A stretch of DNA of 64,000 bases from assembly GCF_900104845.1 (NCBI RefSeq), contig NZ_FNSR01000002.1, positions 1,798,001 through 1,862,000 on the forward strand. Direction: 5' to 3'. A program made the position numbers and the translations under genes. The DNA is from Paraburkholderia caballeronis (lineage in GTDB: Bacteria; Pseudomonadota; Gammaproteobacteria; Burkholderiales; Burkholderiaceae). The stretch's first letter is position 1, and each line of letters begins with the position of its first letter. This document shows, one piece after another, positions 1 through 64,000 of the stretch. Under the pieces are notes generated by a model. The model did not search any database and was not told the DNA's origin. It saw only the letters and a program-made list of their open reading frames with translations.

Positions 1-1491
1 TTCGAGACCAACGCGATGCAGCCGGGCGACGCAGGCGTCGCGCGGCTCGACGCGTATGTGCGCGAGCGGGCGATCGCGTGGCACGCGCGCCGCGACGACG
101 GACTGTTCCGGCTCGCGGTGGATCGCGTGTTCACGCTGACCGGGCAAGGCACCGTCGTGACCGGCACCGTGTTCGCCGGGCGCGTGAGCGTCGGCGATGC
201 GTTGACGCTCACGCCGGCCGGACTGCCGGTGCGCGTGCGCAGCATCCACGCGCAGAACCGCGCGACGGAGCACGGTCATGCGGGGCAGCGGTGCGCGCTG
301 AATCTCGCCGGCATCGACAAGGACCAGATAACGCGCGGCGACTGGATCGTCGATGCGAGGCTCGCGCAGACGTCGCCGCGCATCGACGTCGAACTGCAAT
401 TGCTCGATGACGGCGGCGTCACGTTGCAGCACTGGTCGCCGCTGCACGTGCATCTCGGCACCACGCATCGCGTCGCGAACGTCGCGCTGCTCGAAGGCGA
501 GACGCTCGCGCCGGGACAAAGCGGACGCGTGCAACTCGTGTTCGACGCGCCGGTCGCCGCGCTGCCGGGCGACCGCTTCATCGTGCGCAATGCGCAGGCG
601 AGCCGCACGATCGGCGGCGGCCGCGTGCTCGATCCGTTCGGTCCCGCGCGGCGTCGCCGCACGCCGGAGCGCCGCGCGTGGCTCGATGCGCTGCGCGTGT
701 GGCTCGACGAGGCGCGCATCGAACCGCTGATCGAACAGGCGCCGCGCGGCCTCGCGCGCGCGACGCTGATGCAGTTGACCGGCCTGCCGTCCGACGCGCT
801 CGCGCTGCCCGACGACGCGATCGCGATTGCGCCGCAGGGCCGTGCCGAAGACGGCATGGTGATCGCGCGGAACAACTGGGAGCGGTTGCGAAGCGGCATC
901 GTCGATGCGTTGACGGGTTTTCATGCGCGTTCGCCCGATGAGCAGGGGCCGGACGTCGCGCGCCTGCGGCGCATCGCGGCGCCGCTCGCGGGCGACGCGG
1001 TGTGGCGCGCGGCGATCGACGCGCTGGTCGCGGAAGGTCGCGTGGTGCGCAGTGGGCCGTGGCTGCATCTGCCGTCGCATTCGGTGTCGCTCGATGCGAA
1101 GGAGGAGGCGTTGGCGGCCGCGTTGCGTCCGCTGATCGCGGCGGGGCGTTTCGATCCGCCGTGGGTGCGCGACCTCGCGCGCGAGACGCGGCAGCCGGAG
1201 GACAGCGTGCGTGCGCTGCTGCGCAAGCTCGCGCGACTCGGTGGCGTGTATCAGGTCGTGCGCGATCTGTTCTACGATCCGGACGTCGTGCGCGAACTGG
1301 CGCGCGTGGTCGAGCGGATCGCGCGGGAGCAGGGCGGCGCGGTGGGGGCCGCGGCGTTCCGTGATGCGACGGGGTTGGGCCGCAAGCGCGCGATCCAGAT
1401 TCTGGAGTTCTTCGATCGCGTTGGATATACTCGCTTCCAGCGCGATTTACACCTGTTGCGCACTGACACCCGATTGCACGAACTGCTTTGA
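1..1491 (+). CDS. selB: Selenocysteine-specific elongation factor SelB, 5'-truncated by window edge
   Basis: SelB carries Sec-tRNA to UGA codons that have a SECIS element. The reading frame is open from the first base, so the N-terminal GTPase domain lies outside the window. What remains is elongation-factor domains 2 and 3 (motifs GQGTVVTGTVFAG and TIGGGRVLDP) followed by the C-terminal winged-helix repeats that bind SECIS RNA, ending in the RKRAIQILEFFDRVGYTR segment typical of bacterial SelB. About 496 residues are visible of a protein usually over 600 long. selC follows 32 bases downstream, the usual partner arrangement, so both halves of selenocysteine decoding are here. The identification is firm. 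Confidence 0.95.
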   Translation, partial: FETNAMQPGDAGVARLDAYVRERAIAWHARRDDGLFRLAVDRVFTLTGQGTVVTGTVFAGRVSVGDALTLTPAGLPVRVRSIHAQNRATEHGHAGQRCALNLAGIDKDQITRGDWIVDARLAQTSPRIDVELQLLDDGGVTLQHWSPLHVHLGTTHRVANVALLEGETLAPGQSGRVQLVFDAPVAALPGDRFIVRNAQASRTIGGGRVLDPFGPARRRRTPERRAWLDALRVWLDEARIEPLIEQAPRGLARATLMQLTGLPSDALALPDDAIAIAPQGRAEDGMVIARNNWERLRSGIVDALTGFHARSPDEQGPDVARLRRIAAPLAGDAVWRAAIDALVAEGRVVRSGPWLHLPSHSVSLDAKEEALAAALRPLIAAGRFDPPWVRDLARETRQPEDSVRALLRKLARLGGVYQVVRDLFYDPDVVRELARVVERIAREQGGAVGAAAFRDATGLGRKRAIQILEFFDRVGYTRFQRDLHLLRTDTRLHELL

Positions 1492-1523
1492 ATCGCTGCC
1501 GGTCGTCAGCATCTCTTCACGAA

Positions 1524-1619
1524 GGAAGGCATCCGTATCCGGTGGTGCGGCTGAGCTTCAAACTCAGTTGGGGGCGTCAGCCGCTCCCAGGTAGGTTCGA
1601 CTCCTGCTGCCTTCCGCCA
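1524..1619 (+). tRNA. selC: tRNA-Sec (anticodon TCA)
   Basis: This 96-nt gene has an 8-bp acceptor stem (GGAAGGCA pairing with TGCCTTCC), an anticodon stem CTGAG/CTCAG enclosing the loop CTTCAAA with anticodon TCA, a long variable arm, a T-arm GGTTCGACTCC, and an encoded GCCA 3' end. Length and layout match bacterial selC. It lies just downstream of selB. Its 3' end serves as an integration site: the last 16 bases recur at 22725-22740, next to an integrase pseudogene. Confidence 0.95.
1604..1619. repeat. Left attachment core (att) in the selC 3' end
   Basis: The 16 bases CTGCTGCCTTCCGCCA that end selC are repeated exactly at 22725-22740. Duplication of a tRNA 3' end is the usual footprint of integration by a tRNA-specific tyrosine recombinase. 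Confidence 0.75.
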
Positions 1620-1620
1620 T

Positions 1621-1642
1621 ATGGGCCTTCCCGGCCATTTTT
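1621..1642 (+). terminator. Possible selC terminator
   Basis: Directly after selC, ATGGGCC and GGCCAT can pair (one bulged G) around a short TTCCC loop and are followed by five T residues. The stem is short, so this is tentative. IS3 homology on the other strand begins right at its edge. Confidence 0.4.
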
Positions 1643-2215
1643 GATCCGCAGATTCAGCTCCAGTTCGCGATAGATGCGATACAGGAAGCACAGCCCAAAG
1701 CCCCAGTTGCGCTGATTGTGCGTGAGTTTCACAAGCCACTGGGCGATCACACTGTTTTCCGCGCAACGCTTTGCCTGGTAGCGGTAGCAGGTTTCACTTA
1801 CGCCAAACGCCTCAGGCCGCCCGTACGCTCATCGCCCGCTCCTTGACTGCGCGGATGGCCATCTCGCGTCGACGAGATGGCCTCACCACTCTTTTTCGAG
1901 CGCCTCACGTACCACCTCCGCCTTGAATCGCTCTTCGGCGTACATCTTCTTGAGCCTTGCGTTTTCGGTCTCAAGCTCCTTCATCCGGGTCATCAAAGCC
2001 GCGTCCATGCCGCCGTATTTCGAGCGCCATTTGTAGAAGCTCGCGCTGCTCATCCCGTGCTCGCGGCACAACTCTGGCACGGGTGTGCCGGCTTCGGCCT
2101 GCTTCAAAATTCCGATGATCTGGCTTTCCGTGAATCTGGACGTCTTCATGCAAAATTTCCTGTCGATCCTGCTGCTAGAAAATTCTACCTTGAACACCCG
2201 TTAATTCTCGGGGGG
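1640..2215 (-). mobile_element. Truncated IS3-family element (orfA plus decayed orfB 5' part)
   Basis: Read on the minus strand, this holds an intact orfA (1883-2149) followed by the start of orfB. The orfB remnant reads ETCYRYQAKR, then AQWLVKLTHNQRNWGFGLC, then YRIYRELELNLRIK, which is the N-terminal part of IS3-type orfB. It has a one-base frameshift near 1818, lacks the usual RNVKGF...NHK stretch, and stops where it meets the selC end. The DDE catalytic core is gone, so the element cannot move by itself. It marks the left edge of the island and was probably cut by a later insertion or deletion at selC. Confidence 0.8.
1883..2149 (-). CDS. IS3-family transposase OrfA
   Basis: This 88-residue helix-turn-helix protein has the start MKTSRFTESQIIGILKQAE, the recognition-helix region CREHGMSSASFYKWRSKYGG, and a leucine-zipper-like tail (MKELETENARLKKMYAEE). 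These are the standard OrfA features. I took the ATG at 2149 because family members start with MKTSRFTE; the open frame continues slightly upstream. OrfA binds the element ends and makes the OrfAB transposase by frameshifting, but orfB here is broken. Confidence 0.85.
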   Translation of the reverse strand: MKTSRFTESQIIGILKQAEAGTPVPELCREHGMSSASFYKWRSKYGGMDAALMTRMKELETENARLKKMYAEERFKAEVVREALEKEW

Positions 2216-2522
2216 ACTACCAGTGGACCTTACGCCATCTTCCAAACACTGGTGGATCTAATCAACACTGACAAGATCAAGAATGCTTTTAAGTGGCGCA
2301 TCCTGCTGCTAACGGCACGGCGAGTTTGGATTTCTGGTTACGTGCGCGTACAAAATGCGGCTTCTACCTGGCCGATGGAGCGTTCGTGCGTGCATCCAGG
2401 CAGGATGCGAGAAGTTGGTTGATCGGCAGGATGGGCAGGACGAACCTATACGCTGTGCTCGGCAGAGAATGGCGCGCGTGACAGGAACAAGGCTTTGAAT
2501 GCAGCTAAGCCGTACATTTCAA
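2216..2522. other. Intergenic stretch without a recognisable gene
   Basis: About 300 bases of lower-GC DNA lie between the IS3 remnant and the LysR gene. Short open frames exist on both strands but none has a ribosome binding site, a typical start or a family motif that I can identify. It is probably island debris. Confidence 0.5.
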
Positions 2523-3452
2523 TCACATGTGCCACTGCGAGGGTAAAGCCGCAATGAAGTCCATAACAAGATGCGTTCTTCTCGGCGTCAGCCGTCTTTG
2601 AAGACGGACGGAGTAGAGCGGGGCGGCCGCACAGCGCCAATCCTTCAACACTTCGACCACGCGGCCCGCACGCAAGTCGTCCAGACCAAGCCAGGCAGGT
2701 GCCCAGGCAATGCCGAATCCATCCCGAACCATCTTCCAAGCCGATTCGCCGTCATCGAATACGTGCTTCGCGCGGGGTACATAACGCAGTTCTTTACGGT
2801 CGACCGGTGATTTGAAGTTCCAGTTGTCGACCTGGCCCGTCGCCTTGTTTCTGAAACCGATAAGCGAGTGCTCGCCTAGTACCGCCGGGGTTTCTGGTAT
2901 GCCGTGGGTACGCAGATATTCCGGCGCCGCACAGGCAACCCATGGAAACTTGAAAAGTTCGCGGGAAACATAACCCGGCCAGCCATCGAGCTTGCCGGAG
3001 CGAATCGCGATGTCGATGCCGTGCGCAGCAAGATCTGTCATCTCGTCACTGAATTGCAACTCGATCTGGATTTCCGGATGCGCGCGCAAAAAGACCGGTA
3101 ATTCGGGCATCAGGCAGGTACGCGCGAAAGCAGTCGACGCGACGATCCGCACACGTCCCGCAGCACCGGCGCTACCGAGTTCGGCAAGTAGGCTTTCCGT
3201 GCGCTCCAAATCATTCAACAAGCTGCGCCCTTCGCTAAGAAGGCGCTCGCCCTCATCGGTCAAGGATAACGAGTGCGTACTCCGATGCAACAGACGTACA
3301 CCGTACGTTTGCTCGAAACGACTGAGTGCCTTCGACATTGCCGAGGTCGTGGTTCCGGCCTGGCGAGCCGCTTCGGCGAAAGACCCAGCGTCGACAATGC
3401 GTACAAACCACAGAAGTTGAATCAGACCAGGGGGGAGTGGCGGTATTGACAT
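2523..3452 (-). CDS. LysR-family transcriptional regulator
   Basis: This 309-residue protein has an N-terminal winged helix-turn-helix (residues about 8-65, SFAEAARQAGTTTSAMSKAL, then LLHRSTHSLSLTDEG) and a substrate-binding domain of the AaeR/CrgA type (FARTCLMPELPVFLRAHPEI, GIDIAIRSG). Such proteins usually control a divergent gene. Here the divergent neighbour is the small alpha/beta-barrel protein at 3536 and the DUF2867 gene behind it. Codon GC is lower than in the flanking chromosome, in keeping with its position inside the selC island. The ligand is not predictable. Confidence 0.9.
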   Translation of the reverse strand: MSIPPLPPGLIQLLWFVRIVDAGSFAEAARQAGTTTSAMSKALSRFEQTYGVRLLHRSTHSLSLTDEGERLLSEGRSLLNDLERTESLLAELGSAGAAGRVRIVASTAFARTCLMPELPVFLRAHPEIQIELQFSDEMTDLAAHGIDIAIRSGKLDGWPGYVSRELFKFPWVACAAPEYLRTHGIPETPAVLGEHSLIGFRNKATGQVDNWNFKSPVDRKELRYVPRAKHVFDDGESAWKMVRDGFGIAWAPAWLGLDDLRAGRVVEVLKDWRCAAAPLYSVRLQRRLTPRRTHLVMDFIAALPSQWHM

Positions 3453-3535
3453 GAAGTCAACACTAACATGAATTAGAAGTCACTACACATGTATTGAATG
3501 TCCAATGAGAATGATGGCTTCCCATGGAGAAGATG

Positions 3536-3844
3536 ATGAAATTTCTTGCACTCTTGACGCCGACCGCTCAACGAACGCTTGCGGAGTTTGGCCCCTATCT
3601 GGTTGAGGAGGAGCAGGTAGTTTGGGAGTCGTATCGCACGGGCAGTTTGCGCGAGTTCTACTTCCAGCCGAGCCCACCGGTAGTCAGCTTGGTTTACGAA
3701 GCGGAAAATGCCGCGGCGGTCGACGCAGAGCTCGATCTGCTGCCGATGATCAAGGCTGGCTTGCTTGATCGTCGCGTAGTTCAGCTCGGCCCCTGGTTAC
3801 CGCTCGAAGTGGTATTCGACAAGCAGTTGATGCCGTCCGTTTGA
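3536..3844 (+). CDS. Small dimeric alpha/beta-barrel protein (muconolactone isomerase/YCII-like)
   Basis: This protein of about 102 residues starts [11 protein letters not shown] and has the ferredoxin-like alternation of strands and helices with the signature [21 protein letters not shown] followed by a strand, as in muconolactone delta-isomerase and YCII-related proteins. I took the ATG at 3536 because GGAG lies 6 bases upstream; ATGs at 3524 and 3533 are in frame too. It is divergent from the LysR gene and precedes a DUF2867 gene by 13 bases, suggesting a two-gene LysR-controlled operon. The family assignment rests on fold-like pattern rather than a catalytic signature. Confidence 0.55.
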
Positions 3845-3857
3845 AATCGACAAATCC

Positions 3858-4385
3858 ATGATTCCTGCATCGTGTCTTCGCGAGATCGTGCGAGTCGATT
3901 TGCCTGGCGAAAGTGCCATTGCGCCCTTATATTGCGGAGCAGATCTCGCCGATGCCTTTGCGGTGAAACTTACTTCGAACCAAGTTTGCGATGTGGCCGA
4001 CATGGCGGAGACTATTCTTGGACAGTCACCGCGATGGGTACGGATGCTGCTGGCCTTACGCGACGCGATAGTGGGCCGGTTTGGGTTGAAGACGTCGCGA
4101 AAGTTAAGAAAGGAAATACTCGATCGAGGAGGCGACGCTATCGCTTTCTTTCGCATACTAAAACGTTCGGAACGGGAAATCATCCTGGGTGAAGATGATA
4201 AACACCTCGACTTCAGGATATCGATCCTGGTGCGCGAGGCTGAGCGTGAGGTCATAGCGACTACCGTCGTGCATTGCCATAACGGCCTCGGTCATTCGTA
4301 TCTGAAGGCTATTACGCCATTTCATGGTTTGGTGGTCCGTTCAGGTTTGCGACGCTCGGCTCGATCCCTAAGTCGAAGTTCGTGA
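3858..4385 (+). CDS. DUF2867-domain protein
   Basis: This 175-residue protein matches the pattern of DUF2867 proteins: an N-terminal ADLADAFAV segment, the block [21 protein letters not shown], a later [13 protein letters not shown] strand and a C-terminal [16 protein letters not shown] segment. Family members are often single-domain, SRPBCC-like proteins or C-terminal domains of NmrA-type reductases. The function is unknown. It sits 13 bases after the small barrel protein, so the two are probably cotranscribed from the LysR divergent promoter. Confidence 0.7.
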
Positions 4386-4574
4386 CACACGTTAATGGCC
4401 AATGTCTGCGTCGCTTAGCGAGATGCTTAGGTACGGAGCGCCGCAGGTCACGGGAGGTATTGCTGGTCACTGTCTCTCGCCGAACTGGTCCAGGCAAGCT
4501 ATCCGTTCGCTCACGGCTAGCATCCGTGCTGCAAATTTCTGTAGCCTGCAAATGGAGCGCCCGGAGCCGGTTCG

Positions 4575-4660
4575 GCGCGAAGTATGGGTAGGAAGCGGTC
4601 CGTAACGGTGGGAGTCAAACTTGGCGGGGCGTTGTGGGCGGCAGTGTGAGTCTGCTGCCT
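4575..4660. repeat. Imperfect copy of the right island end (att-like)
   Basis: This stretch and 22636-22740 share a series of blocks in the same order: GAAGTATGGGTA, TCCGTAAC, GGGAGTCAAAC, TGGCGG, GGGCGGCAGT and TCTGCTGCCT. At the distal copy the last block continues into TTCCGCCA, completing the selC-derived core; here it diverges after GCCT. I read it as the decayed right end of an inner element, which would make the island a tandem of at least two insertions. The remaining DNA between 4386 and 4741 shows no gene. Confidence 0.6.
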
Positions 4661-4741
4661 GAATAGCTATACCAGTGAATTTCCGACCCGCAGCTTGAAA
4701 TCCGGCGCATTCCGGGTTTTCATTAGCTCGACAAACCGGTC

Positions 4742-5250
4742 TTAGGTAACCTTCGCATGTTTCGGTAGGAACTCGACGAGCGCTTGCCGATCCTTGCGTT
4801 TCACAATCTCGATGATCGTGTCGTGTTCAGCCAGATTCCTCTCGAACTGGATATCCAGTTCTTCCGGGGTCGACTCGGCCTCCAGCTTGTACAAATGGAC
4901 GAGCAGGCGGCGGACATGTCGATGCGTGGACCGGGCAAAGTCATAGAAGAAGCTGTTTCCCACCGCCTGGCTCATGCGCATATGGAACTTCTCGTTCATC
5001 GCAGTGATATTGAGAAATGCCCGGTCGCCAGTGCCGGCACCTCTTCGATCCGTCGCTGCCGCGGAACTAACTGTAGACACTCGAAGAGCCAGGTGCGGGT
5101 GAGGCGACCGAAGTCAGCATCGAACTGATGCCCGAGCAGATCTTCGACGACGCGCTGCGTCAATTGAACACGCAGCGGCACAAGTGAGGTAAAGCTGGCG
5201 ATGGTGCGACGCGCGTCGCTGTATTGCGTCGTCTCGTGTCCCCGGCACAC
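4742..5250 (-). pseudogene. Broken GntR-family regulator (FCD domain only)
   Basis: Two overlapping minus-strand frames together recreate a C-terminal FCD effector domain. The upstream part carries LGHQFDADFGRLTRTWLFEC; the downstream part carries NEKFHMRMSQAVGNSFFYDF, then HVRRLLVHL and LAEHDTIIEIV. A frameshift near 5000-5080 separates them, and the N-terminal winged helix is absent. No functional regulator can be made. It lies directly upstream of the catabolic operon, where a regulator gene would be expected, while an intact GntR regulator sits further in at 10849. Confidence 0.75.
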
Positions 5251-5296
5251 ATCGCAACGACCGACGGATAGTCGACCAAAAACCGATTAGTTTACA

Positions 5297-5308
5297 AAAA
5301 TCGATTTT
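5297..5308. promoter_or_regulatory. GntR-type operator (palindrome AAAATCGATTTT)
   Basis: This perfect 12-bp palindrome just upstream of a candidate -35 box shares the AATCGATT core with palindromes at 11613-11624 and 19718-19725. Confidence 0.6.
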
Positions 5309-5312
5309 CCTG

Positions 5313-5342
5313 TTGACTTACGCCAAGGTGCTCGCCTAAGAT
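5313..5342 (+). promoter_or_regulatory. Candidate sigma-70 promoter of the catabolic operon
   Basis: TTGACT and TAAGAT are separated by 18 bases, flanked by the operators at 5297-5308 and 5348-5372. The first coding region starts about 60 bases downstream. The -10 box is weak, which suits a regulated promoter. Confidence 0.45.
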
Positions 5343-5347
5343 TGTCC

Positions 5348-5372
5348 ATCGATTATTTTTTCATTAATCGAT
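5348..5372. promoter_or_regulatory. GntR-type operator dyad overlapping the transcription start region
   Basis: ATCGATTA and TAATCGAT form an 8+8 inverted repeat around 9 bases. A protein bound here would lie immediately downstream of the predicted -10 box, a position suited to repression. Confidence 0.55.
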
Positions 5373-5405
5373 AGGACCTTCGCTCGTCGGCGCCGGAAGG
5401 CGAGC

Positions 5406-5909
5406 GTGCTCTACGGTACCCATACGGCTTCGACCCGAACCAGCATGCTTCCAGCAAGAATCAACCGTGAATCGGTACGTGAGGCGATCGGCGAATATGC
5501 TGATCCCGCCGCAACTTTCGACGAGCGTTCCGACATCTATCGCGAACTCATCGGCTTTGTGCCGCCACGTATCGAAGCTCGCTTCGCCGTCACCGGCGCG
5601 CTTGATCCGGCCATCGTCGATCTTCAAGAAAAAGTGCGAACGCACGCGATGTATCCGAAGAACTTCGATGTGAAAACCGCACAGTTGATGCTGTTCGGCA
5701 TGCTGCTGATGGACGGCAGCGATGCGGCGGTGCTGCACGCGATCGCGGCGCGTCGTGCTGGGGCGAGCTGGGGAGAAATGCAGGATACGGTTAATCTCTG
5801 TTTCCTGTTTCGCGGTATGTCCGCAGCCAACAAGGGAGCCGAAATCATGGGCAATATCGCCCACCGCGAGGTCACCGAGGCGGCAACGAAAAACGGCGCT
5901 TCGGCTTGA
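5406..5909 (+). CDS. Carboxymuconolactone decarboxylase-family protein
   Basis: This 167-residue all-helical protein has the CMD/AhpD-fold core (YPKNFDVKTAQLMLFGMLL, AAVLHAIAARRAGASWGEM, then NLCFLFRGMSAANKG). The CxxC redox motif of AhpD is absent, which favours a decarboxylase-like or structural role over peroxidase activity. GGAAGG lies 5 bases before the GTG at 5406; an ATG at 5445 is the alternative start. It is the first gene of the aminomuconate operon. In the known 3-hydroxyanthranilate route an amidohydrolase-type ACMS decarboxylase acts here, and none is present in the window. Replacement by this protein is my inference. Confidence 0.7.
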   Translation: MLYGTHTASTRTSMLPARINRESVREAIGEYADPAATFDERSDIYRELIGFVPPRIEARFAVTGALDPAIVDLQEKVRTHAMYPKNFDVKTAQLMLFGMLLMDGSDAAVLHAIAARRAGASWGEMQDTVNLCFLFRGMSAANKGAEIMGNIAHREVTEAATKNGASA

Positions 5910-5923
5910 CCCGGCACTCCGTC

Positions 5924-6715
5924 ATGACGATCCAACCGTTCAATATCGAGGCGCTCGGCGCGCGATTACATCACGCGCTCGAAACCGCCTGCGCCATCGA
6001 TCCGCTGACCGTCGAATTTCCGCAGTTGTCGGTGAGTGATGCGTACGCCATCCAGCATGCGATGATCGCTCACCGCACGGCGCGGGGCGATAGGGTGGTC
6101 GGAAAAAAAATCGGCATTACCAGCAAAGTCGTCATGGACATGCTAGATGTCGACCAGCCCGATTTCGGCGTGCTGCTTTCCAGCATGTCGTACGACGACG
6201 GCGCGTCGATTTCCGCCAGCCGTTTCATCGCGCCGCGTGCGGAAGGCGAAATTGCGTTTGTTATCGCGGATGACATCCATGGTCCCGGTCTCACGCCAGC
6301 CGATCTGCTCGCGAGCATCGCCTACGCGGTACCGTGTTTCGAGATCGTCGACTCGCGGATTCGCGACTGGAAGATCAGGATCGCGGACACGATTGCCGAC
6401 AACGGATCGTCCGGCGCATTTGTTCTGGGCGACGCGATTGCGCCACTCAACGCGCTCGATTTGCGCTGCGCCGGCATGGTGCTCGAAAAGAACGGCCAGA
6501 TCATCGGCACCGGCGCAGGCGCTGCCGCGCTTGGCGACCCGCTCGCCAGCATAACGTGGCTCGCTAATCAACTCGGTGAACTCGGCATCGGCCTGAAGGC
6601 GGGCGAAGTCGTTTTATCCGGCTCGCTGTCGATCATGTTTCCGGTCGCTGCCGGCGACAGCATCGCGATGACAATCAGCGGGCTCGGTTCGTGCCGGGCC
6701 CGCTTTGTCGAATGA
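5924..6715 (+). CDS. 2-oxopent-4-enoate hydratase
   Basis: This enzyme adds water to 2-oxopent-4-enoate to give 4-hydroxy-2-oxovalerate in the meta-cleavage lower pathway. The sequence follows the DmpE/MhpD/NbaH pattern: GKKIGITSKVVMDML, QPDFGVL, the metal-site segment PRAEGEIAFVI, PCFEIVDSRIRDWKI, DTIADN and LKAGEVVLSGS. The length of 263 residues is normal. I chose the ATG at 5924; an in-frame TTG at 5906 overlaps the upstream stop. It is the second gene of the operon, followed by its paralogue and usual partner, the decarboxylase. Confidence 0.88.
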   Translation: MTIQPFNIEALGARLHHALETACAIDPLTVEFPQLSVSDAYAIQHAMIAHRTARGDRVVGKKIGITSKVVMDMLDVDQPDFGVLLSSMSYDDGASISASRFIAPRAEGEIAFVIADDIHGPGLTPADLLASIAYAVPCFEIVDSRIRDWKIRIADTIADNGSSGAFVLGDAIAPLNALDLRCAGMVLEKNGQIIGTGAGAAALGDPLASITWLANQLGELGIGLKAGEVVLSGSLSIMFPVAAGDSIAMTISGLGSCRARFVE

Positions 6716-6725
6716 GGATTTCATC

Positions 6726-7526
6726 ATGAATCAATCCACGACTCTCGATGAGACAAGTGTCGGACGACTCGCCGCGTTGCTCCACGACGCCGAAACGAAC
6801 GCGCGCGAAGTTACGAAAATCACTGACGCTTTGCCGGATCTCACACAGGAAGACGCCTACGCGATTCAACACGAAATTCTGCGTATTCGTCTGGCCAACG
6901 GCGAGCGGCTGTCGGGCCGGAAAATGGGGCTGACCTCATTCGCGAAAATGAAGCAGATGGGCGTAGAACGCCCAATTTATGGCTTTCTGACCGACCGCAG
7001 TTGCCTCGTCGACGGTGCGGAGTTGCCGATGCGAGACCTGATCCATCCCAAGGTCGAAGCCGAAATTTCGGTCATCACGTCGCACGAACTGCGCGGCCCC
7101 GGCTGTACGGCAACCGAAGCGCTGGCGGCAATCGATATGGTGTATGCGTCGATTGAAGTTATCGACTCGCGCTATCGCGATTTTCGTTTCGACCTTGTGA
7201 GCGTGATCGCAGACAACACGTCGGCCGCCCGCTACGTAATCGGTGCGAAAGGCGCGCCTGCGGCGCTGCTCGATCTGCGCAATCTCGGTGTGGTGCTCGA
7301 ACGGAACGGCGAAGTGCTCGCCACCGGTGCCGGCGCTGCGGTGCTGGGCCATCCGGCGGCAAGCCTCGCGGCGCTGGTCAATATGCTCGCAGCGGAAAAC
7401 CAGTCCCTGCCGGCCGGCACGCTCGTGATGACCGGCGGCGTAACAGAAGCATTTCGCGTCGATGCTGGCGACACGGTGCATGTCACGGTACAAGGTGTCG
7501 GCACCGCCGAATTGAAGCTCGTTTAA
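6726..7526 (+). CDS. 4-oxalocrotonate decarboxylase
   Basis: This enzyme decarboxylates 4-oxalocrotonate (2-oxohex-3-enedioate) to 2-oxopent-4-enoate. It is a paralogue of the preceding hydratase but has the DmpH/NbaG features: KMGLTSFAKMKQMGV, RPIYGFLTDR, HPKVEAEISVI, IEVIDSRYRDFRFDL, and GAGAAVLGHPAASLAALVNM near the C-terminus. It is 266 residues long. The ATG at 6726 is preceded by GAGGA about 8 bases upstream, within the end of the hydratase gene. Hydratase and decarboxylase form a complex in related pathways, which fits the tight spacing. Confidence 0.88.
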   Translation: MNQSTTLDETSVGRLAALLHDAETNAREVTKITDALPDLTQEDAYAIQHEILRIRLANGERLSGRKMGLTSFAKMKQMGVERPIYGFLTDRSCLVDGAELPMRDLIHPKVEAEISVITSHELRGPGCTATEALAAIDMVYASIEVIDSRYRDFRFDLVSVIADNTSAARYVIGAKGAPAALLDLRNLGVVLERNGEVLATGAGAAVLGHPAASLAALVNMLAAENQSLPAGTLVMTGGVTEAFRVDAGDTVHVTVQGVGTAELKLV

Positions 7527-7551
7527 CTGCGTCCCATCAGGAATTCAAAAG

Positions 7552-7746
7552 ATGCCTATCGCCCGTATTTCGATCATGGATGGCCGAACCGATGAACAGA
7601 AAGCAGCGTTGATTGCTGCTGTCACCGAAGCGATTCATCGGAGCGTCGGTGCACCCCGCGAAAACATTCGCGTTTTGCTCGACGAAGTTCCCCGCACGCA
7701 GTGGGGGATCGCCGGCAAGACCGCGCATGAACTCGACAGACACTGA
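7552..7746 (+). CDS. 4-oxalocrotonate tautomerase-family protein
   Basis: This 64-residue protein begins MPIARISIMDGRTDEQKAAL. After loss of the initiator Met, Pro-1 is the general base of the tautomerase superfamily. Arginines near positions 11-12 and 39 of the canonical enzyme are only partly recognisable (GRTDEQK, PRENIRVLLDE). In this pathway it would interconvert enol and keto forms of 2-hydroxymuconate/4-oxalocrotonate produced after deamination. It sits 25 bases after the decarboxylase, inside the operon. Confidence 0.85.
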   Translation: MPIARISIMDGRTDEQKAALIAAVTEAIHRSVGAPRENIRVLLDEVPRTQWGIAGKTAHELDRH

Positions 7747-7786
7747 GATCGGCGGCTAAGCGACGTATAGAAACGCTGGAGTGCTA

Positions 7787-8737
7787 GTGAAACACAGTCG
7801 AAAAACGAAGGTGGCGATTATCGGTTCCGGCAATATCGGCACCGATCTGATGATCAAGATCATGCGCAACAGCGAGTACCTCGAAATGGGGGCAATGGTC
7901 GGCATCGATCCAGATTCAGATGGTCTCGCGCGAGCGGCGCGTCTCGGCGTCGCGACGACGCATGAAGGTGTGCAAGGTCTCATCGACCTGCCGGTATTCG
8001 AGGACATCGAAGTCGTATTCGATGCGACTTCCGCGGGAGCCCACATAAAAAACGACGCGCTCCTGCGGCAGTACAAGCCCGATATACGCATGATCGATCT
8101 CACGCCTGCTGCAATCGGCCCGTATTGCGTACCGGTCGTGAACCTGGATAAGACCGTTGCCGAACGGAACGTCAACATGGTCACGTGCGGTGGTCAGGCA
8201 ACCATTCCGATGGTCGCGGCAGTGTCGGCGGTCGCGAAAGTCCACTACGCGGAAATCGTCGCGTCGATCAGCAGCAAATCCGCGGGTCCGGGCACACGCG
8301 CCAATATTGACGAGTTTACCGAAACGACTTCAAAGGCGATCGAGACGGTCGGTGGCGCGGCGAAGGGCAAAGCGGTCATCGTGCTGAATCCGGCCGAGCC
8401 CCCGCTGATCATGCGCGACACGGTTTATGTATTGTCGGAGCTCGCCGATCAGGCAAAAGTCGAAGCGTCGATCGATGCGATGGTGCGTGCGGTAAGCGCG
8501 TACGTTCCGGGTTATCGCCTGAAACAGAATGTCCAGTTCGATGTGATTACCGAACACGCACCGCTGATCATTCCAGGCCTTGGCGAGTTCAGCGGCACGA
8601 AAACCTCTGTGTTCCTCGAAGTCGAAGGTGCCGCGCATTATCTGCCCGCGTACGCAGGTAATCTCGACATCATGACTTCCGCCGCGCTCGCGACAGCCGA
8701 GCGCATGGCGCGGACGTCGCTTGGCGTTGGAGTTTAG
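7787..8737 (+). CDS. Acetaldehyde dehydrogenase (acylating)
   Basis: This enzyme converts the acetaldehyde released by the aldolase to acetyl-CoA with NAD+ and CoA. Features: an N-terminal Rossmann motif [11 protein letters not shown] (about residues 10-20), the catalytic Cys in [13 protein letters not shown], and the DmpF/MhpF-type [20 protein letters not shown] segment. It is about 316 residues, the family length. GGAG lies 5 bases upstream of the GTG at 7787; a GTG at 7781 is possible. The stop is followed two bases later by the aldolase start, as expected because the two proteins form a channelling complex. Confidence 0.92.
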
Positions 8738-8739
8738 GC

Positions 8740-9756
8740 ATGAGTAAAAAACTCTATATTTCCGACGTGACGCTGCGCGACGGCAGCCACGCGATCCGCC
8801 ATCAGTACTCGATCAAGAACGTGCAGGACATCGCGCGCGCGCTCGACGCCGCGAAGGTGGACAGCATCGAGGTCGCGCACGGCGACGGCCTGCAGGGGTC
8901 GAGCTTCAACTACGGCTTTGGCGCGCACAGCGACCTGGAATGGATCGGCGCGGTGGCTGACGTGGTGAAGCACGCGAAGATCGCGACGCTGCTGCTGCCG
9001 GGCATCGGCACGATCCACGACCTGAAGGCCGCGTACGACGCGGGCGCGCGCGTGGTGCGGGTGGCGACGCACTGCACCGAAGCGGACATCTCGAAGCAGC
9101 ACATCGAGTACGCGCGCGAACTTGGGATGGATACCGTCGGTTTCCTGATGATGAGCCACATGACGACGCCGGAGAAGCTGGCGGTCGAGGCGAAGAAGAT
9201 GGAGAGCTACGGCGCGACCTGCATCTACGTGGTGGACTCGGGCGGCGCGCTGAGCATGAACGACGTGCGCGACCGGTTCCGCGCGTTCAAGAGCGTGCTC
9301 AAGCCCGAGACCGAAACCGGCATGCACGCGCACCACAACCTGTCGCTGGGCGTGGCGAACTCGATCGTCGCGGTGGAAGAGGGTTGCGACCGGATCGACG
9401 CGTCGCTGGCGGGGATGGGCGCGGGCGCGGGCAACGCGCCGCTCGAAGTGTTCATCGCGGCGGCGGAGCGCCTCGGCTGGAATCACGGCACCGATCTGTA
9501 CACGCTGATGGACGCGGCCGACGACATCGTGCGTCCGTTGCAGGACCGGCCGGTGCGGGTGGATCGCGAGACGCTGGCGCTCGGTTATGCGGGCGTGTAT
9601 TCGAGCTTCCTGCGGCACTCGGAGGTGGCGGCGAAGAAGTACGGCCTCAAGACGGTGGACATTCTCGTCGAACTGGGTAAGCGCCGCATGGTCGGCGGGC
9701 AGGAAGATATGATCGTGGATGTCGCGCTCGATCTTCTCAAACGCGCGGCCCAGTGA
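8740..9756 (+). CDS. 4-hydroxy-2-oxovalerate aldolase
   Basis: This enzyme cleaves 4-hydroxy-2-oxovalerate to pyruvate and acetaldehyde and hands the latter to the dehydrogenase encoded just upstream. It is a 338-residue TIM barrel of the DmpG/MhpE type with [12 protein letters not shown] (metal Asp and catalytic His), [13 protein letters not shown] (metal His pair) and the C-terminal [14 protein letters not shown] region. Codon use is notable: from about 8770 to 9660 nearly every third position is G or C, far above the genes on both sides, while the first and last parts resemble the neighbours. This suggests replacement of the middle by recombination with a host-type copy. Confidence 0.93.
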
Positions 9757-9785
9757 TCACTCGAATAATCTAATGGAGTTGAGCA

Positions 9786-10190
9786 ATGCCCAAGATTCTC
9801 GTTCAGTCATCCCAGGCCCCCGTTACCGGGTTCACCGACGCAAGCAAGCCGTCGCCGCTCGCCCAAGCCATTCGTGCGGGTGATTTTCTGTACGTATCGG
9901 GGCAGGGTCCGCTCGACCCGGTAACCCGTAAGGTCACAGCGGACGATATCGCGACACAAACGCGTCAAGTGCTCGCGAATCTCGCTGCCGTGCTCGAAGC
10001 CGGCGGCGCGACTATCGCACACGTGGTTAACATGCGCGTTTGCTTGCGCAACACTTCGGATTTTCCGGTGTTCAACGAGACGTTCCGTGAAGTGCTGAAC
10101 GGCGAAAAAGTGACGCGTACTTGCACGGGGGGCACACCGCATCGCGCGGGCGTGCTGGTTGAGATCGATTGTGTCGCCTACCTCGGCTGA
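9786..10190 (+). CDS. 2-aminomuconate deaminase (RidA/YjgF family)
   Basis: This 134-residue RidA-fold protein has SPLAQAIRAGDFLYVSGQGP, the central QTRQVLANLAAVLEAGGA helix and a C-terminal VLVEIDCVAYLG strand. Within a cluster encoding an aminomuconate-semialdehyde-type dehydrogenase and an oxalocrotonate decarboxylase, the RidA member is the 2-aminomuconate deaminase (AmnD/NbaF type), giving 4-oxalocrotonate and ammonia. It lies between the aldolase and the ring-cleavage gene, 11 bases before the latter. Generic imine deaminase activity cannot be excluded from sequence. Confidence 0.8.
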   Translation: MPKILVQSSQAPVTGFTDASKPSPLAQAIRAGDFLYVSGQGPLDPVTRKVTADDIATQTRQVLANLAAVLEAGGATIAHVVNMRVCLRNTSDFPVFNETFREVLNGEKVTRTCTGGTPHRAGVLVEIDCVAYLG

Positions 10191-10201
10191 TCGGAGGCAA
10201 T

Positions 10202-10756
10202 ATGTACAAGATGCCCATCGTCAGCATTAAGGATCGCGTCGATAGCCTGAATGAAAGCGGCAAGTACGTCAGCGTGATGTGGCAACAGCCAGAATCGCTG
10301 GTATTCGTCGCTCGTGGCCGCGCTTATCGCAGCGAATTCCATATCAATCCAACCGACGAAGTGATGGTCCAGATCAAGGGCGAAATGCATCTGCACTATC
10401 GCACGCCCGAGGGCAAGGAAGAGATCGCAATCATTCCAGAAGGCTCGGCCATTCACACGCCGGCAGGCATTCCGCATTCGCCGCGTTTCCCGCCCGACGC
10501 CTACGCGATGATTCTCGAACGGGCGCGCAGGGAAGGCGAGGTGGATATATTCCAGTGGTATTGCCCGGAGTGCGATCACCTGCTGCACGAAGAACACTTT
10601 ACGGTCGGCAACTACGGTGTCGATCCGGTCGCGCAAGCCTATCGCAACTTCTACGACAATGTAGCGTATCGCACCTGCAAAGGCTGCGGTTACGTGATGC
10701 CGAATGCGCTGGCCGAAGCAGAAGCTGCAGAGCAAAAGAGCGCCGGTGCGGAATGA
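10202..10756 (+). CDS. Cupin ring-cleavage dioxygenase, 3-hydroxyanthranilate 3,4-dioxygenase family
   Basis: This 184-residue cupin has the extradiol 3HAO layout: His and Glu ligands in EFHINPTDEVMVQIKGEM (about residues 45-58), a third His in AGIPHSPRFPP, and C-terminal rubredoxin-like cysteine pairs WYCPECDH and CKGCG. It should open an ortho-aminophenol ring using Fe(II). The N-terminal 30 residues differ from the classical enzyme, and no ACMS decarboxylase accompanies it. The substrate could therefore be 3-hydroxyanthranilate or a decarboxylated analogue such as 2-aminophenol. It is the last gene of the first operon and convergent with the GntR gene. Confidence 0.85.
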   Translation: MYKMPIVSIKDRVDSLNESGKYVSVMWQQPESLVFVARGRAYRSEFHINPTDEVMVQIKGEMHLHYRTPEGKEEIAIIPEGSAIHTPAGIPHSPRFPPDAYAMILERARREGEVDIFQWYCPECDHLLHEEHFTVGNYGVDPVAQAYRNFYDNVAYRTCKGCGYVMPNALAEAEAAEQKSAGAE

Positions 10757-10848
10757 CATGGACGTCAGGCGCAAGACCGGCTGGCTCTGCCCGCGGTGCG
10801 GGACCACGCAACGCGGCGTACCGGATAGCGCGCTGACTACCGATGTTT

Positions 10849-11547
10849 TCAGGTGGCGGGCACCGAAGGTTTCCGCTTGCGCAACGCTGCCGCCACATTC
10901 ATACCGGTACGTTCGATATGCTCCTTGAGCAAAGCACAAGCCTTGTCGGCATCACGCGCAAGCGCGGCAGAGCAGATATTCGCATGTTCATCAGCGACCG
11001 ACGGATCGAGGGAGTTGCCTTCAAGGAACATGCGCCGATAACGATCATTCAAATCGTGCAGGATCGAGCAGAAATGCAATACCAGCGGCATGCCGCATGC
11101 CGCCAACAAGTCATGATGAAGCGTACGGTGCGTGATTTCCCAGTCGTCGAGATCGACGTTCTTCGCACCAATACGTTTGTTGAGCTGGTAGATGCCGGCG
11201 ACGATCGAGCTTTCCCATGCGTTATCGCCGAGCCTTATCGATTCGCGCAGCGCGAACGTTTCGAGCATCGTGCGCAAACGCGTCACTTCAACCAGATTCG
11301 GTTCGGAAACCGGTGCGACACGATACCCACGATTGCTCTCGAGGCTAACGAACCCTTCGGCAGCGAGGCGCGACAGCGCCTCCCGCAACGGACTCAGCGA
11401 AACGCCGAGATCGGCACGCAGATCTTCCAGGTTGATCTTTTTGCCCGGCGGCATCGCGCCACTGGTGATCTGCATACGCAGCGTGTTGGCAACCGCCGAG
11501 GACAGCGTCTGACCCGCGCCTGCGCCTGAATTAAGCATTTCCGCCAT
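10849..11547 (-). CDS. GntR-family (FadR/FCD) transcriptional regulator of the catabolic island
   Basis: This 232-residue regulator has a winged helix at residues about 15-80 (DLRADLGVSLSPLREALSRL, FVSLESNRGYRV) and an FCD effector domain with the His-rich metal site (HRTLHHDLLAA, DEHANICSAAL, LLKEHIERTG). GGAG lies upstream of the ATG. It is divergent from the semialdehyde dehydrogenase operon; the shared intergenic region carries the perfect palindrome ATAATCGATTAT. The same core occurs before the 5406 operon and between the divergent transporter and dioxygenase genes. I infer that it represses all three units and responds to a pathway intermediate. Confidence 0.9.
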   Translation of the reverse strand: MAEMLNSGAGAGQTLSSAVANTLRMQITSGAMPPGKKINLEDLRADLGVSLSPLREALSRLAAEGFVSLESNRGYRVAPVSEPNLVEVTRLRTMLETFALRESIRLGDNAWESSIVAGIYQLNKRIGAKNVDLDDWEITHRTLHHDLLAACGMPLVLHFCSILHDLNDRYRRMFLEGNSLDPSVADEHANICSAALARDADKACALLKEHIERTGMNVAAALRKRKPSVPAT

Positions 11548-11594
11548 AAAGGTCCACTCCTGGATACAAATTTAGTCTTCGGGATTATAGACCA

Positions 11595-11603
11595 AAAATC
11601 GAC
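11595..11603. promoter_or_regulatory. Half-operator AAAATCGAC
   Basis: A half-site matching the palindrome at 5297-5308 lies 18 bases from the full palindrome at 11613, about two helical turns centre to centre. Confidence 0.35.
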
Positions 11604-11612
11604 TAAATTTGG

Positions 11613-11624
11613 ATAATCGATTAT
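11613..11624. promoter_or_regulatory. GntR operator palindrome ATAATCGATTAT
   Basis: This perfect 12-bp palindrome sits in the divergent region between the GntR gene and the dehydrogenase operon, in AT-rich DNA suited to promoters. It shares its core with 5297-5308, 5348-5372 and 19718-19725. Confidence 0.65.
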
Positions 11625-11660
11625 ATTTCGTTGTACCTTATTTGAGACGTGGAGAGTTTG

Positions 11661-13124
11661 ATGGCGATTGAGACGCTTAACTTCATCGGCGGTGAATTCG
11701 TTCCTGCCGCATCCGGACGCTTGTTCGACAATCGTAGCCCTGTCGACAACTCGCTGATTTCGCGTGTGCACGAAGCCGGTCAGGCTGAAGTCGATGCGGC
11801 AGTTGCAGCAGCCAGAGCTGCGCTGCACGGCCCTTGGGGGAGCATGTCGGTACAGAACCGCGCGGACATGCTCTATGCGGTGGCGGAAGAAATCAATCTG
11901 CGTTTCGACGACTTCCTGCAGGCGGAAGTTGCCGATACCGGGAAGCCGAGGTCTCTCGCGTCACACCTCGATATCCCGCGCGGTGCCGCAAACTTCAAGG
12001 TTTTTGCCGATACAGTGAAGAGCGCTGGCGCAGAGTTTTTCGAAATGTCGACGCCGGATGGTGGGACAGCGCTGAACTATGTGCTACGCCGTCCGAAGGG
12101 GGTGATCGCCGTGGTGTGCCCCTGGAATCTGCCACTGCTGCTGATGACGTGGAAGGTTGCCCCGGCGATCGCGTGCGGCAATACGGTGGTCGTCAAACCG
12201 TCCGAGGAAACGCCATCGACCGCAACGCTTCTCGGCGAAGTGATGAACAAGGTCGGCGTACCGGCGGGCGTATACAACGTTGTGCATGGTTTCGGTCCCG
12301 ACTCCGCAGGCGAATTCCTGACAAAACATGCGGGTGTCAACGCGATTACCTTTACCGGTGAGACAGGAACTGGAGCGAAGATCCTGGAAACGGCCGCGAG
12401 CGGCATCAAGGCCACGTCGATGGAGCTCGGCGGCAAAAATCCGTCGATTGTGTTCGCGGATTGCGACCTCGAAAATGCACTTGAAGTCACCAGCCGCGCG
12501 GTGTTCGCCAACTGCGGGCAGGTGTGCCTCGGCACCGAACGTGTGTACGTCGAACGTCCGTTGTTCGACGAATTCGTCCAGCGCTTCGGCGAAATCGCAC
12601 GTACCACGAAGCCGGGTCACCCTGACGATGCGAATGGCAAGATGGGGCCGCTGATTTCGCTGGGTCACCGCGAAAAGGTGCTGTCGTACTACACACGCGC
12701 GAAAGAAGAAGGTGCGATGATCGTGGCCGGCGGCGGGATTCCAGTTATGCCTGCGGAACTGGCGGAAGGCGCGTGGATCGAGCCGACCGTATGGACCGGA
12801 CTGCCGGAAAGCAGCGCCGTCGTCCGAGAGGAAATTTTCGGCCCCTGCTGCCATATCGCTCCATTTGACACCGAAGAGGAAGTCGTTGCGCTTGCTAACG
12901 ACACACGTTACGGGCTCGCTGCTGCAGTACACACGCGCAATTTGCAGCGTGCACATCGGATTGCTGCGCAGCTCGAGGTCGGTACCTGCTGGATCAACGC
13001 ATGGTTCCTGCGCGATCTGCGTACGCCGTTCGGTGGCGCGAAGATGTCGGGCATCGGCCGCGAGGGCGGTTTGCATTCCTTGGAGTTCTATACCGAACTG
13101 CGCAATGTTTGTGTGAAGCTGTAA
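11661..13124 (+). CDS. 2-aminomuconate 6-semialdehyde dehydrogenase-type aldehyde dehydrogenase
   Basis: This 487-residue NAD-dependent aldehyde dehydrogenase has the catalytic Glu in SMELGGKNPS, the catalytic Cys in NCGQVCLGTERVY, and the C-terminal GGAKMSGIGREGGLHSLEFY typical of the 2-hydroxy- and 2-aminomuconic semialdehyde group. In this cluster it oxidises the ring-fission aldehyde to 2-aminomuconate. The ATG at 11661 is preceded by GGAGAG; an in-frame GTG lies at 11649. It is the first gene of the second plus-strand unit, divergent from the GntR gene, and is followed by an MBL-fold hydrolase. Confidence 0.88.
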   Translation: MAIETLNFIGGEFVPAASGRLFDNRSPVDNSLISRVHEAGQAEVDAAVAAARAALHGPWGSMSVQNRADMLYAVAEEINLRFDDFLQAEVADTGKPRSLASHLDIPRGAANFKVFADTVKSAGAEFFEMSTPDGGTALNYVLRRPKGVIAVVCPWNLPLLLMTWKVAPAIACGNTVVVKPSEETPSTATLLGEVMNKVGVPAGVYNVVHGFGPDSAGEFLTKHAGVNAITFTGETGTGAKILETAASGIKATSMELGGKNPSIVFADCDLENALEVTSRAVFANCGQVCLGTERVYVERPLFDEFVQRFGEIARTTKPGHPDDANGKMGPLISLGHREKVLSYYTRAKEEGAMIVAGGGIPVMPAELAEGAWIEPTVWTGLPESSAVVREEIFGPCCHIAPFDTEEEVVALANDTRYGLAAAVHTRNLQRAHRIAAQLEVGTCWINAWFLRDLRTPFGGAKMSGIGREGGLHSLEFYTELRNVCVKL

Positions 13125-13136
13125 TCGCGGCATTTC

Positions 13137-13160
13137 GCTCCCGGTATGCGCATCGGGAGC
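13137..13160 (+). promoter_or_regulatory. Intercistronic hairpin
   Basis: GCTCCCG and CGGGAGC form a 7-bp stem with a 10-base loop between the dehydrogenase and the MBL gene. No T-run follows, so it may stabilise or process the transcript rather than end it. Confidence 0.4.
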
Positions 13161-13187
13161 ACGTCTCTTTATACAGGCTGAAACAAA

Positions 13188-14069
13188 ATGGACATGCAAC
13201 TGGGTTCCGCTCGAATTACGCGAATCGAAGACTATCACGGGCCGGGTCTCGCTCCGGAGTTCATGTTTCCGGCGATCCAGAAGCAGATGTGGCACGATTC
13301 GCCTGAATGGGCCCGTCGCTTTGTCGATTTACCGGAAAATCGCCTGCTGACCAGCATCCATAGCTGGCTCGTGCGTACGCCGCATCATACGATATTGATC
13401 GACAGTTGCATTGGCAACCACAAACAGCGTCCGTCGATTCCGCATTTTCACATGCGCGATGTGCCATGGCTCGAACGTCTGCGTGCCGCCAGCGTTCACC
13501 CCGGAGATGTAGATTTCGTGATGTGCACGCACTTGCACGCCGATCACATCGGCTGGAATACGCAGTTGAAGGATGGTCGCTGGATACCCACGTTTCCAAA
13601 TGCGAAATATCTTTTTAACCGCCGGGAATTCGACCGTTGGGATTCACGCCGCCCGGATTATGCGGCCAGACCTATCAACGACAATGCGTTCGAGGACAGT
13701 CTTTTGCCCGTGCTCGAAGCCGGTCAGGTCCAATTCGTCGAGGACGGTTATAGCGTCGACGATATTCTGACCGTGGAATCCGCGCCCGGCCATACGGCAG
13801 GCAACGTGAAGATTCGTGTGCGCTCGGGAGGAAGCGAAGGGATGTTTGCTGGCGACACAATTCACCATCCACTGCAACTTCACTATCCGGATCTATGCTC
13901 GCATTTCGACGAGGATCCAGGCGTCGCCCTCCAGACTCGTATCCGGATGCTGAACGATTGCGCGGAACGCGGGTCCCTGCTGATGCCAACGCACTTTGCA
14001 GCGCCTTTCTGCTGCCGCATCGCCGGACACCACGCTAACGGCGGATATCTGCCGGACTGGAACGTCTGA
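13188..14069 (+). CDS. MBL-fold metallo-hydrolase (lactonase-like), copy 1
   Basis: This 293-residue protein has the di-metal motif HLHADHIGWNT, the bridging Asp in MFAGDTIHHPLQL and a distal His in LMPTHFAAP. The arrangement SIHSWLVRTPHHTILIDSC ahead of the motif is typical of the N-acyl homoserine lactonase group. It is closely related to the product at 14168-15067 and the two genes are convergent. Likely activity is hydrolysis of a lactone, cyclic carbamate or ester; the substrate is unknown. It follows the semialdehyde dehydrogenase on the same strand, and so is probably part of the pathway. Confidence 0.85.
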   Translation: MDMQLGSARITRIEDYHGPGLAPEFMFPAIQKQMWHDSPEWARRFVDLPENRLLTSIHSWLVRTPHHTILIDSCIGNHKQRPSIPHFHMRDVPWLERLRAASVHPGDVDFVMCTHLHADHIGWNTQLKDGRWIPTFPNAKYLFNRREFDRWDSRRPDYAARPINDNAFEDSLLPVLEAGQVQFVEDGYSVDDILTVESAPGHTAGNVKIRVRSGGSEGMFAGDTIHHPLQLHYPDLCSHFDEDPGVALQTRIRMLNDCAERGSLLMPTHFAAPFCCRIAGHHANGGYLPDWNV

Positions 14070-14112
14070 ACATCGTAAGTCGACCGCTGCCCGATCCGGG
14101 TGGCGTGAAAGC

Positions 14113-14134
14113 GCCGCCCGGTCATTCGGGCGGC
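14113..14134. terminator. Bidirectional hairpin between convergent MBL genes
   Basis: GCCGCCCG and CGGGCGGC form a perfect 8-bp stem with loop GTCATT, placed between two convergent stop codons. T-runs are absent on both sides. Confidence 0.5.
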
Positions 14135-14167
14135 CCGTCCCGTAGAAACAGAACTGCTACGAGCTGA

Positions 14168-15067
14168 TCAGCAGTTACTGCAACATACGAATTTCGGACG
14201 GAACGCCGCGCCTTCCGCTTCTACTTCTGCAACGTGCGGCGCAGCGAAGTGCGTGGGAAACAGCAGCGAACGTTTTTCCACGCAGCCTTCGAGCACTCTG
14301 CGGCGGGTCACCAGGGCCTCTTCTGGCCGCTCGCAGAAACGGGTATTCCATGTCGGCTCGTACAACTGAATCGGGTGATGAATCACATCGCCGCAAAATA
14401 CGCCGGACTTGCCCGCGTCGCTCAATTTCAGGATGATATGGCCAGGTGTATGGCCCGGCGCCGGTTCGACCAGCAGCTTGTCGTCGATTGCATGTGCCCC
14501 GTCCAGCAGCACCGCCTGGCCGCTCTGGATCACCGGTAGCACACTGTCGTCGTACACTGCCACACGGCCCGGATTCTGCGTACGCCGCTCACCGATAGAC
14601 GAATCCCAGTGTTCGTTCTCGATGCGGGAAAACAGATACTTCGCATTCGGAAACGTGGGCACCCAGCGACCGTCGACCAGTTGGGTATTCCAGCCCACGT
14701 GGTCGGTATGCAAGTGCGTGCACAGCACGATGTCTATGTCATCGGGCGAGGAACCGGCCGCTCGCAATCGTTCCAGAAACGGCACGTCGAGTTGATGGAA
14801 GCGGGGCAACCACGGCCGTTCCTTGTGATTTCCGGCGCAGCTATCGAGCAGGATCGTGTGCGTTCCGGTACGGATCAACCACGAATGATTGCTGGTGATC
14901 AGCTTGTCGTTGACCGGGTCGTAGTGCGTCGGCACCATCCACGGAAAATGCTGCGCGAAGCGCTCACGATCCAGTGCAGGCAGGAAGCTTCCAGCCGGAG
15001 TATCGTTCGGCCCGATTTGCTCTTCAATGCGCGTAACAGTGGTCGTTCCAATAAGCCAGGTCTGCAT
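14168..15067 (-). CDS. MBL-fold metallo-hydrolase (lactonase-like), copy 2
   Basis: This 299-residue paralogue of the copy at 13188 carries HLHTDHVGWNT, the bridging Asp in VFCGDVIHHPIQL, and LFPTHFAAPH. I chose the ATG at 15067 because AGGGAG lies 6 bases upstream and the paralogue starts at the same point (MQTWLIG versus MDMQLG). The C-terminus ends with a Cys-containing tail (FVCCSNC). It is the last gene of the minus-strand transporter operon, following the FAD oxidase by about 20 bases. Two similar hydrolases in opposite operons may act on successive or alternative ring forms of the same compound. Confidence 0.85.
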   Translation of the reverse strand: MQTWLIGTTTVTRIEEQIGPNDTPAGSFLPALDRERFAQHFPWMVPTHYDPVNDKLITSNHSWLIRTGTHTILLDSCAGNHKERPWLPRFHQLDVPFLERLRAAGSSPDDIDIVLCTHLHTDHVGWNTQLVDGRWVPTFPNAKYLFSRIENEHWDSSIGERRTQNPGRVAVYDDSVLPVIQSGQAVLLDGAHAIDDKLLVEPAPGHTPGHIILKLSDAGKSGVFCGDVIHHPIQLYEPTWNTRFCERPEEALVTRRRVLEGCVEKRSLLFPTHFAAPHVAEVEAEGAAFRPKFVCCSNC

Positions 15068-15086
15068 CGCTACTCCCTTATGAATT

Positions 15087-16418
15087 TCATTGCACTTTGC
15101 GTTCTTCACGGCGATCAAGCGCACCAAAGCCCATCGTCATGAGAGGCAAAAACCACGGCTTACCGGTATAGAACGGCAAAGTCGGGAAATTACCCTGCTC
15201 GAACACACAGGAGGATTCGTTGCCGCCACCAATGATCTTACGAGCAAGATGAAAACCCAGATAGTTCATCATCGCGACGCCGTTGCCGTTGCACCCTGCA
15301 ACGTAATACAGACCGTCTATCTGGCCGATGTGGGGCAGGCGGTCAAATGTGAACGCAACCTTGCAGCCCCACGCGTAGTCGATTCGCTTACCTGCGAGCA
15401 ACGGGAAGCTCCCGATCATCCGGCCGTAGAGTTTTTCGGCGGCTTCCTCGGGGGAAACCTCCGACGGCGCCGCGCGCCCGCCGTACAAAAAACGCGAACC
15501 GTCCGGCGTCCGACGGAAATACGCCATCAAGCGCCGGCTATCGGCGCCCGTGCGGTGGAATGGCACGACCTGATTGGCAAGTTCCTGCGGCAGACGCTCG
15601 GTAACGATGATATGGCTCGCAACAGGGATCACGCGGTTTCCGAGTGGCGACCCTTTCAGACGCATCGCTTGCGCGTTTGTCGTGACCGCGACAGACGTTG
15701 CCTGAATCGCTGCATCATCGGTCACCACGGTGAACTGCGATGGTCCTTGCCGATCCATACGGCGAACCGTGGTACGGTCTACAAGATGCACACCTGCTTC
15801 ACGGCACAACTTCAATAGCGCTTGCAGATAACGCGCAGGTTGCAGTTGACCGGAACGTGGAATGACCATCACACCATGAAAGCGATCAGAACCGATTTCC
15901 TCGTGCTGATCGCCACGTGTCACCATATAGGCGTTCGCGTCAAACAATCGGTTCGTCGCTTCCATCCGCTTTTCCAGAATTCCATAGTGTTCCGGCGTCG
16001 TCGCGCAGGTGAGGCGGCCATTCATGCGGAAGTCACAATCGATTGCATGCTTCGCGATGAAATCCTGCATGTGAATCAGCGATTGGAGCGCGCCGTGCGC
16101 GAGTTCGGGGACGCTGGGGCCTTTGTCGCCCGCCCATTTTCGCCAGCGCGTGACGGCGGCAAAATCGATACCGAAACTGACGCCGCCGCTATTGCGTGCG
16201 CTCGCGTTAAAGCCAAACTGGTCAGCTTCGAATACAACCACCTTGACGCCGTTGCGCGCGAGCTCCAATGCCGTCGCCAGCCCGGAAAATCCACCACCAA
16301 CTACCGCGACATCGTACGAACTCGACAACGAAGGACGCACTTCGTTCTGCGGCGGCGCTTCGTCCCACCAATACGGCCGCTGCGCGAAATCCTGGTTCGG
16401 CAGTGTGCTAGAAATCAT
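15087..16418 (-). CDS. FAD-dependent amine/amino-acid oxidase (DAO family)
   Basis: This 443-residue flavoprotein has the dinucleotide motif VAVVGGGFSGLATALELARNG near residue 40, then ASARNSGGVSFG, and a C-terminal FAD segment AGCNGNGVAMMNYLG. The layout follows the gamma-glutamylputrescine oxidase/glycine oxidase group, which oxidises primary or secondary amines to imines. A RidA-type deaminase is encoded directly upstream in the operon, a common pairing because RidA hydrolyses the imine. The substrate is presumably what the neighbouring ABC transporter imports or a derivative of it. Specificity cannot be read from sequence. Confidence 0.85.
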   Translation of the reverse strand: MISSTLPNQDFAQRPYWWDEAPPQNEVRPSLSSSYDVAVVGGGFSGLATALELARNGVKVVVFEADQFGFNASARNSGGVSFGIDFAAVTRWRKWAGDKGPSVPELAHGALQSLIHMQDFIAKHAIDCDFRMNGRLTCATTPEHYGILEKRMEATNRLFDANAYMVTRGDQHEEIGSDRFHGVMVIPRSGQLQPARYLQALLKLCREAGVHLVDRTTVRRMDRQGPSQFTVVTDDAAIQATSVAVTTNAQAMRLKGSPLGNRVIPVASHIIVTERLPQELANQVVPFHRTGADSRRLMAYFRRTPDGSRFLYGGRAAPSEVSPEEAAEKLYGRMIGSFPLLAGKRIDYAWGCKVAFTFDRLPHIGQIDGLYYVAGCNGNGVAMMNYLGFHLARKIIGGGNESSCVFEQGNFPTLPFYTGKPWFLPLMTMGFGALDRREERKVQ

Positions 16419-16445
16419 GCTGAGGGCTCCACAGTGAAGCGTGCG

Positions 16446-16865
16446 TTATTCGGTGACGTCGCGCTTTGCCGCGATAACTTCGACTTCCACGCGCAAATCG
16501 CGCTGAGCGAGTTGCGCGACGCCGAGCAGCGTCATTGCGGGGCGTGCATCGCCAAGATAGGGATTGCGCACGCGTGCGTAAGCGGGTTGCTCGCTCAGGT
16601 CGAGCATGTAGGTATTGATCTTGATGACATCGGCCATTGTCATGCCAGCCGCCTGCAACAGGATGACGAGGTTGTCATAGATGCGCTTCGTCTGCGCTTC
16701 GATACCTTGCTCGATCGTGCCGTCAGCCTGAGTCCCGACCAGGCCGCAGGTGTAGACGAAACGCGCACCGGGCTGCACCTCAATGGCGTGGCTCCACGGA
16801 CCGGGCGGCGGCCGCAGGAGCGGGCTGGAAATGGGGCGGAAAGTGAGGGCTGTCATAGGAGTCAC
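16446..16865 (-). CDS. RidA-family imine deaminase
   Basis: This 139-residue protein has the RidA pattern: PGPWSHAIEVQPGARFVYTCG, QTKRIYDNLVILLQAAGM, and the C-terminal RDLRVEVEVIAAK. It differs clearly from the deaminase at 9786, so the island carries two separate RidA proteins. Its position between the transporter permease and the FAD oxidase suggests removal of the reactive imine made by that oxidase. An in-frame ATG nine bases further in (16856) is an alternative start. Confidence 0.85.
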   Translation of the reverse strand: MTPMTALTFRPISSPLLRPPPGPWSHAIEVQPGARFVYTCGLVGTQADGTIEQGIEAQTKRIYDNLVILLQAAGMTMADVIKINTYMLDLSEQPAYARVRNPYLGDARPAMTLLGVAQLAQRDLRVEVEVIAAKRDVTE

Positions 16866-16883
16866 TCCAAACGTAACCAGAAA

Positions 16884-17723
16884 TCAGCGCGTTGTCCTTG
16901 CCGGACGCTTCCACGGAATCAGCATTTGTTCGAGTTTCACGATGCCGAGTTGAAGCAGATAACCGATCAGGGAAACGAGAATCAACGCGACGAACATGTC
17001 CCGAACCTCGAAGATCTGCCAGGAATGCCAGATGACGTAACCGAGTCCGTGGTTCGTGCCGAAGTTCTCCGCAATGATCACGACGATCAGCGCCATCCCC
17101 ATGCCGAGTTGAAAGCCAGTGAAAATGTACGGAACGGATGCGGGCAACGCAATCGTCCGGTACGTTTGCCAGCGGGTCGCGTGGAAGTTCTTCGCCACAT
17201 CGAGATAGATACGGTCGATATTTACGACGCCGGCGAGTGTGCTCATGAATACCTGAAAGAAAACGGCAATTGCGACGATGACCCATTTCGACGGATCGCC
17301 CAGACCGAAGATAAGCATTACCAGTGGGAAAAGCGCGATCTTTGGAATCGGGTAAATCGCAGAGATGATTGGTTGCAGGACGTTGCGCAGGGTTTTCGAA
17401 ATCCCCATTACAACGCCGAAAAACACCCCGGGGATCGCGCCGAGAAAGAAGCCGATCATCATCCGGCTGATCGTGTACCCGATGTCGATCCAAAGATCCG
17501 GCGTTGTGCTCATCGCGAAGAACTCTTCGATGATCGACGATGGCGACGGAAAAAACCGCGGGTCGAGCAGACCGACACGCACTAGTACTTCCCAGATCAG
17601 CAGCAGGAGCACGGGCGACGCAATCGCCATGAACCAGCCGCGCCCAATCAGTCCGTGCAAAAACGACTTTTTTCTGTCTTTGTCCGCGACGATCTTTACT
17701 TCAATCGAATTCAAGGTGCTCAT
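16884..17723 (-). CDS. ABC transporter permease (SsuC/TauC type)
   Basis: This 279-residue integral membrane protein has about six hydrophobic segments (for example PVLLLLIWEVLVRVGLL and WVIVAIAVFFQVFMSTLAG). The cytoplasmic loop PRTIALP-like sequence reads YRTIALPASVPYIFTGFQ and contacts the ATPase. Family members import sulfonates, taurine, nitrate or other small organic anions. The start at 17723 overlaps the ATPase stop by four bases (ATGA). The family suggests a small acidic aromatic or heterocyclic substrate in this context, but that is inference. Confidence 0.88.
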   Translation of the reverse strand: MSTLNSIEVKIVADKDRKKSFLHGLIGRGWFMAIASPVLLLLIWEVLVRVGLLDPRFFPSPSSIIEEFFAMSTTPDLWIDIGYTISRMMIGFFLGAIPGVFFGVVMGISKTLRNVLQPIISAIYPIPKIALFPLVMLIFGLGDPSKWVIVAIAVFFQVFMSTLAGVVNIDRIYLDVAKNFHATRWQTYRTIALPASVPYIFTGFQLGMGMALIVVIIAENFGTNHGLGYVIWHSWQIFEVRDMFVALILVSLIGYLLQLGIVKLEQMLIPWKRPARTTR

Positions 17724-18487
17724 TTTCCGACTACCTCTTCTCGCAGCATCATCCATATCTCGCGGCTCAAGCTCGCGTACTCGGGGTTGTCTTTCAGGTC
17801 GTACACCGCGCGCGGCCGGGGAAAATTGATACGCAAATCCGCCTTTAACCGGGCCGGACGCCCGCTCATCACGATCACCCGGTCGCTGAGCACCAGGGCT
17901 TCGTCGATCGAGTGCGTGATGAAGAGGACGGTCTTGCGGGTTTCGCTCCACAGGCGCAGCAATTCCTCTTGCAGCACAATCTTGTTCTGTTCGTCGAGCG
18001 CCGCAAACGGCTCGTCCATCAACAGAATTTCAGGATCGTTGGCGAACGCTCGCGCGACACTGACGCGCTGCTTCATGCCGCCGGACAGTTGATGTGGATA
18101 AGCATTGGCAAAACGCTCAAGACCGGTCAGCGACAGAAAGTGATTCACCTTGCTTTCCGTCTGCGCCGGATCGACGCCGCGCAGACGCAGGCCATACGCA
18201 ACGTTCGCACGCACGTTCATCCACGGAAACACCGAGGTTTCCTGAAACATCATGGTAGCGAGCGGCTTCGTCGGATCGGTTTGACGAACCGTTACGTTGC
18301 CTTCGGACGGCGTTTCAAGGCCGGCCAGAATGCGTAGCAGCGTGGTCTTGCCACAGCCGGAAGGTCCGACTATGCAGATAAATTCGCCCTCTTGGACATC
18401 GAGATTGCATCGTTCAAGTGCGACGACCGGCGCGTGCCCCGTATGGAACTCTTTTCGCAGCCCGTTGATAGAGATTTTCGGATTCAT
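17720..18487 (-). CDS. ABC transporter ATP-binding protein (SsuB/TauB type)
   Basis: This ATPase of about 255 residues has Walker A GPSGCGKTT, Q-loop MMFQETSVFPW, signature LSGGMKQRVSVARAF, Walker B ILLMDEPFAALD and switch His in FITHSIDEA. I took the ATG at 18487 (MNPKIS), which places the Walker A at the usual distance; the frame stays open to 18538. It lies between the binding-protein gene and the permease gene and overlaps the latter by four bases, so the three are one operon. Confidence 0.92.
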   Translation of the reverse strand: MNPKISINGLRKEFHTGHAPVVALERCNLDVQEGEFICIVGPSGCGKTTLLRILAGLETPSEGNVTVRQTDPTKPLATMMFQETSVFPWMNVRANVAYGLRLRGVDPAQTESKVNHFLSLTGLERFANAYPHQLSGGMKQRVSVARAFANDPEILLMDEPFAALDEQNKIVLQEELLRLWSETRKTVLFITHSIDEALVLSDRVIVMSGRPARLKADLRINFPRPRAVYDLKDNPEYASLSREIWMMLREEVVGK

Positions 18488-18556
18488 TTCAGGGCGAGAA
18501 TTGGGCTCTACATTCCGACGCCCGATGCGCCGGTCCATGGAGCCGCGGTTAGTAAG

Positions 18557-19583
18557 TTACTTGTACGCACCGAGTTTCTTGACAGCGTATTCTGCGTAGG
18601 ACGTATCGACGATCTTCGAGATGTCGACCGGTTGCTTCATGTACCCGGCCGAAACCCACCACAGCATGTCTTCCTTCATCCCGGGCACATTCAGTGTGCC
18701 GTTAGGATTGATGCCAGGGAATGCCATGGTTTTGTAAACGGTGGGATTTTTCACCGATGTATGCCGGGTAAGAATCGAAACCAGTTCGTCGCGCGGAATC
18801 TTGTTGTCGATTGCGTCGGTGTAGTAGCGCGCGGCTTTCAGGTACGCAACCATGAACCGCTTCGCGACGTCGGGCCGTTTGATGATGCCGGGACCGTACA
18901 GCAGCGCACCGTATTGCTGGTTCGGGTAGATGGTGTCTACGCGCCTCCAGACGGTCGCAATACCTTGCGCCTGGACCTGACTGACCAGCGGTTCGATCAG
19001 CACGCCGACTTCGACGTTCTTCGTGCCCAATCCGGCAGCGACATCACCGAAGTTCATGTTGATCAGATTGATATCCGATTCCTTGATACCGGATGATGCG
19101 AGCAGATGATGCAGGGTGACTTCGCTGCTGACGCCGTCTTTGAAGCCGGTGAGGGCGAGCACGCGACCCTTGAGGTCGGCGGGGGCCTTGATCTTGTCCG
19201 TCAAATCTTCACGGACAACGAATGCAAAATAGCCGTGACCCGGTGAAGAACTCCCCTTGTCCGCGACAATCTTGAAGTCGATGCCCTGACGGATTGCGTT
19301 GTACACGCCGGCGCTCGGCGGCCCACCCGACGCGTCGAGGCCGCCACTCGCGAGTTCGGTCATCATCGCCGCGCCCGAATCGACCTGTTCGACCTGAACA
19401 TCGAGATTCTGTTCTGCGAAGAACCCCTTGTCCAAGGCGATATAGAAGGGTGCATCCGCAATGGATGCATACGCACCAACACGCACCTTGTCCGCTGACC
19501 AGGCACTGTCGATGCCCAACACGCCGATGCCTGCGAGCAGCAAGACCAGTTTGGGTGCAAATCTCAGAACCACTTTCTTCATG
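18557..19583 (-). CDS. ABC transporter substrate-binding protein (NMT1/SsuA-like)
   Basis: This 341-residue protein starts with a signal peptide (MKKVVLRF, then a hydrophobic stretch, cleavage probably after AWSA). The mature part has the NMT1/SsuA pattern VRVGAYASIADAPFYIALDKG, MMTELASGGLDAS and a hinge around LKGRVLALTG. The ATG at 19583 is preceded by AGGAG; the longer upstream frame lacks a signal sequence. It is the first gene of the minus-strand operon and divergent from the TauD-type dioxygenase. It determines what the island takes up. Confidence 0.88.
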
Positions 19584-19717
19584 TCTACTCCTGTCAAATG
19601 CGGCGACCAAAAGGTAATCATGTCCGGACGATCGTGCCCGCAAGAAAGGCCGCAATTGCGGCCTGCGTGTCCATCGAGGCTCATGCATCCCGGGTCACGG
19701 GGGCGCCCCAGGGAAAG

Positions 19718-19725
19718 AATCGATT
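19718..19725. promoter_or_regulatory. GntR operator core AATCGATT
   Basis: This 8-bp palindrome, extended on one side to AATCGATTTTT, lies between the divergent substrate-binding protein and dioxygenase genes. A related half-site AAAATCGC is at 19772-19779, near the dioxygenase start. Confidence 0.5.
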
Positions 19726-19791
19726 TTTGAAAATTGTATCGGTTTTCTCGGGGTTGTGTGCTTAAATAAAAAAAATCGCTAAGGAGGAAGA

Positions 19792-20799
19792 ATGTCACGC
19801 AGCCGCATCGCAGCGCCTAACGCATGGCGCACCGAGGATTTTCAACAGGATCGCGAGTGGTCCTATGAATTGACGCAATCCGATCGGGTCGATATTAAGT
19901 GGGCATTGAAAAATGCCTGTACATCAGGGTTAACGATTCCTTTCGGCGCCGGGCAGTTTCCCTTGGGCGCTTTCGGCGAGCAGCTGAAACGATTGCGCGT
20001 CGAACTCGAAGAGGGGAGCGGCGTCATGTTTTTGCGCGGCCTCGAAATCGACGACTACGGCCTTGAAGGCACACGTACGGTCTATTGGGGCATCGGTGCG
20101 CATCTGGGCGTCGGCCTCGCACAAAACCCGCGTGGCGATCTACTTGTGAACGTTCGTGACGAGGGCGGCGATCCGTATCTGGACCCAACCCAACGCGGCT
20201 ATCACACCGCACAGCGTTTGCCGTTCCACAACGACCAGGGCGACGTGGTCGGACTGCTGTGCTTCCGTTCAGCGAAAGCCGGTGGTTTGAGTTGTATCTG
20301 TAGTGCAGCGGCGATCCACGACAAAATGCTGGATACGCGGCCGGATCTGGTCGAGGCGTTGTACGGTCCTTTCTACGCAGACGTTCGCGGCGAAGAGCCT
20401 GCCGGCAGGAAGCCGTACTACGTCGAGCCGCGTTTCGCGGTCTTCAATGGTCGCTTCTACGCCCAGCATGGACCGACGTATATTCGGTCGGCGCAACGCT
20501 TTCCCGAAGTGCCGCGACTCACCGGCCAGCAACTGGAAGCAATGGACATGATCGATACGCTGGCGGCGAGCGAAGAATTCCGGGTGGATATGGATTTCCG
20601 TCCGGGCGACCTTCAGTTTCTCAACAATCATCTGGTGCTGCACTCGCGCACCACGTTCGAAGATTTCGCCCAGCCCGAGCTAAAGCGGCATCTGCTGCGA
20701 CTCTGGCTTTGCACGCCGTATTACAAGGAAATTCCTCCGTTCTTCAAGGATCGCTACGAAGACATGGACTTCTGGCTGCGTCATCCTGTAACAAAGTAG
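19792..20799 (+). CDS. TauD/TfdA-family Fe(II)/2-oxoglutarate dioxygenase
   Basis: This 335-residue enzyme has the metal motif HND in RLPFHNDQGDVVG (about residues 143-155), a distal His in NNHLVLHSRTTFED, and the 2-oxoglutarate Arg in RHLLRLWL. A strong site (AAGGAGG) precedes the ATG. Family members hydroxylate aromatic-acid ethers, sulfonates and many other substrates. It is divergent from the transporter operon and shares a GntR-type operator region with it, so it probably performs an early step on the imported compound. A related partial gene lies at the window end (63516-64000). Confidence 0.88.
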   Translation: MSRSRIAAPNAWRTEDFQQDREWSYELTQSDRVDIKWALKNACTSGLTIPFGAGQFPLGAFGEQLKRLRVELEEGSGVMFLRGLEIDDYGLEGTRTVYWGIGAHLGVGLAQNPRGDLLVNVRDEGGDPYLDPTQRGYHTAQRLPFHNDQGDVVGLLCFRSAKAGGLSCICSAAAIHDKMLDTRPDLVEALYGPFYADVRGEEPAGRKPYYVEPRFAVFNGRFYAQHGPTYIRSAQRFPEVPRLTGQQLEAMDMIDTLAASEEFRVDMDFRPGDLQFLNNHLVLHSRTTFEDFAQPELKRHLLRLWLCTPYYKEIPPFFKDRYEDMDFWLRHPVTK

Positions 20800-20816
20800 T
20801 CTTCTTTGCGATTGCG

Positions 20817-20838
20817 CTATCGGCGTTGGTGCCGATAG
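20817..20838 (+). terminator. Hairpin after the dioxygenase gene
   Basis: CTATCGGC and GCCGATAG form a perfect 8-bp stem with loop GTTGGT, 18 bases after the stop. No T-run follows, so termination efficiency is uncertain. Confidence 0.5.
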
Positions 20839-20927
20839 TGTTGCTGTCCCCTCTTGTCAGGGGTTTGTTGGCCCCGAAATCGAACTACTAACGTAGTAGT
20901 GCTAAATAACTATCTTGAACGGGAACC

Positions 20928-22001
20928 ATGATGAAAAAAAGGAAAATTTTTGTTTCTGCCGCACTACTTGGCAGTGCTACATCTGTCACGTACGCCCAGA
21001 GTTCGGTAACGATCTACGGGGTTCTCGATGCGGCTGTGACCTATGCGCATGCGAGTGGGGCCGGCAGCAAGTTTTCGATGGATTCGAGCGGTTTGAGTTC
21101 TTCGAAATTTGGCCTTATTGGCACAGAGGATCTCGGCGGGGGACTGTCGGCCGGCTTCACCCTGGAAGGGGACATCTATCCAACCAACGGTACGGGCGGG
21201 ACGGCCAGCGTGGATAACACCGCGGCAGCGACCTCATCGCTTTTCGGGCGTCGTTCGTTCGTCAGCCTCAAATCGAAGCAATATGGGGAAATCCGCCTCG
21301 GACGTGATTTTTCGCCGACCTACTGGAACCTGTTCCTGTTTGATCCTTTCGTGTTGCTTGGTGTCGGCAGCTCCAGTGTTTTCACGCTCGCATCAGCGGG
21401 CGTGACGGCGGCACGCACATCGAACAGCGTCTTTTACCTGACGCCGGATACACTCGGCGGATTTTTCGCCGAGGGCGATTACGCATTCGGCAACAAGCCA
21501 TACGATCTGGCAGACGGTACCGGACACGACGGCAATTTCGCGGGCCTGCGTCTCGGCTATGAAGGGCACGATCTGCGTGTCGCCGCAGCGATGTCGAACG
21601 TCACCTACAAAGTCGGCGACATTCGCGAAATCAATGTCGGCGGCACGTACGATTTCAAGATCATCAAAGCCTACGGCTTGTATCAGAACGTACGGGTGGG
21701 CTCATCGGGGCGCATTCAGAGCACTTACCTGCTCGGCGGGATGATTCCGGTCGGCCCGGACGCGATTCGCTTCTCAGTAAATCGTCTGCATGAGCACGGT
21801 GATTCGTCGCGGGACGCGATGCTGTTTGCAGTGGGTTATATCTACAACCTGTCCAAGCGCACCTCCCTGTATGGCACTGCGGCCTTCATGGCGAACCATA
21901 GCAAGGCGGCCTATGCGATGTCACAGACTTCGGGTGCGCTGACACCCGAAGCAGGCGGGAACGATACCGGTGTGCAGTTTGGTATTGTCACGCGGTTCTA
22001 G
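20928..22001 (+). CDS. Outer-membrane porin (Porin_4 family)
   Basis: This 357-residue protein starts with a signal peptide (MMKKRKIFVSAALLG, cleavage after TYA) and continues QSSVTIYGVLDAAVTYAHAS, the hallmark of beta-proteobacterial trimeric porins. Later features are SSKFGLIGTEDLGGGLSAGF, FGRRSFVSLKSKQYGEIRLG and the C-terminal aromatic residue (VTRF) needed for outer-membrane insertion. It follows the dioxygenase and probably gives the substrate passage through the outer membrane. Codon GC is lower than in the second porin at 62049. Confidence 0.92.
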   Translation: MMKKRKIFVSAALLGSATSVTYAQSSVTIYGVLDAAVTYAHASGAGSKFSMDSSGLSSSKFGLIGTEDLGGGLSAGFTLEGDIYPTNGTGGTASVDNTAAATSSLFGRRSFVSLKSKQYGEIRLGRDFSPTYWNLFLFDPFVLLGVGSSSVFTLASAGVTAARTSNSVFYLTPDTLGGFFAEGDYAFGNKPYDLADGTGHDGNFAGLRLGYEGHDLRVAAAMSNVTYKVGDIREINVGGTYDFKIIKAYGLYQNVRVGSSGRIQSTYLLGGMIPVGPDAIRFSVNRLHEHGDSSRDAMLFAVGYIYNLSKRTSLYGTAAFMANHSKAAYAMSQTSGALTPEAGGNDTGVQFGIVTRF

Positions 22002-22017
22002 ATTCGCCTGATCGGCG

Positions 22018-22040
22018 GGCGCCCTCGTGTTAGGCGCCTC
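22018..22040 (+). terminator. Possible terminator after the porin gene
   Basis: GGCGCC and GGCGCC can pair around CTCGTGTTA, 17 bases past the porin stop. There is no T-tract. Confidence 0.35.
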
Positions 22041-22096
22041 GCTGATACCCGGCAGTGTCCCTTGCGTCGACCTGCATCCATAACGGTCAGCGGCCG

Positions 22097-22477
22097 TTAC
22101 GCGATCTTCTTCGCCCGTTCAGTCGTCTTGCCGACATACGATGCTGGCGTCAGCCGGTCGTATTGAGGACAGGGCAGTACCTGGCCATTAGCGCGGATTT
22201 CGATGCGCCCGTCCGGGTACTCCCACACGTCAATGTAGCGGTGAATCAGTTTCCGGTTCTCCGACGTATCGTCCAACAGGTACATCACCCGGTCGTACTG
22301 CACCGTCAACGACTTTGTCACCCGGCGCGTCCCGCGCCACGTTATCGGCTGATCCAGATTCCCGTCAGCCCTCAGTGGCCGGTGCGCGTCGAAGTCGCTC
22401 TTCGGCGGCTTGTCAAACCGGGCGTTATAGCCCGTCATGAAGGAGAGGTTGGTCGCTTTTGGCAGAATGCTAAACAC
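22097..22477 (-). pseudogene. ISNCY-type transposase fragment (C-terminal part)
   Basis: This minus-strand frame of about 125 residues reads FMTGYNARFDKPPKSDFDAH, then LTVQYDRVMYLLDDT and VWEYPDGRIEIRANG. It is the C-terminal part of ISNCY (IS1202/ISDol1-like) transposases. The N-terminal helix-turn-helix and most of the integrase-like core are missing, so it is a remnant. It lies between the porin and the right island end and marks mobile-element activity at that border. The DNA from 22478 to 22635 shows nothing I recognise. Confidence 0.75.
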
Positions 22478-22635
22478 TCGACCTGGGCAGCATGCCGTCG
22501 TGCGGCTTGCGTTGGGGCAAGTGCAAGTACTTGAGTGCTGTGCGCCGGTCGCTGCCTGGGCGCGGGGACAAACAGGGAATGCAGTTCTGGGTGGCGGCTC
22601 GAAAAATTAGGGTTCTATTCTGACGCAGTGACGTC

Positions 22636-22740
22636 GCGTGAAGTATGGGTACGATTGTGCGTGGGCGGTAATCCGTAACAGCGGGAGTCAAACCTGGCGG
22701 CACTTTCCGGGCGGCAGTTGTAGTCTGCTGCCTTCCGCCA
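22636..22740. repeat. Right island end with selC-derived att core
   Basis: This stretch contains the 16-bp copy of the selC 3' end at 22725-22740 and, before it, about 85 bases that align with 4575-4660. The position, just before an integrase pseudogene and after the catabolic genes, fits an attachment-site junction. Confidence 0.7.
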
Positions 22741-22815
22741 GATCGCGCTCCCGTTCATTCCCATTGACTCTCTATTGACACCGCGAACCCATGATTTTCC
22801 GGGCTTTGTGGGGTA

Positions 22816-23850
22816 ATGAGTCGCTTGCCTGCTCTCGCCGGTTTTCGCACAATCTGGCCATCCAGGTGGGGTAAGAGTGGGGTAGAGAGGGGACAATTGC
22901 ACAGACTAACGGCTATGCGCATTGCAAAAGAGGTCGAGCCGGGCGATTACGCCGATGGTGGGGGGCTGTACTTGCAGATAGCCAGGAGTGGCGCACGCTC
23001 ATGGATCTTCATGTACACGCTATTTGGGTGTCGTCGCGAGATGGGACTTGGCCTACTGTCACAGATTTCACTTGCGGCGGCACGCAAGGAAGCGGTTGAA
23101 TGCCGGGACCTGCTGAAACAGAAGCGGACCCCATCGAGGCGCGAAAGGGAATTATCCGGAAGAACCTGATCGACGCTGCGCCAATGGTCACATTCCGTGA
23201 TGCGGCAGAACAGTTCATCGCTGAGCCAGGTCATCGTGTTGGCGAGAATCCAGCGCGTTACGTCGATCATCTAGATAGGGTGTTGCCGCGGACGAAGAAG
23301 CGACAACAGGTCCAGCATCATCCAGCGTTGGCATCGGAGGATGTGCCGGCATTTATCCGGGATCTGAAACACTGGCCGCGCCGTGCTGCCCGAATGCTTC
23401 ATCTATTGATCCTGACCGCTACGCGAACCAACGAAGTCATGTTTGCGCGCACCGAGGAATTCGATCTGACTGCGAAAGTCTGGACGATTCCCGCCGAGCG
23501 AATGAAGATGAAGATTGAACACCGCGAGCCACTGCCGGATGACGCCGTGAAGATCGTTCGCGAAGCAACTGCGAAGTCGAAGGGTGGCTGGCTATTCCCC
23601 GGTTTCAAGGAGGGAAAGCCGTTATCAAATATGGCGATGTTAAAGCCGCTGGAGATATTGGGCCGCACCGATATCACGGTGCATGGAATCCGCTCCACGT
23701 TCCGCGACTGGATTGCCGACTGCACTGACTATCCAGACTCGCTCGCGGAACAGGCATTGGCGCGTACGGTCAAATCGCAAACAGTAAGAGCGTACCGTCG
23801 ACGGGACATGCTGGAGCGCCGACTTGAGGCGATGTTTTTCCCCTCGCCGT
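22816..23850 (+). pseudogene. P4-type tyrosine integrase, frameshifted
   Basis: Two overlapping frames give a nearly complete P4-like integrase. The first has YADGGGLYLQIARSGARSW and REMGLGLLSQISLAAARKEA. A one-base shift near 23121-23124 moves to the second, which has PIEARK, HHPALASEDVPAFI, the catalytic Arg in LTATRTNEV, HGIRSTFRDWIAD, and Tyr in RAYRRRDMLERR. The second conserved His, normally in an EALAH-like motif, is Arg (EQALARTV). Frameshift plus active-site loss means the element can no longer excise itself. It starts about 75 bases after the att copy, the normal position for the integrase of a selC element. Confidence 0.85.
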
Positions 23851-23965
23851 CGCGGTTCGACGATCTCTCCCATGCAGCTTGGTTGAACGGCAAGACGATA
23901 CCGCCGAAACAATTCGGCGGGCAATTCTTGCTACGGTTATTCGATGAAGTTTCAGGTCCTGCAGT

Positions 23966-24754
23966 TTACTTGTCGAACGGGATCCCGCGTCTGCGGAGTT
24001 CCCGCATCGCGCTGTCGAGATGCGCGCGAGCGCTCTCCTTGTCGCCCAGGCGCATCTGCTCGTAGGCACGTTGCGCTACATCGTGCGGCACGGGCTTCAG
24101 CGGCCGGTTGCTGCTCATCGCCTTGAGCTGCACTTCCGCTGCGCGCTCCAGGTAATACAAGTCGTCCCAAGCTTCCGCGATGCTGGCGCCGGCCACCATC
24201 ACGCCGTGGTTTTTCAGGAACAGGACATCCGCGTCGCCGATCGCCTGAGCGATACGGTCGCCTTCCGACACGTCCAGCGCCAGACCGTTGTAATGTTCGT
24301 CGACAGCCGTGCGTCCATAAAATTTCAACGCCGTCTGCCCGAGCCACAGGAGCGGCGGCCCTTGCAGCAGGCAAAGCGCGGTGGCGTTCGGCATGTGGGT
24401 GTGAAACGCCGCCTTCACACGCGGCATCAACCGATGCAGCCGTGCGTGGATATAAAACGCCGTCGCTTCCGGTTTGCCTTCACCGTCCACGACATGCCCA
24501 TCGAAATCGCAGATCAACAGCCTCGACGCCGTAATTTCGGAGAACGCATAACCATACGGATTCACGAAAAACAGATCGTCGTGACCCGGTACCACCGCCG
24601 AGAAATGATTGCAGACACCTTCCTCGAAACCGTATTGCGCCGCGAGCTGAAAACAGGCCGCCAGTTCGACGCGCGCCTCGTTGATCGCGTCGGAATCGAG
24701 CGCCACGCGGCGCGTCGGCGTCACGGATTCCGGGGACAAAAGTGTGTGTGCCAT
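23966..24754 (-). CDS. Class II aldolase/adducin-family protein
   Basis: This 262-residue protein has the zinc-binding pattern of the class II aldolase group: FFVNPYGYAFSEITASRLL, the His pair in KAAFHTHMPNATAL, and a third His in LKNHGVMVAGASIAEAW. Possible roles are sugar-phosphate or fuculose-type aldol cleavage, or decarboxylation. It lies 18 bases after a HAD-type dehalogenase gene on the same strand, and both are divergent from a LysR gene, suggesting a small regulated operon. The high GC suggests host-type DNA to the right of the integrase remnant. Confidence 0.88.
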   Translation of the reverse strand: MAHTLLSPESVTPTRRVALDSDAINEARVELAACFQLAAQYGFEEGVCNHFSAVVPGHDDLFFVNPYGYAFSEITASRLLICDFDGHVVDGEGKPEATAFYIHARLHRLMPRVKAAFHTHMPNATALCLLQGPPLLWLGQTALKFYGRTAVDEHYNGLALDVSEGDRIAQAIGDADVLFLKNHGVMVAGASIAEAWDDLYYLERAAEVQLKAMSSNRPLKPVPHDVAQRAYEQMRLGDKESARAHLDSAMRELRRRGIPFDK

Positions 24755-24772
24755 TAGCGTTGCCTTTAAGTG

Positions 24773-25477
24773 TTACCAGCCGAGTGTCGTGAACAGCGCC
24801 GGCACCTGATCGAGTGTCGCGAGCGTGGCGTCGGGCGTGTAGTCGGGCAGTAGCGCGCGCCCGGTTCCGCGGTCGATCCAGACACAGCGAAAACCGATAT
24901 CGCGCGCCGCCGCATGATCCAGATGCGGACTCGCGCAGATATGCACGACCTCGTCCCGCGTGACGCCCAGTTGTTCGTGAGCGTAATCGAACAGGCGTCG
25001 CGCGGGTTTATAGGCGCCAGCCTGTTGCGCGGTGATCACGCGGTCAATATGGCCGCCGAGTTGCGCGACGTTGCCCGCGATGATGTCGTCGTCGGTATTC
25101 GACACGATGCACAGACGATAACCGCCTGCCTTGAGCTGCTGTAGCGTATTCACCACTTCGGGAAACGGCGGCATGGCGGAAATGCGCCCGGTCAGCACTT
25201 CGGCGTCGCTGCTGTCGCTCTGCAAACCTAGTTCTTCCAGCGCGAGGCGCAGCCCGGCGCCCGCGACCTCGCGGAACGAGCGATGCGGCGGCGTTTGTTC
25301 CAGCGCGTGTTCGTGGTGGTCGTAGACGCCGATGAGTTTTTGGGGATCGACGGTATGGCCCGGCTTCGCCTCGAGGATCTGGCGAGCAGCGGCCTGCAAA
25401 CCTTCGTCCCACTGGATCAGTGTGCCGTAACAGTCGAACGTGAGCCACAGGGGGCGAGCGGTGTTCTGAAGTGACAT
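24773..25477 (-). CDS. HAD-superfamily hydrolase, haloacid dehalogenase type II-like
   Basis: This 234-residue protein has motif I TFDCYGTLIQWD, with nucleophile Asp in the DCYGTL form of L-2-haloacid dehalogenases, motif II in CIVSNTDDDII, motif III Lys in AYKPARRLFDYA and a motif IV region CASPHLDHAAARDIG. It removes halide or phosphate from small acids; which one cannot be told. It is the first gene of a two-gene unit with the class II aldolase and is divergent from the LysR gene at 25603. Confidence 0.85.
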   Translation of the reverse strand: MSLQNTARPLWLTFDCYGTLIQWDEGLQAAARQILEAKPGHTVDPQKLIGVYDHHEHALEQTPPHRSFREVAGAGLRLALEELGLQSDSSDAEVLTGRISAMPPFPEVVNTLQQLKAGGYRLCIVSNTDDDIIAGNVAQLGGHIDRVITAQQAGAYKPARRLFDYAHEQLGVTRDEVVHICASPHLDHAAARDIGFRCVWIDRGTGRALLPDYTPDATLATLDQVPALFTTLGW

Positions 25478-25540
25478 GGAAGTGCGTTCCCAGGGTAAAT
25501 AATCAGGTCATGGGCGCCGAGATTAGCGAGGTTCATGGGT

Positions 25541-25585
25541 ATTTGGAAATTAAATTAAAATATGTGGTTAAGTTGAATTTCAAAT
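25541..25585. promoter_or_regulatory. LysR-type operator dyad
   Basis: ATTTGGAAATT and AATTTCAAAT form an inverted repeat (one inserted G) around an AT-rich spacer in the divergent HAD/LysR region, matching the ATTTGnAAAT-like dyads seen at LysR-controlled promoters. Confidence 0.5.
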
Positions 25586-25602
25586 ATCGGGGTGGATTGG
25601 CC

Positions 25603-26499
25603 ATGTTGGATCTTGAACTGCTGAACACGCTGGTTTGCGTTGTCGACGAAGGGAGCTTCACGCGCGCAGGCGAGCGTGTGCATCGCACGCAGTCGACGGT
25701 CAGCCAACAGGTGCGCAAGCTGGAGGAGCTGGTCGGACGGCCTTTGCTGCTGCGCGATCGTGCTGGCACCCAGGTGACGACGACCGAGCACGGCGCAATG
25801 CTGACGCAATATGCGCGGCGCTTACTGGCGTTGTCGCAGGAGGCGCAGGACGCGCTGGCCAGCGACGTGAAACTGACGCCGGTGCGGATCGGCGTGCCGG
25901 AGGACTTCGACGCACGCCGCATGTCGGCCATGCTGTCGGGTTTCGTCAAGGCACAACCGGGCGCGCGGCTGGAGACGGTGGCGGGAATGAGCGCTGACCT
26001 GCAGCGTAAGTTGGCGGCCGGAGAAATCGAGATCGCACTGATCAAGCGCGAGCCGGGCAGCGGCGAGTGCCTCGCAGCGTGGCCGGAATCTCTGGTCTGG
26101 GTTCAGAGCGCGGAGGCCGGGTGGCAGGCAGAAGCGGGTGACGAACCTATCCCTCTGGCGCTATTTCCGCACGGTTGCGTGTACCGGCAGCGTGCGATTC
26201 GCAGTCTCGACAAGTCGCACAGGCGTTGGCGTATTGCGTTCGGGAGCCAAAGCCTGACTGGCATCCAGGCTGCCGTTTCGTCGGGCCTGGGAATTTCAGT
26301 GCTGCCGACGACGGCGGTTCTTCCTGAGCATCGTTTGTGCGAGGGACTGCCATCTTTGCCGCCGACCGAGCTCGCTTTGGTGACCGCGGGCGGAGTGTTG
26401 AATGCGGCACAACGGACGCTCGTCGAGTTTTTGCAGGAGGGGATCGCGGATCTTGGGAGGGCGGAGACCGGTGCATTGGCTCGCGGGTTTCCTGATTAG
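25603..26499 (+). CDS. LysR-family transcriptional regulator
   Basis: This 298-residue regulator has the winged helix SFTRAGERVHRTQSTVSQQV and LLLRDRAGTQVTTTEHGAML, and an effector domain ending with IQAAVSSGLGISVLPTTAV. I chose the ATG at 25603 (MLDLELL), the standard LysR start; the open frame begins well upstream. It is divergent from the HAD/aldolase pair, with an AT-rich dyad in between, and is likely their regulator. Confidence 0.9.
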   Translation: MLDLELLNTLVCVVDEGSFTRAGERVHRTQSTVSQQVRKLEELVGRPLLLRDRAGTQVTTTEHGAMLTQYARRLLALSQEAQDALASDVKLTPVRIGVPEDFDARRMSAMLSGFVKAQPGARLETVAGMSADLQRKLAAGEIEIALIKREPGSGECLAAWPESLVWVQSAEAGWQAEAGDEPIPLALFPHGCVYRQRAIRSLDKSHRRWRIAFGSQSLTGIQAAVSSGLGISVLPTTAVLPEHRLCEGLPSLPPTELALVTAGGVLNAAQRTLVEFLQEGIADLGRAETGALARGFPD

Positions 26500-26607
26500 G
26501 ATATGCAGCCGGCCGCTAAAGATCGACCGTCTGCCGAGGGCGATTGCTTCACGATGAAAGGCCGTGCGTCCAGGGGCTGAAAGATAGCTGAGGCGCAGGC
26601 TTTGATT

Positions 26608-26960
26608 TCAGCCTGTACTGCGACGCAACTCAAGAAGGGCCGCCGCGCGCGCCAAATCCTCAACGGTATCAACGTCGAGTTGAATGCCTTCGTCATCGAG
26701 TAGCAGGTCGAAACCTGTCCCGTGCTGCGCAACGCTCGCACTACCTCGGTCGCGCCGATATCGCCGCCTGGTTGGCTCAGTGCCTGGCGGCATGAGGCAC
26801 GAAAACCCACAAGATGTCCCCTGTTTTCATGCCAGTACGGCACTACGACCGTATGCGAGGTCGGCGCGTCGGCGACGCGTTTGAGACTGTCTGGAGTGAC
26901 GCCGTTGTCCAGCACGTTGAGCACGGCATGAACGTGATCGTCGCCCCGGTGGCTGAGCAC
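26608..26960 (-). pseudogene. Decayed MobA-like nucleotidyltransferase
   Basis: One minus-strand frame contains VVVPYWHENRGHLVGF and GGDIGATEVVR. A second frame then continues with LDDEGIQLDVDTVEDLARAA and AALLELRRS, the C-terminal end of MobA/CoxF-type cytidylyltransferases. A frameshift near 26770 splits them, and the N-terminal LAAGxSxRxG nucleotide-binding region is missing. The gene is non-functional. The DNA from 26961 to 27261 is disrupted by stops in every frame I examined and holds no gene I can name. Confidence 0.6.
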
Positions 26961-27261
26961 GTCCCATTGGGTCTGCTGCCACCCTCAGTCCTGGCGCGCG
27001 GTACTGCCATCCTGTTTCGTCAGTTCGACGTTGACCCATGCGGGCACAGCTTTGGTATCGCGGACGTATCACTGGAACATCTCGCTTGCGCCGGTTGCAC
27101 TGCCGTAGGTCGTGTCGATCCGTGCAAACGCATCCTTCTCCTGCTCATACTGATGCGACACGGTCATGGGTCATGCGCGCAGAGACAATGAATGATCGGT
27201 GTGACGGATCGAGACGGGGTCTGCCGGCCGCGGTCGATCCATACCATTCATGTCCGATGCA

Positions 27262-27720
27262 TCAAGCGGGGATTTCGGTAAGACCAGATAAGAACCGAAT
27301 GTCACTGGCATGCAATCGCCGGCCATCAGACGATCTCAGTTCTATGTCTTTTAGCGGGCGGTTTGTTTTTTTGTCGACCAACTGGGACGCCTGCTCCCCC
27401 GGTTTGAAGGCATGGGCGAGACCCCACTGCGCCAGGCTTGTCAGGACAGGGGCGAGCGCCAGCCCCTTGTCGGTCAGCACGTATTCCTGATAGGCGCTGC
27501 CATCGGATGCCGGCTGGATATCGAATATTCCCTGATCCACCAACACCTTGAGCCGGGTACTGAGGCTGCTTTTCGCGGCACCGAGACTGCGCTGGAAGTC
27601 GTTGAATCGGCTCACGCCGGCAAGCGCATCGCGGACGATCAGAAGCGTCCACCAGTCGCCAATGATGTCGAGGCTCCGCGCCATCGGACATTTTTCATCG
27701 GCCAAACTTTTGCGTTTCAC
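27262..27720 (-). CDS. HxlR-family transcriptional regulator
   Basis: This 152-residue winged-helix protein has the HxlR features CPMARSLDIIGDWWTLLIVR, FNDFQRSLGAAKSSLSTRL and LVDQGIFDIQP. I chose the GTG at 27720 because GGAGGG lies 6 bases upstream and the protein then starts just ahead of the usual CP motif. The Cys in KCPMAR is the redox/electrophile-sensing position in some relatives. It is divergent from the SDR at 28023, and the intergenic DNA carries repeated ATTGGACT elements. Confidence 0.88.
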   Translation of the reverse strand: MKRKSLADEKCPMARSLDIIGDWWTLLIVRDALAGVSRFNDFQRSLGAAKSSLSTRLKVLVDQGIFDIQPASDGSAYQEYVLTDKGLALAPVLTSLAQWGLAHAFKPGEQASQLVDKKTNRPLKDIELRSSDGRRLHASDIRFLSGLTEIPA

Positions 27721-27906
27721 CTGATTCCCTCCAATGCCTGTTTCGTCGCGGCACGTGCGAATTGCGGTGCCGCGCATTGCATACCACGATGATACGTGAT
27801 CTGGTTTCATCATCAAACCGCAGGGATGGTCGGCGCGTGCGGGATCTTCACGGATAGATACGGTCCAGACGGCGCCGGTCCTTCCTGGGCTTAATCTGGT
27901 TGCATG

Positions 27907-27955
27907 ATTGGACTGGGTTGGTCATAATCGGTTCAATCATTGGACTTGAATTGAA
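27907..27955. promoter_or_regulatory. Candidate HxlR operator region
   Basis: ATTGGACT occurs at 27907-27914 and 27939-27946 (32 bases apart, about three turns), and TTCAAT/ATTGAA form a dyad at 27932-27955. The remaining DNA between 27721 and 28022 shows no gene. Confidence 0.45.
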
Positions 27956-28022
27956 TGATGGGGCGCGGTCGAATGCGTTGCGTCCCGAAACGTGATGGTT
28001 CTATCCACCTCTGGAGGAAGCA

Positions 28023-28772
28023 ATGCTCAAGCTCGAAGGAAAGATCGCGGTCATCACCGGGGGAAACTCCGGAATCGGTCTGGCGACAGCCAAGGTTTTC
28101 GTGAAGGAAGGCGCGCGCGTGTATATCGCGGGCCGTAGACAGGCCGAGCTCGATTCGGCCGCCGCGCTGCTGGGGCCGACGGTGACGGCGGTACAAACCG
28201 ATGTTTCCCGGCCGGCCGATCTCGATCGGCTATATGCCCGGATTGGCGAGGAGGCCGGACGGGTTGACATTGTCTTTGCGAATGCGGGCCTCGCCACCTT
28301 GGCACCGCTTGGCAGCCTGGCGGAAGAAGACGTTGATTACCAGTTCGATGTGAACGTGAAAGGTGTGATCTGGACCGTCCAGAAGGCGCTCCCTCTGATG
28401 GGGCCGGGCGCGTCGGTGATCCTGAACGCTTCGATCGTCGCATCGAAAGGCTGGGCCAACTGGAGTGTCTACAGCGCAACCAAGGCGGCCGTTCGTTCAT
28501 TCGCACGCACCTGGTCGTCCGATCTCAAGGGCAGAGCCATCCGTGTCAATGCGGTCAGCCCCGGTGTGATCCTGACGCCTGGCCATGGAAAAACTGGCCT
28601 TCCGAGCGGAGAACTGGAGCAGTTCTACACTTACGCCGCCGGCATCACGCCGCTGAATCGGGTCGGGGAGGACGATGAGGTCGCCAAGGTCGTCGCGTTT
28701 CTCGCGTCAGACGACAGCAGTTTCATGACTGGCGGCGAGCTTTTTGTCGATGGCGGTTTCGCCCAGATCTGA
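28023..28772 (+). CDS. Short-chain dehydrogenase/reductase (SDR)
   Basis: This 249-residue oxidoreductase has the NAD(P) motif TGGNSGIGLATA, Asp at TDVS, NAG in FANAGLATL, catalytic Ser in ILNASIVAS, YSATK, and the C-terminal MTGGELFVDGGFAQI. The Arg residues after the second strand (AGRRQAEL) suggest NADPH. GGAGG precedes the ATG. It is divergent from the HxlR regulator and closely related to the SDRs at 34904 and 37777, each paired with a different regulator. The substrate is unknown; a carbonyl-detoxification role is plausible. Confidence 0.9.
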   Translation: MLKLEGKIAVITGGNSGIGLATAKVFVKEGARVYIAGRRQAELDSAAALLGPTVTAVQTDVSRPADLDRLYARIGEEAGRVDIVFANAGLATLAPLGSLAEEDVDYQFDVNVKGVIWTVQKALPLMGPGASVILNASIVASKGWANWSVYSATKAAVRSFARTWSSDLKGRAIRVNAVSPGVILTPGHGKTGLPSGELEQFYTYAAGITPLNRVGEDDEVAKVVAFLASDDSSFMTGGELFVDGGFAQI

Positions 28773-28812
28773 CGCGAGCGGTCCGGGTCCGGTCCGTCGG
28801 GCCGGACCGAAT

Positions 28813-29418
28813 TTATTTGTCGCCCGTCGGCCAGGTGCTGACGACGTGCCTGGCGATTCCCTCGAGCAATTTCCTCGACGCGCCTGCCTTGGCCTGTACC
28901 GCCATGCCTTGCGAGACGGCCATCACGAAGGCCGCCAGCGCGGCGCAATCCGCCGAGGCTGGCAGATCCTTGTCCTTTTTCGCGCGTTCGAGCCGCTTCC
29001 GCAGCGCGTCCTGTGAGGCGCTCCTGCGCACGGCCAGCTCGTGCCGGATCGATTCGCTGTCGTCCGAACACGCCATCGCGCCGTTGATGCCGAGACAGCC
29101 GCGCGTGGCCTCGTACCGCGTGTGCAGTTCGGCGCAGCCCATCAGGGTGCGCTCCACAACCTGCCGGGCGGTCGGTGCGCTCAACGCTTCCTGCATGAAG
29201 CCCAGGTAATCCCTTTCGTAACGGTCCAGCGCGCGGCGGAACAAGGCTTCCTTGTTGCCGAATGCGGCATAGAGCCCCGGCCGGGCCACGCCGGTTGCCT
29301 GCGTCAGGTTCTCGAACGACGTGCCCTCGTATCCCTTCTGCCAGAAAACGGTCAACGCGGCACCTAGTGCCTCGTCGATATCGAACTCTCTGTGACGACC
29401 CATGACTGTGTCTTGCAA
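28813..29418 (-). CDS. TetR-family transcriptional regulator
   Basis: This 201-residue repressor has the N-terminal helix-turn-helix FDIDEALGAALTVFWQKGYE, then ENLTQATGVARPGLYAAFGN, and a TetR_C domain with the GCLGINGAMACSDDSESIRH segment of the NemR/AcuR-like group, which contains a potentially reactive Cys. It is divergent from the MFS gene at 29516. The intergenic region has two nested inverted repeats, the likely operator. It probably controls the long downstream operon of exporter, oxidoreductases and epoxide hydrolase. Confidence 0.9.
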   Translation of the reverse strand: MQDTVMGRHREFDIDEALGAALTVFWQKGYEGTSFENLTQATGVARPGLYAAFGNKEALFRRALDRYERDYLGFMQEALSAPTARQVVERTLMGCAELHTRYEATRGCLGINGAMACSDDSESIRHELAVRRSASQDALRKRLERAKKDKDLPASADCAALAAFVMAVSQGMAVQAKAGASRKLLEGIARHVVSTWPTGDK

Positions 29419-29470
29419 GCCTGCCTGATTTCAATACCGATCATTATAAAACGCTTGACGGCTTCGCGGC

Positions 29471-29513
29471 AAATAAAGTACCGTTCGTTATCGTAACGAT
29501 TGATACTTTATTT
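29471..29513. promoter_or_regulatory. Nested TetR operator dyads
   Basis: AAATAAAGTA and TACTTTATTT (29471-29480 and 29504-29513) flank an inner dyad TCGTTA-TCG-TAACGA (29485-29499). The outer dyad ends just two bases before the MFS start codon. Confidence 0.6.
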
Positions 29514-29515
29514 TC

Positions 29516-30745
29516 ATGGGCGAATCGATGTGCCGGCAGCAGGCGCCTGGCGAGGGACATACGAGGCACGGCTGGCTGGGCGTCGCTTCGATCGCGGCGG
29601 GCACGTTTCTGCTGGTGGCGACGGAATTTCTACCGATCGGGCTGCTGTCGCGGCTGGCGCTCGACCTGCATGTGTCGGAAGGGCGGGCCGGCCTGTCCGT
29701 GACTGCGCCCGGTTTCGTCGCGGCGTTCGCGGCGCCCCTGCTGGTCGTGCTGGCCGGCGCGATGGACCGGCGCGCGATCATCGTCGCGCTGACGGCCACG
29801 ATCGTCGCGTCGAACGTCATGGCCGCGCTGGCGCCGGATTTTCCGGTCTTTCTCGCGAGCCGTCTGATGCTCGGGCTGGCGGTGGCCGGGCTCTGGTCGT
29901 TCGCGGTCGCGGCCGGCCGCCGGCTGGTGGCGGAAAGCGCCGGCGCAAGGGCGACCTCGATCATCTCGGCCGGCATTTCGGCGGGAACGGTGTTCGGCAT
30001 GCCCGTGGGTGCAAGTCTCGGCGGCTTGATCGGCTGGCGCATGGTGTTCGCAGCGAACGCGGCGCTGGGCCTGCTGGTCGTGCTGGTTCAACTGCGCTAT
30101 CTGCCGCGTCTGGTCATGCGCACGGCGATTCGCGCGAGCCAGTTGTCCGCGTTCGCGCGCATTCCGATGGCGGCGGTCGGGCTGCTGGCCAGCGGTTTCG
30201 TCGCGGCCGGCCATTTCGTCGCCTACACGTTCCTCGAACCCTATCTGCGCAACACGCTCGCCCTCGGCGCCACCGGTGTGACGCTGACGCTGGCCGGCTA
30301 TGCGGCGACCGGCGTCGTCGGCTCGTTCGTCGGCGAGCGTCTGGCGGGATCCGACGTGCGCGGTGCATTTGCCGCCGCCGCGGCGCTGCTGGCGGCGTCC
30401 GTGCTGCTGGCCGTGGCCGCCAAAGGCTCGCCGGCATGGGCCATCGCCGTCGTGATGCTGTGGGGCGCCGCGTTCGGCGCGGTGCCGGTCTGCGTCCAGA
30501 TGTGGATGTTCAACGCTTCCCCGGCGCTCTACGAGGCGGGTTCAGCGCTGATGGTCAGCGCATTCCAGATATCGCTCGCGGCCGGCGCGGCGATCGGCGG
30601 CGTGCTGGTCGATAACTCGGGGCTCGACGCGGCGTTTCTCGTCAGTGGTTTCGTGTCGGCCGCGGGTGTCGTGATCGCTCTGATGTGTCGCGCGGCGCCG
30701 GCGGCGACACATCGTTCAACCGTCGTATTGGAGAACCAGCAATGA
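29516..30745 (+). CDS. MFS transporter (drug/metabolite efflux type)
   Basis: This 409-residue membrane protein has twelve likely transmembrane segments. The N-terminal half holds LLVATEFLPIGLLSRLA, with the drug:H+ antiporter-like loop ALTATIVASNVMAALAP and LGLAVAGLWSFAVAAGRR; the layout resembles the AraJ/YdhP/SotB-like export group. It overlaps the next gene by ATGA at its stop. A short spacer to the operator and no strong ribosome site suggest ATG 29528 as an alternative start. Probably it exports the inducer of the TetR regulator. Confidence 0.88.
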   Translation: MGESMCRQQAPGEGHTRHGWLGVASIAAGTFLLVATEFLPIGLLSRLALDLHVSEGRAGLSVTAPGFVAAFAAPLLVVLAGAMDRRAIIVALTATIVASNVMAALAPDFPVFLASRLMLGLAVAGLWSFAVAAGRRLVAESAGARATSIISAGISAGTVFGMPVGASLGGLIGWRMVFAANAALGLLVVLVQLRYLPRLVMRTAIRASQLSAFARIPMAAVGLLASGFVAAGHFVAYTFLEPYLRNTLALGATGVTLTLAGYAATGVVGSFVGERLAGSDVRGAFAAAAALLAASVLLAVAAKGSPAWAIAVVMLWGAAFGAVPVCVQMWMFNASPALYEAGSALMVSAFQISLAAGAAIGGVLVDNSGLDAAFLVSGFVSAAGVVIALMCRAAPAATHRSTVVLENQQ

Positions 30746-31359
30746 AGATCGGAGTCATCGGCGCGGCCACGGTGGGCATGACGCTCGCCGTCCGGTTAGC
30801 TGCGGCCGGTCATGAAGTGTCGGTGGCAAGCCGGCGTGGTCCGCAAAATCTTTCGACCTTGCTCGCGGATTCGGGCGTGCCGTTGACGCCGGCCACGACC
30901 GGTCAGGCGATGGAAGCGGACGTGGTGTTTCTCGCCGTGCCGTGGACGCGGGTGCGCGACGTGCTGACGCCCGGCATCGCATGGGGCGGCCGCATCCTGG
31001 TGGACACAACGAACATTTTCCTGAGCTACGCGCCGGATTTCCGTGTAGACGATCTGCATGGCGAGTCGGGCAGCGAGATCGTGGCCCGACTGGCGCCATC
31101 GGCGCGTGTCGTGAAAGCGTTCAACACGCTGCCGTTCGCGAAGATGTTCGCGCCGGCACCGAGTGGCCTGCAGCGGGTGATCCCTGTAGCGGGCGACGAC
31201 GACGTGGCCGTGTCGGTCGTCGCGGGGCTGATCGAGGCAATGGGCCTGCATCCGCTCGGGCTCGGTTCCCTGGCCGATGGCGGCCGTCGCATGGAAGTCG
31301 GCGGACCGTTCAGCGGATTCGAGTTGTTGACGCCGATCGGCCGCGAGGTACGCGCATGA
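30742..31359 (+). CDS. NADPH-dependent oxidoreductase with F420-reductase-like Rossmann fold
   Basis: This 205-residue protein has the start MKIGVIGAATVGMTLAVRLA, a VVFLAVPWTRVRDVL helix after the cofactor domain, VVKAFNTLPFA and MGLHPLGLGSLADGGRRMEV. This is the NAD(P)-binding family related to NADP:F420 oxidoreductase (TIGR01915/F420_oxidored). The organism type does not usually rely on F420, so another electron acceptor is likely. The start overlaps the MFS stop by four bases and the stop overlaps the next start, so it is operon-encoded. Confidence 0.82.
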   Translation: MKIGVIGAATVGMTLAVRLAAAGHEVSVASRRGPQNLSTLLADSGVPLTPATTGQAMEADVVFLAVPWTRVRDVLTPGIAWGGRILVDTTNIFLSYAPDFRVDDLHGESGSEIVARLAPSARVVKAFNTLPFAKMFAPAPSGLQRVIPVAGDDDVAVSVVAGLIEAMGLHPLGLGSLADGGRRMEVGGPFSGFELLTPIGREVRA

Positions 31360-31922
31360 ACGATGCATCGATCGACATGTACGACGTGTCCATCTCCACG
31401 TTCCGCGGCGGTTTCCGCACGCTTGCGGCGTTGCTTGCAAAAGCCGAGGCCGATGTGGCCGCCGGCCGCTTCGAGGAAACGGCACTGCTCGAAGCCCGGC
31501 TGGCCGACGACATGGATCCGCTGCGCCGCCAGATCCAGCATGCGAGCGACGCGGCCAAGGCCTGCGCGATGCGGCTCGCCGGCCGCAGCGTGCCGCGCAT
31601 CGAGGACAACGAGCGCACGCTGTCCGAACTCCGCGAGCGCATCGCCCGCACGGAAGCGCTGCTGGATCTTGTATCGCGAGCAGACCTTATCGGCAGTGGA
31701 GACCGGGTCATCAAGGTCAACCTCCGTCGGCGCTGGGTGTCCTTCGACGGGCGCGCCTACCTGCTGGAGTTTGCCCTGCCGAATTTCTTTTTCCACGTCA
31801 CGACGGCCTACGCGATCCTGCGCCACATGGGCCTCGACATCGGCAAGCTCGACTATCTCGTCGACGTAGCCCGGCGCCGTCAGGCGCCGCGGATTACGGA
31901 AGCGGGAAATGTCGGCGCCTGA
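31356..31922 (+). CDS. DUF1993-family protein
   Basis: This 188-residue protein has the DUF1993 pattern: YDVSISTFRGGFRTLAALL, EARLADDMDPLRRQIQHASD, AKACAMRLAG, and a C-terminal FALPNFFFHVTTAYAILRHM region with a conserved His. The four-helix, DinB-like fold is usually linked to metal-dependent or mycothiol-like small-molecule enzymes, but no activity has been assigned. It is translationally coupled (ATGA) to the oxidoreductase and is followed at once by an epoxide hydrolase. Confidence 0.8.
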   Translation: MNDASIDMYDVSISTFRGGFRTLAALLAKAEADVAAGRFEETALLEARLADDMDPLRRQIQHASDAAKACAMRLAGRSVPRIEDNERTLSELRERIARTEALLDLVSRADLIGSGDRVIKVNLRRRWVSFDGRAYLLEFALPNFFFHVTTAYAILRHMGLDIGKLDYLVDVARRRQAPRITEAGNVGA

Positions 31923-33245
31923 GTGACGAAACGCAGCACAGAACCAGTGAAATCCATGAGTATTCCTGTTGAAAACAAGAATCCGGCGGCCTCTACGTCG
32001 CGCCGCACCTTCCTGAAACATACGGCCGGCGCGTCGGTCGGTCTCGCGCTTGGCGGCAGGATCGCCGAGTCGCATGCTGCATTCAGCCTGCCGCCGGCGA
32101 CGACCGAGATCGCGCCGTTCCGCATTGCCGTGCCCCAGTCGGATATCGACGCGCTGAAGTTGCGCCTGTCGAGCGCGCGCCTGCCCGAAGCCGCGACCGC
32201 GGCCGGCTGGGCGCAGGGCGTGCCGCTGGACAAGGCGCGCACGCTGGTCGAATACTGGCGCGACCGCTACGACTGGCGAAAATTCGAGCGCAAGGTCAAT
32301 GCGTATCCGCAGTTCCGCACCGAGATCGACGGCCTCGGTATCCATTTCCTGCACGTGCGCTCGCCGCACGCGAATGCGCTGCCGATGATCATGACGCACG
32401 GCTGGCCGGGTTCGATCGTCGAGTTCATGAAGGTGATCGGGCCGCTGACGAACCCGACGGCTTATGGCAGCAGCGCGGACGATGCTTTCCACCTGGTCAT
32501 CCCGTCACAGCCGGGCTTCGGTTTTTCTGACAAGCCCGCGGAGGAAGGCTGGGACGTCGTGCGGACAGCGACGGCATGGGGCACGCTCATGCAGCGGCTC
32601 GGCTATACGCGCTGGGTGGCCCAGGGCGGCGACTGGGGCTCGGCCGTTACGCATGCGCTCGGCCACGTGCGCCCGGCCGGCTTGCAGGCGGCGCATGTGA
32701 ACTGGCAGTTCGTGTACCCCGAGCCATTGCCCGAGCATCCGACGGCGGCGGAGGCCTCAGCGATCGAATCGGTCGAGAAGTTTATGGACGACGGTTACGG
32801 CTACTTCAAGCAGCAGGGCACGCGGCCGCAGACGATCGGTTATGCGCTGGCCGATTCGCCGGTCGGGCTGGCCATGTACATCTACGAGAAGTTCCAGGCC
32901 TGGACGGACAACCACGGCAATCCCGAGGACGCGCTGAGCACCGAGGAGATGCTCGACAACATTTCGCTGTACTGGTTCACGAACACGGCGGCCTCGTCCG
33001 CGCGCATCTACTGGGAAAACGCGCGTCACGGCGCGAACTTCAACGCGGGCCGCATCGAGCTGCCGATGGCCGCGACGGTCTTCCCGCACGAGATCTGGCG
33101 CGCGCCGAAGCATTGGGCGCAGGCGTGGTGGCCGAATCTGTACTACTGGAACGAAGTCGACCACGGCGGCCACTTCGCCGCGTTCGAGCAGCCGGCGATC
33201 TTCACCGACGAACTGCGCCGCGCATTCAAGACCGTACGAGGCTAA
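31923..33245 (+). CDS. Epoxide hydrolase with Tat signal
   Basis: This 440-residue alpha/beta hydrolase has the N-terminal EHN domain (PFRIAVPQSDIDALKLRL, WRDRYDWRKFERKVN), oxyanion motif HGWPGS, nucleophile in QGGDWGS and catalytic His in DHGGHFAAFE. A twin-arginine signal SRRTFLKHTAGASVGLALGG precedes the EHN domain, so the enzyme is probably exported folded to the periplasm, unlike cytosolic relatives. The start may be GTG 31923 or ATG 31956. It would open epoxides made by monooxygenation or present outside. It lies in the TetR-controlled operon. Confidence 0.88.
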   Translation: MTKRSTEPVKSMSIPVENKNPAASTSRRTFLKHTAGASVGLALGGRIAESHAAFSLPPATTEIAPFRIAVPQSDIDALKLRLSSARLPEAATAAGWAQGVPLDKARTLVEYWRDRYDWRKFERKVNAYPQFRTEIDGLGIHFLHVRSPHANALPMIMTHGWPGSIVEFMKVIGPLTNPTAYGSSADDAFHLVIPSQPGFGFSDKPAEEGWDVVRTATAWGTLMQRLGYTRWVAQGGDWGSAVTHALGHVRPAGLQAAHVNWQFVYPEPLPEHPTAAEASAIESVEKFMDDGYGYFKQQGTRPQTIGYALADSPVGLAMYIYEKFQAWTDNHGNPEDALSTEEMLDNISLYWFTNTAASSARIYWENARHGANFNAGRIELPMAATVFPHEIWRAPKHWAQAWWPNLYYWNEVDHGGHFAAFEQPAIFTDELRRAFKTVRG

Positions 33246-33248
33246 ACC

Positions 33249-34025
33249 ATGGTCGACACCTCATCCAACAACCTGCCGCTGCGCGGCAAGCACGCGCTGG
33301 TCACCGGCGCCACGCGCGGCATCGGGCTCGAGACGTGCCGCCAGCTTGCGGCGCTCGGTGCGTATGTGATCGTCGCGGCGCGCGATCTGGCGCGCGCCGA
33401 AGCCGTCGCGCAGGCGTTGCGCGACGACGGCCGCGAGGCGCTGGCGCTCAAGCTCGACGTCACGTCCGAGGCCGATCGTGCGGCAGTGTTTCGCGAGCTC
33501 GACAGCCGCTTCGGCAAGCTCGACATTCTGATCAACAACGCCGGCATCTGGCTCGACAGCGCGGATGCGGCCACGCCTCCCGATCGTCCGATCGACGAGG
33601 TGCCCGAGTCGGTCGTGCGTCGGACCTTCGAGGTCAATTTCTTCGCGCCGCTGCTGCTCACGCAGACCCTGCTGCCGCTGCTGAAGCAGGCGCCGGCTGC
33701 GCGCGTCGTCAACGTGTCGAGCATCCGCGGCTCGCTCGCGCATCTATCCGATCCGGCGTCGCCGGTGTATCCGGTCAAGGCGCTCGGCTACGACACGTCG
33801 AAGGCGGCGTTGAACGCGTTCACGATCCTGCTGGCCGAGCAGTTGCGCGGCAGCCCGATCAAGATCAATGCGATCCACCCGGGCTGGGTGCGCACCGAAA
33901 TGGGCAGCAAGCATGCCGATCTCGGCCTTGAGGACGGCGCGCGCACGGCGATCCGCTACGCGACGCTGGGCGAGGACGGGCCGACCGGCGGATTCTTTTT
34001 CCAGGACGAACGGCTGCCCTGGTGA
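33249..34025 (+). CDS. Short-chain dehydrogenase/reductase (carbonyl reductase-like)
   Basis: This 258-residue SDR has TGATRGIGLETCRQLA, NNAGIWLDSAD, VVNVSSIRGSLAHL, and a YDTSKAALNAFT active site with Tyr and Lys. The C-terminal GGFFFQDERLPW tail is typical of the carbonyl-reductase/CBR-like branch. It begins three bases after the epoxide hydrolase stop and precedes another SDR. NADPH use is suggested by Arg in AARDLARAE. Confidence 0.9.
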   Translation: MVDTSSNNLPLRGKHALVTGATRGIGLETCRQLAALGAYVIVAARDLARAEAVAQALRDDGREALALKLDVTSEADRAAVFRELDSRFGKLDILINNAGIWLDSADAATPPDRPIDEVPESVVRRTFEVNFFAPLLLTQTLLPLLKQAPAARVVNVSSIRGSLAHLSDPASPVYPVKALGYDTSKAALNAFTILLAEQLRGSPIKINAIHPGWVRTEMGSKHADLGLEDGARTAIRYATLGEDGPTGGFFFQDERLPW

Positions 34026-34069
34026 AGGGCGCCGTTCCATTTTCAGGCACAAGACAAGGAAAGTCTCAC

Positions 34070-34825
34070 ATGAACAAGCGTTTGGCAGGAAAGGTGGCAT
34101 TGGTCACAGGCGGTTCGCGCGGCCTCGGCGCGGCGACGGCCGCCGCGTTGGCGGAACAGGGCGCCGACGTGGCGATCAGCTACGTTGCGTCGGCGCAGAA
34201 GGCCGCGGCAGTGGTTGCCGCACTCGAAGCGAAAGGCGTGCGCGCGCTCGCGATCCAGAGTGACCAGGGCGATCCGGCCGCGGCGAAGGCGTTGATCGAG
34301 CGCGTCGTCGCCCATTTCGGGCGGCTCGACATTCTCGTCAATAATGCGGCGCTCGCGATTCAAGGCAAGCTGATCGACGATCCCGAGATCGACAACGCGG
34401 CGCTCGACCGTCAGTGGCAGGTCAACGTGATGGGGGTGGTCGCAACTATTCGGGCCGCCGCGCCAGTGATCAGCGACGAAGGCCGGATCATCTCGGTCGG
34501 CTCGGGACTCGGCACGCGCGTGGGTTTCCCCGGCACGGCCGACTATGCCGCGAGCAAGGCAGCCGTCATCGGCTATACGAAGGGCGCCGCGCGCGACCTC
34601 GGGCCGCGCCGGATCACGGCCAACGTGGTGCAGCCCGGCATCATGGCGACCGACATGGCCGCCGGCTCGGCCGGCAGCCTGCCGCCGATCGTGATGGCTT
34701 CGCATGCGATCGACCGCATCGCGACCGTCGAGGAAGTGGCAGCCGCGATCGTGTTCCTGGCCGGCCCGGATGCCGGGTACATCACCGGGTCGGTGCTCGA
34801 CGTGAACGGCGGCTTTACTGCCTGA
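34070..34825 (+). CDS. Short-chain dehydrogenase/reductase (3-oxoacyl-ACP reductase-like)
   Basis: This 251-residue SDR has TGGSRGLGAATAAALAEQGA, NNAALAIQG, IISVGSGLGTRVGFPG, YAASKAAVIGYTKGAARDL, and the C-terminal DAGYITGSVLDVNGGFTA. It belongs to the FabG-like classical group. The ATG at 34070 follows the previous stop by 44 bases. As last gene of the run from the MFS transporter, it is probably under the same TetR control. The substrate is unknown. Confidence 0.88.
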   Translation: MNKRLAGKVALVTGGSRGLGAATAAALAEQGADVAISYVASAQKAAAVVAALEAKGVRALAIQSDQGDPAAAKALIERVVAHFGRLDILVNNAALAIQGKLIDDPEIDNAALDRQWQVNVMGVVATIRAAAPVISDEGRIISVGSGLGTRVGFPGTADYAASKAAVIGYTKGAARDLGPRRITANVVQPGIMATDMAAGSAGSLPPIVMASHAIDRIATVEEVAAAIVFLAGPDAGYITGSVLDVNGGFTA

Positions 34826-34903
34826 CGCGCGAGGATGCGTGCGCGGGCCCGGTCACGGGAAACCGGCGGCTGGGCCCGCGCAGCGCATCGGTCCGGACCG
34901 GCT

Positions 34904-35659
34904 TCAGACCTGCGCGAGCCCGCCGTCGACGAAGATTTCCGCGCCGTTGATGAAGCTGGCGTCGCTTGAGGCGAGGAACAGCACGACCTTCGCGACTTCT
35001 TCCGGATCGCCGACACGGCCGAGCGGGATCTGGTCCGCGAGGTAGTCGAGCAGGCCTTGCTGGGCCGCGGCGTCCTGGCCGACGAGACCGACCAGGCCCG
35101 GCGTGCGGATCGGACCGGGACTGACCGTGTTGACGCGGATGCCGCGCCCTTTCAGATCGAGGATCCAGCTACGCACGAGATTGCGCACAGCGGCCTTGGT
35201 GGCGCTGTACACGCTGAACGCGGGAGTGCCCATGATGCCCGTATTGGAACCCGTGACGATGACGGACGAGCCCTGGCCGAGCAGCGGCAGCGCGGCCTGC
35301 ACCGTGAATATCACGCCCTTCACGTTGCGGTCGAACGTGTCCTCGTATTGCTCCTCGGTGATCGCGCCCAGCGGCAGGAAGGAGCCGCCGCCGGCGTTCG
35401 CGAACAATGCGTCGACGCGGCCGGCTTCGGACTTGACCGTCGCGAACACACGTTCCAGGTCGGCCAGACTGGCCGAGTCCGCCCGGATCCCGGTGGCCGA
35501 CGCGCCGATGTCCGCGACCGCCGCGTCCAGCTCCGCCTGGCGGCGGCCCGTGATGAAAACGCGCGCGCCTGCTTGCGCGAATGCCCTGGCTGTCGCCAGG
35601 CCGATGCCGGTGCTGCCGCCCGTGACAACGGCGATCTTGCCGTCCATGGTTCTGCTCAT
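34904..35659 (-). CDS. Short-chain dehydrogenase/reductase (paralogue of 28023)
   Basis: This 251-residue SDR has TGGSTGIGLATARAFAQAGA, FANAGGGSFLPLG, VIVTGSNTGIMGTP, YSATKAAVRNLVRSW and the C-terminal INGAEIFVDGGLAQV. It shares many positions with the SDRs at 28023 and 37777. GGAGC precedes the ATG at 35659. It is divergent from the LysR gene at 35774, likely its regulator. Confidence 0.9.
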   Translation of the reverse strand: MSRTMDGKIAVVTGGSTGIGLATARAFAQAGARVFITGRRQAELDAAVADIGASATGIRADSASLADLERVFATVKSEAGRVDALFANAGGGSFLPLGAITEEQYEDTFDRNVKGVIFTVQAALPLLGQGSSVIVTGSNTGIMGTPAFSVYSATKAAVRNLVRSWILDLKGRGIRVNTVSPGPIRTPGLVGLVGQDAAAQQGLLDYLADQIPLGRVGDPEEVAKVVLFLASSDASFINGAEIFVDGGLAQV

Positions 35660-35773
35660 GTCGTGCTCCGTGCTGAATGAAACGTGGATGAAGATTCGAC
35701 ACGATAGGGCGCATGGCACGGTGGATAAAGACCGGCTTCCCTAATTCATCATTCACCGGCAGAAACGATCCTT

Positions 35774-36736
35774 ATGAAGATCGATCAGTTGCTTGCGCTG
35801 CGGGTATTCGTCCGGATCGCGGAAGCGCGATCCTTTTCCCGGGCGGCGGATTCGCTGGACATGCCGCGGCCGACCGTCACCAAGCTGATGCAGGAGCTCG
35901 AGAAGCATCTGGGCGTCAAACTGCTGCAGCGCACGACGCGGCGCGTCACGGTCACCGCGGAAGGCGCCGCATACTACGAGCGCGCGCTCCATCTGCTCGG
36001 GGAAGTCGAGGAAATGGATGCGCTCGTCGCGCGCAGCCATGCGCAACTGCGCGGACGTCTGCGCATCGATATCGGCTCGTCGCTAGCGAACGCGATCCTG
36101 ATTCCCGCGCTACCCGATTTCCATGCCCGTTACCCGGACATCCAGATTCATCTCGGCGTGGGCGACCGGCCGGTCGATCTGATCGGTGAGGGCGTCGATT
36201 GCGTAATCCGCAGCGGCGTGCTTGCCGATACGTCTCTGGTTGCGAAACGGATCGCCGAATTCGATTACGTGACGTGCGCGAGCCCGGCCTATCTCACGGT
36301 ACATGGCGTTCCGGCACATCCGGAACAACTGGCGCAAGGACATGGCCTGATCACCTATTTCTCGTCGCTGACTGGGAAACCGAATCCGCTGTTGTTCCGG
36401 CGGCGCCGGGAAACGTTCGAGATTGGCCACAGTGCCATGCTGGCCGTCAACGAGAGTACGGCTCGTCTGACGGCGCTTCTGGCGGGATTGGGCGTCAGCC
36501 AGACCTATGAGTTCCTGGCGCGGCCTCACATCGAGCGTGGCGCGCTGGTGCCGCTATTGCGGGAATGGACTCGTCCGCGGCATCCAGTTCATCTGCTTTA
36601 TCCATCGAATCGCCACGTGCCCGAAAAGCTCAAGGTGTTTGCAGATTGGGCGGCGGGTATTTTTTCTCAATTCGATGACCGATTCTTCGGTTCTCCGCGT
36701 CCGTCGGTAGTTGGCCATCTCCAGCCGTCTGCGTGA
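35774..36736 (+). CDS. LysR-family transcriptional regulator
   Basis: This 320-residue regulator has the winged helix SFSRAADSLDMPRPTVTKLM and LLQRTTRRVTVTAEG, and an effector domain of the CrgA/DsdC-like kind (GEGVDCVIRSGVLADTSLVA, ACASPAYL-like CASPAYLTVHG). It is divergent from the SDR at 34904. The SDR promoter lies between them (35660-35773). The ligand is unknown. Confidence 0.9.
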   Translation: MKIDQLLALRVFVRIAEARSFSRAADSLDMPRPTVTKLMQELEKHLGVKLLQRTTRRVTVTAEGAAYYERALHLLGEVEEMDALVARSHAQLRGRLRIDIGSSLANAILIPALPDFHARYPDIQIHLGVGDRPVDLIGEGVDCVIRSGVLADTSLVAKRIAEFDYVTCASPAYLTVHGVPAHPEQLAQGHGLITYFSSLTGKPNPLLFRRRRETFEIGHSAMLAVNESTARLTALLAGLGVSQTYEFLARPHIERGALVPLLREWTRPRHPVHLLYPSNRHVPEKLKVFADWAAGIFSQFDDRFFGSPRPSVVGHLQPSA

Positions 36737-36946
36737 GCGCTTCGTCGGACAGTCAAACGTCAGGCCCAATCAGATAACAGCTGCGTTCTCATCCAGATAA
36801 GGTCGCAGCCGGTGGATTGGCAATCGAGTGGGCGTAGACAATATCTTGAAGTTCGCTCCGTTGAGGCACCGAGCGATCTAACGTCATGTGCGATGTTGCT
36901 GCGGCGACTAACAGCGGTGTGGCACGTTACCAAGACGGGAGGGTTA

Positions 36947-37265
36947 ATGGTAACGCTAGAGAACATTCAGGCAAAAATTTTTCGGTTGCAGGCAGAAGCG
37001 GATGCAATCGTCAAAAAAGCAGGCGCTGTCAGCCATTGCCAGGATCGGCGAGTTGATGGAAAAGCATGGCCCGACATTGGCCGACCTTGAATCGCATCTT
37101 GGTGTGCGACGACGTGGCCGGCAAAAGGCTGGAGCTAAAGCTGCCAGCAAGCGAAATGGTGCTGCGAAGTATTTTGACCCGAAGAGTAGGGCGACCTGGA
37201 CCGGCCACGGGCGCGCACCAGCTTGGATTGCTAACGCCAGGAGTCGAGGTGTCTTGGGAGATTGA
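36947..37265 (+). pseudogene. H-NS-like nucleoid protein, frameshifted in an A-run
   Basis: The start MVTLENIQAKIFRLQAEADA is an H-NS N-terminal oligomerisation helix. The frame then fails at a run of six A (37013-37018). In the next frame it continues QALSAIARIGELMEKHG and the DNA-binding end DPKSRATWTGHGRAPAWIA, the xenogeneic-silencer motif. Removing one A would restore the whole reading frame (about 106 residues). It may be a real inactivation, a phase-variable switch or a sequencing error. It lies in AT-richer DNA within the SDR region. The rest of 36737-37304 holds no other gene. Confidence 0.8.
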
Positions 37266-37304
37266 AAGACAACGAGGCCCCGCGATTGGCTGATTGAGCT
37301 CCTG

Positions 37305-37667
37305 CTAGGGCAACGCATCACGCGCGGCGAAGATGCTTGCCATTTCCACCGCGTGTTCGGTTCCCCAAGTGCACAGCGGGATGATCGCCTCGGCCAGGCT
37401 GCGGCCAAGCGGGGTCAGCGCGTAGTCCACGCGAGGCGGCACCTCCTTGTAGTCATTTCGCGCCAGCACGCGATCGGCTTCCAGATCCTTCAACTGCTGG
37501 ATCAGCACCTTGTCGCTGACGTCCGGGATCAAGCGCTTGAGTTCGCCATAGCGCTTCGGGCTGCCGCGCAGGAAAAAGAGGATCAGCGGTTTCCATTTGC
37601 CCGAGATGATGCGGAGCGTGGCGTTGAGCCCGCAGCCGGTGTCGCAGATTTCAGGGGGCGTCGTCAT
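37305..37667 (-). CDS. HxlR-family transcriptional regulator
   Basis: This 120-residue winged-helix protein has CDTGCGLNATLRIISGKWKP, LILFFLRGSPKRYGELKRL, and PDVSDKVLIQQLKDLEADRV. Two cysteines near the N-terminus could sense oxidants or electrophiles as in YodB/QorR-type members. It is divergent from the SDR at 37777, with repeated ATACTT elements between. It probably represses that SDR and the following oxidoreductase. Confidence 0.9.
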   Translation of the reverse strand: MTTPPEICDTGCGLNATLRIISGKWKPLILFFLRGSPKRYGELKRLIPDVSDKVLIQQLKDLEADRVLARNDYKEVPPRVDYALTPLGRSLAEAIIPLCTWGTEHAVEMASIFAARDALP

Positions 37668-37671
37668 TTTT

Positions 37672-37705
37672 ATACTTACCTAAAAGTGCATACTTGTCGT
37701 TAGGT
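37672..37705. promoter_or_regulatory. Candidate HxlR operator
   Basis: Direct repeats ATACTT at 37672-37677 and 37690-37695, and the dyad ACCTAA/TTAGGT (37678-37683, 37700-37705), lie just upstream of the HxlR gene in the divergent region. Confidence 0.5.
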
Positions 37706-37776
37706 TACCAGAGCAGCATACTGACTTCAAGCAAGCAGGTTCCTGCTTCTGTACATCTCAACGAAGGATGCATGAC

Positions 37777-38511
37777 ATGACCAGACTGAATGGAAAGACC
37801 GCCGTGATTACCGGCGGCGCTACCGGCATCGGGTTTGCCGCAGCAAAGCGTTTCATCGAGGAAGGCGCTTTCGTCTTCATCTTCGGCCGCCGGCAGGAAG
37901 CGCTCGACGCCGCCGTGGCCGATCTCGGTTCCAGTTCCCGCGCAGTGAAGGGTTCGGTTTCCGACGAGACCGACCTCGACCGTCTCTACGCGGCGGTGAA
38001 GACGGAGCGCGGAACCCTCGATATCGTCTTTGCCAACGCCGGGGCGGGAAGCCCGCTTCCGCTCGGCCAGATCACCGCCGAACATATTGACGAAACCTTC
38101 GATACCAATGTGAAAGGCACGATCTTCACCGTCCAGAAGGCGCTGCCGCTGATGAGCGAGGGCGGTTCGATCATCCTGACCGGATCGAGCGCCGGCACCA
38201 CGGGTGCCCCCGGATTCACGGCCTACAGCGCGAGCAAGGCGGCAGTGCGCAACCTCGCGCGGACCTGGGCGGAAGACCTGAAGGGCACCGGCATCCGGGT
38301 CAACGTGCTGTCGCCCGGTGCGACGGCGACCGAACTTGCCAAGGAGGCGTTGGGCGAGGAGGGCCAGAAGGCCTACGGCGCAATGACTCCGCTCCAGCGC
38401 ATGGCCGATCCGGCAGAGATCGGAGCGGTGGCTGCCTTCCTCGCGTCGTCGGACAGCAGCTTCATGACCGCCAGCGAGGTCGCCGTTGACGGCGGCTTGG
38501 CGCAACTCTGA
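37777..38511 (+). CDS. Short-chain dehydrogenase/reductase (paralogue of 28023)
   Basis: This 244-residue SDR has TGGATGIGFAAAKRFIEEGA, FANAGAGSPLPLG, IILTGSSAGTTGAPG, YSASKAAVRNLARTW and the C-terminal MTASEVAVDGGLAQL. I took the ATG at 37777; another lies at 37768 but overlaps the AAGG ribosome site. It is divergent from an HxlR regulator and followed 17 bases later by an NADP-binding oxidoreductase, so both are probably induced together. Confidence 0.9.
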   Translation: MTRLNGKTAVITGGATGIGFAAAKRFIEEGAFVFIFGRRQEALDAAVADLGSSSRAVKGSVSDETDLDRLYAAVKTERGTLDIVFANAGAGSPLPLGQITAEHIDETFDTNVKGTIFTVQKALPLMSEGGSIILTGSSAGTTGAPGFTAYSASKAAVRNLARTWAEDLKGTGIRVNVLSPGATATELAKEALGEEGQKAYGAMTPLQRMADPAEIGAVAAFLASSDSSFMTASEVAVDGGLAQL

Positions 38512-38528
38512 CGCGGAAGAGGGGGCAC

Positions 38529-39128
38529 ATGAGCTACGCCATCATCGGCTTCGGCAAGATTGGTCAGGCGCTCGCCAAGGCGTTTGCCCGCAACGGCATC
38601 GAAGTGTCCATTGCCACCACGCGCGACCCGGCAAGCTTTGCGTCCGATGCGGCTGCGATCGGGTCCACGGTCATTGCCAGGACCCTGGCCGAAGCCCTCA
38701 AGGCGGACATCCTCTTTTTGGCCGTCCGTTTCGAGTCGCATCAGGAAGTCGCGAAGGCGCTGCCCAATTGGCAAGGGAAAATCATCATCGATGTGACCAA
38801 TGCCTATGGGGTGTCCCCCGAGGAACTGGGAGGGCAACCTTCGTCCAGGTTCATCGCGCAGGGTTTCAGGGGCGGCCGGCTGGTCAAGGGTTTCAACCAT
38901 CTGGTCGCGGCGACCCTTGCCCAGGACCCGGCCGTGCATGGCGGCAGGAGAGTCGTGTTCCTGGCGAGCGACGATGACAGTGCCGCAACGGAGATCGGTG
39001 CGCTTGCAGAAAAACTCGGTTTCGCTCCGATCAAACTTGGTGGGCTTTCGGAAGGTGGTCTGCTTGTGCAGGCGCGCGGCAATAGCTGGGGTCAACTGAT
39101 CTTCAAGGACCTGGTCAAGTTCGACTGA
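38529..39128 (+). CDS. NADPH-dependent F420-reductase-like oxidoreductase
   Basis: This 199-residue Rossmann protein starts MSYAIIGFGKIGQALAKAFA and continues with DILFLAVRFESHQEVAKAL, LVKGFNHLVAATLA and LGFAPIKLGGLSEGG. It is the same family as the protein at 30742 but a distinct member. GAGG lies upstream of the ATG. It forms a pair with the preceding SDR. The cofactor is probably NADP. Confidence 0.85.
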   Translation: MSYAIIGFGKIGQALAKAFARNGIEVSIATTRDPASFASDAAAIGSTVIARTLAEALKADILFLAVRFESHQEVAKALPNWQGKIIIDVTNAYGVSPEELGGQPSSRFIAQGFRGGRLVKGFNHLVAATLAQDPAVHGGRRVVFLASDDDSAATEIGALAEKLGFAPIKLGGLSEGGLLVQARGNSWGQLIFKDLVKFD

Positions 39129-39229
39129 TCTCCACCAATTCTTCTGGCCCGATCTGACTCAGCGTACTGCCCCGGCGCCTTCAGCGGGACAAACTGGAAT
39201 TCAAGCTTCCGCATCCCCGTAGCCGCGTT

Positions 39230-39571
39230 TTATCCCCTCGCCACCACCTCAATCCGCAACCCCTCCGCCCCCGCGACGATCTCCAGCAGCCGGTCCACAT
39301 TCGGATGCGCGCCCGGACGGTTGCGCGCGTCGGCCGTATGCTCCGCGAACACCGCGAGACCATGCTCCGCTGCCTTCGCGTCCAGCGCGCCGAACGCCTG
39401 TCGCAGATAGTGATACACCGCGAGCGAGCCCTGCTTGCCCGGCTTGTTCTCGATGCTCGCGACCACCGCGCCGCGGCCGTCGACCAGGTCGATGCGTTCG
39501 ATGCTGTCGATCGCCGGCAGTTGGGCGAGGTTGTCCTTGAATACGTTGCTCGGCTGGATCACTGAAAACAC
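39230..39571 (-). CDS. DUF2322-family protein
   Basis: This 113-residue conserved protein has IDLVDGRGAVVASIENKPGK, QGSLAVYHYLRQAFG, FAEHTADARNRPGAHPNVDR and LLEIVAGAEGLRIEVV, matching DUF2322. The function is unknown. It is transcribed apart from its neighbours, between the SDR-linked oxidoreductase and the phosphatase gene. The codon pattern is of the high-GC host type. Confidence 0.82.
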   Translation of the reverse strand: MFSVIQPSNVFKDNLAQLPAIDSIERIDLVDGRGAVVASIENKPGKQGSLAVYHYLRQAFGALDAKAAEHGLAVFAEHTADARNRPGAHPNVDRLLEIVAGAEGLRIEVVARG

Positions 39572-39699
39572 TCCGTTTATCTATCCGGTGAATGACTGGC
39601 GAGCCGTATCTTATCCGATCAGTCCCGGGCACCCCTGCCGGAGCATTCGCCGTCCACGGCCCGCACCGATCCACGATCCGGCGCGGGCCGTCTCGGCAT

Positions 39700-41382
39700 T
39701 CAACGCCGGTCTTTCGCGAGCGTGATCGTCTCGAACAGTTCGTAATTGGCGGTCGGCGTCTGGTCCGCGCCGGGCGCGTGATAGTAGTTCATCGTGATCG
39801 TCGTGCGGCCGTGGTGCTGGCCCGGATCGACGTCGAACACCGCGATCCCGTAGCCGGTGCCGGTATCGCGCTGCGCGGACCAGATCGCGTCTTCGAGCGC
39901 ATCGGCGGTCGGACGCACGAACGTGCCGGCGGCCGTGCCCGGCACCGGCCGGTTCGGCTTCGTGAACACCTGCGCCTGCGGATTGCCGTTGCCGATGTCG
40001 ACGCCGTACACGTCGAGCGGCGCGCTGGTGCCGCCGCCGCCGAGAATCAGGTGGATCGTGCCGTGGCTCGTGTCGAACGTGTTGCCACTCGAATGCGTGT
40101 GCGTGACCGGACGCGGCTGCAGCGTATCGACCGGCTCGCCGGTTTTCGCGTCGATGCCCGCATGACGGTTGCAGCCGCGCACCGGATAGCTGCGTTCGTA
40201 GTCGTGATCGTGGCCGCAGACGACGAGGTCGACGCCGTACCGGTCGAACAGCGGCAGCCACGCTTCGCGGATGCCCTTGTCGGAGCCGTTGCCGGTCTTC
40301 GACGAACTGAGCGCGTCCTGGTGCATCTGCACGACGATCCAGTCGACGTCGCGGTCGCCGGATGCGCTGCGCAGCGTCTTTTCGAGCCAGCGCGTCTGCT
40401 CGCCGTTGCTGTAGCCGCGCACGTAGAACGACGAACCCGCGGGGATCGGCGCACGGCCCGTGCTCGCGGCTGGCACGAGCGGCGCGGGGCCGGCGACGAA
40501 CGCGGCCGCGTCCTGATAGACGACGTCGTCCGCGTCGAGCGAGATGAACATCACGTTGCTCACGCGGAAGCTGTACCAGCGGCCCGGAAAACGCGAGCCG
40601 TTGTCCGGCAGCGTGTAGCGCGTCAGGTACGAATCGAGTCCCTGCGGACCGTTGTTGAATTCGATCTCGTGATTGCCGGGACACGGCATCCACGGACGGT
40701 TCGCGGCCGACGTCTGGTTGTTGTTCGCGAAGTCGCGCCACACGTCGGTCTGATGCGCGGGGTTCAGGTTCGCGTAGCAGAGGTCGCCGTTCAGCAGGTG
40801 AAAGAGCGGCTGGAACCGTTCGACTGCCTCGACGGCGAAGCGGCTCTGCGGCGACGACAGCACCCAGCCGGTGTTCGGCGTCGCGAGGTCGCCGTAGCTC
40901 GTGAAGCGGAACGGCGCGAGCCCGCGCGGCGCGGTCGTGAACGTCGAGCTGAACGGCGAGCCGGCCTGACTGTCGTTGTCCGAAGTGACTTCGTAGCGAT
41001 ACGTCGTGCCCGGCTTCAGGTTGCGCAGCCGCGCATGATAGGTGAACACCACGACGCCGTTCAACCCGTCCGTGTACGTGCGCTGCACCGCATGCTGCGT
41101 GTCGCGATGGCCGTGATCGGCGCTGATCGTCACGCGCGGATTCGACGCCGCCGCGAGCGACGCCCACGACACGACGACTTCGCTCGTCGGGTCTTCGCCC
41201 CACGTCAGGTGGATCTGTTCGGGCGTGCCGTCGGACGTTGCCGGGTCGGCTTTCGCCGCGCCGGCGAGCGCGCCGGCCGCGCTCGCGAAGCCGGATGCGC
41301 CGGCGAGCTTCAGGAAGCCGCGGCGCGATACGCCGGGCGCTGTTTCGTTCGGGGATGCGTCGGGGATGATCTTCTTCGTCAT
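39700..41382 (-). CDS. Tat-exported purple acid phosphatase-like metallophosphoesterase
   Basis: This 560-residue protein starts with a twin-arginine signal (VSRRGFLKLAGASGFASAAG), then a fibronectin III-like domain (about residues 50-150, QIHLTWGEDPTSEVVVSWAS) and a metallophosphoesterase domain with the metal motifs YGDLAT, NGDLCYAN, CPGNHEIE, QMHQDA and GHDHDYERSYP. These are the purple acid phosphatase ligands, including Tyr. It probably releases phosphate from organic esters in the periplasm. The ATG at 41382 fits the signal. No phosphate regulatory box was identified. Confidence 0.9.
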   Translation of the reverse strand: MTKKIIPDASPNETAPGVSRRGFLKLAGASGFASAAGALAGAAKADPATSDGTPEQIHLTWGEDPTSEVVVSWASLAAASNPRVTISADHGHRDTQHAVQRTYTDGLNGVVVFTYHARLRNLKPGTTYRYEVTSDNDSQAGSPFSSTFTTAPRGLAPFRFTSYGDLATPNTGWVLSSPQSRFAVEAVERFQPLFHLLNGDLCYANLNPAHQTDVWRDFANNNQTSAANRPWMPCPGNHEIEFNNGPQGLDSYLTRYTLPDNGSRFPGRWYSFRVSNVMFISLDADDVVYQDAAAFVAGPAPLVPAASTGRAPIPAGSSFYVRGYSNGEQTRWLEKTLRSASGDRDVDWIVVQMHQDALSSSKTGNGSDKGIREAWLPLFDRYGVDLVVCGHDHDYERSYPVRGCNRHAGIDAKTGEPVDTLQPRPVTHTHSSGNTFDTSHGTIHLILGGGGTSAPLDVYGVDIGNGNPQAQVFTKPNRPVPGTAAGTFVRPTADALEDAIWSAQRDTGTGYGIAVFDVDPGQHHGRTTITMNYYHAPGADQTPTANYELFETITLAKDRR

Positions 41383-41696
41383 GTCGAATCGCCTCGCGGG
41401 ATGAGTGGGACGAAGCATGTGCAGCCGCCGTGCGTGAAGCGTGCGCGGGGGCGCAGCCGCAAGCGTCGCGTGGTGGGTGTTGGCGAAACGATGGCTTGAT
41501 TACATGACCCGGCGATGACATCGCGCGAACCGTAAGCGGGCATGCGATACGGCGGTGGGAAGCCGCGCGATGCCAGATGCGGCGCGCATGGCCGCGCGGG
41601 TGAAACTCGTTGCGCGCGCTTCGTTATGGGCGTTCGTATGGAACGATCGTCTGTGTAAGCGGCGTGTCGGGTGAGGCGGGGTTGAACGGCGTCGGC
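41383..41696. other. Intergenic region, no gene recognised
   Basis: About 310 bases lie between the phosphatase start and the cytochrome stop. Open frames here are antisense extensions without their own start signals. The phosphatase promoter must lie in this stretch. Confidence 0.5.
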
Positions 41697-42389
41697 TTAC
41701 AGCCAGGTTGCAAGCGCGGCGACCACGAGCGCCGCGCAGCCGAGCAGCAGCGCCGCGAGCCACAACGGCGCGCGCGACGGCGCCCGCACTGTGGACGGCA
41801 GGCGCTTGCGGCCGGAGATCATCGGGCCGACCAGGTGGTGGCCTTTCGCGATCGCATAAACCGCGATCGCGCAGACGTGCAGCACGACTGCCGCGAGCAG
41901 CAGATCCCAGCCGAGCGCGTGCAGCGAGGAGATCGCGTTCGCGACCGGGGCGGGGACGATCTCGCTCAACGGCCCTTCGTCGGCGACGTCGTTGTACACG
42001 TAAATCCCGCTCAGCGTTTCGACGAGCAGCAGCGCGATCAGCAGCAGCACCATCCAGCCGCCGGCCGCGTTGTGGCCGACCTGCACGTCCGGCTCGCGGC
42101 GCAGCACGCGCCGCAGGTGCGCGAGCGCGGCGGCCGGCGACGCGACGAAACTGCGGAACCGCGCAGTCTCGCTGCCGAAGCAGCCCCACAGCAGGCGGAA
42201 CAGCACCAGCGCGAGCAGCGTTTCGCCGATGCGCACGTGCAGGTCGATCCAGTTGAGCCGCTGCGTGACGTAAGCGCCGATCACGAGCACGACGGTCAGC
42301 CAGTGAAAGAGCCGCGTCGGCACGTCCCACACTCGCACGGAGCGTTCGCTGACGATGACGGTTGACGGGCGGCGTTGTTCGGATTCCAT
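41697..42389 (-). CDS. Cytochrome b561-type membrane cytochrome
   Basis: This 230-residue protein with four main transmembrane segments is of the Ni/Fe-hydrogenase b-type/cytochrome b561 kind. VWDVPTRLFHWLTVVLVIGA holds the first haem His, DLHVRIGETLLALVLFRLLW the second, and the third and fourth regions hold SSLHALGWDLLLAAVVLHVC. It anchors electron transfer between a periplasmic partner and the quinone pool. No cytochrome c or partner gene is adjacent. It may work with a partner elsewhere. Confidence 0.87.
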   Translation of the reverse strand: MESEQRRPSTVIVSERSVRVWDVPTRLFHWLTVVLVIGAYVTQRLNWIDLHVRIGETLLALVLFRLLWGCFGSETARFRSFVASPAAALAHLRRVLRREPDVQVGHNAAGGWMVLLLIALLLVETLSGIYVYNDVADEGPLSEIVPAPVANAISSLHALGWDLLLAAVVLHVCAIAVYAIAKGHHLVGPMISGRKRLPSTVRAPSRAPLWLAALLLGCAALVVAALATWL

Positions 42390-42520
42390 GGCGGGATGAC
42401 GACGGACGGGAACGATGCTGCGCGGGCGCAGCGTTCGCGATGGCGGCTCGACGGATCGAGTGCGTCGCCATCGCCTGCGTTGTCATGATAAGCCACGTCC
42501 CCGGGCCGCGTGAGGCGAGT

Positions 42521-43387
42521 TCAGGCCGCCTTCCGAACGAGTCCGCGCAGCACCGTTTCAAGCTGAACCTCGCCCTTGACGATATCGGCCCGGTCGCCGT
42601 CGAATTCGATCCAGCCTTCGTTGAACCCGTCGAGCATGCGGATGCGCGGTTGCGGATCCTTCATGCCCTGCGATGCGAACAGCGTCGCCCACGTTTCGCG
42701 CGGCACGGCCCGCGCTTTTACCGGGCGGCCGAGCACCTTCGCGAATGCGGCGGCCGCGTCGTCCGGTGAAATGCGCTGCGCGGCTTCGAGTTCGACGATG
42801 CGCAGACCTTCCCATTGCTGCTGAAGCAGCCCGGCCGCGACGCGGCCGACGTCCGCGGTCGCGATCATCGGCACCGGCTTGTCGAGCGGCAACAGGAAGC
42901 TGTCGATCACGCCGTCCGTGCGAGCCCGCTCCACGTCCCACGCGAAGTTCTCCATGAACCAGGCCGGACGCAGAAACGCGACAGGAATCGTCAGCTTCGA
43001 CAGCGCCGCTTCCATCAGCGTGCGTTGCGTGAGCAGGTTCGTCTGCGTCGCCTGCGCGCCTATCGTCGACAGGCAGACCACCTTGCGCGGCTGCGCCCGT
43101 TCGATCGCGTTCGCCACCGCGTCGATGACCGCGCGAGCCTCCGGAAAACCGGGCGCGGGATCGAACTCCGACGGCGGCAGGATGAACACGCCTTCCGCGC
43201 CCTCGAACGCGGCGGTCAGCGCGTCCGCGTCGTCCATGGCGGCGGTCGCGATTTCGCAGCCCCGTTCCGTCCATTGGCGAGCCTTGCCGGCGTCGCGCAC
43301 GACGGCGCGCACGGGTTGTCCTGCGGCGAGCAGCGTGCGGGCGAGTGCGCCGCCGACCTGTCCGGTGATGCCAGTAATTGCATACAT
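42521..43387 (-). CDS. NmrA-like NAD(P)-binding protein
   Basis: This 288-residue atypical SDR starts MYAITGITGQVGGALARTLL, with TGxxGxxG binding the cofactor. It has VRAVVRDAGKARQWTERGCE, VFILPPSEFDP and LRPAWFMENFAWD of the NmrA/quinone-oxidoreductase-2 group, and lacks the classical YxxxK. Such proteins bind NADP and act as redox sensors or quinone reductases. The ATG at 43387 follows GGAGGA. It is next to, and on the same strand as, a serine-hydrolase gene. Confidence 0.85.
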   Translation of the reverse strand: MYAITGITGQVGGALARTLLAAGQPVRAVVRDAGKARQWTERGCEIATAAMDDADALTAAFEGAEGVFILPPSEFDPAPGFPEARAVIDAVANAIERAQPRKVVCLSTIGAQATQTNLLTQRTLMEAALSKLTIPVAFLRPAWFMENFAWDVERARTDGVIDSFLLPLDKPVPMIATADVGRVAAGLLQQQWEGLRIVELEAAQRISPDDAAAAFAKVLGRPVKARAVPRETWATLFASQGMKDPQPRIRMLDGFNEGWIEFDGDRADIVKGEVQLETVLRGLVRKAA

Positions 43388-43451
43388 GATCGTTTCCTCC
43401 ATCAAGGGTTGAGTCGCGGCGCACATCCCATTGACGTCCGCCGGTTTAGCG

Positions 43452-44753
43452 TCACGCGCGGGCGAGCCCGCCGTACAGTCGTTCCTCGAACTGGCCGTAC
43501 AACTCGACGACGCGCGGGTCGTAGAACGGCAGGATCTGCGTGAACAGCGCGCCAGTGACGTGCCGCACCGGATCGATCCAGAAATAGCAGTTGAGCAGGC
43601 CTGCCCAGCTCGCGCTGCCGGCGCTGCGGCCGTGCGGTCCGGGCTGCGTGTTGAGGTCGAACGACAGCCCCCACTTGTGCGCCATGCCGGGGAACTGGTC
43701 GAAGCTGCGCGAATATGCGGGTTCGGCCGTTTTCATCTCGACGACGTCGAGCGCGCCGATCTGGTTCTGGAACATCGCCGCGACCGTGTCGGGCCGCAGG
43801 ATACGCGCGCCGCCGTATTCGCCGCCGCGCACGAGCGCCTGCAGGAAGGCCAGATAATCGCGCGGCGTGCTGAACAGTCCGCCGCCGCCCATGAAGAACT
43901 CGGGCCGCTGGTTCATCTCGAACGGCGCGGGTTTCAACGCGCCGTCGGCCTCGCGGTTGTACATCGTCGCGACGCGGCGCTTCTGCGCGCTGCCGATCAG
44001 GAACCCGGAGTCGCGCATGCCGAGCGGCGCGAACAGGTTCTCGCGGAAATAGACTTCGAGCGACTGGTCGCTGACCGCCTCGATCAGCTTGCCGACCCAG
44101 TCCATGCTGATGCCGTACTGCCAGCGCTCGCCCGGGTCGAATTCGAGCGGCGCGGTGAACGACGCGTTCTTCGACAGCGCGATGTCCGGCATGCCGGTCG
44201 CCTTCTCGTAGCGGACGATGTTGTCGCTCCAGATCGGATAGGTGTAACCCGACGTGTGGGTCAGCAGGTGGCGCACCGTGATCGCGCGTTTCGCCGGCCG
44301 CAGGCGCGGCTGGCCGGCGGCGTCGAAGCCTTCGAGCACCATCGGCGTCTTCAGTTCCGGCAGGATGTCGCTGGCCGGCTGGTCGAGCCGGAGCTTGCCT
44401 TGTTCGATCAACTGCATGCACGCGGCGGCGGTGACCGCCTTGGTCATCGACAGCAGCCAGAACACGGTGTCCGGCGACATCGGCGCGCCGGTGTCGAGAT
44501 TCGCGCTGCCGAACGATCCTTCGTACACGACGCCTTCGCGCGTCGCGCCCATCGCGACGACGCCGGCGACGGTCCGGTTCGCGACGGCGCGCTGCAATGC
44601 GTTGTCGATGGCGGCGAACGCCGGGTTGCCGGCCGCCGAGGCCGGTTGCCCCGACGCAGCCAGGGCGCGAACGGAAAGGCCGCCCAGCGCGGCGGCGGCG
44701 ACGGTGCTGGCGGACGCCGACAGAAAAGCGCGGCGCGTGAGATTGAGCGGCAT
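43452..44753 (-). CDS. Serine hydrolase of the beta-lactamase/esterase class C family
   Basis: This 433-residue protein has a Tat-like signal (LTRRAFLSASASTVAAAALG), the nucleophile motif SMTK in FWLLSMTKAVTAAACMQ, the following YTYPIW/HTSGY region that supplies the Tyr, and a late HKWGLSFDLNTQPGPHG replacing the KTG/HxG box. The fold is that of class C beta-lactamases and EstB-type esterases. It is divergent from the LysR gene at 44876, an arrangement like AmpC/AmpR or an inducible esterase. Substrates are unknown. Confidence 0.88.
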   Translation of the reverse strand: MPLNLTRRAFLSASASTVAAAALGGLSVRALAASGQPASAAGNPAFAAIDNALQRAVANRTVAGVVAMGATREGVVYEGSFGSANLDTGAPMSPDTVFWLLSMTKAVTAAACMQLIEQGKLRLDQPASDILPELKTPMVLEGFDAAGQPRLRPAKRAITVRHLLTHTSGYTYPIWSDNIVRYEKATGMPDIALSKNASFTAPLEFDPGERWQYGISMDWVGKLIEAVSDQSLEVYFRENLFAPLGMRDSGFLIGSAQKRRVATMYNREADGALKPAPFEMNQRPEFFMGGGGLFSTPRDYLAFLQALVRGGEYGGARILRPDTVAAMFQNQIGALDVVEMKTAEPAYSRSFDQFPGMAHKWGLSFDLNTQPGPHGRSAGSASWAGLLNCYFWIDPVRHVTGALFTQILPFYDPRVVELYGQFEERLYGGLARA

Positions 44754-44875
44754 GGCGGGATCTCCTTCATCGTGGCGTCGCCGGCTGGCGACATGGCTGC
44801 ACTATCGTCCCGCCCGGTTCGTGATTCAATATCGCCTATGTAATTTCACTCGTGATCTTTACTCAGGAATAGACG

Positions 44876-45787
44876 ATGACGATCGACGGCAAACTGTTCT
44901 CCGGGGTCTCCGTTCTGTTCGCGGTGGTGGAGGCGGGCACGATCGCGCGCGCGGCCGAGGCGCTGGGGTTGTCGCCGTCCGGCGTGAGCCGCGCGCTCGC
45001 GCGTCTCGAACAGCGCGTCGGCGCGCGTCTGCTGGCGCGCACGACGCGCACGCTGTCGCTGACCGACGAAGGGCGGCGTTTCTACGAGCAGGTGGGGCCG
45101 CACCTCGACGCGATCGAAGAAGCGGCGATCGAGGCGGCCGGGTCGGCGGACCGGGTGCGCGGACGGCTGCGCGTGAACATCGATCCGTATTTCTCGCGGG
45201 TCGTGTTGTCGAAGCACATGGCGAAATTCCTCGCGCGTTACCCGGAGTTGTTCGTCGAATTGATCATGCGCGATTCGGTGGGCGACCTGGTCGCGGACGG
45301 CTTCGACCTCGCGCTGCGTTTCGGCGAGCCGCCGACCGGTTCGTTCGTCGCGCGCAAGCTGGCGCAAACGCGCGTCGTCACCGTCGCGTCGCCGGGCTAC
45401 CTCAAGGCGCACGGCAAGCCCGCCCATCCGCGGGACATCGAGACGCGCGACTGCATCGACTTCTACGACGCGACGAACGGGCGGCCGTATCCGTGGGAAC
45501 TGCACCGCAAGGGCGAGGTGCTGTCGCTGCGCGTGAAGGGGCGATTGCTGACGTCGGATTCCGGCACGCTGCTCGGCGCATGCGAGGCGGGTTTCGGCAT
45601 CGCGCAGATCATCGAGATCGGCTGCGAGGCACTGTTGCGAAGCGGCCGGCTGGTCGAACTGTTTCCGGGCTGGTCCGACGAACGGTTTCCGTTGTACGCG
45701 ATCTTTCCGTCACGGCTGCATCGCGCGGCGAAGGTGCGGGCGTTCGTCGATTTCGTCAGCGAGATCCTGAAAGCGAATGCGGCGTGA
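44876..45787 (+). CDS. LysR-family transcriptional regulator
   Basis: This 303-residue regulator has the winged helix GTIARAAEALGLSPSGVSRA and LLARTTRTLSLTDEGRRF, and an effector domain VGDLVADGFDLALRFGEPP and ACEAGFGIAQIIEIG. It is divergent from the serine hydrolase, 122 bases apart, and is likely its regulator. CrgA-like features give no ligand. Confidence 0.9.
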   Translation: MTIDGKLFSGVSVLFAVVEAGTIARAAEALGLSPSGVSRALARLEQRVGARLLARTTRTLSLTDEGRRFYEQVGPHLDAIEEAAIEAAGSADRVRGRLRVNIDPYFSRVVLSKHMAKFLARYPELFVELIMRDSVGDLVADGFDLALRFGEPPTGSFVARKLAQTRVVTVASPGYLKAHGKPAHPRDIETRDCIDFYDATNGRPYPWELHRKGEVLSLRVKGRLLTSDSGTLLGACEAGFGIAQIIEIGCEALLRSGRLVELFPGWSDERFPLYAIFPSRLHRAAKVRAFVDFVSEILKANAA

Positions 45788-45822
45788 CGCGTGACCGGTT
45801 CCGATGCTTCGGGATCCGGAGA

Positions 45823-46122
45823 TCACTCGCCGTTCGCTCGCGCGACGTCCCTCAGCCGCGCCGCATCCTTTCCCGGCGGCACGCCGAAAAACTGGCTGTA
45901 TTCGCGGCTGAATTGCGACGGGCTGTTGTACCCGACCGAAAACCCCACTGCCGCGACGTCCTCCTGCTGCGACAGCAGCCGCACGCGCGCCTCCTGCAAC
46001 CGGACCTGCTTCTGGTACTGAACCGGCGTCGTCGTCGTGATCGCGCGGGAATGCCGATGGAACGTCGACGCGCTCATGCCGGCCATGTCCGCCAGATCGT
46101 CGATGCGCAGCAGCTGCGCGTA
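45823..46122 (-). pseudogene. AraC-family regulator, C-terminal part left by a deletion
   Basis: The minus-strand frame carries the complete AraC DNA-binding domain: LRIDDLADMAGMSASTFHRH, VQYQKQVRLQEARVRLLSQQ, VAAVGFSVGYNSPSQFSREY and FFGVPPGKDA. Upstream of YAQ the homology stops and the sequence is antisense to an aldo/keto reductase. The N-terminal cupin-like effector domain (about 180 residues) is missing. It could make a fused short protein but not the normal regulator. Confidence 0.8.
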
Positions 46123-46123
46123 G

Positions 46124-46774
46124 GACTGGCTGCACAACTGGGACCGCGCCGCGCCGATCGAGGAGACGCTGCGCGCGATGGACGATTTCGTCGCGTCCGG
46201 CAAGGTGCGTTATCTCGGCGTGTCCGGCCTGCCGGCGTGGAAGGCCGCGCAGGCGCAGACGATCGCGCATTTCCGCGGTTACGCGCCGATGATCGCGATG
46301 CAGGTCGAATATTCGCTGTTCGAGCGGGGCGTCGAGCGCGACGGCGTGCGCGACGCAGTGCGCGAACTCCGCATCGGCTCCGTGTCATATTCGCCGCTCG
46401 GGCGCGCGTTTCTGTCCGGCAAGCTGGACGACATCGACACGCTCGCGCCGACCGATTTCCGCCGGTTCGATCCGCGCTTCCAGGACGGCAACATTCGGGT
46501 TAATCTGCGCATCATCGAACGCATCGCGCAGATCGTGCAGATCGCGCACGCGAAGCAGGTCACGCCTTCGCAGCTTGCGATCGCGTGGACGATCGAGGCC
46601 GGGGCCGTGCCGATTCCGGGCACGCGCCGCGTGAAGTATCTGGAAGAGAACGTCGCGGCCGCGAACATCGTGCTGACCCGCGCCGAACGGCGGGCGCTCG
46701 ACGAAGCCGCGTCGTTCGGCGCAGCGGCCGGCGACCGTTACGCGGCGGCGATGAGGGCGACGCTGGGGCACTAG
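46124..46774 (+). pseudogene. Aldo/keto reductase, N-terminally deleted
   Basis: The frame opens at 46124 after a stop (TAG at 46121) and reads DWLHNWDRAAPIEETLRAMD, then VRYLGVSGLPAWKAAQAQT, SPLGRAFLSGKLDD and the C-terminal GTRRVKYLEENVAAANIVL. The first half of the barrel, including catalytic Asp-Tyr-Lys, is absent. It abuts the AraC fragment head to head, showing that one deletion removed both N-termini and the shared promoter. Confidence 0.8.
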
Positions 46775-46820
46775 CATTTCGTTCTCTGGCGAGCGCCCCG
46801 CGAAACCGGTATGATGCGTG

Positions 46821-46836
46821 GCATACCACGGTATGC
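46821..46836. promoter_or_regulatory. Perfect dyad GCATACC-AC-GGTATGC
   Basis: This 7+2+7 inverted repeat lies about 50 bases before the gamma-glutamyltransferase-like start at 46889. It resembles GntR-family operators of the TGGTATACCA kind. GTATGCCATAC occurs at 61853-61863, upstream of the transporter operon of the right cluster. Confidence 0.5.
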
Positions 46837-46888
46837 GGAACGCTCGCGTGCCGGCCGGTTCACTTTCACTCATCGATCAGGGCTCGCC

Positions 46889-48499
46889 ATGATGAACCCC
46901 GCCCGCGGCCGACGCGGCATCGCCGTCGCGCCGCACTCGCTCGCGTCGCAGTCCGCGCTCGCGATCCTTCGTGAAGGCGGCAACGCCGTCGAGGCGATGG
47001 TTGCCGCCGCCGCGACCATCGCCGTCGTTTATCCGCACATGAACAGCATCGGCGGCGACAGCTTCTGGCTGCTGTCGCTCGCGAACGGCGGCGCGGGATC
47101 GCGCGCCTTCGTCGGCGTCGAAGGTTGCGGCGCGGCCGCGGCCGCCGCGACCCGCGACCGGTACGCGGGGGTCGCCGCGATCCCGTTTCGCGGACCGGAC
47201 GCGGCGCTGACGGTCGCCGGCACGATCAGCGCGTGGGAGCGCAGTCTTGCGATCTCGCGCGAGCGGCTCGGCGGGCGTCTGCCGCTGTCGCGCCTGCTCG
47301 CGGACGCGATCGACTACGCGCGTTACGGCGTGCCGGTCACCGAAAGCCAGTACCGGAACACGCACGGCAAGCTCGCCGGCCTCGCGCCGGTGGCGGGTTT
47401 CGCGCAGACGTTCCTGACCGCCGACGGCCACGCGCCGGCGATCGGCTCGCTGTTTCGCCAGCCGCGCCTCGCGGCGACGCTCGACCATCTCGCGCGCGCG
47501 GGCCTCGCGGACTTCTACACCGGCGAACTCGCGCAGCAGATCGCGGCGGATCTTCAGCAGGCCGGCAGCCCGCTCGCGCTCGACGACCTGCGCCGCCATC
47601 GCGCGGAGGACCGCACGCCGCTCGCGCTCGCGCACAGTCTCGGCACCGTGTACAACATGCCGCCGCCGACCCAGGGGCTCGTGTCGCTGATGATCCTCGG
47701 GCTGATGGACCGGCTCGACGCGTCGCGCACCGACCATCTCGGCGCGGACTACGTGCACGCGGCGGTGGAGTCGGTGAAGCGCGCGTTCGGCACGCGCGAC
47801 GCGCACCTGACCGACCCCGCGCACATGCGCGTCGATCCGGTCTCGTTCCTCGAACCGGCCGCGCTCGACGCGATGGCCGCGACGATCGACATGCAGCAGG
47901 CCGCGCCGTGGGGCGAGGGCAAGGGGCCGGCCGACACGGTGTGGCTCGGCGTCGTCGACGCGGACGGCAACGCGGTGTCGATGATCCAGAGCATCTATCA
48001 CGAGTTCGGCTCGGGCATAGTGCTGCCGCAAAGCGGGATCACGTGGCAGAACCGCGGCGCGTCGTTCTCGCTGCGCGCGGACCACATCAACACGCTCGAA
48101 CCGCTGAAAAAGCCGTTCCATACGCTGAATCCGGCGCTCGCCGAACTGCGCGACGGCCGGCTCGTCGTGTACGGCAACATGGGCGGCGACGGCCAGCCGC
48201 AGAGTCAGTCGGCGGTGTTCACGCGGACCGCGGTGCACGGGCTGAATCCGCAGGATGCGGTCAACGCGCCGCGCTGGCTGCTCGGGCGCACGTGGGGGCA
48301 GTCGTCGGACACGCTGAAGCTCGAAAGCCGCTTTCCGGCGGAGACCGTCGAGGAATTGCGCCGACGTGGGCATACGGTCGAACTGCTCGGCGCGTACGAC
48401 GAGGCGTGCGGCCATGCGGGCTGCCTGATCCGGCATGCGGACGGCAGCCTCGAAGGCGGGTTCGATCTGCGCTCCGATGGCGGGGTGGCGGCGTTCTGA
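46889..48499 (+). CDS. Gamma-glutamyltransferase-family amidohydrolase (HpxW-like)
   Basis: This 536-residue Ntn-hydrolase precursor has the large-subunit start MMNPARGRRGIAVAPHSLAS, MNSIGGDSFWLL and the processing site DTVWLGVVDADGNAVSMIQS. Thr in DTVW aligns with the autocatalytic Thr of gamma-glutamyltransferase, but the usual TTH is TVW, as in oxamate amidohydrolase HpxW. No signal peptide is seen, in keeping with a cytosolic role. I took the ATG at 46889 so that the dyad at 46821 lies upstream. The substrate is probably an oxamate-, glutamyl- or similar amide; this is uncertain. Confidence 0.82.
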   Translation: MMNPARGRRGIAVAPHSLASQSALAILREGGNAVEAMVAAAATIAVVYPHMNSIGGDSFWLLSLANGGAGSRAFVGVEGCGAAAAAATRDRYAGVAAIPFRGPDAALTVAGTISAWERSLAISRERLGGRLPLSRLLADAIDYARYGVPVTESQYRNTHGKLAGLAPVAGFAQTFLTADGHAPAIGSLFRQPRLAATLDHLARAGLADFYTGELAQQIAADLQQAGSPLALDDLRRHRAEDRTPLALAHSLGTVYNMPPPTQGLVSLMILGLMDRLDASRTDHLGADYVHAAVESVKRAFGTRDAHLTDPAHMRVDPVSFLEPAALDAMAATIDMQQAAPWGEGKGPADTVWLGVVDADGNAVSMIQSIYHEFGSGIVLPQSGITWQNRGASFSLRADHINTLEPLKKPFHTLNPALAELRDGRLVVYGNMGGDGQPQSQSAVFTRTAVHGLNPQDAVNAPRWLLGRTWGQSSDTLKLESRFPAETVEELRRRGHTVELLGAYDEACGHAGCLIRHADGSLEGGFDLRSDGGVAAF

Positions 48500-48727
48500 T
48501 TGCGGCGCGCGCTATCCGGGATGACGAAAACGGGCGCGGGCCTCGCGGCCTTGGCCCAGAAGGAGGTTCAGCCGCCGCAGGTCGTCCATAATGCATCCTG
48601 CGCGAACACGTCTGGAATGCTCGCAGCCGCGAACGCGATATCCCGTCGTTCGCCGGCGCGACGCGCGCCGACGTCAAGCGCCCGCCCCATCCCATCCGGG
48701 ACCAGGAGCCGCCAGGAAACCGCCCCC

Positions 48728-49018
48728 ATGAACGAATTTTTCGCCGCCGAAACGGCAATCCGGAACGCGATACCCGCCATCGTCGCGAAACACCGGTCAG
48801 CCGGCACGCTGACGTGGGCGCTGCTGCACCGGATGGAGCGCGAGGCGCTCGACGCCGTGGCCGAAACCGGTCAGCACAGCAGCCGCGTGCTGCGAACCTT
48901 GCGGGCATCGCCGTTGCTGCACTACCCGAAGAACGACACACCCGTTTCGTTCGAAGGGCACGACGTAGTGCCGCCGATCTTCGCGGCCATCAGCGACGCG
49001 TGGCTGGCCGACCACTGA
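48728..49018 (+). CDS. Small hypothetical protein
   Basis: This 96-residue protein starts MNEFFAAETAIRNAIPAIVA and ends FAAISDAWLADH. It is mainly helical, without a signal peptide, membrane segment or cysteine. I do not recognise the family. It precedes the zinc metallopeptidase gene by about 110 bases on the same strand. Codon use is typical of the host, and the Met and reading length make it a likely real gene. Confidence 0.6.
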   Translation: MNEFFAAETAIRNAIPAIVAKHRSAGTLTWALLHRMEREALDAVAETGQHSSRVLRTLRASPLLHYPKNDTPVSFEGHDVVPPIFAAISDAWLADH

Positions 49019-49127
49019 AAAAAGCCGCGCGTTGCGGATCGGTCCGGCTGAGGTTGGCCTTGAAAGCGTGGAATGGCGGCCGGGGCGGGCGTCGATTGCC
49101 AACCCGCGATCAGTGAGGGCCTGCGCG

Positions 49128-50279
49128 ATGAAAACGTTCCGTTGCACGAAGTGTTCGCAGCTGGTGTTCTTCGAAAACGTGACATGCGAGCGTTGCGGGT
49201 CGCTGCTCGGTTACCTGCCTGAGAGCGGCGAAATGAGCGCGTTCGAGCCAGCCGGCGACGGGGTGTGGCGCAGCCTCGGCGCGGCGGCGGCCGACGGCGC
49301 CTGGCGGCAATGCCACAACTATGCGGTCGAGAATGTCTGCAACTGGATGATTCCGGCGGACTCCGGTTCGCCGCTGTGCGCCGCATGCGTGCTGACCCGG
49401 ATCATTCCCGATTTGACCGAGCCGGCCAATCGTTCGCTGTGGTACAAGCTGGAAACGGCAAAGCGACGGCTGCTGTACACGCTGCTGATGCTCGGGCTGC
49501 CGGTCGAGCCGGAAGGGCAGCAGCCTGGGCGCGGCATGAGCTTCGTGTTCAAGCAGTCGACCGACGCCGAGCCCGTGATGACCGGCCACGCGCAGGGCGT
49601 CATCACCGTCAATCTCGCCGAAGCCGACGACGCGACGCGCGAACGCGTGCGCGCCGATCTCGGCGAGCCGTACCGGACGCTGCTCGGGCATTTTCGTCAC
49701 GAGATCGGCCACTATTACTTCGACCGGCTGGTGAACGGCACCGCATGGAACGAACCGTTTCGCCGGCTGTTCGGCGACGAGCGGGCCGACTATCAGGCGG
49801 CGCTCGACGCGCATTACGAAAACGGCCCTCCGGACGGCTGGGAAACCCGCTACATCAGCGAATACGCGACGATGCACCCGTGGGAGGACTGGGCGGAAAC
49901 CTGGGCGCACTATCTGCACATCGTCGATACGCTCGACACCGCGACGGCCTGCGGTCTCGTGCTCGCGCCCGCCGATACGTCGCTGCCGCAGCTCTCCGAT
50001 CAGACGTCGGTGGACGAGGCGAGTTTTGCGAATCTCATCGGCCGCTGGTTTCCGTTGACCTACGCGCTCAACAGCCTGAACCGGAGCATGGGGATGCCGG
50101 ACGCGTATCCGTTCGCGCTCGCGTCCGGCATCGTGGACAAGCTGCATTTCGTGCACGACGTGGTGGCCGCGTCGCGCGTCGCGCCGGACCAGCGCGAACT
50201 GGTTGCCCACCCGGCCGGCGGCGATGCGCCGGATGGGCATGCAGGGCACGCAGGAGAGCAGGCGCCGTCCGCTACGTGA
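49128..50279 (+). CDS. Putative zinc-binding metallopeptidase with N-terminal zinc ribbon
   Basis: This 383-residue protein starts with a zinc ribbon (CTKCSQLVFFENVTCERCGS) and a second Cys cluster (NWMIPADSGSPLCAACVLTR), then a catalytic domain with HEIGHYYFD, an HExxH-type zinc motif, and ERADYQAALDAHYENGPP. It matches the conserved putative zinc-binding metallopeptidase family found beside transglutaminase/circularly permuted ATP-grasp genes. The ATG at 49128 places the ribbon at the start. No partner gene is nearby. Function is unknown. Confidence 0.8.
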   Translation: MKTFRCTKCSQLVFFENVTCERCGSLLGYLPESGEMSAFEPAGDGVWRSLGAAAADGAWRQCHNYAVENVCNWMIPADSGSPLCAACVLTRIIPDLTEPANRSLWYKLETAKRRLLYTLLMLGLPVEPEGQQPGRGMSFVFKQSTDAEPVMTGHAQGVITVNLAEADDATRERVRADLGEPYRTLLGHFRHEIGHYYFDRLVNGTAWNEPFRRLFGDERADYQAALDAHYENGPPDGWETRYISEYATMHPWEDWAETWAHYLHIVDTLDTATACGLVLAPADTSLPQLSDQTSVDEASFANLIGRWFPLTYALNSLNRSMGMPDAYPFALASGIVDKLHFVHDVVAASRVAPDQRELVAHPAGGDAPDGHAGHAGEQAPSAT

Positions 50280-50348
50280 TGGCGCGCGGCCAGCTCGGCG
50301 CGGGTTCCGCCGAGGCGTCCGCGCCGGCATGACCGGCGCGGCGCGCGC

Positions 50349-52742
50349 CTACACCGCCGGCGGGTCCGATTCGCGAGCGGGATGGCGGTGTTTTTCCACC
50401 GCCTCGATGAACTGCGCGAGGCCTTCTTTCCCGGCGGCGTCGGCGGTGATGAGCCCCGGGTCGGAACTGTCGAACGGAATCCCCGCCTGTTCCAGCAACC
50501 GGCTGCCCTCGCCGACGACGAGCAGCGCCTTGCCGTGCCTGAACGGCTCCCGCACGAATTCCAGCGCCAGCCCGTCCGCACATAACGCCGCGACGGCCGT
50601 TTCGCCGTCCGGGACGACCACCGCATCGAACAGGACCGCCGGGCTGTTCTTGAACGACGCATCCGCGTCGAGGGTTTCGCCGTCCGCGGCCTGAATCAGC
50701 CCGATGTGCTGACCCACCAGACGAACGACCGCGCCCGCGGCGATCAGCGCCTGCGCCGCCTGGCTGATTGTCTTCGCGTTGACGCCGTCGGTGACCATGA
50801 TGGCGATCTTGCGGGTGCGGATGCCGCCTTCGCCCGGCCGGGCCAGCAGCGACAGGAACGCCGACTGGGTGACTTCGGGTTCGATCGTCTCCGTCGTCGC
50901 CTTCGGCAACGGCGCGGGCAGTTCGGGCATCCCGAGGTTCGCCGCCACCGCCTGCGCGAGTTCCTCCGAGACGTTGCGCAGCGTCGCCACCGTACGCTGC
51001 CGGATGCCCGGCACGCCCACCTTGCTCAGTTCGAACGAGAACGCTTCGATGATGTGCTGCTTCTCATGGTCGGCCTGGCTTTCGTAGAAGAGCGTGGCCT
51101 GGTTGTAGTGCTCCGCGAATTTCTCCGGCTTGCCGCGCAGTTCGTCGGCGGCCACCGGCTCCGGAAACGGAACGAAACCGGCCGCGCCCGCCTGGAACGG
51201 GCAGCCGCCCGCGAGCGAGTTGGGCTCGTAGGCCACGCGGCCGCGATGCACGGCCTGGCGGTGCATGCCGTCGCGCTGATTGTTGTGGACCGGCGCAAGC
51301 GGCGTGTTGATCGGCAACTCGTGGAAGTTCGGGCCGCCCAGCCGCGTGATCTGCGTATCCACGTACGAGTGGATGCGGCCGGCCAGCAGCGGGTCGTTGG
51401 TGAAGTCGATGCCCGGCACCACGTGGGCCGTGCAGAACGCGACCTGCTCGGTCTCGGCGAAGAAGTTGTCCGGGTTGCGATCGAGCACCATGCGGCCGAT
51501 CGGCGTGATCGGCACCAGTTCTTCGGGCACGATCTTGGTCGCGTCCAGCACGTCGAAACTGAATGTGTCCGCCTGCGCCTCGTCGAAAATCTGCACGCCG
51601 AGTTCCCATTCCGGATACTCGCCCGCCTCGATGGCTTCCCACAGGTCGCGCCGATGGTAGTCCGGATCGGCGCCGGAAATCTTGACGGCCTCGTCCCACA
51701 CGTGGGAATGCGTCCCCAGCTTCGGGTTCCAGTGGAACTTGACCAGCCTGGAGAGGCCTTCGGCGGTGACGAACCGGAACGTATGGACGCCGAAGCCCTG
51801 CATCATGCGATAGCTCCTCGGGATGCCGCGGTCCGACATCAGCCACATCATCATGTGGGTCGATTCGGGCATCAGCGAAATGAAGTCCCACAGCGTATCG
51901 TGCGCGGATGCCGCCTGCGGCATGCCGTGATGCGGTTCCGGCTTCACTGCGTGGATCAGGTCGGGAAACTTCATCGCGTCCTGGATGAAGAACACCGGCA
52001 TGTTGTTGCCCACCAGATCCCAGTTGCCCTGGTCGGTGTAGAACTTCACCGCGAAGCCGCGCACGTCGCGGGCCGTATCCTTCGAGCCGCGCTCGCCAGC
52101 CACGGTGGAGAAGCGCACGAAGACCGGCGTGCGTTTGCCCGCTTCCGCGAAGAGCGACGCGGACGTCAGTTCGGCCAGCGGTTCGTAGCATTCGAAGTAG
52201 CCATGCGCGGCGGAGCCGCGCGCGTGGACGATCCGCTCGGGAATGCGTTCGTGGTCGAAGTGGGTGATTTTCTCGCGCAGGATGAAGTCCTTCAGCAACG
52301 CGGGGCCGCGCAGTCCGGCCTTCAGGGAACTCTGGTTGTCCGCGACCGGGACGCCCTGGTTGGTGGTCATCGCCTGACCGCCGCTGTCCGCGCGCACGCG
52401 CACCAGCTCGCCGCCGGCGGCGTTCACGCCGGAACTGGCCCGCGCGCCGGTCTTGCCGGAGCGGTTCTTCTCCGACAACGTGCTGGCGGTGGCGGTCTCA
52501 TCCGTGGGTTCGACCGTCGCGCCGGCCGGCGGGCGGGCCGCCTTTTCGCCGTATTCCGCCGCCTTGTTCTGGTTGGCGGGCTGGCCGCTCACCGTCTCCC
52601 CGACGGCGCGCGCCTGTCTCAACGCCGGATGCGTCGCGCCGGCCGCCGGCGGCAATGCCGGACCGCTGTCCGAGTTCAGGTAGGCCGTGTCCAGTGCAGG
52701 CTGCTGCGTGTCTTTCGATGGCTGACGTTTGCGGGTTGCCAT
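50349..52742 (-). CDS. katE: Large-subunit catalase (clade II, KatE type)
   Basis: This 797-residue monofunctional haem catalase degrades hydrogen peroxide. It has an unusually long low-complexity N-terminal extension (about 120 residues of Ala, Pro, Thr and Lys) before [12 protein letters not shown], catalytic His in [13 protein letters not shown], Asn in [20 protein letters not shown], the haem Tyr in [12 protein letters not shown], and a C-terminal DJ-1/PfpI-like domain ([12 protein letters not shown] to KHRHPA). GGAG precedes the ATG at 52742. Large catalases are often stationary-phase induced. The extension is longer than in E. coli HPII. Confidence 0.93.
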
Positions 52743-53401
52743 GTGCGGCTCCTTGGGATGATGGGTCGGAACAACTTGAACGGACGGGCCATCCATGCGG
52801 GCGGGACGTCGGCGCGTTCGAGCCTGAGTATCAATGAGCGATCGTTGGCGATGGCCTGGGTGCGATCGTGAAGCCCGCGACAAAAGCGCCGATCGGCGCG
52901 AAGGCCCGCAGCGAAAAGGCGGCGACGGCCAGGGTTCCGAGGCGGCCGCAGACCTTCATGCGTCTGTCGCTGCGATTCACCCACCGTCGTCGTCGCTGGC
53001 TCCCCCGGTCTGATGCGCACAGGTGGAGCAATCGTCGTTCCGCGCCGCAAGGGGCCGGGACACGACGGACGACGCAGATCGCCCCGCGCACGCAGCAACG
53101 ACGCACGCGACGATGGCGGCCCGGTCGGGCCCTTTAGCGGCTCAAGATAGGTTCGGGTAATGGCTGGTCACGCCGAACCCGATGCAGGCATGGCGTCCGG
53201 GATCGGTTGTCCCGGCAAGTAACGCGGTGGCCGACCTGGGCCGAAGAAGGAGGGAGGAATTTCCGGGAGGGCCCCGATAGGGCGTAACCCGTTGTCCGGA
53301 GATGATCGTGGACAAACGATCCGAACCGCGGAGCAGGGGCCGGCGTCACGACCTGGACAGCTTGATCGACTAACCAGACGCTCTTATGTGGTAATTCCTC
53401 C
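52743..53401. other. Intergenic region between catalase and LLM genes
   Basis: About 660 bases hold the catalase promoter. Weak open frames occur on both strands, Arg/Pro-rich, with no recognised family or ribosome site. I see no convincing gene; a small RNA is possible but unsupported. Confidence 0.5.
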
Positions 53402-53431
53402 CCGGACCGGAGCAGTCTCGCTCCGGTCCGG
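53402..53431. terminator. Strong hairpin downstream of the LLM gene
   Basis: CCGGACCGGAGC and GCTCCGGTCCGG form a perfect 12-bp stem with loop AGTCTC, 43 bases after the LLM stop. On the plus strand it is followed by GTTTC. It probably acts as a terminator or mRNA-end structure. Confidence 0.65.
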
Positions 53432-53473
53432 TTTCAGGTCGGAATCACCTTTTCCTTCGATGCGCCCGCGCGA

Positions 53474-54829
53474 TCAGACCGACCGCGCGTAACGGCTCTT
53501 CGGCCGATCCAGCCCGAGGTTCTCGCGCAGCGTGCTGCCTTCGTATTCGGTGCGGAACAGCCCGCGGTCCTGCAACACCGGAATCACGTCGGCCACGAAT
53601 TCGTCGAGACCGCCCGGCAGATACGGCGGCTGGATCAGATAACCATCGACGCCGTACGATTCGAACCACGACTGCATCTGGTCCGCGATCTCCTCGCCGG
53701 TGCCGATCACCGTGCGCTGGCCGCGCGCGCCCGCGAAACGCTCGTAAAGCTGGCGGATCGTCAGCTTCTCGTTGCGCGCCCAGCCGAGCACGTTGCGGAA
53801 CTGCGTCTGGCCGCCCTCGGTGTGCATCGAGTCGAGTTCGTCCGGCAGCGGGCCGTCCGGATCGCAGCCCGACAGGTCGTAGCCGCCGAGCGCGTTCGAC
53901 AGCAGTTCGAGGCCGACGTCCGGATGGATCAGCGATTGCAGATACTGGTGTTTGTCGAGCGCCTCCTGGCGCGTGCGGCCGACCACCGGATTCAGCCCCG
54001 GCATGATCTTCAACTGGTCCGGGCGGCGGCCGTAGCGTTCCATCCGCGCCTTCACGTCCGAATAGAACGACTGCGCCGCATCGAGCGTATGCAGCGGCGT
54101 GAACACCGCCTCGCACAGCCGCGCGGCCAGTTCGCGTCCCGGCGGCGAGCCGCCCGCCTGGAACAGCACCGGATGCCCCTGCGGCGGCCGCGCCGCGTTC
54201 AGCGGACCCTTCACCGAGAAATGCACGCCGACGTGGTCGAGCGTGTGGACCTTCGCCGGATCGAAGTAGCGGCCGCTCTCGCGGTCGCGCACGAACGCGT
54301 CGTCGTCCCAGCTGTCCCACAGGCCGCGCACGACTTCCGCGAATTCGACCGCGCGGTCGTAGCGGTCGTCGTGCGGATAGGACACGTTGTCGAAGTTCGC
54401 GGCGACCGACGCGCCGCCCGACGTCACCACGTTCCAGCCGGCGCGGCCGCCGCTGATGTGATCGAGCGACGCGTACGAGCGCGCGACGTTGTACGGCGCG
54501 TTGTAACTCGTCGATGCGGTCGCGACGAGCCCGAGATGCTTCGTGTTCGCGGCGATGCCCGAAAGCAGCGTGATCGGCTCGAAGTACGCGGTGTACTGCG
54601 GCCAGCGGCTCAGCGCGTCGAGCGGCGCTTCGCGCACCGACAGGCTGTCCGCGAGGAACATCAGGTCGAACTTGCCCGCCTCGGCGGTCTGCGCGAGGCT
54701 CACGTAGTGCTGGAAGTTGGTGCCCGCGTCGATCTGCGAGCCCGGGTGCATCCACGCGGCCACGTGATGGCCGGTCGGATGGAAGAAGGCACCCAGTTTC
54801 ATCTTGTCCGGGCGTCGGTTCGCGTGCAT
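53474..54829 (-). CDS. LLM-class flavin-dependent monooxygenase (NtaA/DszA-like)
   Basis: This 451-residue TIM-barrel flavoprotein has KLGAFFHPTGHHVAAWMHPG, GKFDLMFLADSL, NVVTSGGASVAANF, VLFQAGGSPPGRELAARLCE and IMPGLNPVVGRT, which is the NtaA/SnaA/DszA/SoxA pattern. These enzymes use FMNH2 from a separate reductase to oxidise sulfur, nitrogen or carbon compounds. A reductase gene is not adjacent. It follows the transporter ATPase gene on the same strand and probably acts on the imported compound. Confidence 0.88.
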   Translation of the reverse strand: MHANRRPDKMKLGAFFHPTGHHVAAWMHPGSQIDAGTNFQHYVSLAQTAEAGKFDLMFLADSLSVREAPLDALSRWPQYTAYFEPITLLSGIAANTKHLGLVATASTSYNAPYNVARSYASLDHISGGRAGWNVVTSGGASVAANFDNVSYPHDDRYDRAVEFAEVVRGLWDSWDDDAFVRDRESGRYFDPAKVHTLDHVGVHFSVKGPLNAARPPQGHPVLFQAGGSPPGRELAARLCEAVFTPLHTLDAAQSFYSDVKARMERYGRRPDQLKIMPGLNPVVGRTRQEALDKHQYLQSLIHPDVGLELLSNALGGYDLSGCDPDGPLPDELDSMHTEGGQTQFRNVLGWARNEKLTIRQLYERFAGARGQRTVIGTGEEIADQMQSWFESYGVDGYLIQPPYLPGGLDEFVADVIPVLQDRGLFRTEYEGSTLRENLGLDRPKSRYARSV

Positions 54830-54950
54830 GTGAAGCTCCTTGGTCTTATGAGGCCTCGTCAGTCTGGCGAGGCCGGAAACGGGTAACGGCGGGACGGCGC
54901 TCAGCGACGTTCCGTGACGTTCAGCGACGCTCGATGGCGCTCAATGCCCC

Positions 54951-56036
54951 TCAATGACGCGCCGCATCGGCGGGAATCGGCCACGTGCTCGCGCTCGTCC
55001 ACCACAGCGGAATCGTCGCGCCTTCGCCCGCGCCCGCGAGCGCCGCGACCGAGGTCTGAATGCGCAGTTCGCGCGCCGGATGGCCGGGCTGCCGCGCGAT
55101 CACGAGCACGCTCGATCCCATGTTCAGCACGCTGCTGATCTGCGCGGACGCCGCGTTGACGCTTGCGCCGTCCGGCGCCGCGCCGATCCGGATGTCCTCG
55201 GGGCGCACCAGCGCGCAGGCCGCATCGGCCGCGCCGGACGGCAGCGCGCACGACGTGCGCAGCGTGAGGCCGCCGTCCGCGATCAGTTCGTCGGGCTGCG
55301 CGCCGCGCCGGCCGTCGAACAGGTTGCTGTCGCCGATGAAGCTCGCCGCGAAGCGGCTGACCGGCCGCGCATAAACGTCGAGCGGCGTGCCGACCTGCTC
55401 GATGCGGCCGTGGTTGAACACGACGATGCGGTCGGACAGCGTCATCGCCTCGCTCTGGTCGTGCGTCACGTACAGCGTCGTGATGCCGACCTGCCGGTGG
55501 ATGCGGCGCAGTTCGATCTGCATCTGCTCGCGCATGTTCTTGTCGAGCGCGCTGAGCGGTTCGTCGAGCAGCAGCAGCTTCGGCTCGTAGACGAGCGCGC
55601 GCGCCAGCGCGACGCGCTGCTGCTGGCCGCCGGAAAGCTGTTTCGGCAGGCGCTCGGCCTTGTCTTCGAGGCCGACCAGCGCGAGCACGCGCCGCACGGC
55701 CGCGTCGATGTCCGCGCGTTTCCACTTGCGCACCTTCAGCGGGAACGCGACGTTGTCCGCGATCGACAGATGCGGGAACAGCGCATAACTCTGAAACACC
55801 ATGCCGATGTCCCGCTGGTTCGGCGGCACGTTCTCGACGCGCCTGCCGCCCAGCAGGATGCTGCCCGCGGTCGGCTCCTCGAAGCCGGCGATCATCATCA
55901 GCGTCGAAGTCTTGCCCGATCCGCTCGGTCCGAGCAGGCTGACGAATTCGCCGTCCTGCACGTCGAGCACCGCGTCGATCACGGCCTGCACCGCGCCGTA
56001 ATGCTTCGATACGCCTACTAGCTGCAAATGTGACAT
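54951..56036 (-). CDS. ABC transporter ATP-binding protein (PotA/spermidine-putrescine type)
   Basis: This 361-residue ATPase has Walker A GPSGSGKTST, FQSYALFPHLSIADNVAFPL, signature LSGGQQQRVALARAL, Walker B LLLLDEPLSALD, and a C-terminal TOBE-like domain (ALVRPEDIRIG). I chose the ATG at 56036 (MSHLQLVG). It is four bases after the enoyl-CoA hydratase stop and groups with the permeases and binding protein of the operon. The substrate is a polyamine- or opine-like compound, but this is inferred from the family only. Confidence 0.92.
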   Translation of the reverse strand: MSHLQLVGVSKHYGAVQAVIDAVLDVQDGEFVSLLGPSGSGKTSTLMMIAGFEEPTAGSILLGGRRVENVPPNQRDIGMVFQSYALFPHLSIADNVAFPLKVRKWKRADIDAAVRRVLALVGLEDKAERLPKQLSGGQQQRVALARALVYEPKLLLLDEPLSALDKNMREQMQIELRRIHRQVGITTLYVTHDQSEAMTLSDRIVVFNHGRIEQVGTPLDVYARPVSRFAASFIGDSNLFDGRRGAQPDELIADGGLTLRTSCALPSGAADAACALVRPEDIRIGAAPDGASVNAASAQISSVLNMGSSVLVIARQPGHPARELRIQTSVAALAGAGEGATIPLWWTSASTWPIPADAARH

Positions 56037-56040
56037 CGGT

Positions 56041-56832
56041 TCAGTTCCCCAGCAGTGAGTCTCGATGACGGATATACGCCTTGAAGCCGAGCCGTTCGAC
56101 TTCGGCGCGCGCGGCGTTTTTCGCCGGCGCATCCGGTTCGTAAAGCGGTGCGATCGCATCGACGCCCGCGCGCAGCGCATCGACGAAACCGGCGATGTCG
56201 AAGCCGCCGTTGATCGAGCGCTTCAGCGCGGCGACGCCGTCCGGATGCAGATGCGTGAGCGGGCGCGCGGCGTCGAGCACGGTCTCGAAGAAATTCGCGT
56301 CGGGCAGCACGTCGTTCACGAGGCCCCAGTCGAGCGCGGTGCGCGCGTCGAGCGGACGTCCGAAGAACAGCAACTGCTTCGCGCGGCGCACGCCGACGAG
56401 CCACGGCAGGATCGTGATCGACGCGGGATTCCAGTAGCGGATCTCCGGTTCGCCGAACGTCGCGCGCTCGGACGCGTACACGAAGTCGCACAGATTCGCG
56501 AGGATGAAGCCCGCGCCGAGCGCGTAGCCGTCGACGGCCGCGACGACCGGCTTGCGCGCGCGCCAGATCGTGAGAAAGCGTTCGAGATTCGCGCGCAGGC
56601 GCGGGCCGGCCGGCTCGGTCGAGCCGCCGGCGCTCATGTCGAAGCCGGTCGAGAACGCGCGGCCGGCGCCGCGGATCACTGTGACGGCGATCGTGTCGTC
56701 CATGTCGGCCGCCTCGATCTGCAAGGCCAGTTCGATGAGCATGTCCGCGTCGATCGCGTTCAGCTTCTGCGGCTTGTTCAGCGTGAGCACGAGAATCGGT
56801 CCGTGCTGTTCGGCGAGCAGGGTGTCGATCAT
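56041..56832 (-). CDS. Enoyl-CoA hydratase/isomerase-family protein
   Basis: This 263-residue crotonase-fold protein has NKPQKLNAIDADM, the oxyanion segment RAFSTGFDMSAGG, and AAVDGYALGAGFILANLCDF. One of the usual catalytic Glu positions is within GEPEIRYWNPAS. It hydrates or isomerises an acyl-CoA made by the neighbouring CoA ligase. The start overlaps the ligase stop by ATGA, showing tight coupling. Confidence 0.87.
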   Translation of the reverse strand: MIDTLLAEQHGPILVLTLNKPQKLNAIDADMLIELALQIEAADMDDTIAVTVIRGAGRAFSTGFDMSAGGSTEPAGPRLRANLERFLTIWRARKPVVAAVDGYALGAGFILANLCDFVYASERATFGEPEIRYWNPASITILPWLVGVRRAKQLLFFGRPLDARTALDWGLVNDVLPDANFFETVLDAARPLTHLHPDGVAALKRSINGGFDIAGFVDALRAGVDAIAPLYEPDAPAKNAARAEVERLGFKAYIRHRDSLLGN

Positions 56833-58982
56833 GCTGCGGGTCCCTCCGCGGTGGCGATCAGCGCGTCGAGCACGACCGGCGCGGCCGCGCGGTCGGTGAC
56901 GCGGACCGGATTCAGTTCGATCAGCGCGAGGCGGCCGTTCGCGGCGACGTACAGGTCGCCGATCGTTTCCGCGAACCGCACGAGCGGCTCGACGCCGCCG
57001 AACAGCGCGCCGGAACGGCTCGCGAGGAAGCGGCCGAGGCCGCTTTGCGCGAGCCGCGCGGCCACTTCGCCGGCGCGCGGCGGCAGCGGGATCGCCACGA
57101 CGTCGCGCACGGTTTCGAGCAGGAAGCCGCCGAGGCCGATCATCAGCATCGGTCCGCATTCGGGGTCGGTGCTCGCGCCGACGAACAGGTCGAGGCCGGG
57201 GCCGGTCATCCGCTCGACCAGCAAAGGCACGTTCTCGCACGCGGGAAAATGCGTCGCGAGGCGCGCGCGGATCGTGCCGGCCGCGCGCGTCACCGCGTCC
57301 GCGCTGTCGAGATCGAGCTGCACGAGGCCATACGGCGTGCGGTGCGGAATGCGCTCGTCGATCACCTTCAGCGCGACCGGAAAGCCGAGTTCGGCGGCGA
57401 GCTTCGACGGGTCGTCGGTTGCGCCCGCGAGCGCGCCGGCCGGCGTCGTGAGTCCGCACGCGCGCAGCCACGCTTTTGCCTTCGCTTCGTCGAGCCAGTG
57501 TTTGCCGCGCGGCAGCGCGTCGATGAACGCGGGCGACATCTGCGGCGCGCGCGGCGGTTGCGGCTTCGCCGCGCGCCATGCGGCTGCGTTCGCGATCGCG
57601 CGCAGCGCCGGTTCGACGCCGGCCAACTGGCTCGCGCCGTGTTCGGCCAGGCGGTCCGCGTACTCGCGGCGGAACAGCCCGGCGCGCGAACTGAGCAGAT
57701 AAAACGGCTTGTCGGAGCGCGACGCCACGTCGAGCAGCGCATCGACGTAACGGGTCGGCCGCGTCGGCTGGCCGTCCATCGTGTCGGTGACGAGCACGAC
57801 CGCGCCGTGAGCGGGCGACGCCGCGAACGCGTCGAGCCCCGCGCGCAGATTCGTTTCGTAATCGCCGTTGCCCCACGCATCGACCGGGTTGCCGTGGGCG
57901 GACACGGTGCCGATCGTCGCCGCGAGCGCGGCGCGCTGCGCGTCGGGCAGCGCGGGCAGGTCGATGCCGGCGCGCGCGGCCGTGTCGAGCGCATATTCGA
58001 CGTGTCCGCCCGACGGGCTGACGATGCCGATGCCCGCCTGCGCCGGACGCCGCGCGGCGCGCAGGCAGACGACCGTTTCGGTCAGTTCTTCGAGCGTCGA
58101 GACTTCGATGCAGCCGTGCCGCGCGAGCAGCGCCGAGAACACCCGCGCGTCGCCCGCGATGCCGCCGGTGTGGCCGAGCGCGGCCTGCTGGCTCAACGCG
58201 GTCTTGCCGACCTTCAGCACGACGACCGGCTTGCCGCGTTCGCGCGCGCGGTCCGCCGCCGCGACGAAGCGGCCGATGTCGCGCACCGCTTCGAGGAACA
58301 GCACGATCACGCGCGTCGCCGGGTCGTCCGCGAGGGCGGCCAGATAGTCGGCGGCGGTCAGCACCGCTTCCGCGCCGGTCGAGATCACGTGGCTGTAGCC
58401 GAAGCGGCGCACGTCGGTCAGCAGGCCGATCGCCATCGACCCGCTTTGCGTGATCAGCGCGACGTCGCCGCCGATCGACGTCGCGTCCTGGATCTCGCCC
58501 ATGTAGAGCGTCGAGCGCGTGGCCGGATTCAGGATGCCCATGCAGTCCGGGCCGCAGAACGCGATGCCGTTTTCCGCGCACGCGGCGCGGATCACGTCGA
58601 GCGACGCGCGCCCGTCGTGCGACGTCGCGCCGACGCCGCTCGCATACGCGACGACGCCTTTCACGCCGGCCTGCGCCGCGTCGAGCACGGCGGCCGCGAC
58701 GCGTTCGGGGCCGACGCACAGCAGCGCGACGTCCGGCGCGCCGCTGCGGGCCGCGAGCGCGGACAGCGACGGCGCGCACGGCCGGCCGAGCGCCTCGGCG
58801 CGCGCGGGGTTCACCGCATGCAGTTCGCCGGTGAAACCCAGCGCGTCGAGCGACGCGCGGATGCGCAACGCGGGGCCGGGGCGGTCGGTCGCGCCGACGA
58901 TCGCGATGCTGCGCGGCGCGAACAGCGCGCGCAGACCGGGCGGCGTAGCGAACGGAGAATCGAAAGGAGCCGGCGCGTTCAT
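56829..58982 (-). CDS. ADP-forming acyl-CoA synthetase-like protein
   Basis: This 717-residue protein has an N-terminal CoA-binding domain (LFAPRSIAIVGATDRPGPAL), succinyl-CoA-ligase-like domains with the phospho-His region GHTGGIAGDARVF, and a C-terminal ATP-grasp domain (PVALKVIDERIPHRTPYGLV, ECGPMLMIGLGGFLLETVRD). It likely activates a carboxylic acid to its CoA thioester with ATP. It overlaps the hydratase and permease genes by four bases on each side. Confidence 0.85.
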   Translation of the reverse strand: MNAPAPFDSPFATPPGLRALFAPRSIAIVGATDRPGPALRIRASLDALGFTGELHAVNPARAEALGRPCAPSLSALAARSGAPDVALLCVGPERVAAAVLDAAQAGVKGVVAYASGVGATSHDGRASLDVIRAACAENGIAFCGPDCMGILNPATRSTLYMGEIQDATSIGGDVALITQSGSMAIGLLTDVRRFGYSHVISTGAEAVLTAADYLAALADDPATRVIVLFLEAVRDIGRFVAAADRARERGKPVVVLKVGKTALSQQAALGHTGGIAGDARVFSALLARHGCIEVSTLEELTETVVCLRAARRPAQAGIGIVSPSGGHVEYALDTAARAGIDLPALPDAQRAALAATIGTVSAHGNPVDAWGNGDYETNLRAGLDAFAASPAHGAVVLVTDTMDGQPTRPTRYVDALLDVASRSDKPFYLLSSRAGLFRREYADRLAEHGASQLAGVEPALRAIANAAAWRAAKPQPPRAPQMSPAFIDALPRGKHWLDEAKAKAWLRACGLTTPAGALAGATDDPSKLAAELGFPVALKVIDERIPHRTPYGLVQLDLDSADAVTRAAGTIRARLATHFPACENVPLLVERMTGPGLDLFVGASTDPECGPMLMIGLGGFLLETVRDVVAIPLPPRAGEVAARLAQSGLGRFLASRSGALFGGVEPLVRFAETIGDLYVAANGRLALIELNPVRVTDRAAAPVVLDALIATAEGPAA

Positions 58983-59905
58983 TCGGCGATCCGTTGCAGT
59001 CCGACCACGCGGTCGTACACGAACAGCATCAGCATGATCGCGGCGAGCAGCACCATCGACAGCGCGGACGCGGTGCCGAAGTCGAGCAGCGACTCGATCT
59101 CGTTCGCGATCAGGCTCGAAATCATCATGTCGCGCGGCGAGCCGAGCAGCGTCGGCGTCACGTAGAAGCCGATGCAGAAGATGAACACCAGCAGCGAGCC
59201 GCTGACGACGCCCGGCAGCGACAGCGGCGCGATCACGCGCCAGAACGTCTGATGGCGGCTCGCGCCGAGGCTGTGCGCGGCGCGGATCAGGCGCGTGTCG
59301 ATCTTCGCGAGCACGACGTACAGCGTCAGCACCATGTACGGCAGCAGGATGTGGGTGAGCGCGATCAGCGACGCGGCGGTCGTGAACAGCAGCACCGGCG
59401 GCGGATTGAGGCCGAACGCGCGCGCGATCTCGGTGTACGGCCCGTGGTTGCCGAGGATCACGGTCCATGCGTAGGTGCGCACGAGGAAGCTGATCCAGAA
59501 GCACAGCCCGGTGATGGCGAGCAGCACCGTCGCGGCGAGCCCGCCCTTGCGCGCCATGTAGTACGCGAGCGGATAACCGAGCAGCAGGCACAGCGCCGTG
59601 ACCGCCAGCGCGACCGCGACCGTGCGCAGGTAGACGGTCAGGTAGATCGGATCGGTGAACACCGCGCGGTAGTTGTCGAGCGACAGCGTCGGATCGGAGA
59701 TGCTGGTCCAGAACGTGTTCGCGAGCGGCACGCCGAACGTCGCGAGCAGATAGACGAGCGCGGGCAACAGCAGCAGCCACGTCGGGATGGCCTGCATCGC
59801 GCGCGAGCGGCGCGTGTTCGCGCGGCGCGGCGACGACGGAGCGGCGGTCGGCACCGCGGCGGCGGTGTGGGCCGTGTGGGCCGTGTGGGCATTAGGGGCA
59901 GTCAT
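58979..59905 (-). CDS. ABC transporter permease 1 (PotB-like)
   Basis: This 308-residue permease has a non-membrane N-terminal tail containing repeated AHT units (MTAPNAHTAHTAHT), followed by six transmembrane segments including WLLLLPALVYLLATFGVPLA and the EAA-like loop AHSLGASRHQTFWRVIAPLS. It pairs with the permease at 59902 and the ATPase at 54951 as one polyamine-type importer. ATGA overlaps occur at both ends. Confidence 0.9.
   Translation of the reverse strand: MTAPNAHTAHTAHTAAAVPTAAPSSPRRANTRRSRAMQAIPTWLLLLPALVYLLATFGVPLANTFWTSISDPTLSLDNYRAVFTDPIYLTVYLRTVAVALAVTALCLLLGYPLAYYMARKGGLAATVLLAITGLCFWISFLVRTYAWTVILGNHGPYTEIARAFGLNPPPVLLFTTAASLIALTHILLPYMVLTLYVVLAKIDTRLIRAAHSLGASRHQTFWRVIAPLSLPGVVSGSLLVFIFCIGFYVTPTLLGSPRDMMISSLIANEIESLLDFGTASALSMVLLAAIMLMLFVYDRVVGLQRIAE
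59865..59890. repeat. Short tandem repeat in the permease N-terminus
   Basis: GTGTGGGCC is repeated nearly three times, encoding AHT units on the minus strand. Copy number may vary between strains. Confidence 0.7.
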
Positions 59906-60714
59906 GAGCGACCCTCTGCCGCCTGGCGGCGGCGCGAAATCGTCGCCATCGCGACCATCACGGTCAGCGCGGCGGCGATCAGGAACGTGGACGCGACGGC
60001 GATCACCGGATCGGCGTCGAGATTGATGCTGGAGAACATCCGTTTCGGCAGCGTCGACACCTCGCGGCTGGAGATGAAGAGCGAGATCGTCGCTTCGTCG
60101 AACGAATGGATGAACGCGAAAAACGCGGCGACCGCGAACGCCGGGCGCAGCAGCGGCAGCGTCACGTAGCGGAACATCTGCACCGGCGTCGCGCCGCAGA
60201 TCAGCGCCGCGCGTTCGAGGTTGCGGTCCAGGTGGCGCAGCGGCGCGGCCATCGCGATCAGCACGACCGGAATCGAGATGCACGAGTGCGCGAGCACGAC
60301 GCCGAGATACGTCTGGTTCAGCCCGACGCGGCCGAACACCGTGTAGTAGCTGATCGCCATCACGATGCTCGGCACGAGCATCGGCAGCAGCAGCACGATC
60401 TGCAGCGCGCGGCGGCCCGGGAAGTCGCGCCGGTTCACCGCGAACGCGGCCGGCGTCGCGACGAGCAGCGTGACGATGCTCGACGCGATCGCGATCGCGA
60501 TGCTGTTGAAGGTCGGCTTCAGCCAGTCGGCGGTGAAATACGCGCGATAGTGGCCCAGCCAGTAGCCGGGCGGCGGGAAGTCGAACGAGCGGGCGGAGCT
60601 GAACGACATCGGCACGACGATCAGCATCGGCGCGAGGATGAACACGGCCACGCAGACCGCGATGACCGCGTGCGCGCCGCTGGGGCGTTCGAGGGCGTTC
60701 GCGCGCATCGTCAT
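59902..60714 (-). CDS. ABC transporter permease 2 (PotC-like)
   Basis: This 270-residue permease has six transmembrane segments (HAVIAVCVAVFILAPMLIVV, IVLLLPMLVPSIVMAISYYT) and the EAA-like loop ALICGATPVQMFRYVTLPLL. It forms the second half of the membrane channel with the preceding permease. ATGs at 60714 and 60708 are in frame; the former overlaps the binding-protein stop by four bases. Confidence 0.9.
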   Translation of the reverse strand: MTMRANALERPSGAHAVIAVCVAVFILAPMLIVVPMSFSSARSFDFPPPGYWLGHYRAYFTADWLKPTFNSIAIAIASSIVTLLVATPAAFAVNRRDFPGRRALQIVLLLPMLVPSIVMAISYYTVFGRVGLNQTYLGVVLAHSCISIPVVLIAMAAPLRHLDRNLERAALICGATPVQMFRYVTLPLLRPAFAVAAFFAFIHSFDEATISLFISSREVSTLPKRMFSSINLDADPVIAVASTFLIAAALTVMVAMATISRRRQAAEGRS

Positions 60715-61796
60715 TGCTGCAGCCAGCGCTGGAAGCGCCGCTCCGCCTGGGTCATCACCTCGCCCATCTGCCGGCCGTCGTATTCGATCGCGCCGCTCGC
60801 ATACTTCGGATTGGTCGGCATGTTCATGGTCTGCTCGGGCGTCAGGTACTGGAACGCGGCGGGATTGACCGGCCCGTATGCGCCGTCCACGCAGAAACCG
60901 GCGTTGTTCTTCGGCTGCAGCGCGAACTTGATGAACTCCCACGCGTAGTCGGCGCGCGGCGTGCCCTTCGACACGATCCAGTACGTGCGGTCCATGGTGA
61001 ACTCGTTCCAGACGATCTCGACCGGCGCGCCGCTGTTGCGCAGCGCGACGCCGTGCGCGTGCCAGACCGAGCCCATGTCCACTTCGCCGCCGCCGAGGAG
61101 TTCGCGGATCTGCGGGCCGGTGGTCCACCAGACGCGCACGCTGTTCTTGATCTTGTCGAGGCTGTGGAACACGCGGTCGAGGTCGATCGGATAGAGCTTG
61201 TCGCGCGGCACGCCGTCCGCGAGCAGCGCGAACACGATCGTCTGCGACAGTTCGCGGCCGAGCGAGCGCGGGCCGGGGAACCGCTGCTGGTCCCAGAAGT
61301 CTTTCCACGTCTTGATCGAGCCGGGCGCGTATTTCTTCGTGTTGAAGCAGATGTTCGTCGAGTAAGCGTGATTGCAGACGGCGTTTTCGAGGATCAGGTT
61401 CGACGGCACCGAGCCGTGGCCGAGCACCGAATAGTTGATCGGTTCGAGCAGGTTCGCGTTCATCGCCTGGATCACGTTCGGCGCGCCGACCGTTTCGATG
61501 TCGAACTCGTAGACGCCGGTGCGCGCCTGCAACGCGAGTTTCGCGAACGACGCGCCGGTGGCGGTCTTGATCTCGATGCCGGTCGCCTTCGTGAACGGAT
61601 CGAACAGGTTCTTGCGCGCGGCGGCTTCCCACGTGCCGCCCTGCGAATTCACATACAGCACTTTCGGGTCGGCCCGCACGATCGCGGGCATCGCGAGCGC
61701 GGTCGCGGCGGCCGCGCCCGCGCGCAGCACGTTGCGGCGTTGCGTATCGACGGCGGCGGCAGGTTTGTCGTTGTTCGTGGTGGAGTTCGACATCAC
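60711..61796 (-). CDS. ABC transporter substrate-binding protein (PotD/extracellular solute-binding type)
   Basis: This 361-residue binding protein has a twin-arginine-like signal (QRRNVLRAGAAAATALAMPA), then VLYVNSQGGTWEAAARKNLF, VYEFDIETVGAPNVIQAMNA and a C-terminal TPRADYAWEFIKFALQPKNN. It recognises the imported compound in the periplasm. As the first gene of the minus-strand operon, its promoter must lie in 61797-62048, where GTATGCCATAC occurs. Confidence 0.9.
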   Translation of the reverse strand: MMSNSTTNNDKPAAAVDTQRRNVLRAGAAAATALAMPAIVRADPKVLYVNSQGGTWEAAARKNLFDPFTKATGIEIKTATGASFAKLALQARTGVYEFDIETVGAPNVIQAMNANLLEPINYSVLGHGSVPSNLILENAVCNHAYSTNICFNTKKYAPGSIKTWKDFWDQQRFPGPRSLGRELSQTIVFALLADGVPRDKLYPIDLDRVFHSLDKIKNSVRVWWTTGPQIRELLGGGEVDMGSVWHAHGVALRNSGAPVEIVWNEFTMDRTYWIVSKGTPRADYAWEFIKFALQPKNNAGFCVDGAYGPVNPAAFQYLTPEQTMNMPTNPKYASGAIEYDGRQMGEVMTQAERRFQRWLQQ

Positions 61797-61852
61797 GATT
61801 TCCGGTTGAGGTGGGAGACGTCAAGCAAGGCTGTATCGGTTAAAAGCAAGGG

Positions 61853-61863
61853 GTATGCCATAC
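61853..61863. promoter_or_regulatory. Dyad GTATG-C-CATAC upstream of the transporter operon
   Basis: This short inverted repeat lies 57 bases upstream of the binding-protein start. Its half-site is contained in the longer dyad at 46821-46836. The rest of 61797-62048 shows no gene. Confidence 0.45.
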
Positions 61864-62048
61864 AAACCTTGAGGGGCATCAAATAACCGCGCATCGCCCA
61901 TGTGTGTGGTGTACCACGTAAAAAGCGGGCGATGCGCGCGGGGTGCCGGCGATTCGCGATGCCCGACGCGGGTGCGTTCGAAGTCCGGAACGATGCCTCG
62001 CGGTGGGGCAAGGCTGCACTCCGATCAGGCGTCGCGCCGGGCAGCGGC

Positions 62049-63236
62049 TCAGAACTTGTGGCGGATGCCGACGAGGCCGAGCAACTGGTGGTTCGAATCG
62101 GACGCGGTTGCGCCGGTGATCGCCGCCACGGCCGGGCCGCCGGTCGAATCGGTGCCGGATGCGCGCTGATAGAACGCGTCGATGAACAGGTCGGTGCGCT
62201 TCGACAGGAAGTAGTCCGCGCCGACGTTCACCTGGTGGTAGATCGCCGGGCCGACGCCGTCCGCGTTGCCGTTGTGCGTGTACGTGTACGCGAGCGCGAG
62301 CTGCAGCGCCGGGGTCAGCTGGTACATCAGGTTGCCTTCGGCGATGTTGAACACGGCGGTGCCGCGGAAGCCGGCCGGACGCGCGGCGAGACCCGCGATG
62401 TTCACGCTGCCGAGGTCGGTGAAGCGCGTGTTCGTGTAGGTGAGCGCGAAGGTCGTCTTGCCGAACACGTACTGGCCGGCCGCCGCGAAGATCTGCTGGG
62501 TCCGGGCCGTCGCGTAGCCGCTGAACGCCGGGTTCGTCATGTTGTTGGCGGTCGCGCTGTCGTTTGCCTTGCTGCCGAAGAACGAGAAGTTCGGCTGATA
62601 CGCGTCGTTGAACGCGACCGCGAGCGCGAGCGGCCCGTTCAGGTACTGCGCGCCGAGGCCCCACGTCTGCTTCTGCGAGAACTGGCCCGGCACGCCGCCG
62701 AAGCTGTAGTCGGCGCCGAACTGAAGGCCGTGCAGCGATGGGCTCACGTATTTGAGCGAGCTGTTGATCCGGTTGAAGTTGTCGAGGCCGTCGAGATCGC
62801 CGAGGTGGGTGCCGTAGCCGATGCCCGACGCCGCCCACGTGCCGCCGGACGGATACGGGCTGATGAAGTCGTACTGGATCGTCGCCTGGCGGCCGGCCGA
62901 CACCGCGCCGTACGTCTTGCTCGCCAGCCCGACGTAGGCGCCGCGGCCGAACAGCGTGCCGCCCTGGCCGATCGTGCCGTTGGTGGTGCTGAAGCCGCCT
63001 TCCAGCCGGAAGAACGTGCTGAGGCCGCCGCCGAGGTCCTCGTTGCCGCGGAAACCCCAGCGCGATCCGGACGCGTTGCCGCTCGTCATCGCATACTGTT
63101 TTTCTCCCTTCGCGTTGCTATTGAACGTCAGACCCGCATCGACGACGCCGTACAGCGTGACCGAGCTTTGCGCGTGCGCGGTCGACAGACATCCGAGCGT
63201 GGTGGACGTCGCGGCGATCATCATGATCTTTTTCAT
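62049..63236 (-). CDS. Outer-membrane porin (Porin_4 family)
   Basis: This 395-residue porin starts MKKIMMIAATSTTLGCLSTA, with cleavage before QSSVTLYGVVDAGLTFNSNA, and has RWGFRGNEDLGGGLSTFFRL and FGRGAYVGLASKTYGAVSAG. The C-terminus HKF ends with Phe, as required for outer-membrane assembly. The ATG at 63236 is chosen by the signal peptide. It is upstream of the transporter operon and on the same strand, and probably admits the same substrate. Confidence 0.92.
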   Translation of the reverse strand: MKKIMMIAATSTTLGCLSTAHAQSSVTLYGVVDAGLTFNSNAKGEKQYAMTSGNASGSRWGFRGNEDLGGGLSTFFRLEGGFSTTNGTIGQGGTLFGRGAYVGLASKTYGAVSAGRQATIQYDFISPYPSGGTWAASGIGYGTHLGDLDGLDNFNRINSSLKYVSPSLHGLQFGADYSFGGVPGQFSQKQTWGLGAQYLNGPLALAVAFNDAYQPNFSFFGSKANDSATANNMTNPAFSGYATARTQQIFAAAGQYVFGKTTFALTYTNTRFTDLGSVNIAGLAARPAGFRGTAVFNIAEGNLMYQLTPALQLALAYTYTHNGNADGVGPAIYHQVNVGADYFLSKRTDLFIDAFYQRASGTDSTGGPAVAAITGATASDSNHQLLGLVGIRHKF

Positions 63237-63515
63237 CGTGGGTTCCCCAAGGTAATAAGCGTCCGGAAGGACGACTGGATTGTCGGCGCGGCTGCGCCGT
63301 ATGCACTTCGAACCGGTGCGGCGAGAAGCGCCGCGCGTTCGCGCGGTTCTCTTCGCCGGCTTCATTCCAATTGCGCATCGAGTCGATTCGGATTCCGTAT
63401 TAATATGGAATCGATCGTGGACAGGAAATTCAGCTCGTCGTCGTCGATGCTGCGTCAGTCAGTCAACCGGGCGCGGCCTTGCCACCAGCCGCCGCGCCCG
63501 GGTCCATCCAGTCGC

Positions 63516-64000
63516 TCAGGTCGTGGCGGTCGATACGACCGTGCGGCCATGCAGCACGTAGTTGCCGTCCTCGCCGAACAGCGCCGAGATCGGCCACGGA
63601 TTCGCGAAGCGCAGCCACAGCCGCAGCATGTGCCGCTGCTGCTGATGCTCGGGGCCGTTCACGAAACTCGTGCGCGAGTGCAGCGTCGTCAGGTTGTTGC
63701 AGAACGCGATCTCGCCGGGCGCCATCATGAAGTCGAGCCGCAGGTCGTCGCGTTGCGTCAGCGAGTCGAGGTAGTCGAGGGCTTCGCGCTCAAGCGGCGT
63801 CAGCGGAATGCCGCGCTTGTCCGCGCCCGCGTTGATCTGGTTGCGGATGTAGCGGCAGCGCACGACGCCGTCCTGGTGGCCGAACACCGGCAGCGGCTGC
63901 GCCGATACGCCGTTGCCGCTCAGCGCCTCCTCGCGGCGGATGTAGTAGAAGCCGTTGTACAGCAGCCCGAGATATTCCGGATGCTCCGCGAGGATGATGT
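63516..64000 (-). CDS. TauD/TfdA-family dioxygenase, 5' end outside window
   Basis: The minus-strand frame is open to the window edge. It has IILAEHPEYLGLLYNGFYYI, FCNNLTTLHSRTSFVNG with distal His, and RHMLRLWLRF with the 2-oxoglutarate Arg. The proximal HxD lies outside the window. Its pattern resembles the C-terminal half of the dioxygenase at 19792. About 161 residues are visible. It is upstream of the second porin, so both catabolic clusters combine a porin and a TauD-type enzyme. Confidence 0.87.
   Translation of the reverse strand, partial: IILAEHPEYLGLLYNGFYYIRREEALSGNGVSAQPLPVFGHQDGVVRCRYIRNQINAGADKRGIPLTPLEREALDYLDSLTQRDDLRLDFMMAPGEIAFCNNLTTLHSRTSFVNGPEHQQQRHMLRLWLRFANPWPISALFGEDGNYVLHGRTVVSTATT

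What the first reader, a model, noticed from the sequence alone, without database searches (positions are those of the whole stretch)
5406..13124. Complete 2-aminomuconate meta pathway without an ACMS decarboxylase
Seen: 3HAO-family cupin, aminomuconate-semialdehyde-type dehydrogenase, RidA deaminase, oxalocrotonate decarboxylase, tautomerase, hydratase, aldolase and acylating dehydrogenase. Known: the nba pathway for 3-hydroxyanthranilate needs an amidohydrolase ACMS decarboxylase between ring cleavage and the dehydrogenase. Inferred: either the CMD-family protein encoded first in the operon does this step (a non-orthologous replacement), or the cupin cleaves an aminophenol that has no carboxyl group, which would be a new substrate for this fold.
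Basis: partly seen in the sequence, partly recalled or inferred. Interest (0 to 1): 0.85.

Follow-up and report, generated by a model that had tools for sequence, protein, structure and literature searches.

The report
Aminohydroxybenzoate pathway with substitute decarboxylase
A bacterium carries a gene set that probably breaks down an amino-hydroxy-benzoic acid, in which the usual carbon-dioxide-removing enzyme is missing and a small unrelated protein, seen beside other ring-opening enzymes in distant bacteria, may do its job.

Summary
The gene set is real: CMD-hydratase-decarboxylase-tautomerase-acetaldehyde dehydrogenase-aldolase-RidA-cupin, then a GntR/FCD regulator and the semialdehyde dehydrogenase. 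No ACMSD was found in the genome. The cupin is not an ordinary 3-hydroxyanthranilate dioxygenase: it misses both NCBIfam cut-offs and lies in a separate clade, where the carboxylate anchor Arg99 is Phe in 81 of 81 and three new Arg are invariant. The best match is the 4-amino-3-hydroxybenzoate route of Bordetella sp. 10d (monocupin, RidA-type deaminase, decarboxylation reported as non-enzymatic), so a new substrate for this fold is not needed; orthology to its AhdA could not be tested. What looks new is the CMD protein. Relatives lie with ring-cleavage genes of three unrelated folds in 17 of 28 loci examined. One operon copies the window's order with a catechol-2,3-dioxygenase-type gene in place of RidA-cupin, next to protocatechuate-forming genes. 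Most likely it decarboxylates 5-carboxy-2-hydroxymuconate 6-semialdehyde, elsewhere done by ACMSD-like enzymes. Decarboxylation before cleavage, or none by enzyme, are the main rivals. No activity is shown; function is inference.

The parts
5274..5290 (+). operator-like motif upstream of the CMD operon, shared 14 of 17 with 11590-11606
   Evidence: 1 of 150 shuffled promoter pairs reaches 14 of 17; pattern read from the two sites, so only suggestive
5445..5909 (+). [quoted passage not shown]
5924..6715 (+). 2-oxopent-4-enoate hydratase-like
   Evidence: TIGR03220 364 bits (cut-off 409)
6726..7526 (+). 4-oxalocrotonate decarboxylase
   Evidence: TIGR03218 363 bits, over cut-off; start
7552..7746 (+). 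4-oxalocrotonate tautomerase-like
   Evidence: PF01361 65 bits
7781..8737 (+). acetaldehyde dehydrogenase (acylating)
   Evidence: TIGR03215 over cut-off
8740..9756 (+). 4-hydroxy-2-oxovalerate aldolase
   Evidence: TIGR03217 over cut-off
9786..10190 (+). RidA-type deaminase
   Evidence: within 300 bp of the cupin in 52 of 80 related loci
10202..10756 (+). 3HAO-fold cupin ring-cleavage dioxygenase of a separate clade (R99 to F)
10849..11547 (-). GntR/FCD regulator
11590..11606 (+). operator-like motif between the regulator and dehydrogenase genes
11661..13124 (+). 2-hydroxymuconate / 2-aminomuconate 6-semialdehyde dehydrogenase
   Evidence: nearest solved relatives are AMSDH, 609-638 bits; next 378
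13188..14069 (+). metallo-beta-lactamase-fold hydrolase, possibly upper pathway
   Evidence: counterpart in L052
14168..20799 (.). associated island: second MBL-fold gene, DAO-type FAD oxidase, second RidA, NMT1-type ABC transporter, TauD/TfdA dioxygenase
   Evidence: the same genes lie around RidA-cupin in L052

Best explanation
The operon encodes a meta-cleavage route for an aminohydroxybenzoate, most likely 4-amino-3-hydroxybenzoate, down to pyruvate and acetyl-CoA. Proposed steps: (1) the cupin opens the ring to 2-amino-5-carboxymuconate 6-semialdehyde; (2) the neighbouring RidA protein deaminates it to 5-carboxy-2-hydroxymuconate 6-semialdehyde, the same compound that 2,3-cleavage of protocatechuate gives; (3) the CMD-family protein removes the carboxyl group that sits beside the aldehyde (a beta-oxo acid), giving 2-hydroxymuconate 6-semialdehyde; (4) the dehydrogenase, tautomerase, oxalocrotonate decarboxylase, hydratase, aldolase and acylating dehydrogenase finish. 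The CMD protein thus takes the place of the ACMSD-like decarboxylases (NbaD, PraH, OpaD). Shown: the genes, no ACMSD found, the residue changes and the gene neighbourhoods. Inferred: the substrate, the order of steps 2 and 3, and every activity.
For: (a) CMD relatives lie in the same cluster as ring-cleavage genes of three unrelated folds: cupin (window, L006, L007, L009, L057), catechol-2,3-dioxygenase type (L117, L118, L120, L139) and LigB type (L130, L132, L133, L140, L168, L169, L170, L175): 17 of the 28 CMD loci whose surroundings I examined; 5 of the 17 were found through the cupin. (b) L139 repeats the window's order CMD-HYD-DEC-TAU-ADA-ALD, then a C23O-type gene instead of RidA-cupin, a GntR gene, a 3-dehydroshikimate dehydratase-like gene (QuiC model 410 bits, below its 1200 cut-off), AroQ and a shikimate-dehydrogenase-like gene. 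Thermus L117 has PobA, and L118 a QuiC-like gene (540 bits) with PobA about 13 kb on. Both suggest protocatechuate. (c) OpaD, which makes 2-hydroxymuconate semialdehyde from a 3-carboxy product, is 30% identical to NbaD (ACMSD) and 28% to PraH (PMC6362003, passages); I infer that all three are amidohydrolases. Profiles of two amidohydrolase groups (ACMSD-like, AMID9) find nothing in 16 of 16 CMD loci tested. (d) 22 of 80 cupin loci hold a decarboxylase-type gene (5 CMD, 5 ACMSD-like, 12 AMID9), none of them two kinds. (e) Genomes of the 5 ACMSD-like loci: 0 of 5 have CMD at E 1e-15. (f) Cupin R99 to F, new invariant R38, R40, R95, metal ligands kept. (g) PobA type near the cupin in 3 of 80 loci; PobA enzymes can make 4-amino-3-hydroxybenzoate from 4-aminobenzoate, wild types weakly (PMC10466732, passages). 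(h) 6 of 13 top-40 cupin clusters with contigs of at least 10 kb share a longest-contig length with a listed CMD cluster, 1 of 13 in ranks 41-120.
Against: No activity is shown. 11 of the 28 examined CMD loci have no ring-cleavage gene nearby; several are CMD plus GntR and a tricarboxylate-transporter gene, and L141, L174 and L179 have, by eye, a 2-pyrone-4,6-dicarboxylate-hydrolase-like amidohydrolase that my two profiles would miss. In 399 genomes of the order, own included, CMD is in 5 and the cupin in 3, sharing only the own genome. 58 of 80 cupin loci have no such decarboxylase gene in the held flanks. Genome-wide, CMD genomes are not free of distant ACMSD relatives: all 5 genomes of the cupin+CMD loci match the ACMSD-like query at E 1e-10 (three at about 1e-12 to 1e-14, those of L015 and L057 at about 1e-46, 33-35% identity), and 2 of 6 other CMD genomes do. 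3 of 12 AMID9 genomes also carry CMD. CMD/amidohydrolase exclusivity is kin-confounded and was not tested for significance. L007's CMD gene is split over two frames in that MAG. The C23O of L139 scores 317.7 on the catechol 2,3-dioxygenase model (cut-off 320.2), and Thermus C23O enzymes beside CMD group with ordinary catechol enzymes. Decarboxylation is reported as non-enzymatic in Bordetella 10d (PMC4539516, passage). No AhdA sequence could be compared. The AlphaFold model of CMD is poor (pLDDT 54, pTM 0.30).
Confidence: 0.52

Rival explanations
1. The CMD protein decarboxylates the aromatic acid before ring cleavage (4-amino-3-hydroxybenzoate to 2-aminophenol; in Thermus protocatechuate to catechol), and the cupin cleaves 2-aminophenol.
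For: Thermus C23O beside CMD passes the catechol 2,3-dioxygenase cut-off (345.6 against 320.2) and that of L139 nearly does (317.7); the Thermus ones group with ordinary catechol enzymes; the one AMID9 amidohydrolase compared with the PDB (L021) matches 5-carboxyvanillate decarboxylase (94 bits) better than ACMSD (72 bits); loss of Arg99 also fits a substrate without that carboxyl.
Against: The C23O enzymes of L139 and Embleya are split off together with those of four gallate-type clusters (SH-aLRT 100, unrooted 23-row quick tree), that is, with likely cleavers of carboxylated rings; three new invariant Arg in the cupin; cofactor-free decarboxylation of an aromatic acid by a CMD-type protein has no precedent known to me (recalled).
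Confidence: 0.19
2. 3-Hydroxyanthranilate pathway (nba type) in which the CMD protein decarboxylates ACMS.
For: The cupin is of the 3HAO family (PF06052 over cut-off); the nearest solved dehydrogenase is 2-aminomuconate semialdehyde dehydrogenase; a kynureninase is present elsewhere in the genome.
Against: R99 is lost in 81 of 81 and kept in 10 of 10 canonical enzymes; both NCBIfam 3HAO cut-offs missed; separate clade; CMD relatives occur with protocatechuate-type clusters.
Confidence: 0.1
3. No enzyme does the decarboxylation: as reported for Bordetella 10d it is spontaneous, and the CMD protein has another role (for example peroxidase-like or accessory).
For: Non-enzymatic step stated in PMC4539516 (passage, printed as carboxylation); 11 of 28 examined CMD loci lack a ring-cleavage gene; 58 of 80 cupin loci lack a decarboxylase-type gene in the held flanks.
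Against: Repeated coupling of CMD with unrelated ring cleavers; Y32, R46, E62, R65, Q80, H98, E111 and N129 invariant in 15 of 15 aligned members, no CXXC by eye.
Confidence: 0.19

Closest known systems
4-amino-3-hydroxybenzoate pathway of Bordetella sp. 10d (Orii 2006, Murakami 2004, Takenaka 2009: not read, cited through passages of PMC4539516 and PMC6449761)
   Same: Single-domain cupin ring cleaver, RidA-type deaminase, dehydrogenase-tautomerase-decarboxylase-hydratase lower route, no ACMSD needed
   Different: A CMD-family gene heads the operon here; decarboxylation there is reported as non-enzymatic; sequence orthology untested
nba 3-hydroxyanthranilate pathway (Pseudomonas fluorescens KU-7, recalled)
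   Same: Cupin of the same Pfam family, RidA, dehydrogenase and lower pathway
   Different: No NbaD amidohydrolase found; cupin lacks Arg99 and lies in another clade
Protocatechuate 2,3-cleavage pathway pra (Paenibacillus JJ-1b; Kasai 2009 not held)
   Same: Needs decarboxylation of 5-carboxy-2-hydroxymuconate 6-semialdehyde, then the same lower pathway
   Different: PraH is related to OpaD (28%), itself 30% to NbaD (PMC6362003); here a CMD-family protein and a cupin ring cleaver
4-carboxymuconolactone decarboxylase PcaC / PF02627
   Same: Same Pfam family at low score; PF02627 aligned over residues 70-147
   Different: 20.4 bits against a 23-bit cut-off; lies in meta- not ortho-cleavage clusters

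Membership tests
3-hydroxyanthranilate 3,4-dioxygenase (NbaC/HAAO) | NCBIfam equivalog cut-offs (TIGR03037 146, NF009763 220 bits) | tested here: not met
   111.8 and 122.7 bits
3-hydroxyanthranilate 3,4-dioxygenase (NbaC/HAAO) | His-Glu-His iron ligands and four-Cys second metal site (roles recalled) | tested here: met
   H47, E53, H92, C121, C124, C159, C162
3-hydroxyanthranilate 3,4-dioxygenase (NbaC/HAAO) | Arg99 carboxylate anchor (role: PMC11650718 passage) | tested here: not met
   F96 in 81 of 81 of the clade, R in 10 of 10 canonical
nba pathway | ACMSD amidohydrolase | tested here: not met
   none found in the own genome
4-amino-3-hydroxybenzoate pathway (Bordetella 10d) | monocupin ring cleaver and RidA-type deaminase | tested here: met
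   9786-10756
4-amino-3-hydroxybenzoate pathway (Bordetella 10d) | cupin orthologous to AhdA | not testable with these tools
   no AhdA sequence at hand; the deaminase paper is not held; no such name among the 120 listed of 1642 homologues
4-amino-3-hydroxybenzoate pathway (Bordetella 10d) | enzyme activity on 4-amino-3-hydroxybenzoate | not testable with these tools
   needs bench work
ACMSD-like amidohydrolase decarboxylases (NbaD, PraH, OpaD) | Amidohydro_2 protein in the cluster | tested here: not met
   none of the genome's 5 Amidohydro_2 genes lies in the window
CMD family PF02627 | Pfam gathering score 23 | tested here: inconclusive
   20.4 bits for the window protein; 24.0, 28.9 and 37.2 for three relatives
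CMD family PF02627 | all-helical CMD/AhpD fold (recalled) | tested here: inconclusive
   all-helical model but pLDDT 54, pTM 0.30

The most novel reading that the evidence does not exclude
A branch of the CMD family is a further, unrelated enzyme type for decarboxylating carboxylated meta-cleavage products, found in Pseudomonadota, Deinococcota and Actinomycetota. It acts as an exchangeable connector between ring cleavers of three folds (3HAO-type cupin, catechol-2,3-dioxygenase type, LigB type) and one lower pathway, in place of ACMSD/PraH/OpaD-type enzymes.
Probability: 0.47. Interest if true: 0.75.

Novelty: new variant of a known kind. Interest (0 to 1): 0.6.

Why it matters
If true, many genes annotated only as 'carboxymuconolactone decarboxylase family' would gain a function, and pathways for aminobenzoates and protocatechuate that look incomplete for lack of an amidohydrolase would be complete. 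It would be a clear case of non-orthologous replacement in aromatic catabolism, testable with two spectrophotometric assays. It also marks a clade of '3-hydroxyanthranilate dioxygenases' that is probably misnamed: 34 of the 120 listed homologues bear that name.

Tried and rejected
ACMSD elsewhere in the genome: sought with PF04909, PDB comparison of two of the five hits and an ACMSD-like query; rejected. Mutual exclusion of CMD and amidohydrolase as proof: no shared locus, but counts are small, kin-confounded, and distant ACMSD relatives occur in CMD genomes; used only as support. I expected PraH to be a CMD-family protein; PMC6362003 shows it is related to OpaD/NbaD. C23O naming as evidence for protocatechuate: the names given are catechol 2,3-dioxygenase or VOC/glyoxalase type, so naming does not help; the 23-row tree splits CMD-linked C23O enzymes between two sides. 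A single-sequence scan of genome contigs with the cupin gave no relative; the alignment scan did (best 80 of 162 kept). Shared operator motif: reached by 1 of 150 shuffles, modest. The own PobA homologue about 30 kb upstream is 49-53% identical to four cupin-linked PobAs and 49% to one of a protocatechuate-type cluster: no proof. CMD structure: low confidence, no fold search made; no structure job for the cupin was accepted. Literature: I saw no report of a CMD-family decarboxylase in meta-cleavage; 4 of the 11 papers were opened, and only the held open-licence library was searched. From recall, CmtD of the p-cumate pathway is yet another decarboxylase type; not checked. Odds of the best reading were lowered slightly (0.55 to 0.52) after re-reading.

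Papers: passages only were seen of PMC6449761, PMC4539516, PMC7118221, PMC12455638, PMC10306065, PMC8879955, PMC6460240, PMC6362003, PMC10269927, PMC7946887, PMC11650718, PMC10466732 and PMC4019311; all others are recalled or seen as search listings.

Full report
What is there. The window carries an intact operon CMD 5445-5909, hydratase 5924-6715, 4-oxalocrotonate decarboxylase 6726-7526, tautomerase 7552-7746, acylating acetaldehyde dehydrogenase 7781-8737, aldolase 8740-9756, RidA 9786-10190 and cupin 10202-10756. A divergent GntR/FCD regulator (10849-11547, minus) and the semialdehyde dehydrogenase (11661-13124) follow. The two promoter regions share a 14-of-17 match, reached by 1 of 150 shuffled pairs, which mildly supports one regulon. 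The window lies on the second of three contigs of a 7.1-Mb genome.

No ACMSD found. Five Amidohydro_2 genes exist in the genome, none in the window. The best match has only Amidohydrolase 2 and 2-pyrone-4,6-dicarboxylate-hydrolase type PDB relatives, and the fourth has uncharacterised or predicted ones. The other three were classed by eye from their sequences (two lactonase-like, one dihydroorotase-like). An ACMSD-like protein from a relative (L052, 197 bits to human ACMSD) finds nothing better than E 0.04.

The cupin is a separate clade. It misses both NCBIfam 3HAO cut-offs and is the only PF06052 match in the genome. In a tree of 92 rows the clade is split from canonical enzymes by a long branch with support 100/100 (bootstrap not fully settled; 112 sequences, thinned by me among the canonical ones). 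In an alignment of 81 clade members and 10 canonical enzymes (one divergent row, L129, set aside) the iron ligands, R43, E106 and the four Cys are kept (C162 in 80 of 81). Arg99 becomes Phe in 81 of 81, and Arg is new and invariant at 38, 40 and 95 (Gly, Pro and Gln in 10 of 10 canonical). Arg99 anchors a carboxylate of the 3HAO product (PMC11650718, passage). I read this as a carboxylate held at another place; that is inference.

Neighbours of the cupin. Of 80 related loci (the best 80 of 162), RidA lies within 300 bp in 52. A CMD gene is held in 5, an ACMSD-like gene in 5, another amidohydrolase (AMID9) in 12, PobA type in 3, LigB in 5, an MBL-fold gene in 18. No locus has two of the three decarboxylase kinds, and 58 have none (36 of the 80 loci are held with 20 kb or less, so absences are soft). 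The window's nearest kin L006, L007 and L009 have CMD-RidA-cupin in a row (L007's CMD is split over two frames), and L057, elsewhere in the tree, has cupin-CMD-RidA. The fifth, L015, has its CMD gene about 5.6 kb away on the other strand, 41% identical to the window's. 6 of 13 top-40 cupin clusters with contigs of at least 10 kb share an exact longest-contig length with one of the 120 listed CMD clusters, against 1 of 13 in ranks 41-120, which suggests linkage in metagenomes.

Genome level. In 50 of the 80 loci (49 genomes), CMD matches at E 1e-15 in 16 genomes, 13 of them below 1e-40; 0 of 5 with an ACMSD-like gene and 3 of 12 with AMID9 have one. Against this, in 399 genomes of the order, own included, CMD is in 5 and the cupin in 3, and only the own genome has both. 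And distant relatives of the ACMSD-like protein do occur in CMD genomes: of 17 genomes searched, all 5 of the cupin+CMD loci match at E 1e-10 (L006, L007, L009 at about 1e-12 to 1e-14, L015 and L057 at about 1e-46, 33-35% identity), as do 2 of 6 other CMD genomes. True ACMSD-like copies (83-100% identity) were in the four control genomes only.

Neighbours of CMD relatives. In Thermus thermophilus JL-18 the CMD gene overlaps a catechol-2,3-dioxygenase-type gene and lies beside a lower pathway, Rieske genes and PobA. In T. oshimai it lies beside the same type of gene and near a QuiC-like gene and PobA. In the actinomycete Embleya it directly precedes such a gene. In G683, a genome of the window's class, the operon is CMD-HYD-DEC-TAU-ADA-ALD-C23O-GntR-QuiC-like-AroQ-AroE-like: the window's own order with only the ring cleaver exchanged. 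LigB-type genes lie in the CMD cluster in L130, L132, L133, L140, L168, L169, L170 and L175. In all, 17 of 28 CMD loci examined have a ring-cleavage gene in the cluster (5 of the 17 were found through the cupin and are not independent); 11 do not (L015, L119, L131, L141, L171-L174, L176, L177, L179). Sampled: the 6 cupin-linked loci with the window, 4 of 9 plasmid records, 4 of 4 foreign genomes, 3 of 3, and 11 unlinked copies among the 25 matching rows. The two amidohydrolase profiles find nothing in 16 of 16 loci tested; L141, L174 and L179 have, by eye, a 2-pyrone-4,6-dicarboxylate-hydrolase-like gene that these profiles miss.

Interpretation. A ring carrying a carboxyl group must lose it before the C6 lower pathway. 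For protocatechuate cleaved at 2,3 the compound is 5-carboxy-2-hydroxymuconate 6-semialdehyde. The known decarboxylases for this and sister compounds (PraH, OpaD, NbaD) are related to one another (PMC6362003, passages), hence ACMSD-like amidohydrolases (my inference). 4-Amino-3-hydroxybenzoate is the amino analogue of protocatechuate: cupin cleavage and RidA deamination give the very same compound (Bordetella 10d, PMC4539516 and PMC6449761 passages). That one compound explains why the same CMD gene and lower pathway go with C23O-type and RidA-cupin ring cleavers, and it points to 4-amino-3-hydroxybenzoate rather than 3-hydroxyanthranilate. The carboxyl is beta to the aldehyde, so decarboxylation is chemically easy, which fits both the reported non-enzymatic step and a small cofactor-free enzyme (inference).

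Limits. The CMD protein scores below the Pfam cut-off; across contexts Y32, R46, E62, R65, Q80, H98, E111 and N129 are invariant in 15 of 15 aligned members, but the predicted model is too poor to judge. The Thermus C23O enzymes beside CMD group with ordinary catechol enzymes, while those of G683 and Embleya fall with enzymes of gallate-type clusters in an unrooted quick tree, so decarboxylation before cleavage remains possible. AhdA itself could not be compared. Nothing here shows an enzyme activity.

Verdict. The non-orthologous replacement idea is supported in a corrected form; the idea of a new substrate for the fold is not needed.

Noticed in passing
L182:6980-7972, L183:7007-7957, L184:6983-7951, L185:10016-10996: Genes labelled catechol 2,3-dioxygenase or VOC family lie with LigK-type aldolase, 4-oxalomesaconate tautomerase or PIG-L-type genes: probably gallate-type clusters with a VOC-fold ring cleaver.
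   Followed up: partly
L006:552-7041, L007:6098-12504, L009:6221-12498: Rieske oxygenase, glutamine-synthetase-like and GATase-like genes surround CMD-RidA-cupin, resembling the gamma-glutamylation set of aniline degradation (comparison recalled); possible upper pathway for an aromatic amine.
   Followed up: partly
window 13188-20799 and L052:5700-15060: An island of two MBL-fold genes, DAO-type oxidase, second RidA, NMT1-type ABC transporter and TauD dioxygenase occurs in both, with CMD in one and an ACMSD-like gene in the other.
   Followed up: partly
9 of 80 cupin loci, e.g. L033, L039, L041, L042: An MBL-fold hydrolase gene lies within 1 kb of the cupin; hydrolysis of a benzoxazolinone-like precursor is one idea, untested.
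   Followed up: no
L011:5700-8100: A canonical 3HAO (HSPQRP), a RidA-like and an ACMSD-like gene (116 bits) lie directly before a second RidA-cupin pair of the new clade.
   Followed up: partly
G000:C2:1772556-1773713: A PobA-type hydroxylase (522 bits, just below the 539 cut-off) lies about 30 kb before the operon.
   Followed up: partly
window 4742-5080 and 1883-2197: A frame that looks like the C-terminal part of an FCD-type regulator and a transposase-like short frame lie before the operon (read by eye).
   Followed up: no
L119:9001-9300: A shortened CMD gene on a Hydrogenophaga plasmid lies directly after an IS1071 transposase gene.
   Followed up: no
L007:9116-9524: The CMD gene beside RidA-cupin is split over two frames in this MAG; damage or a sequencing error, not resolved.
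   Followed up: no
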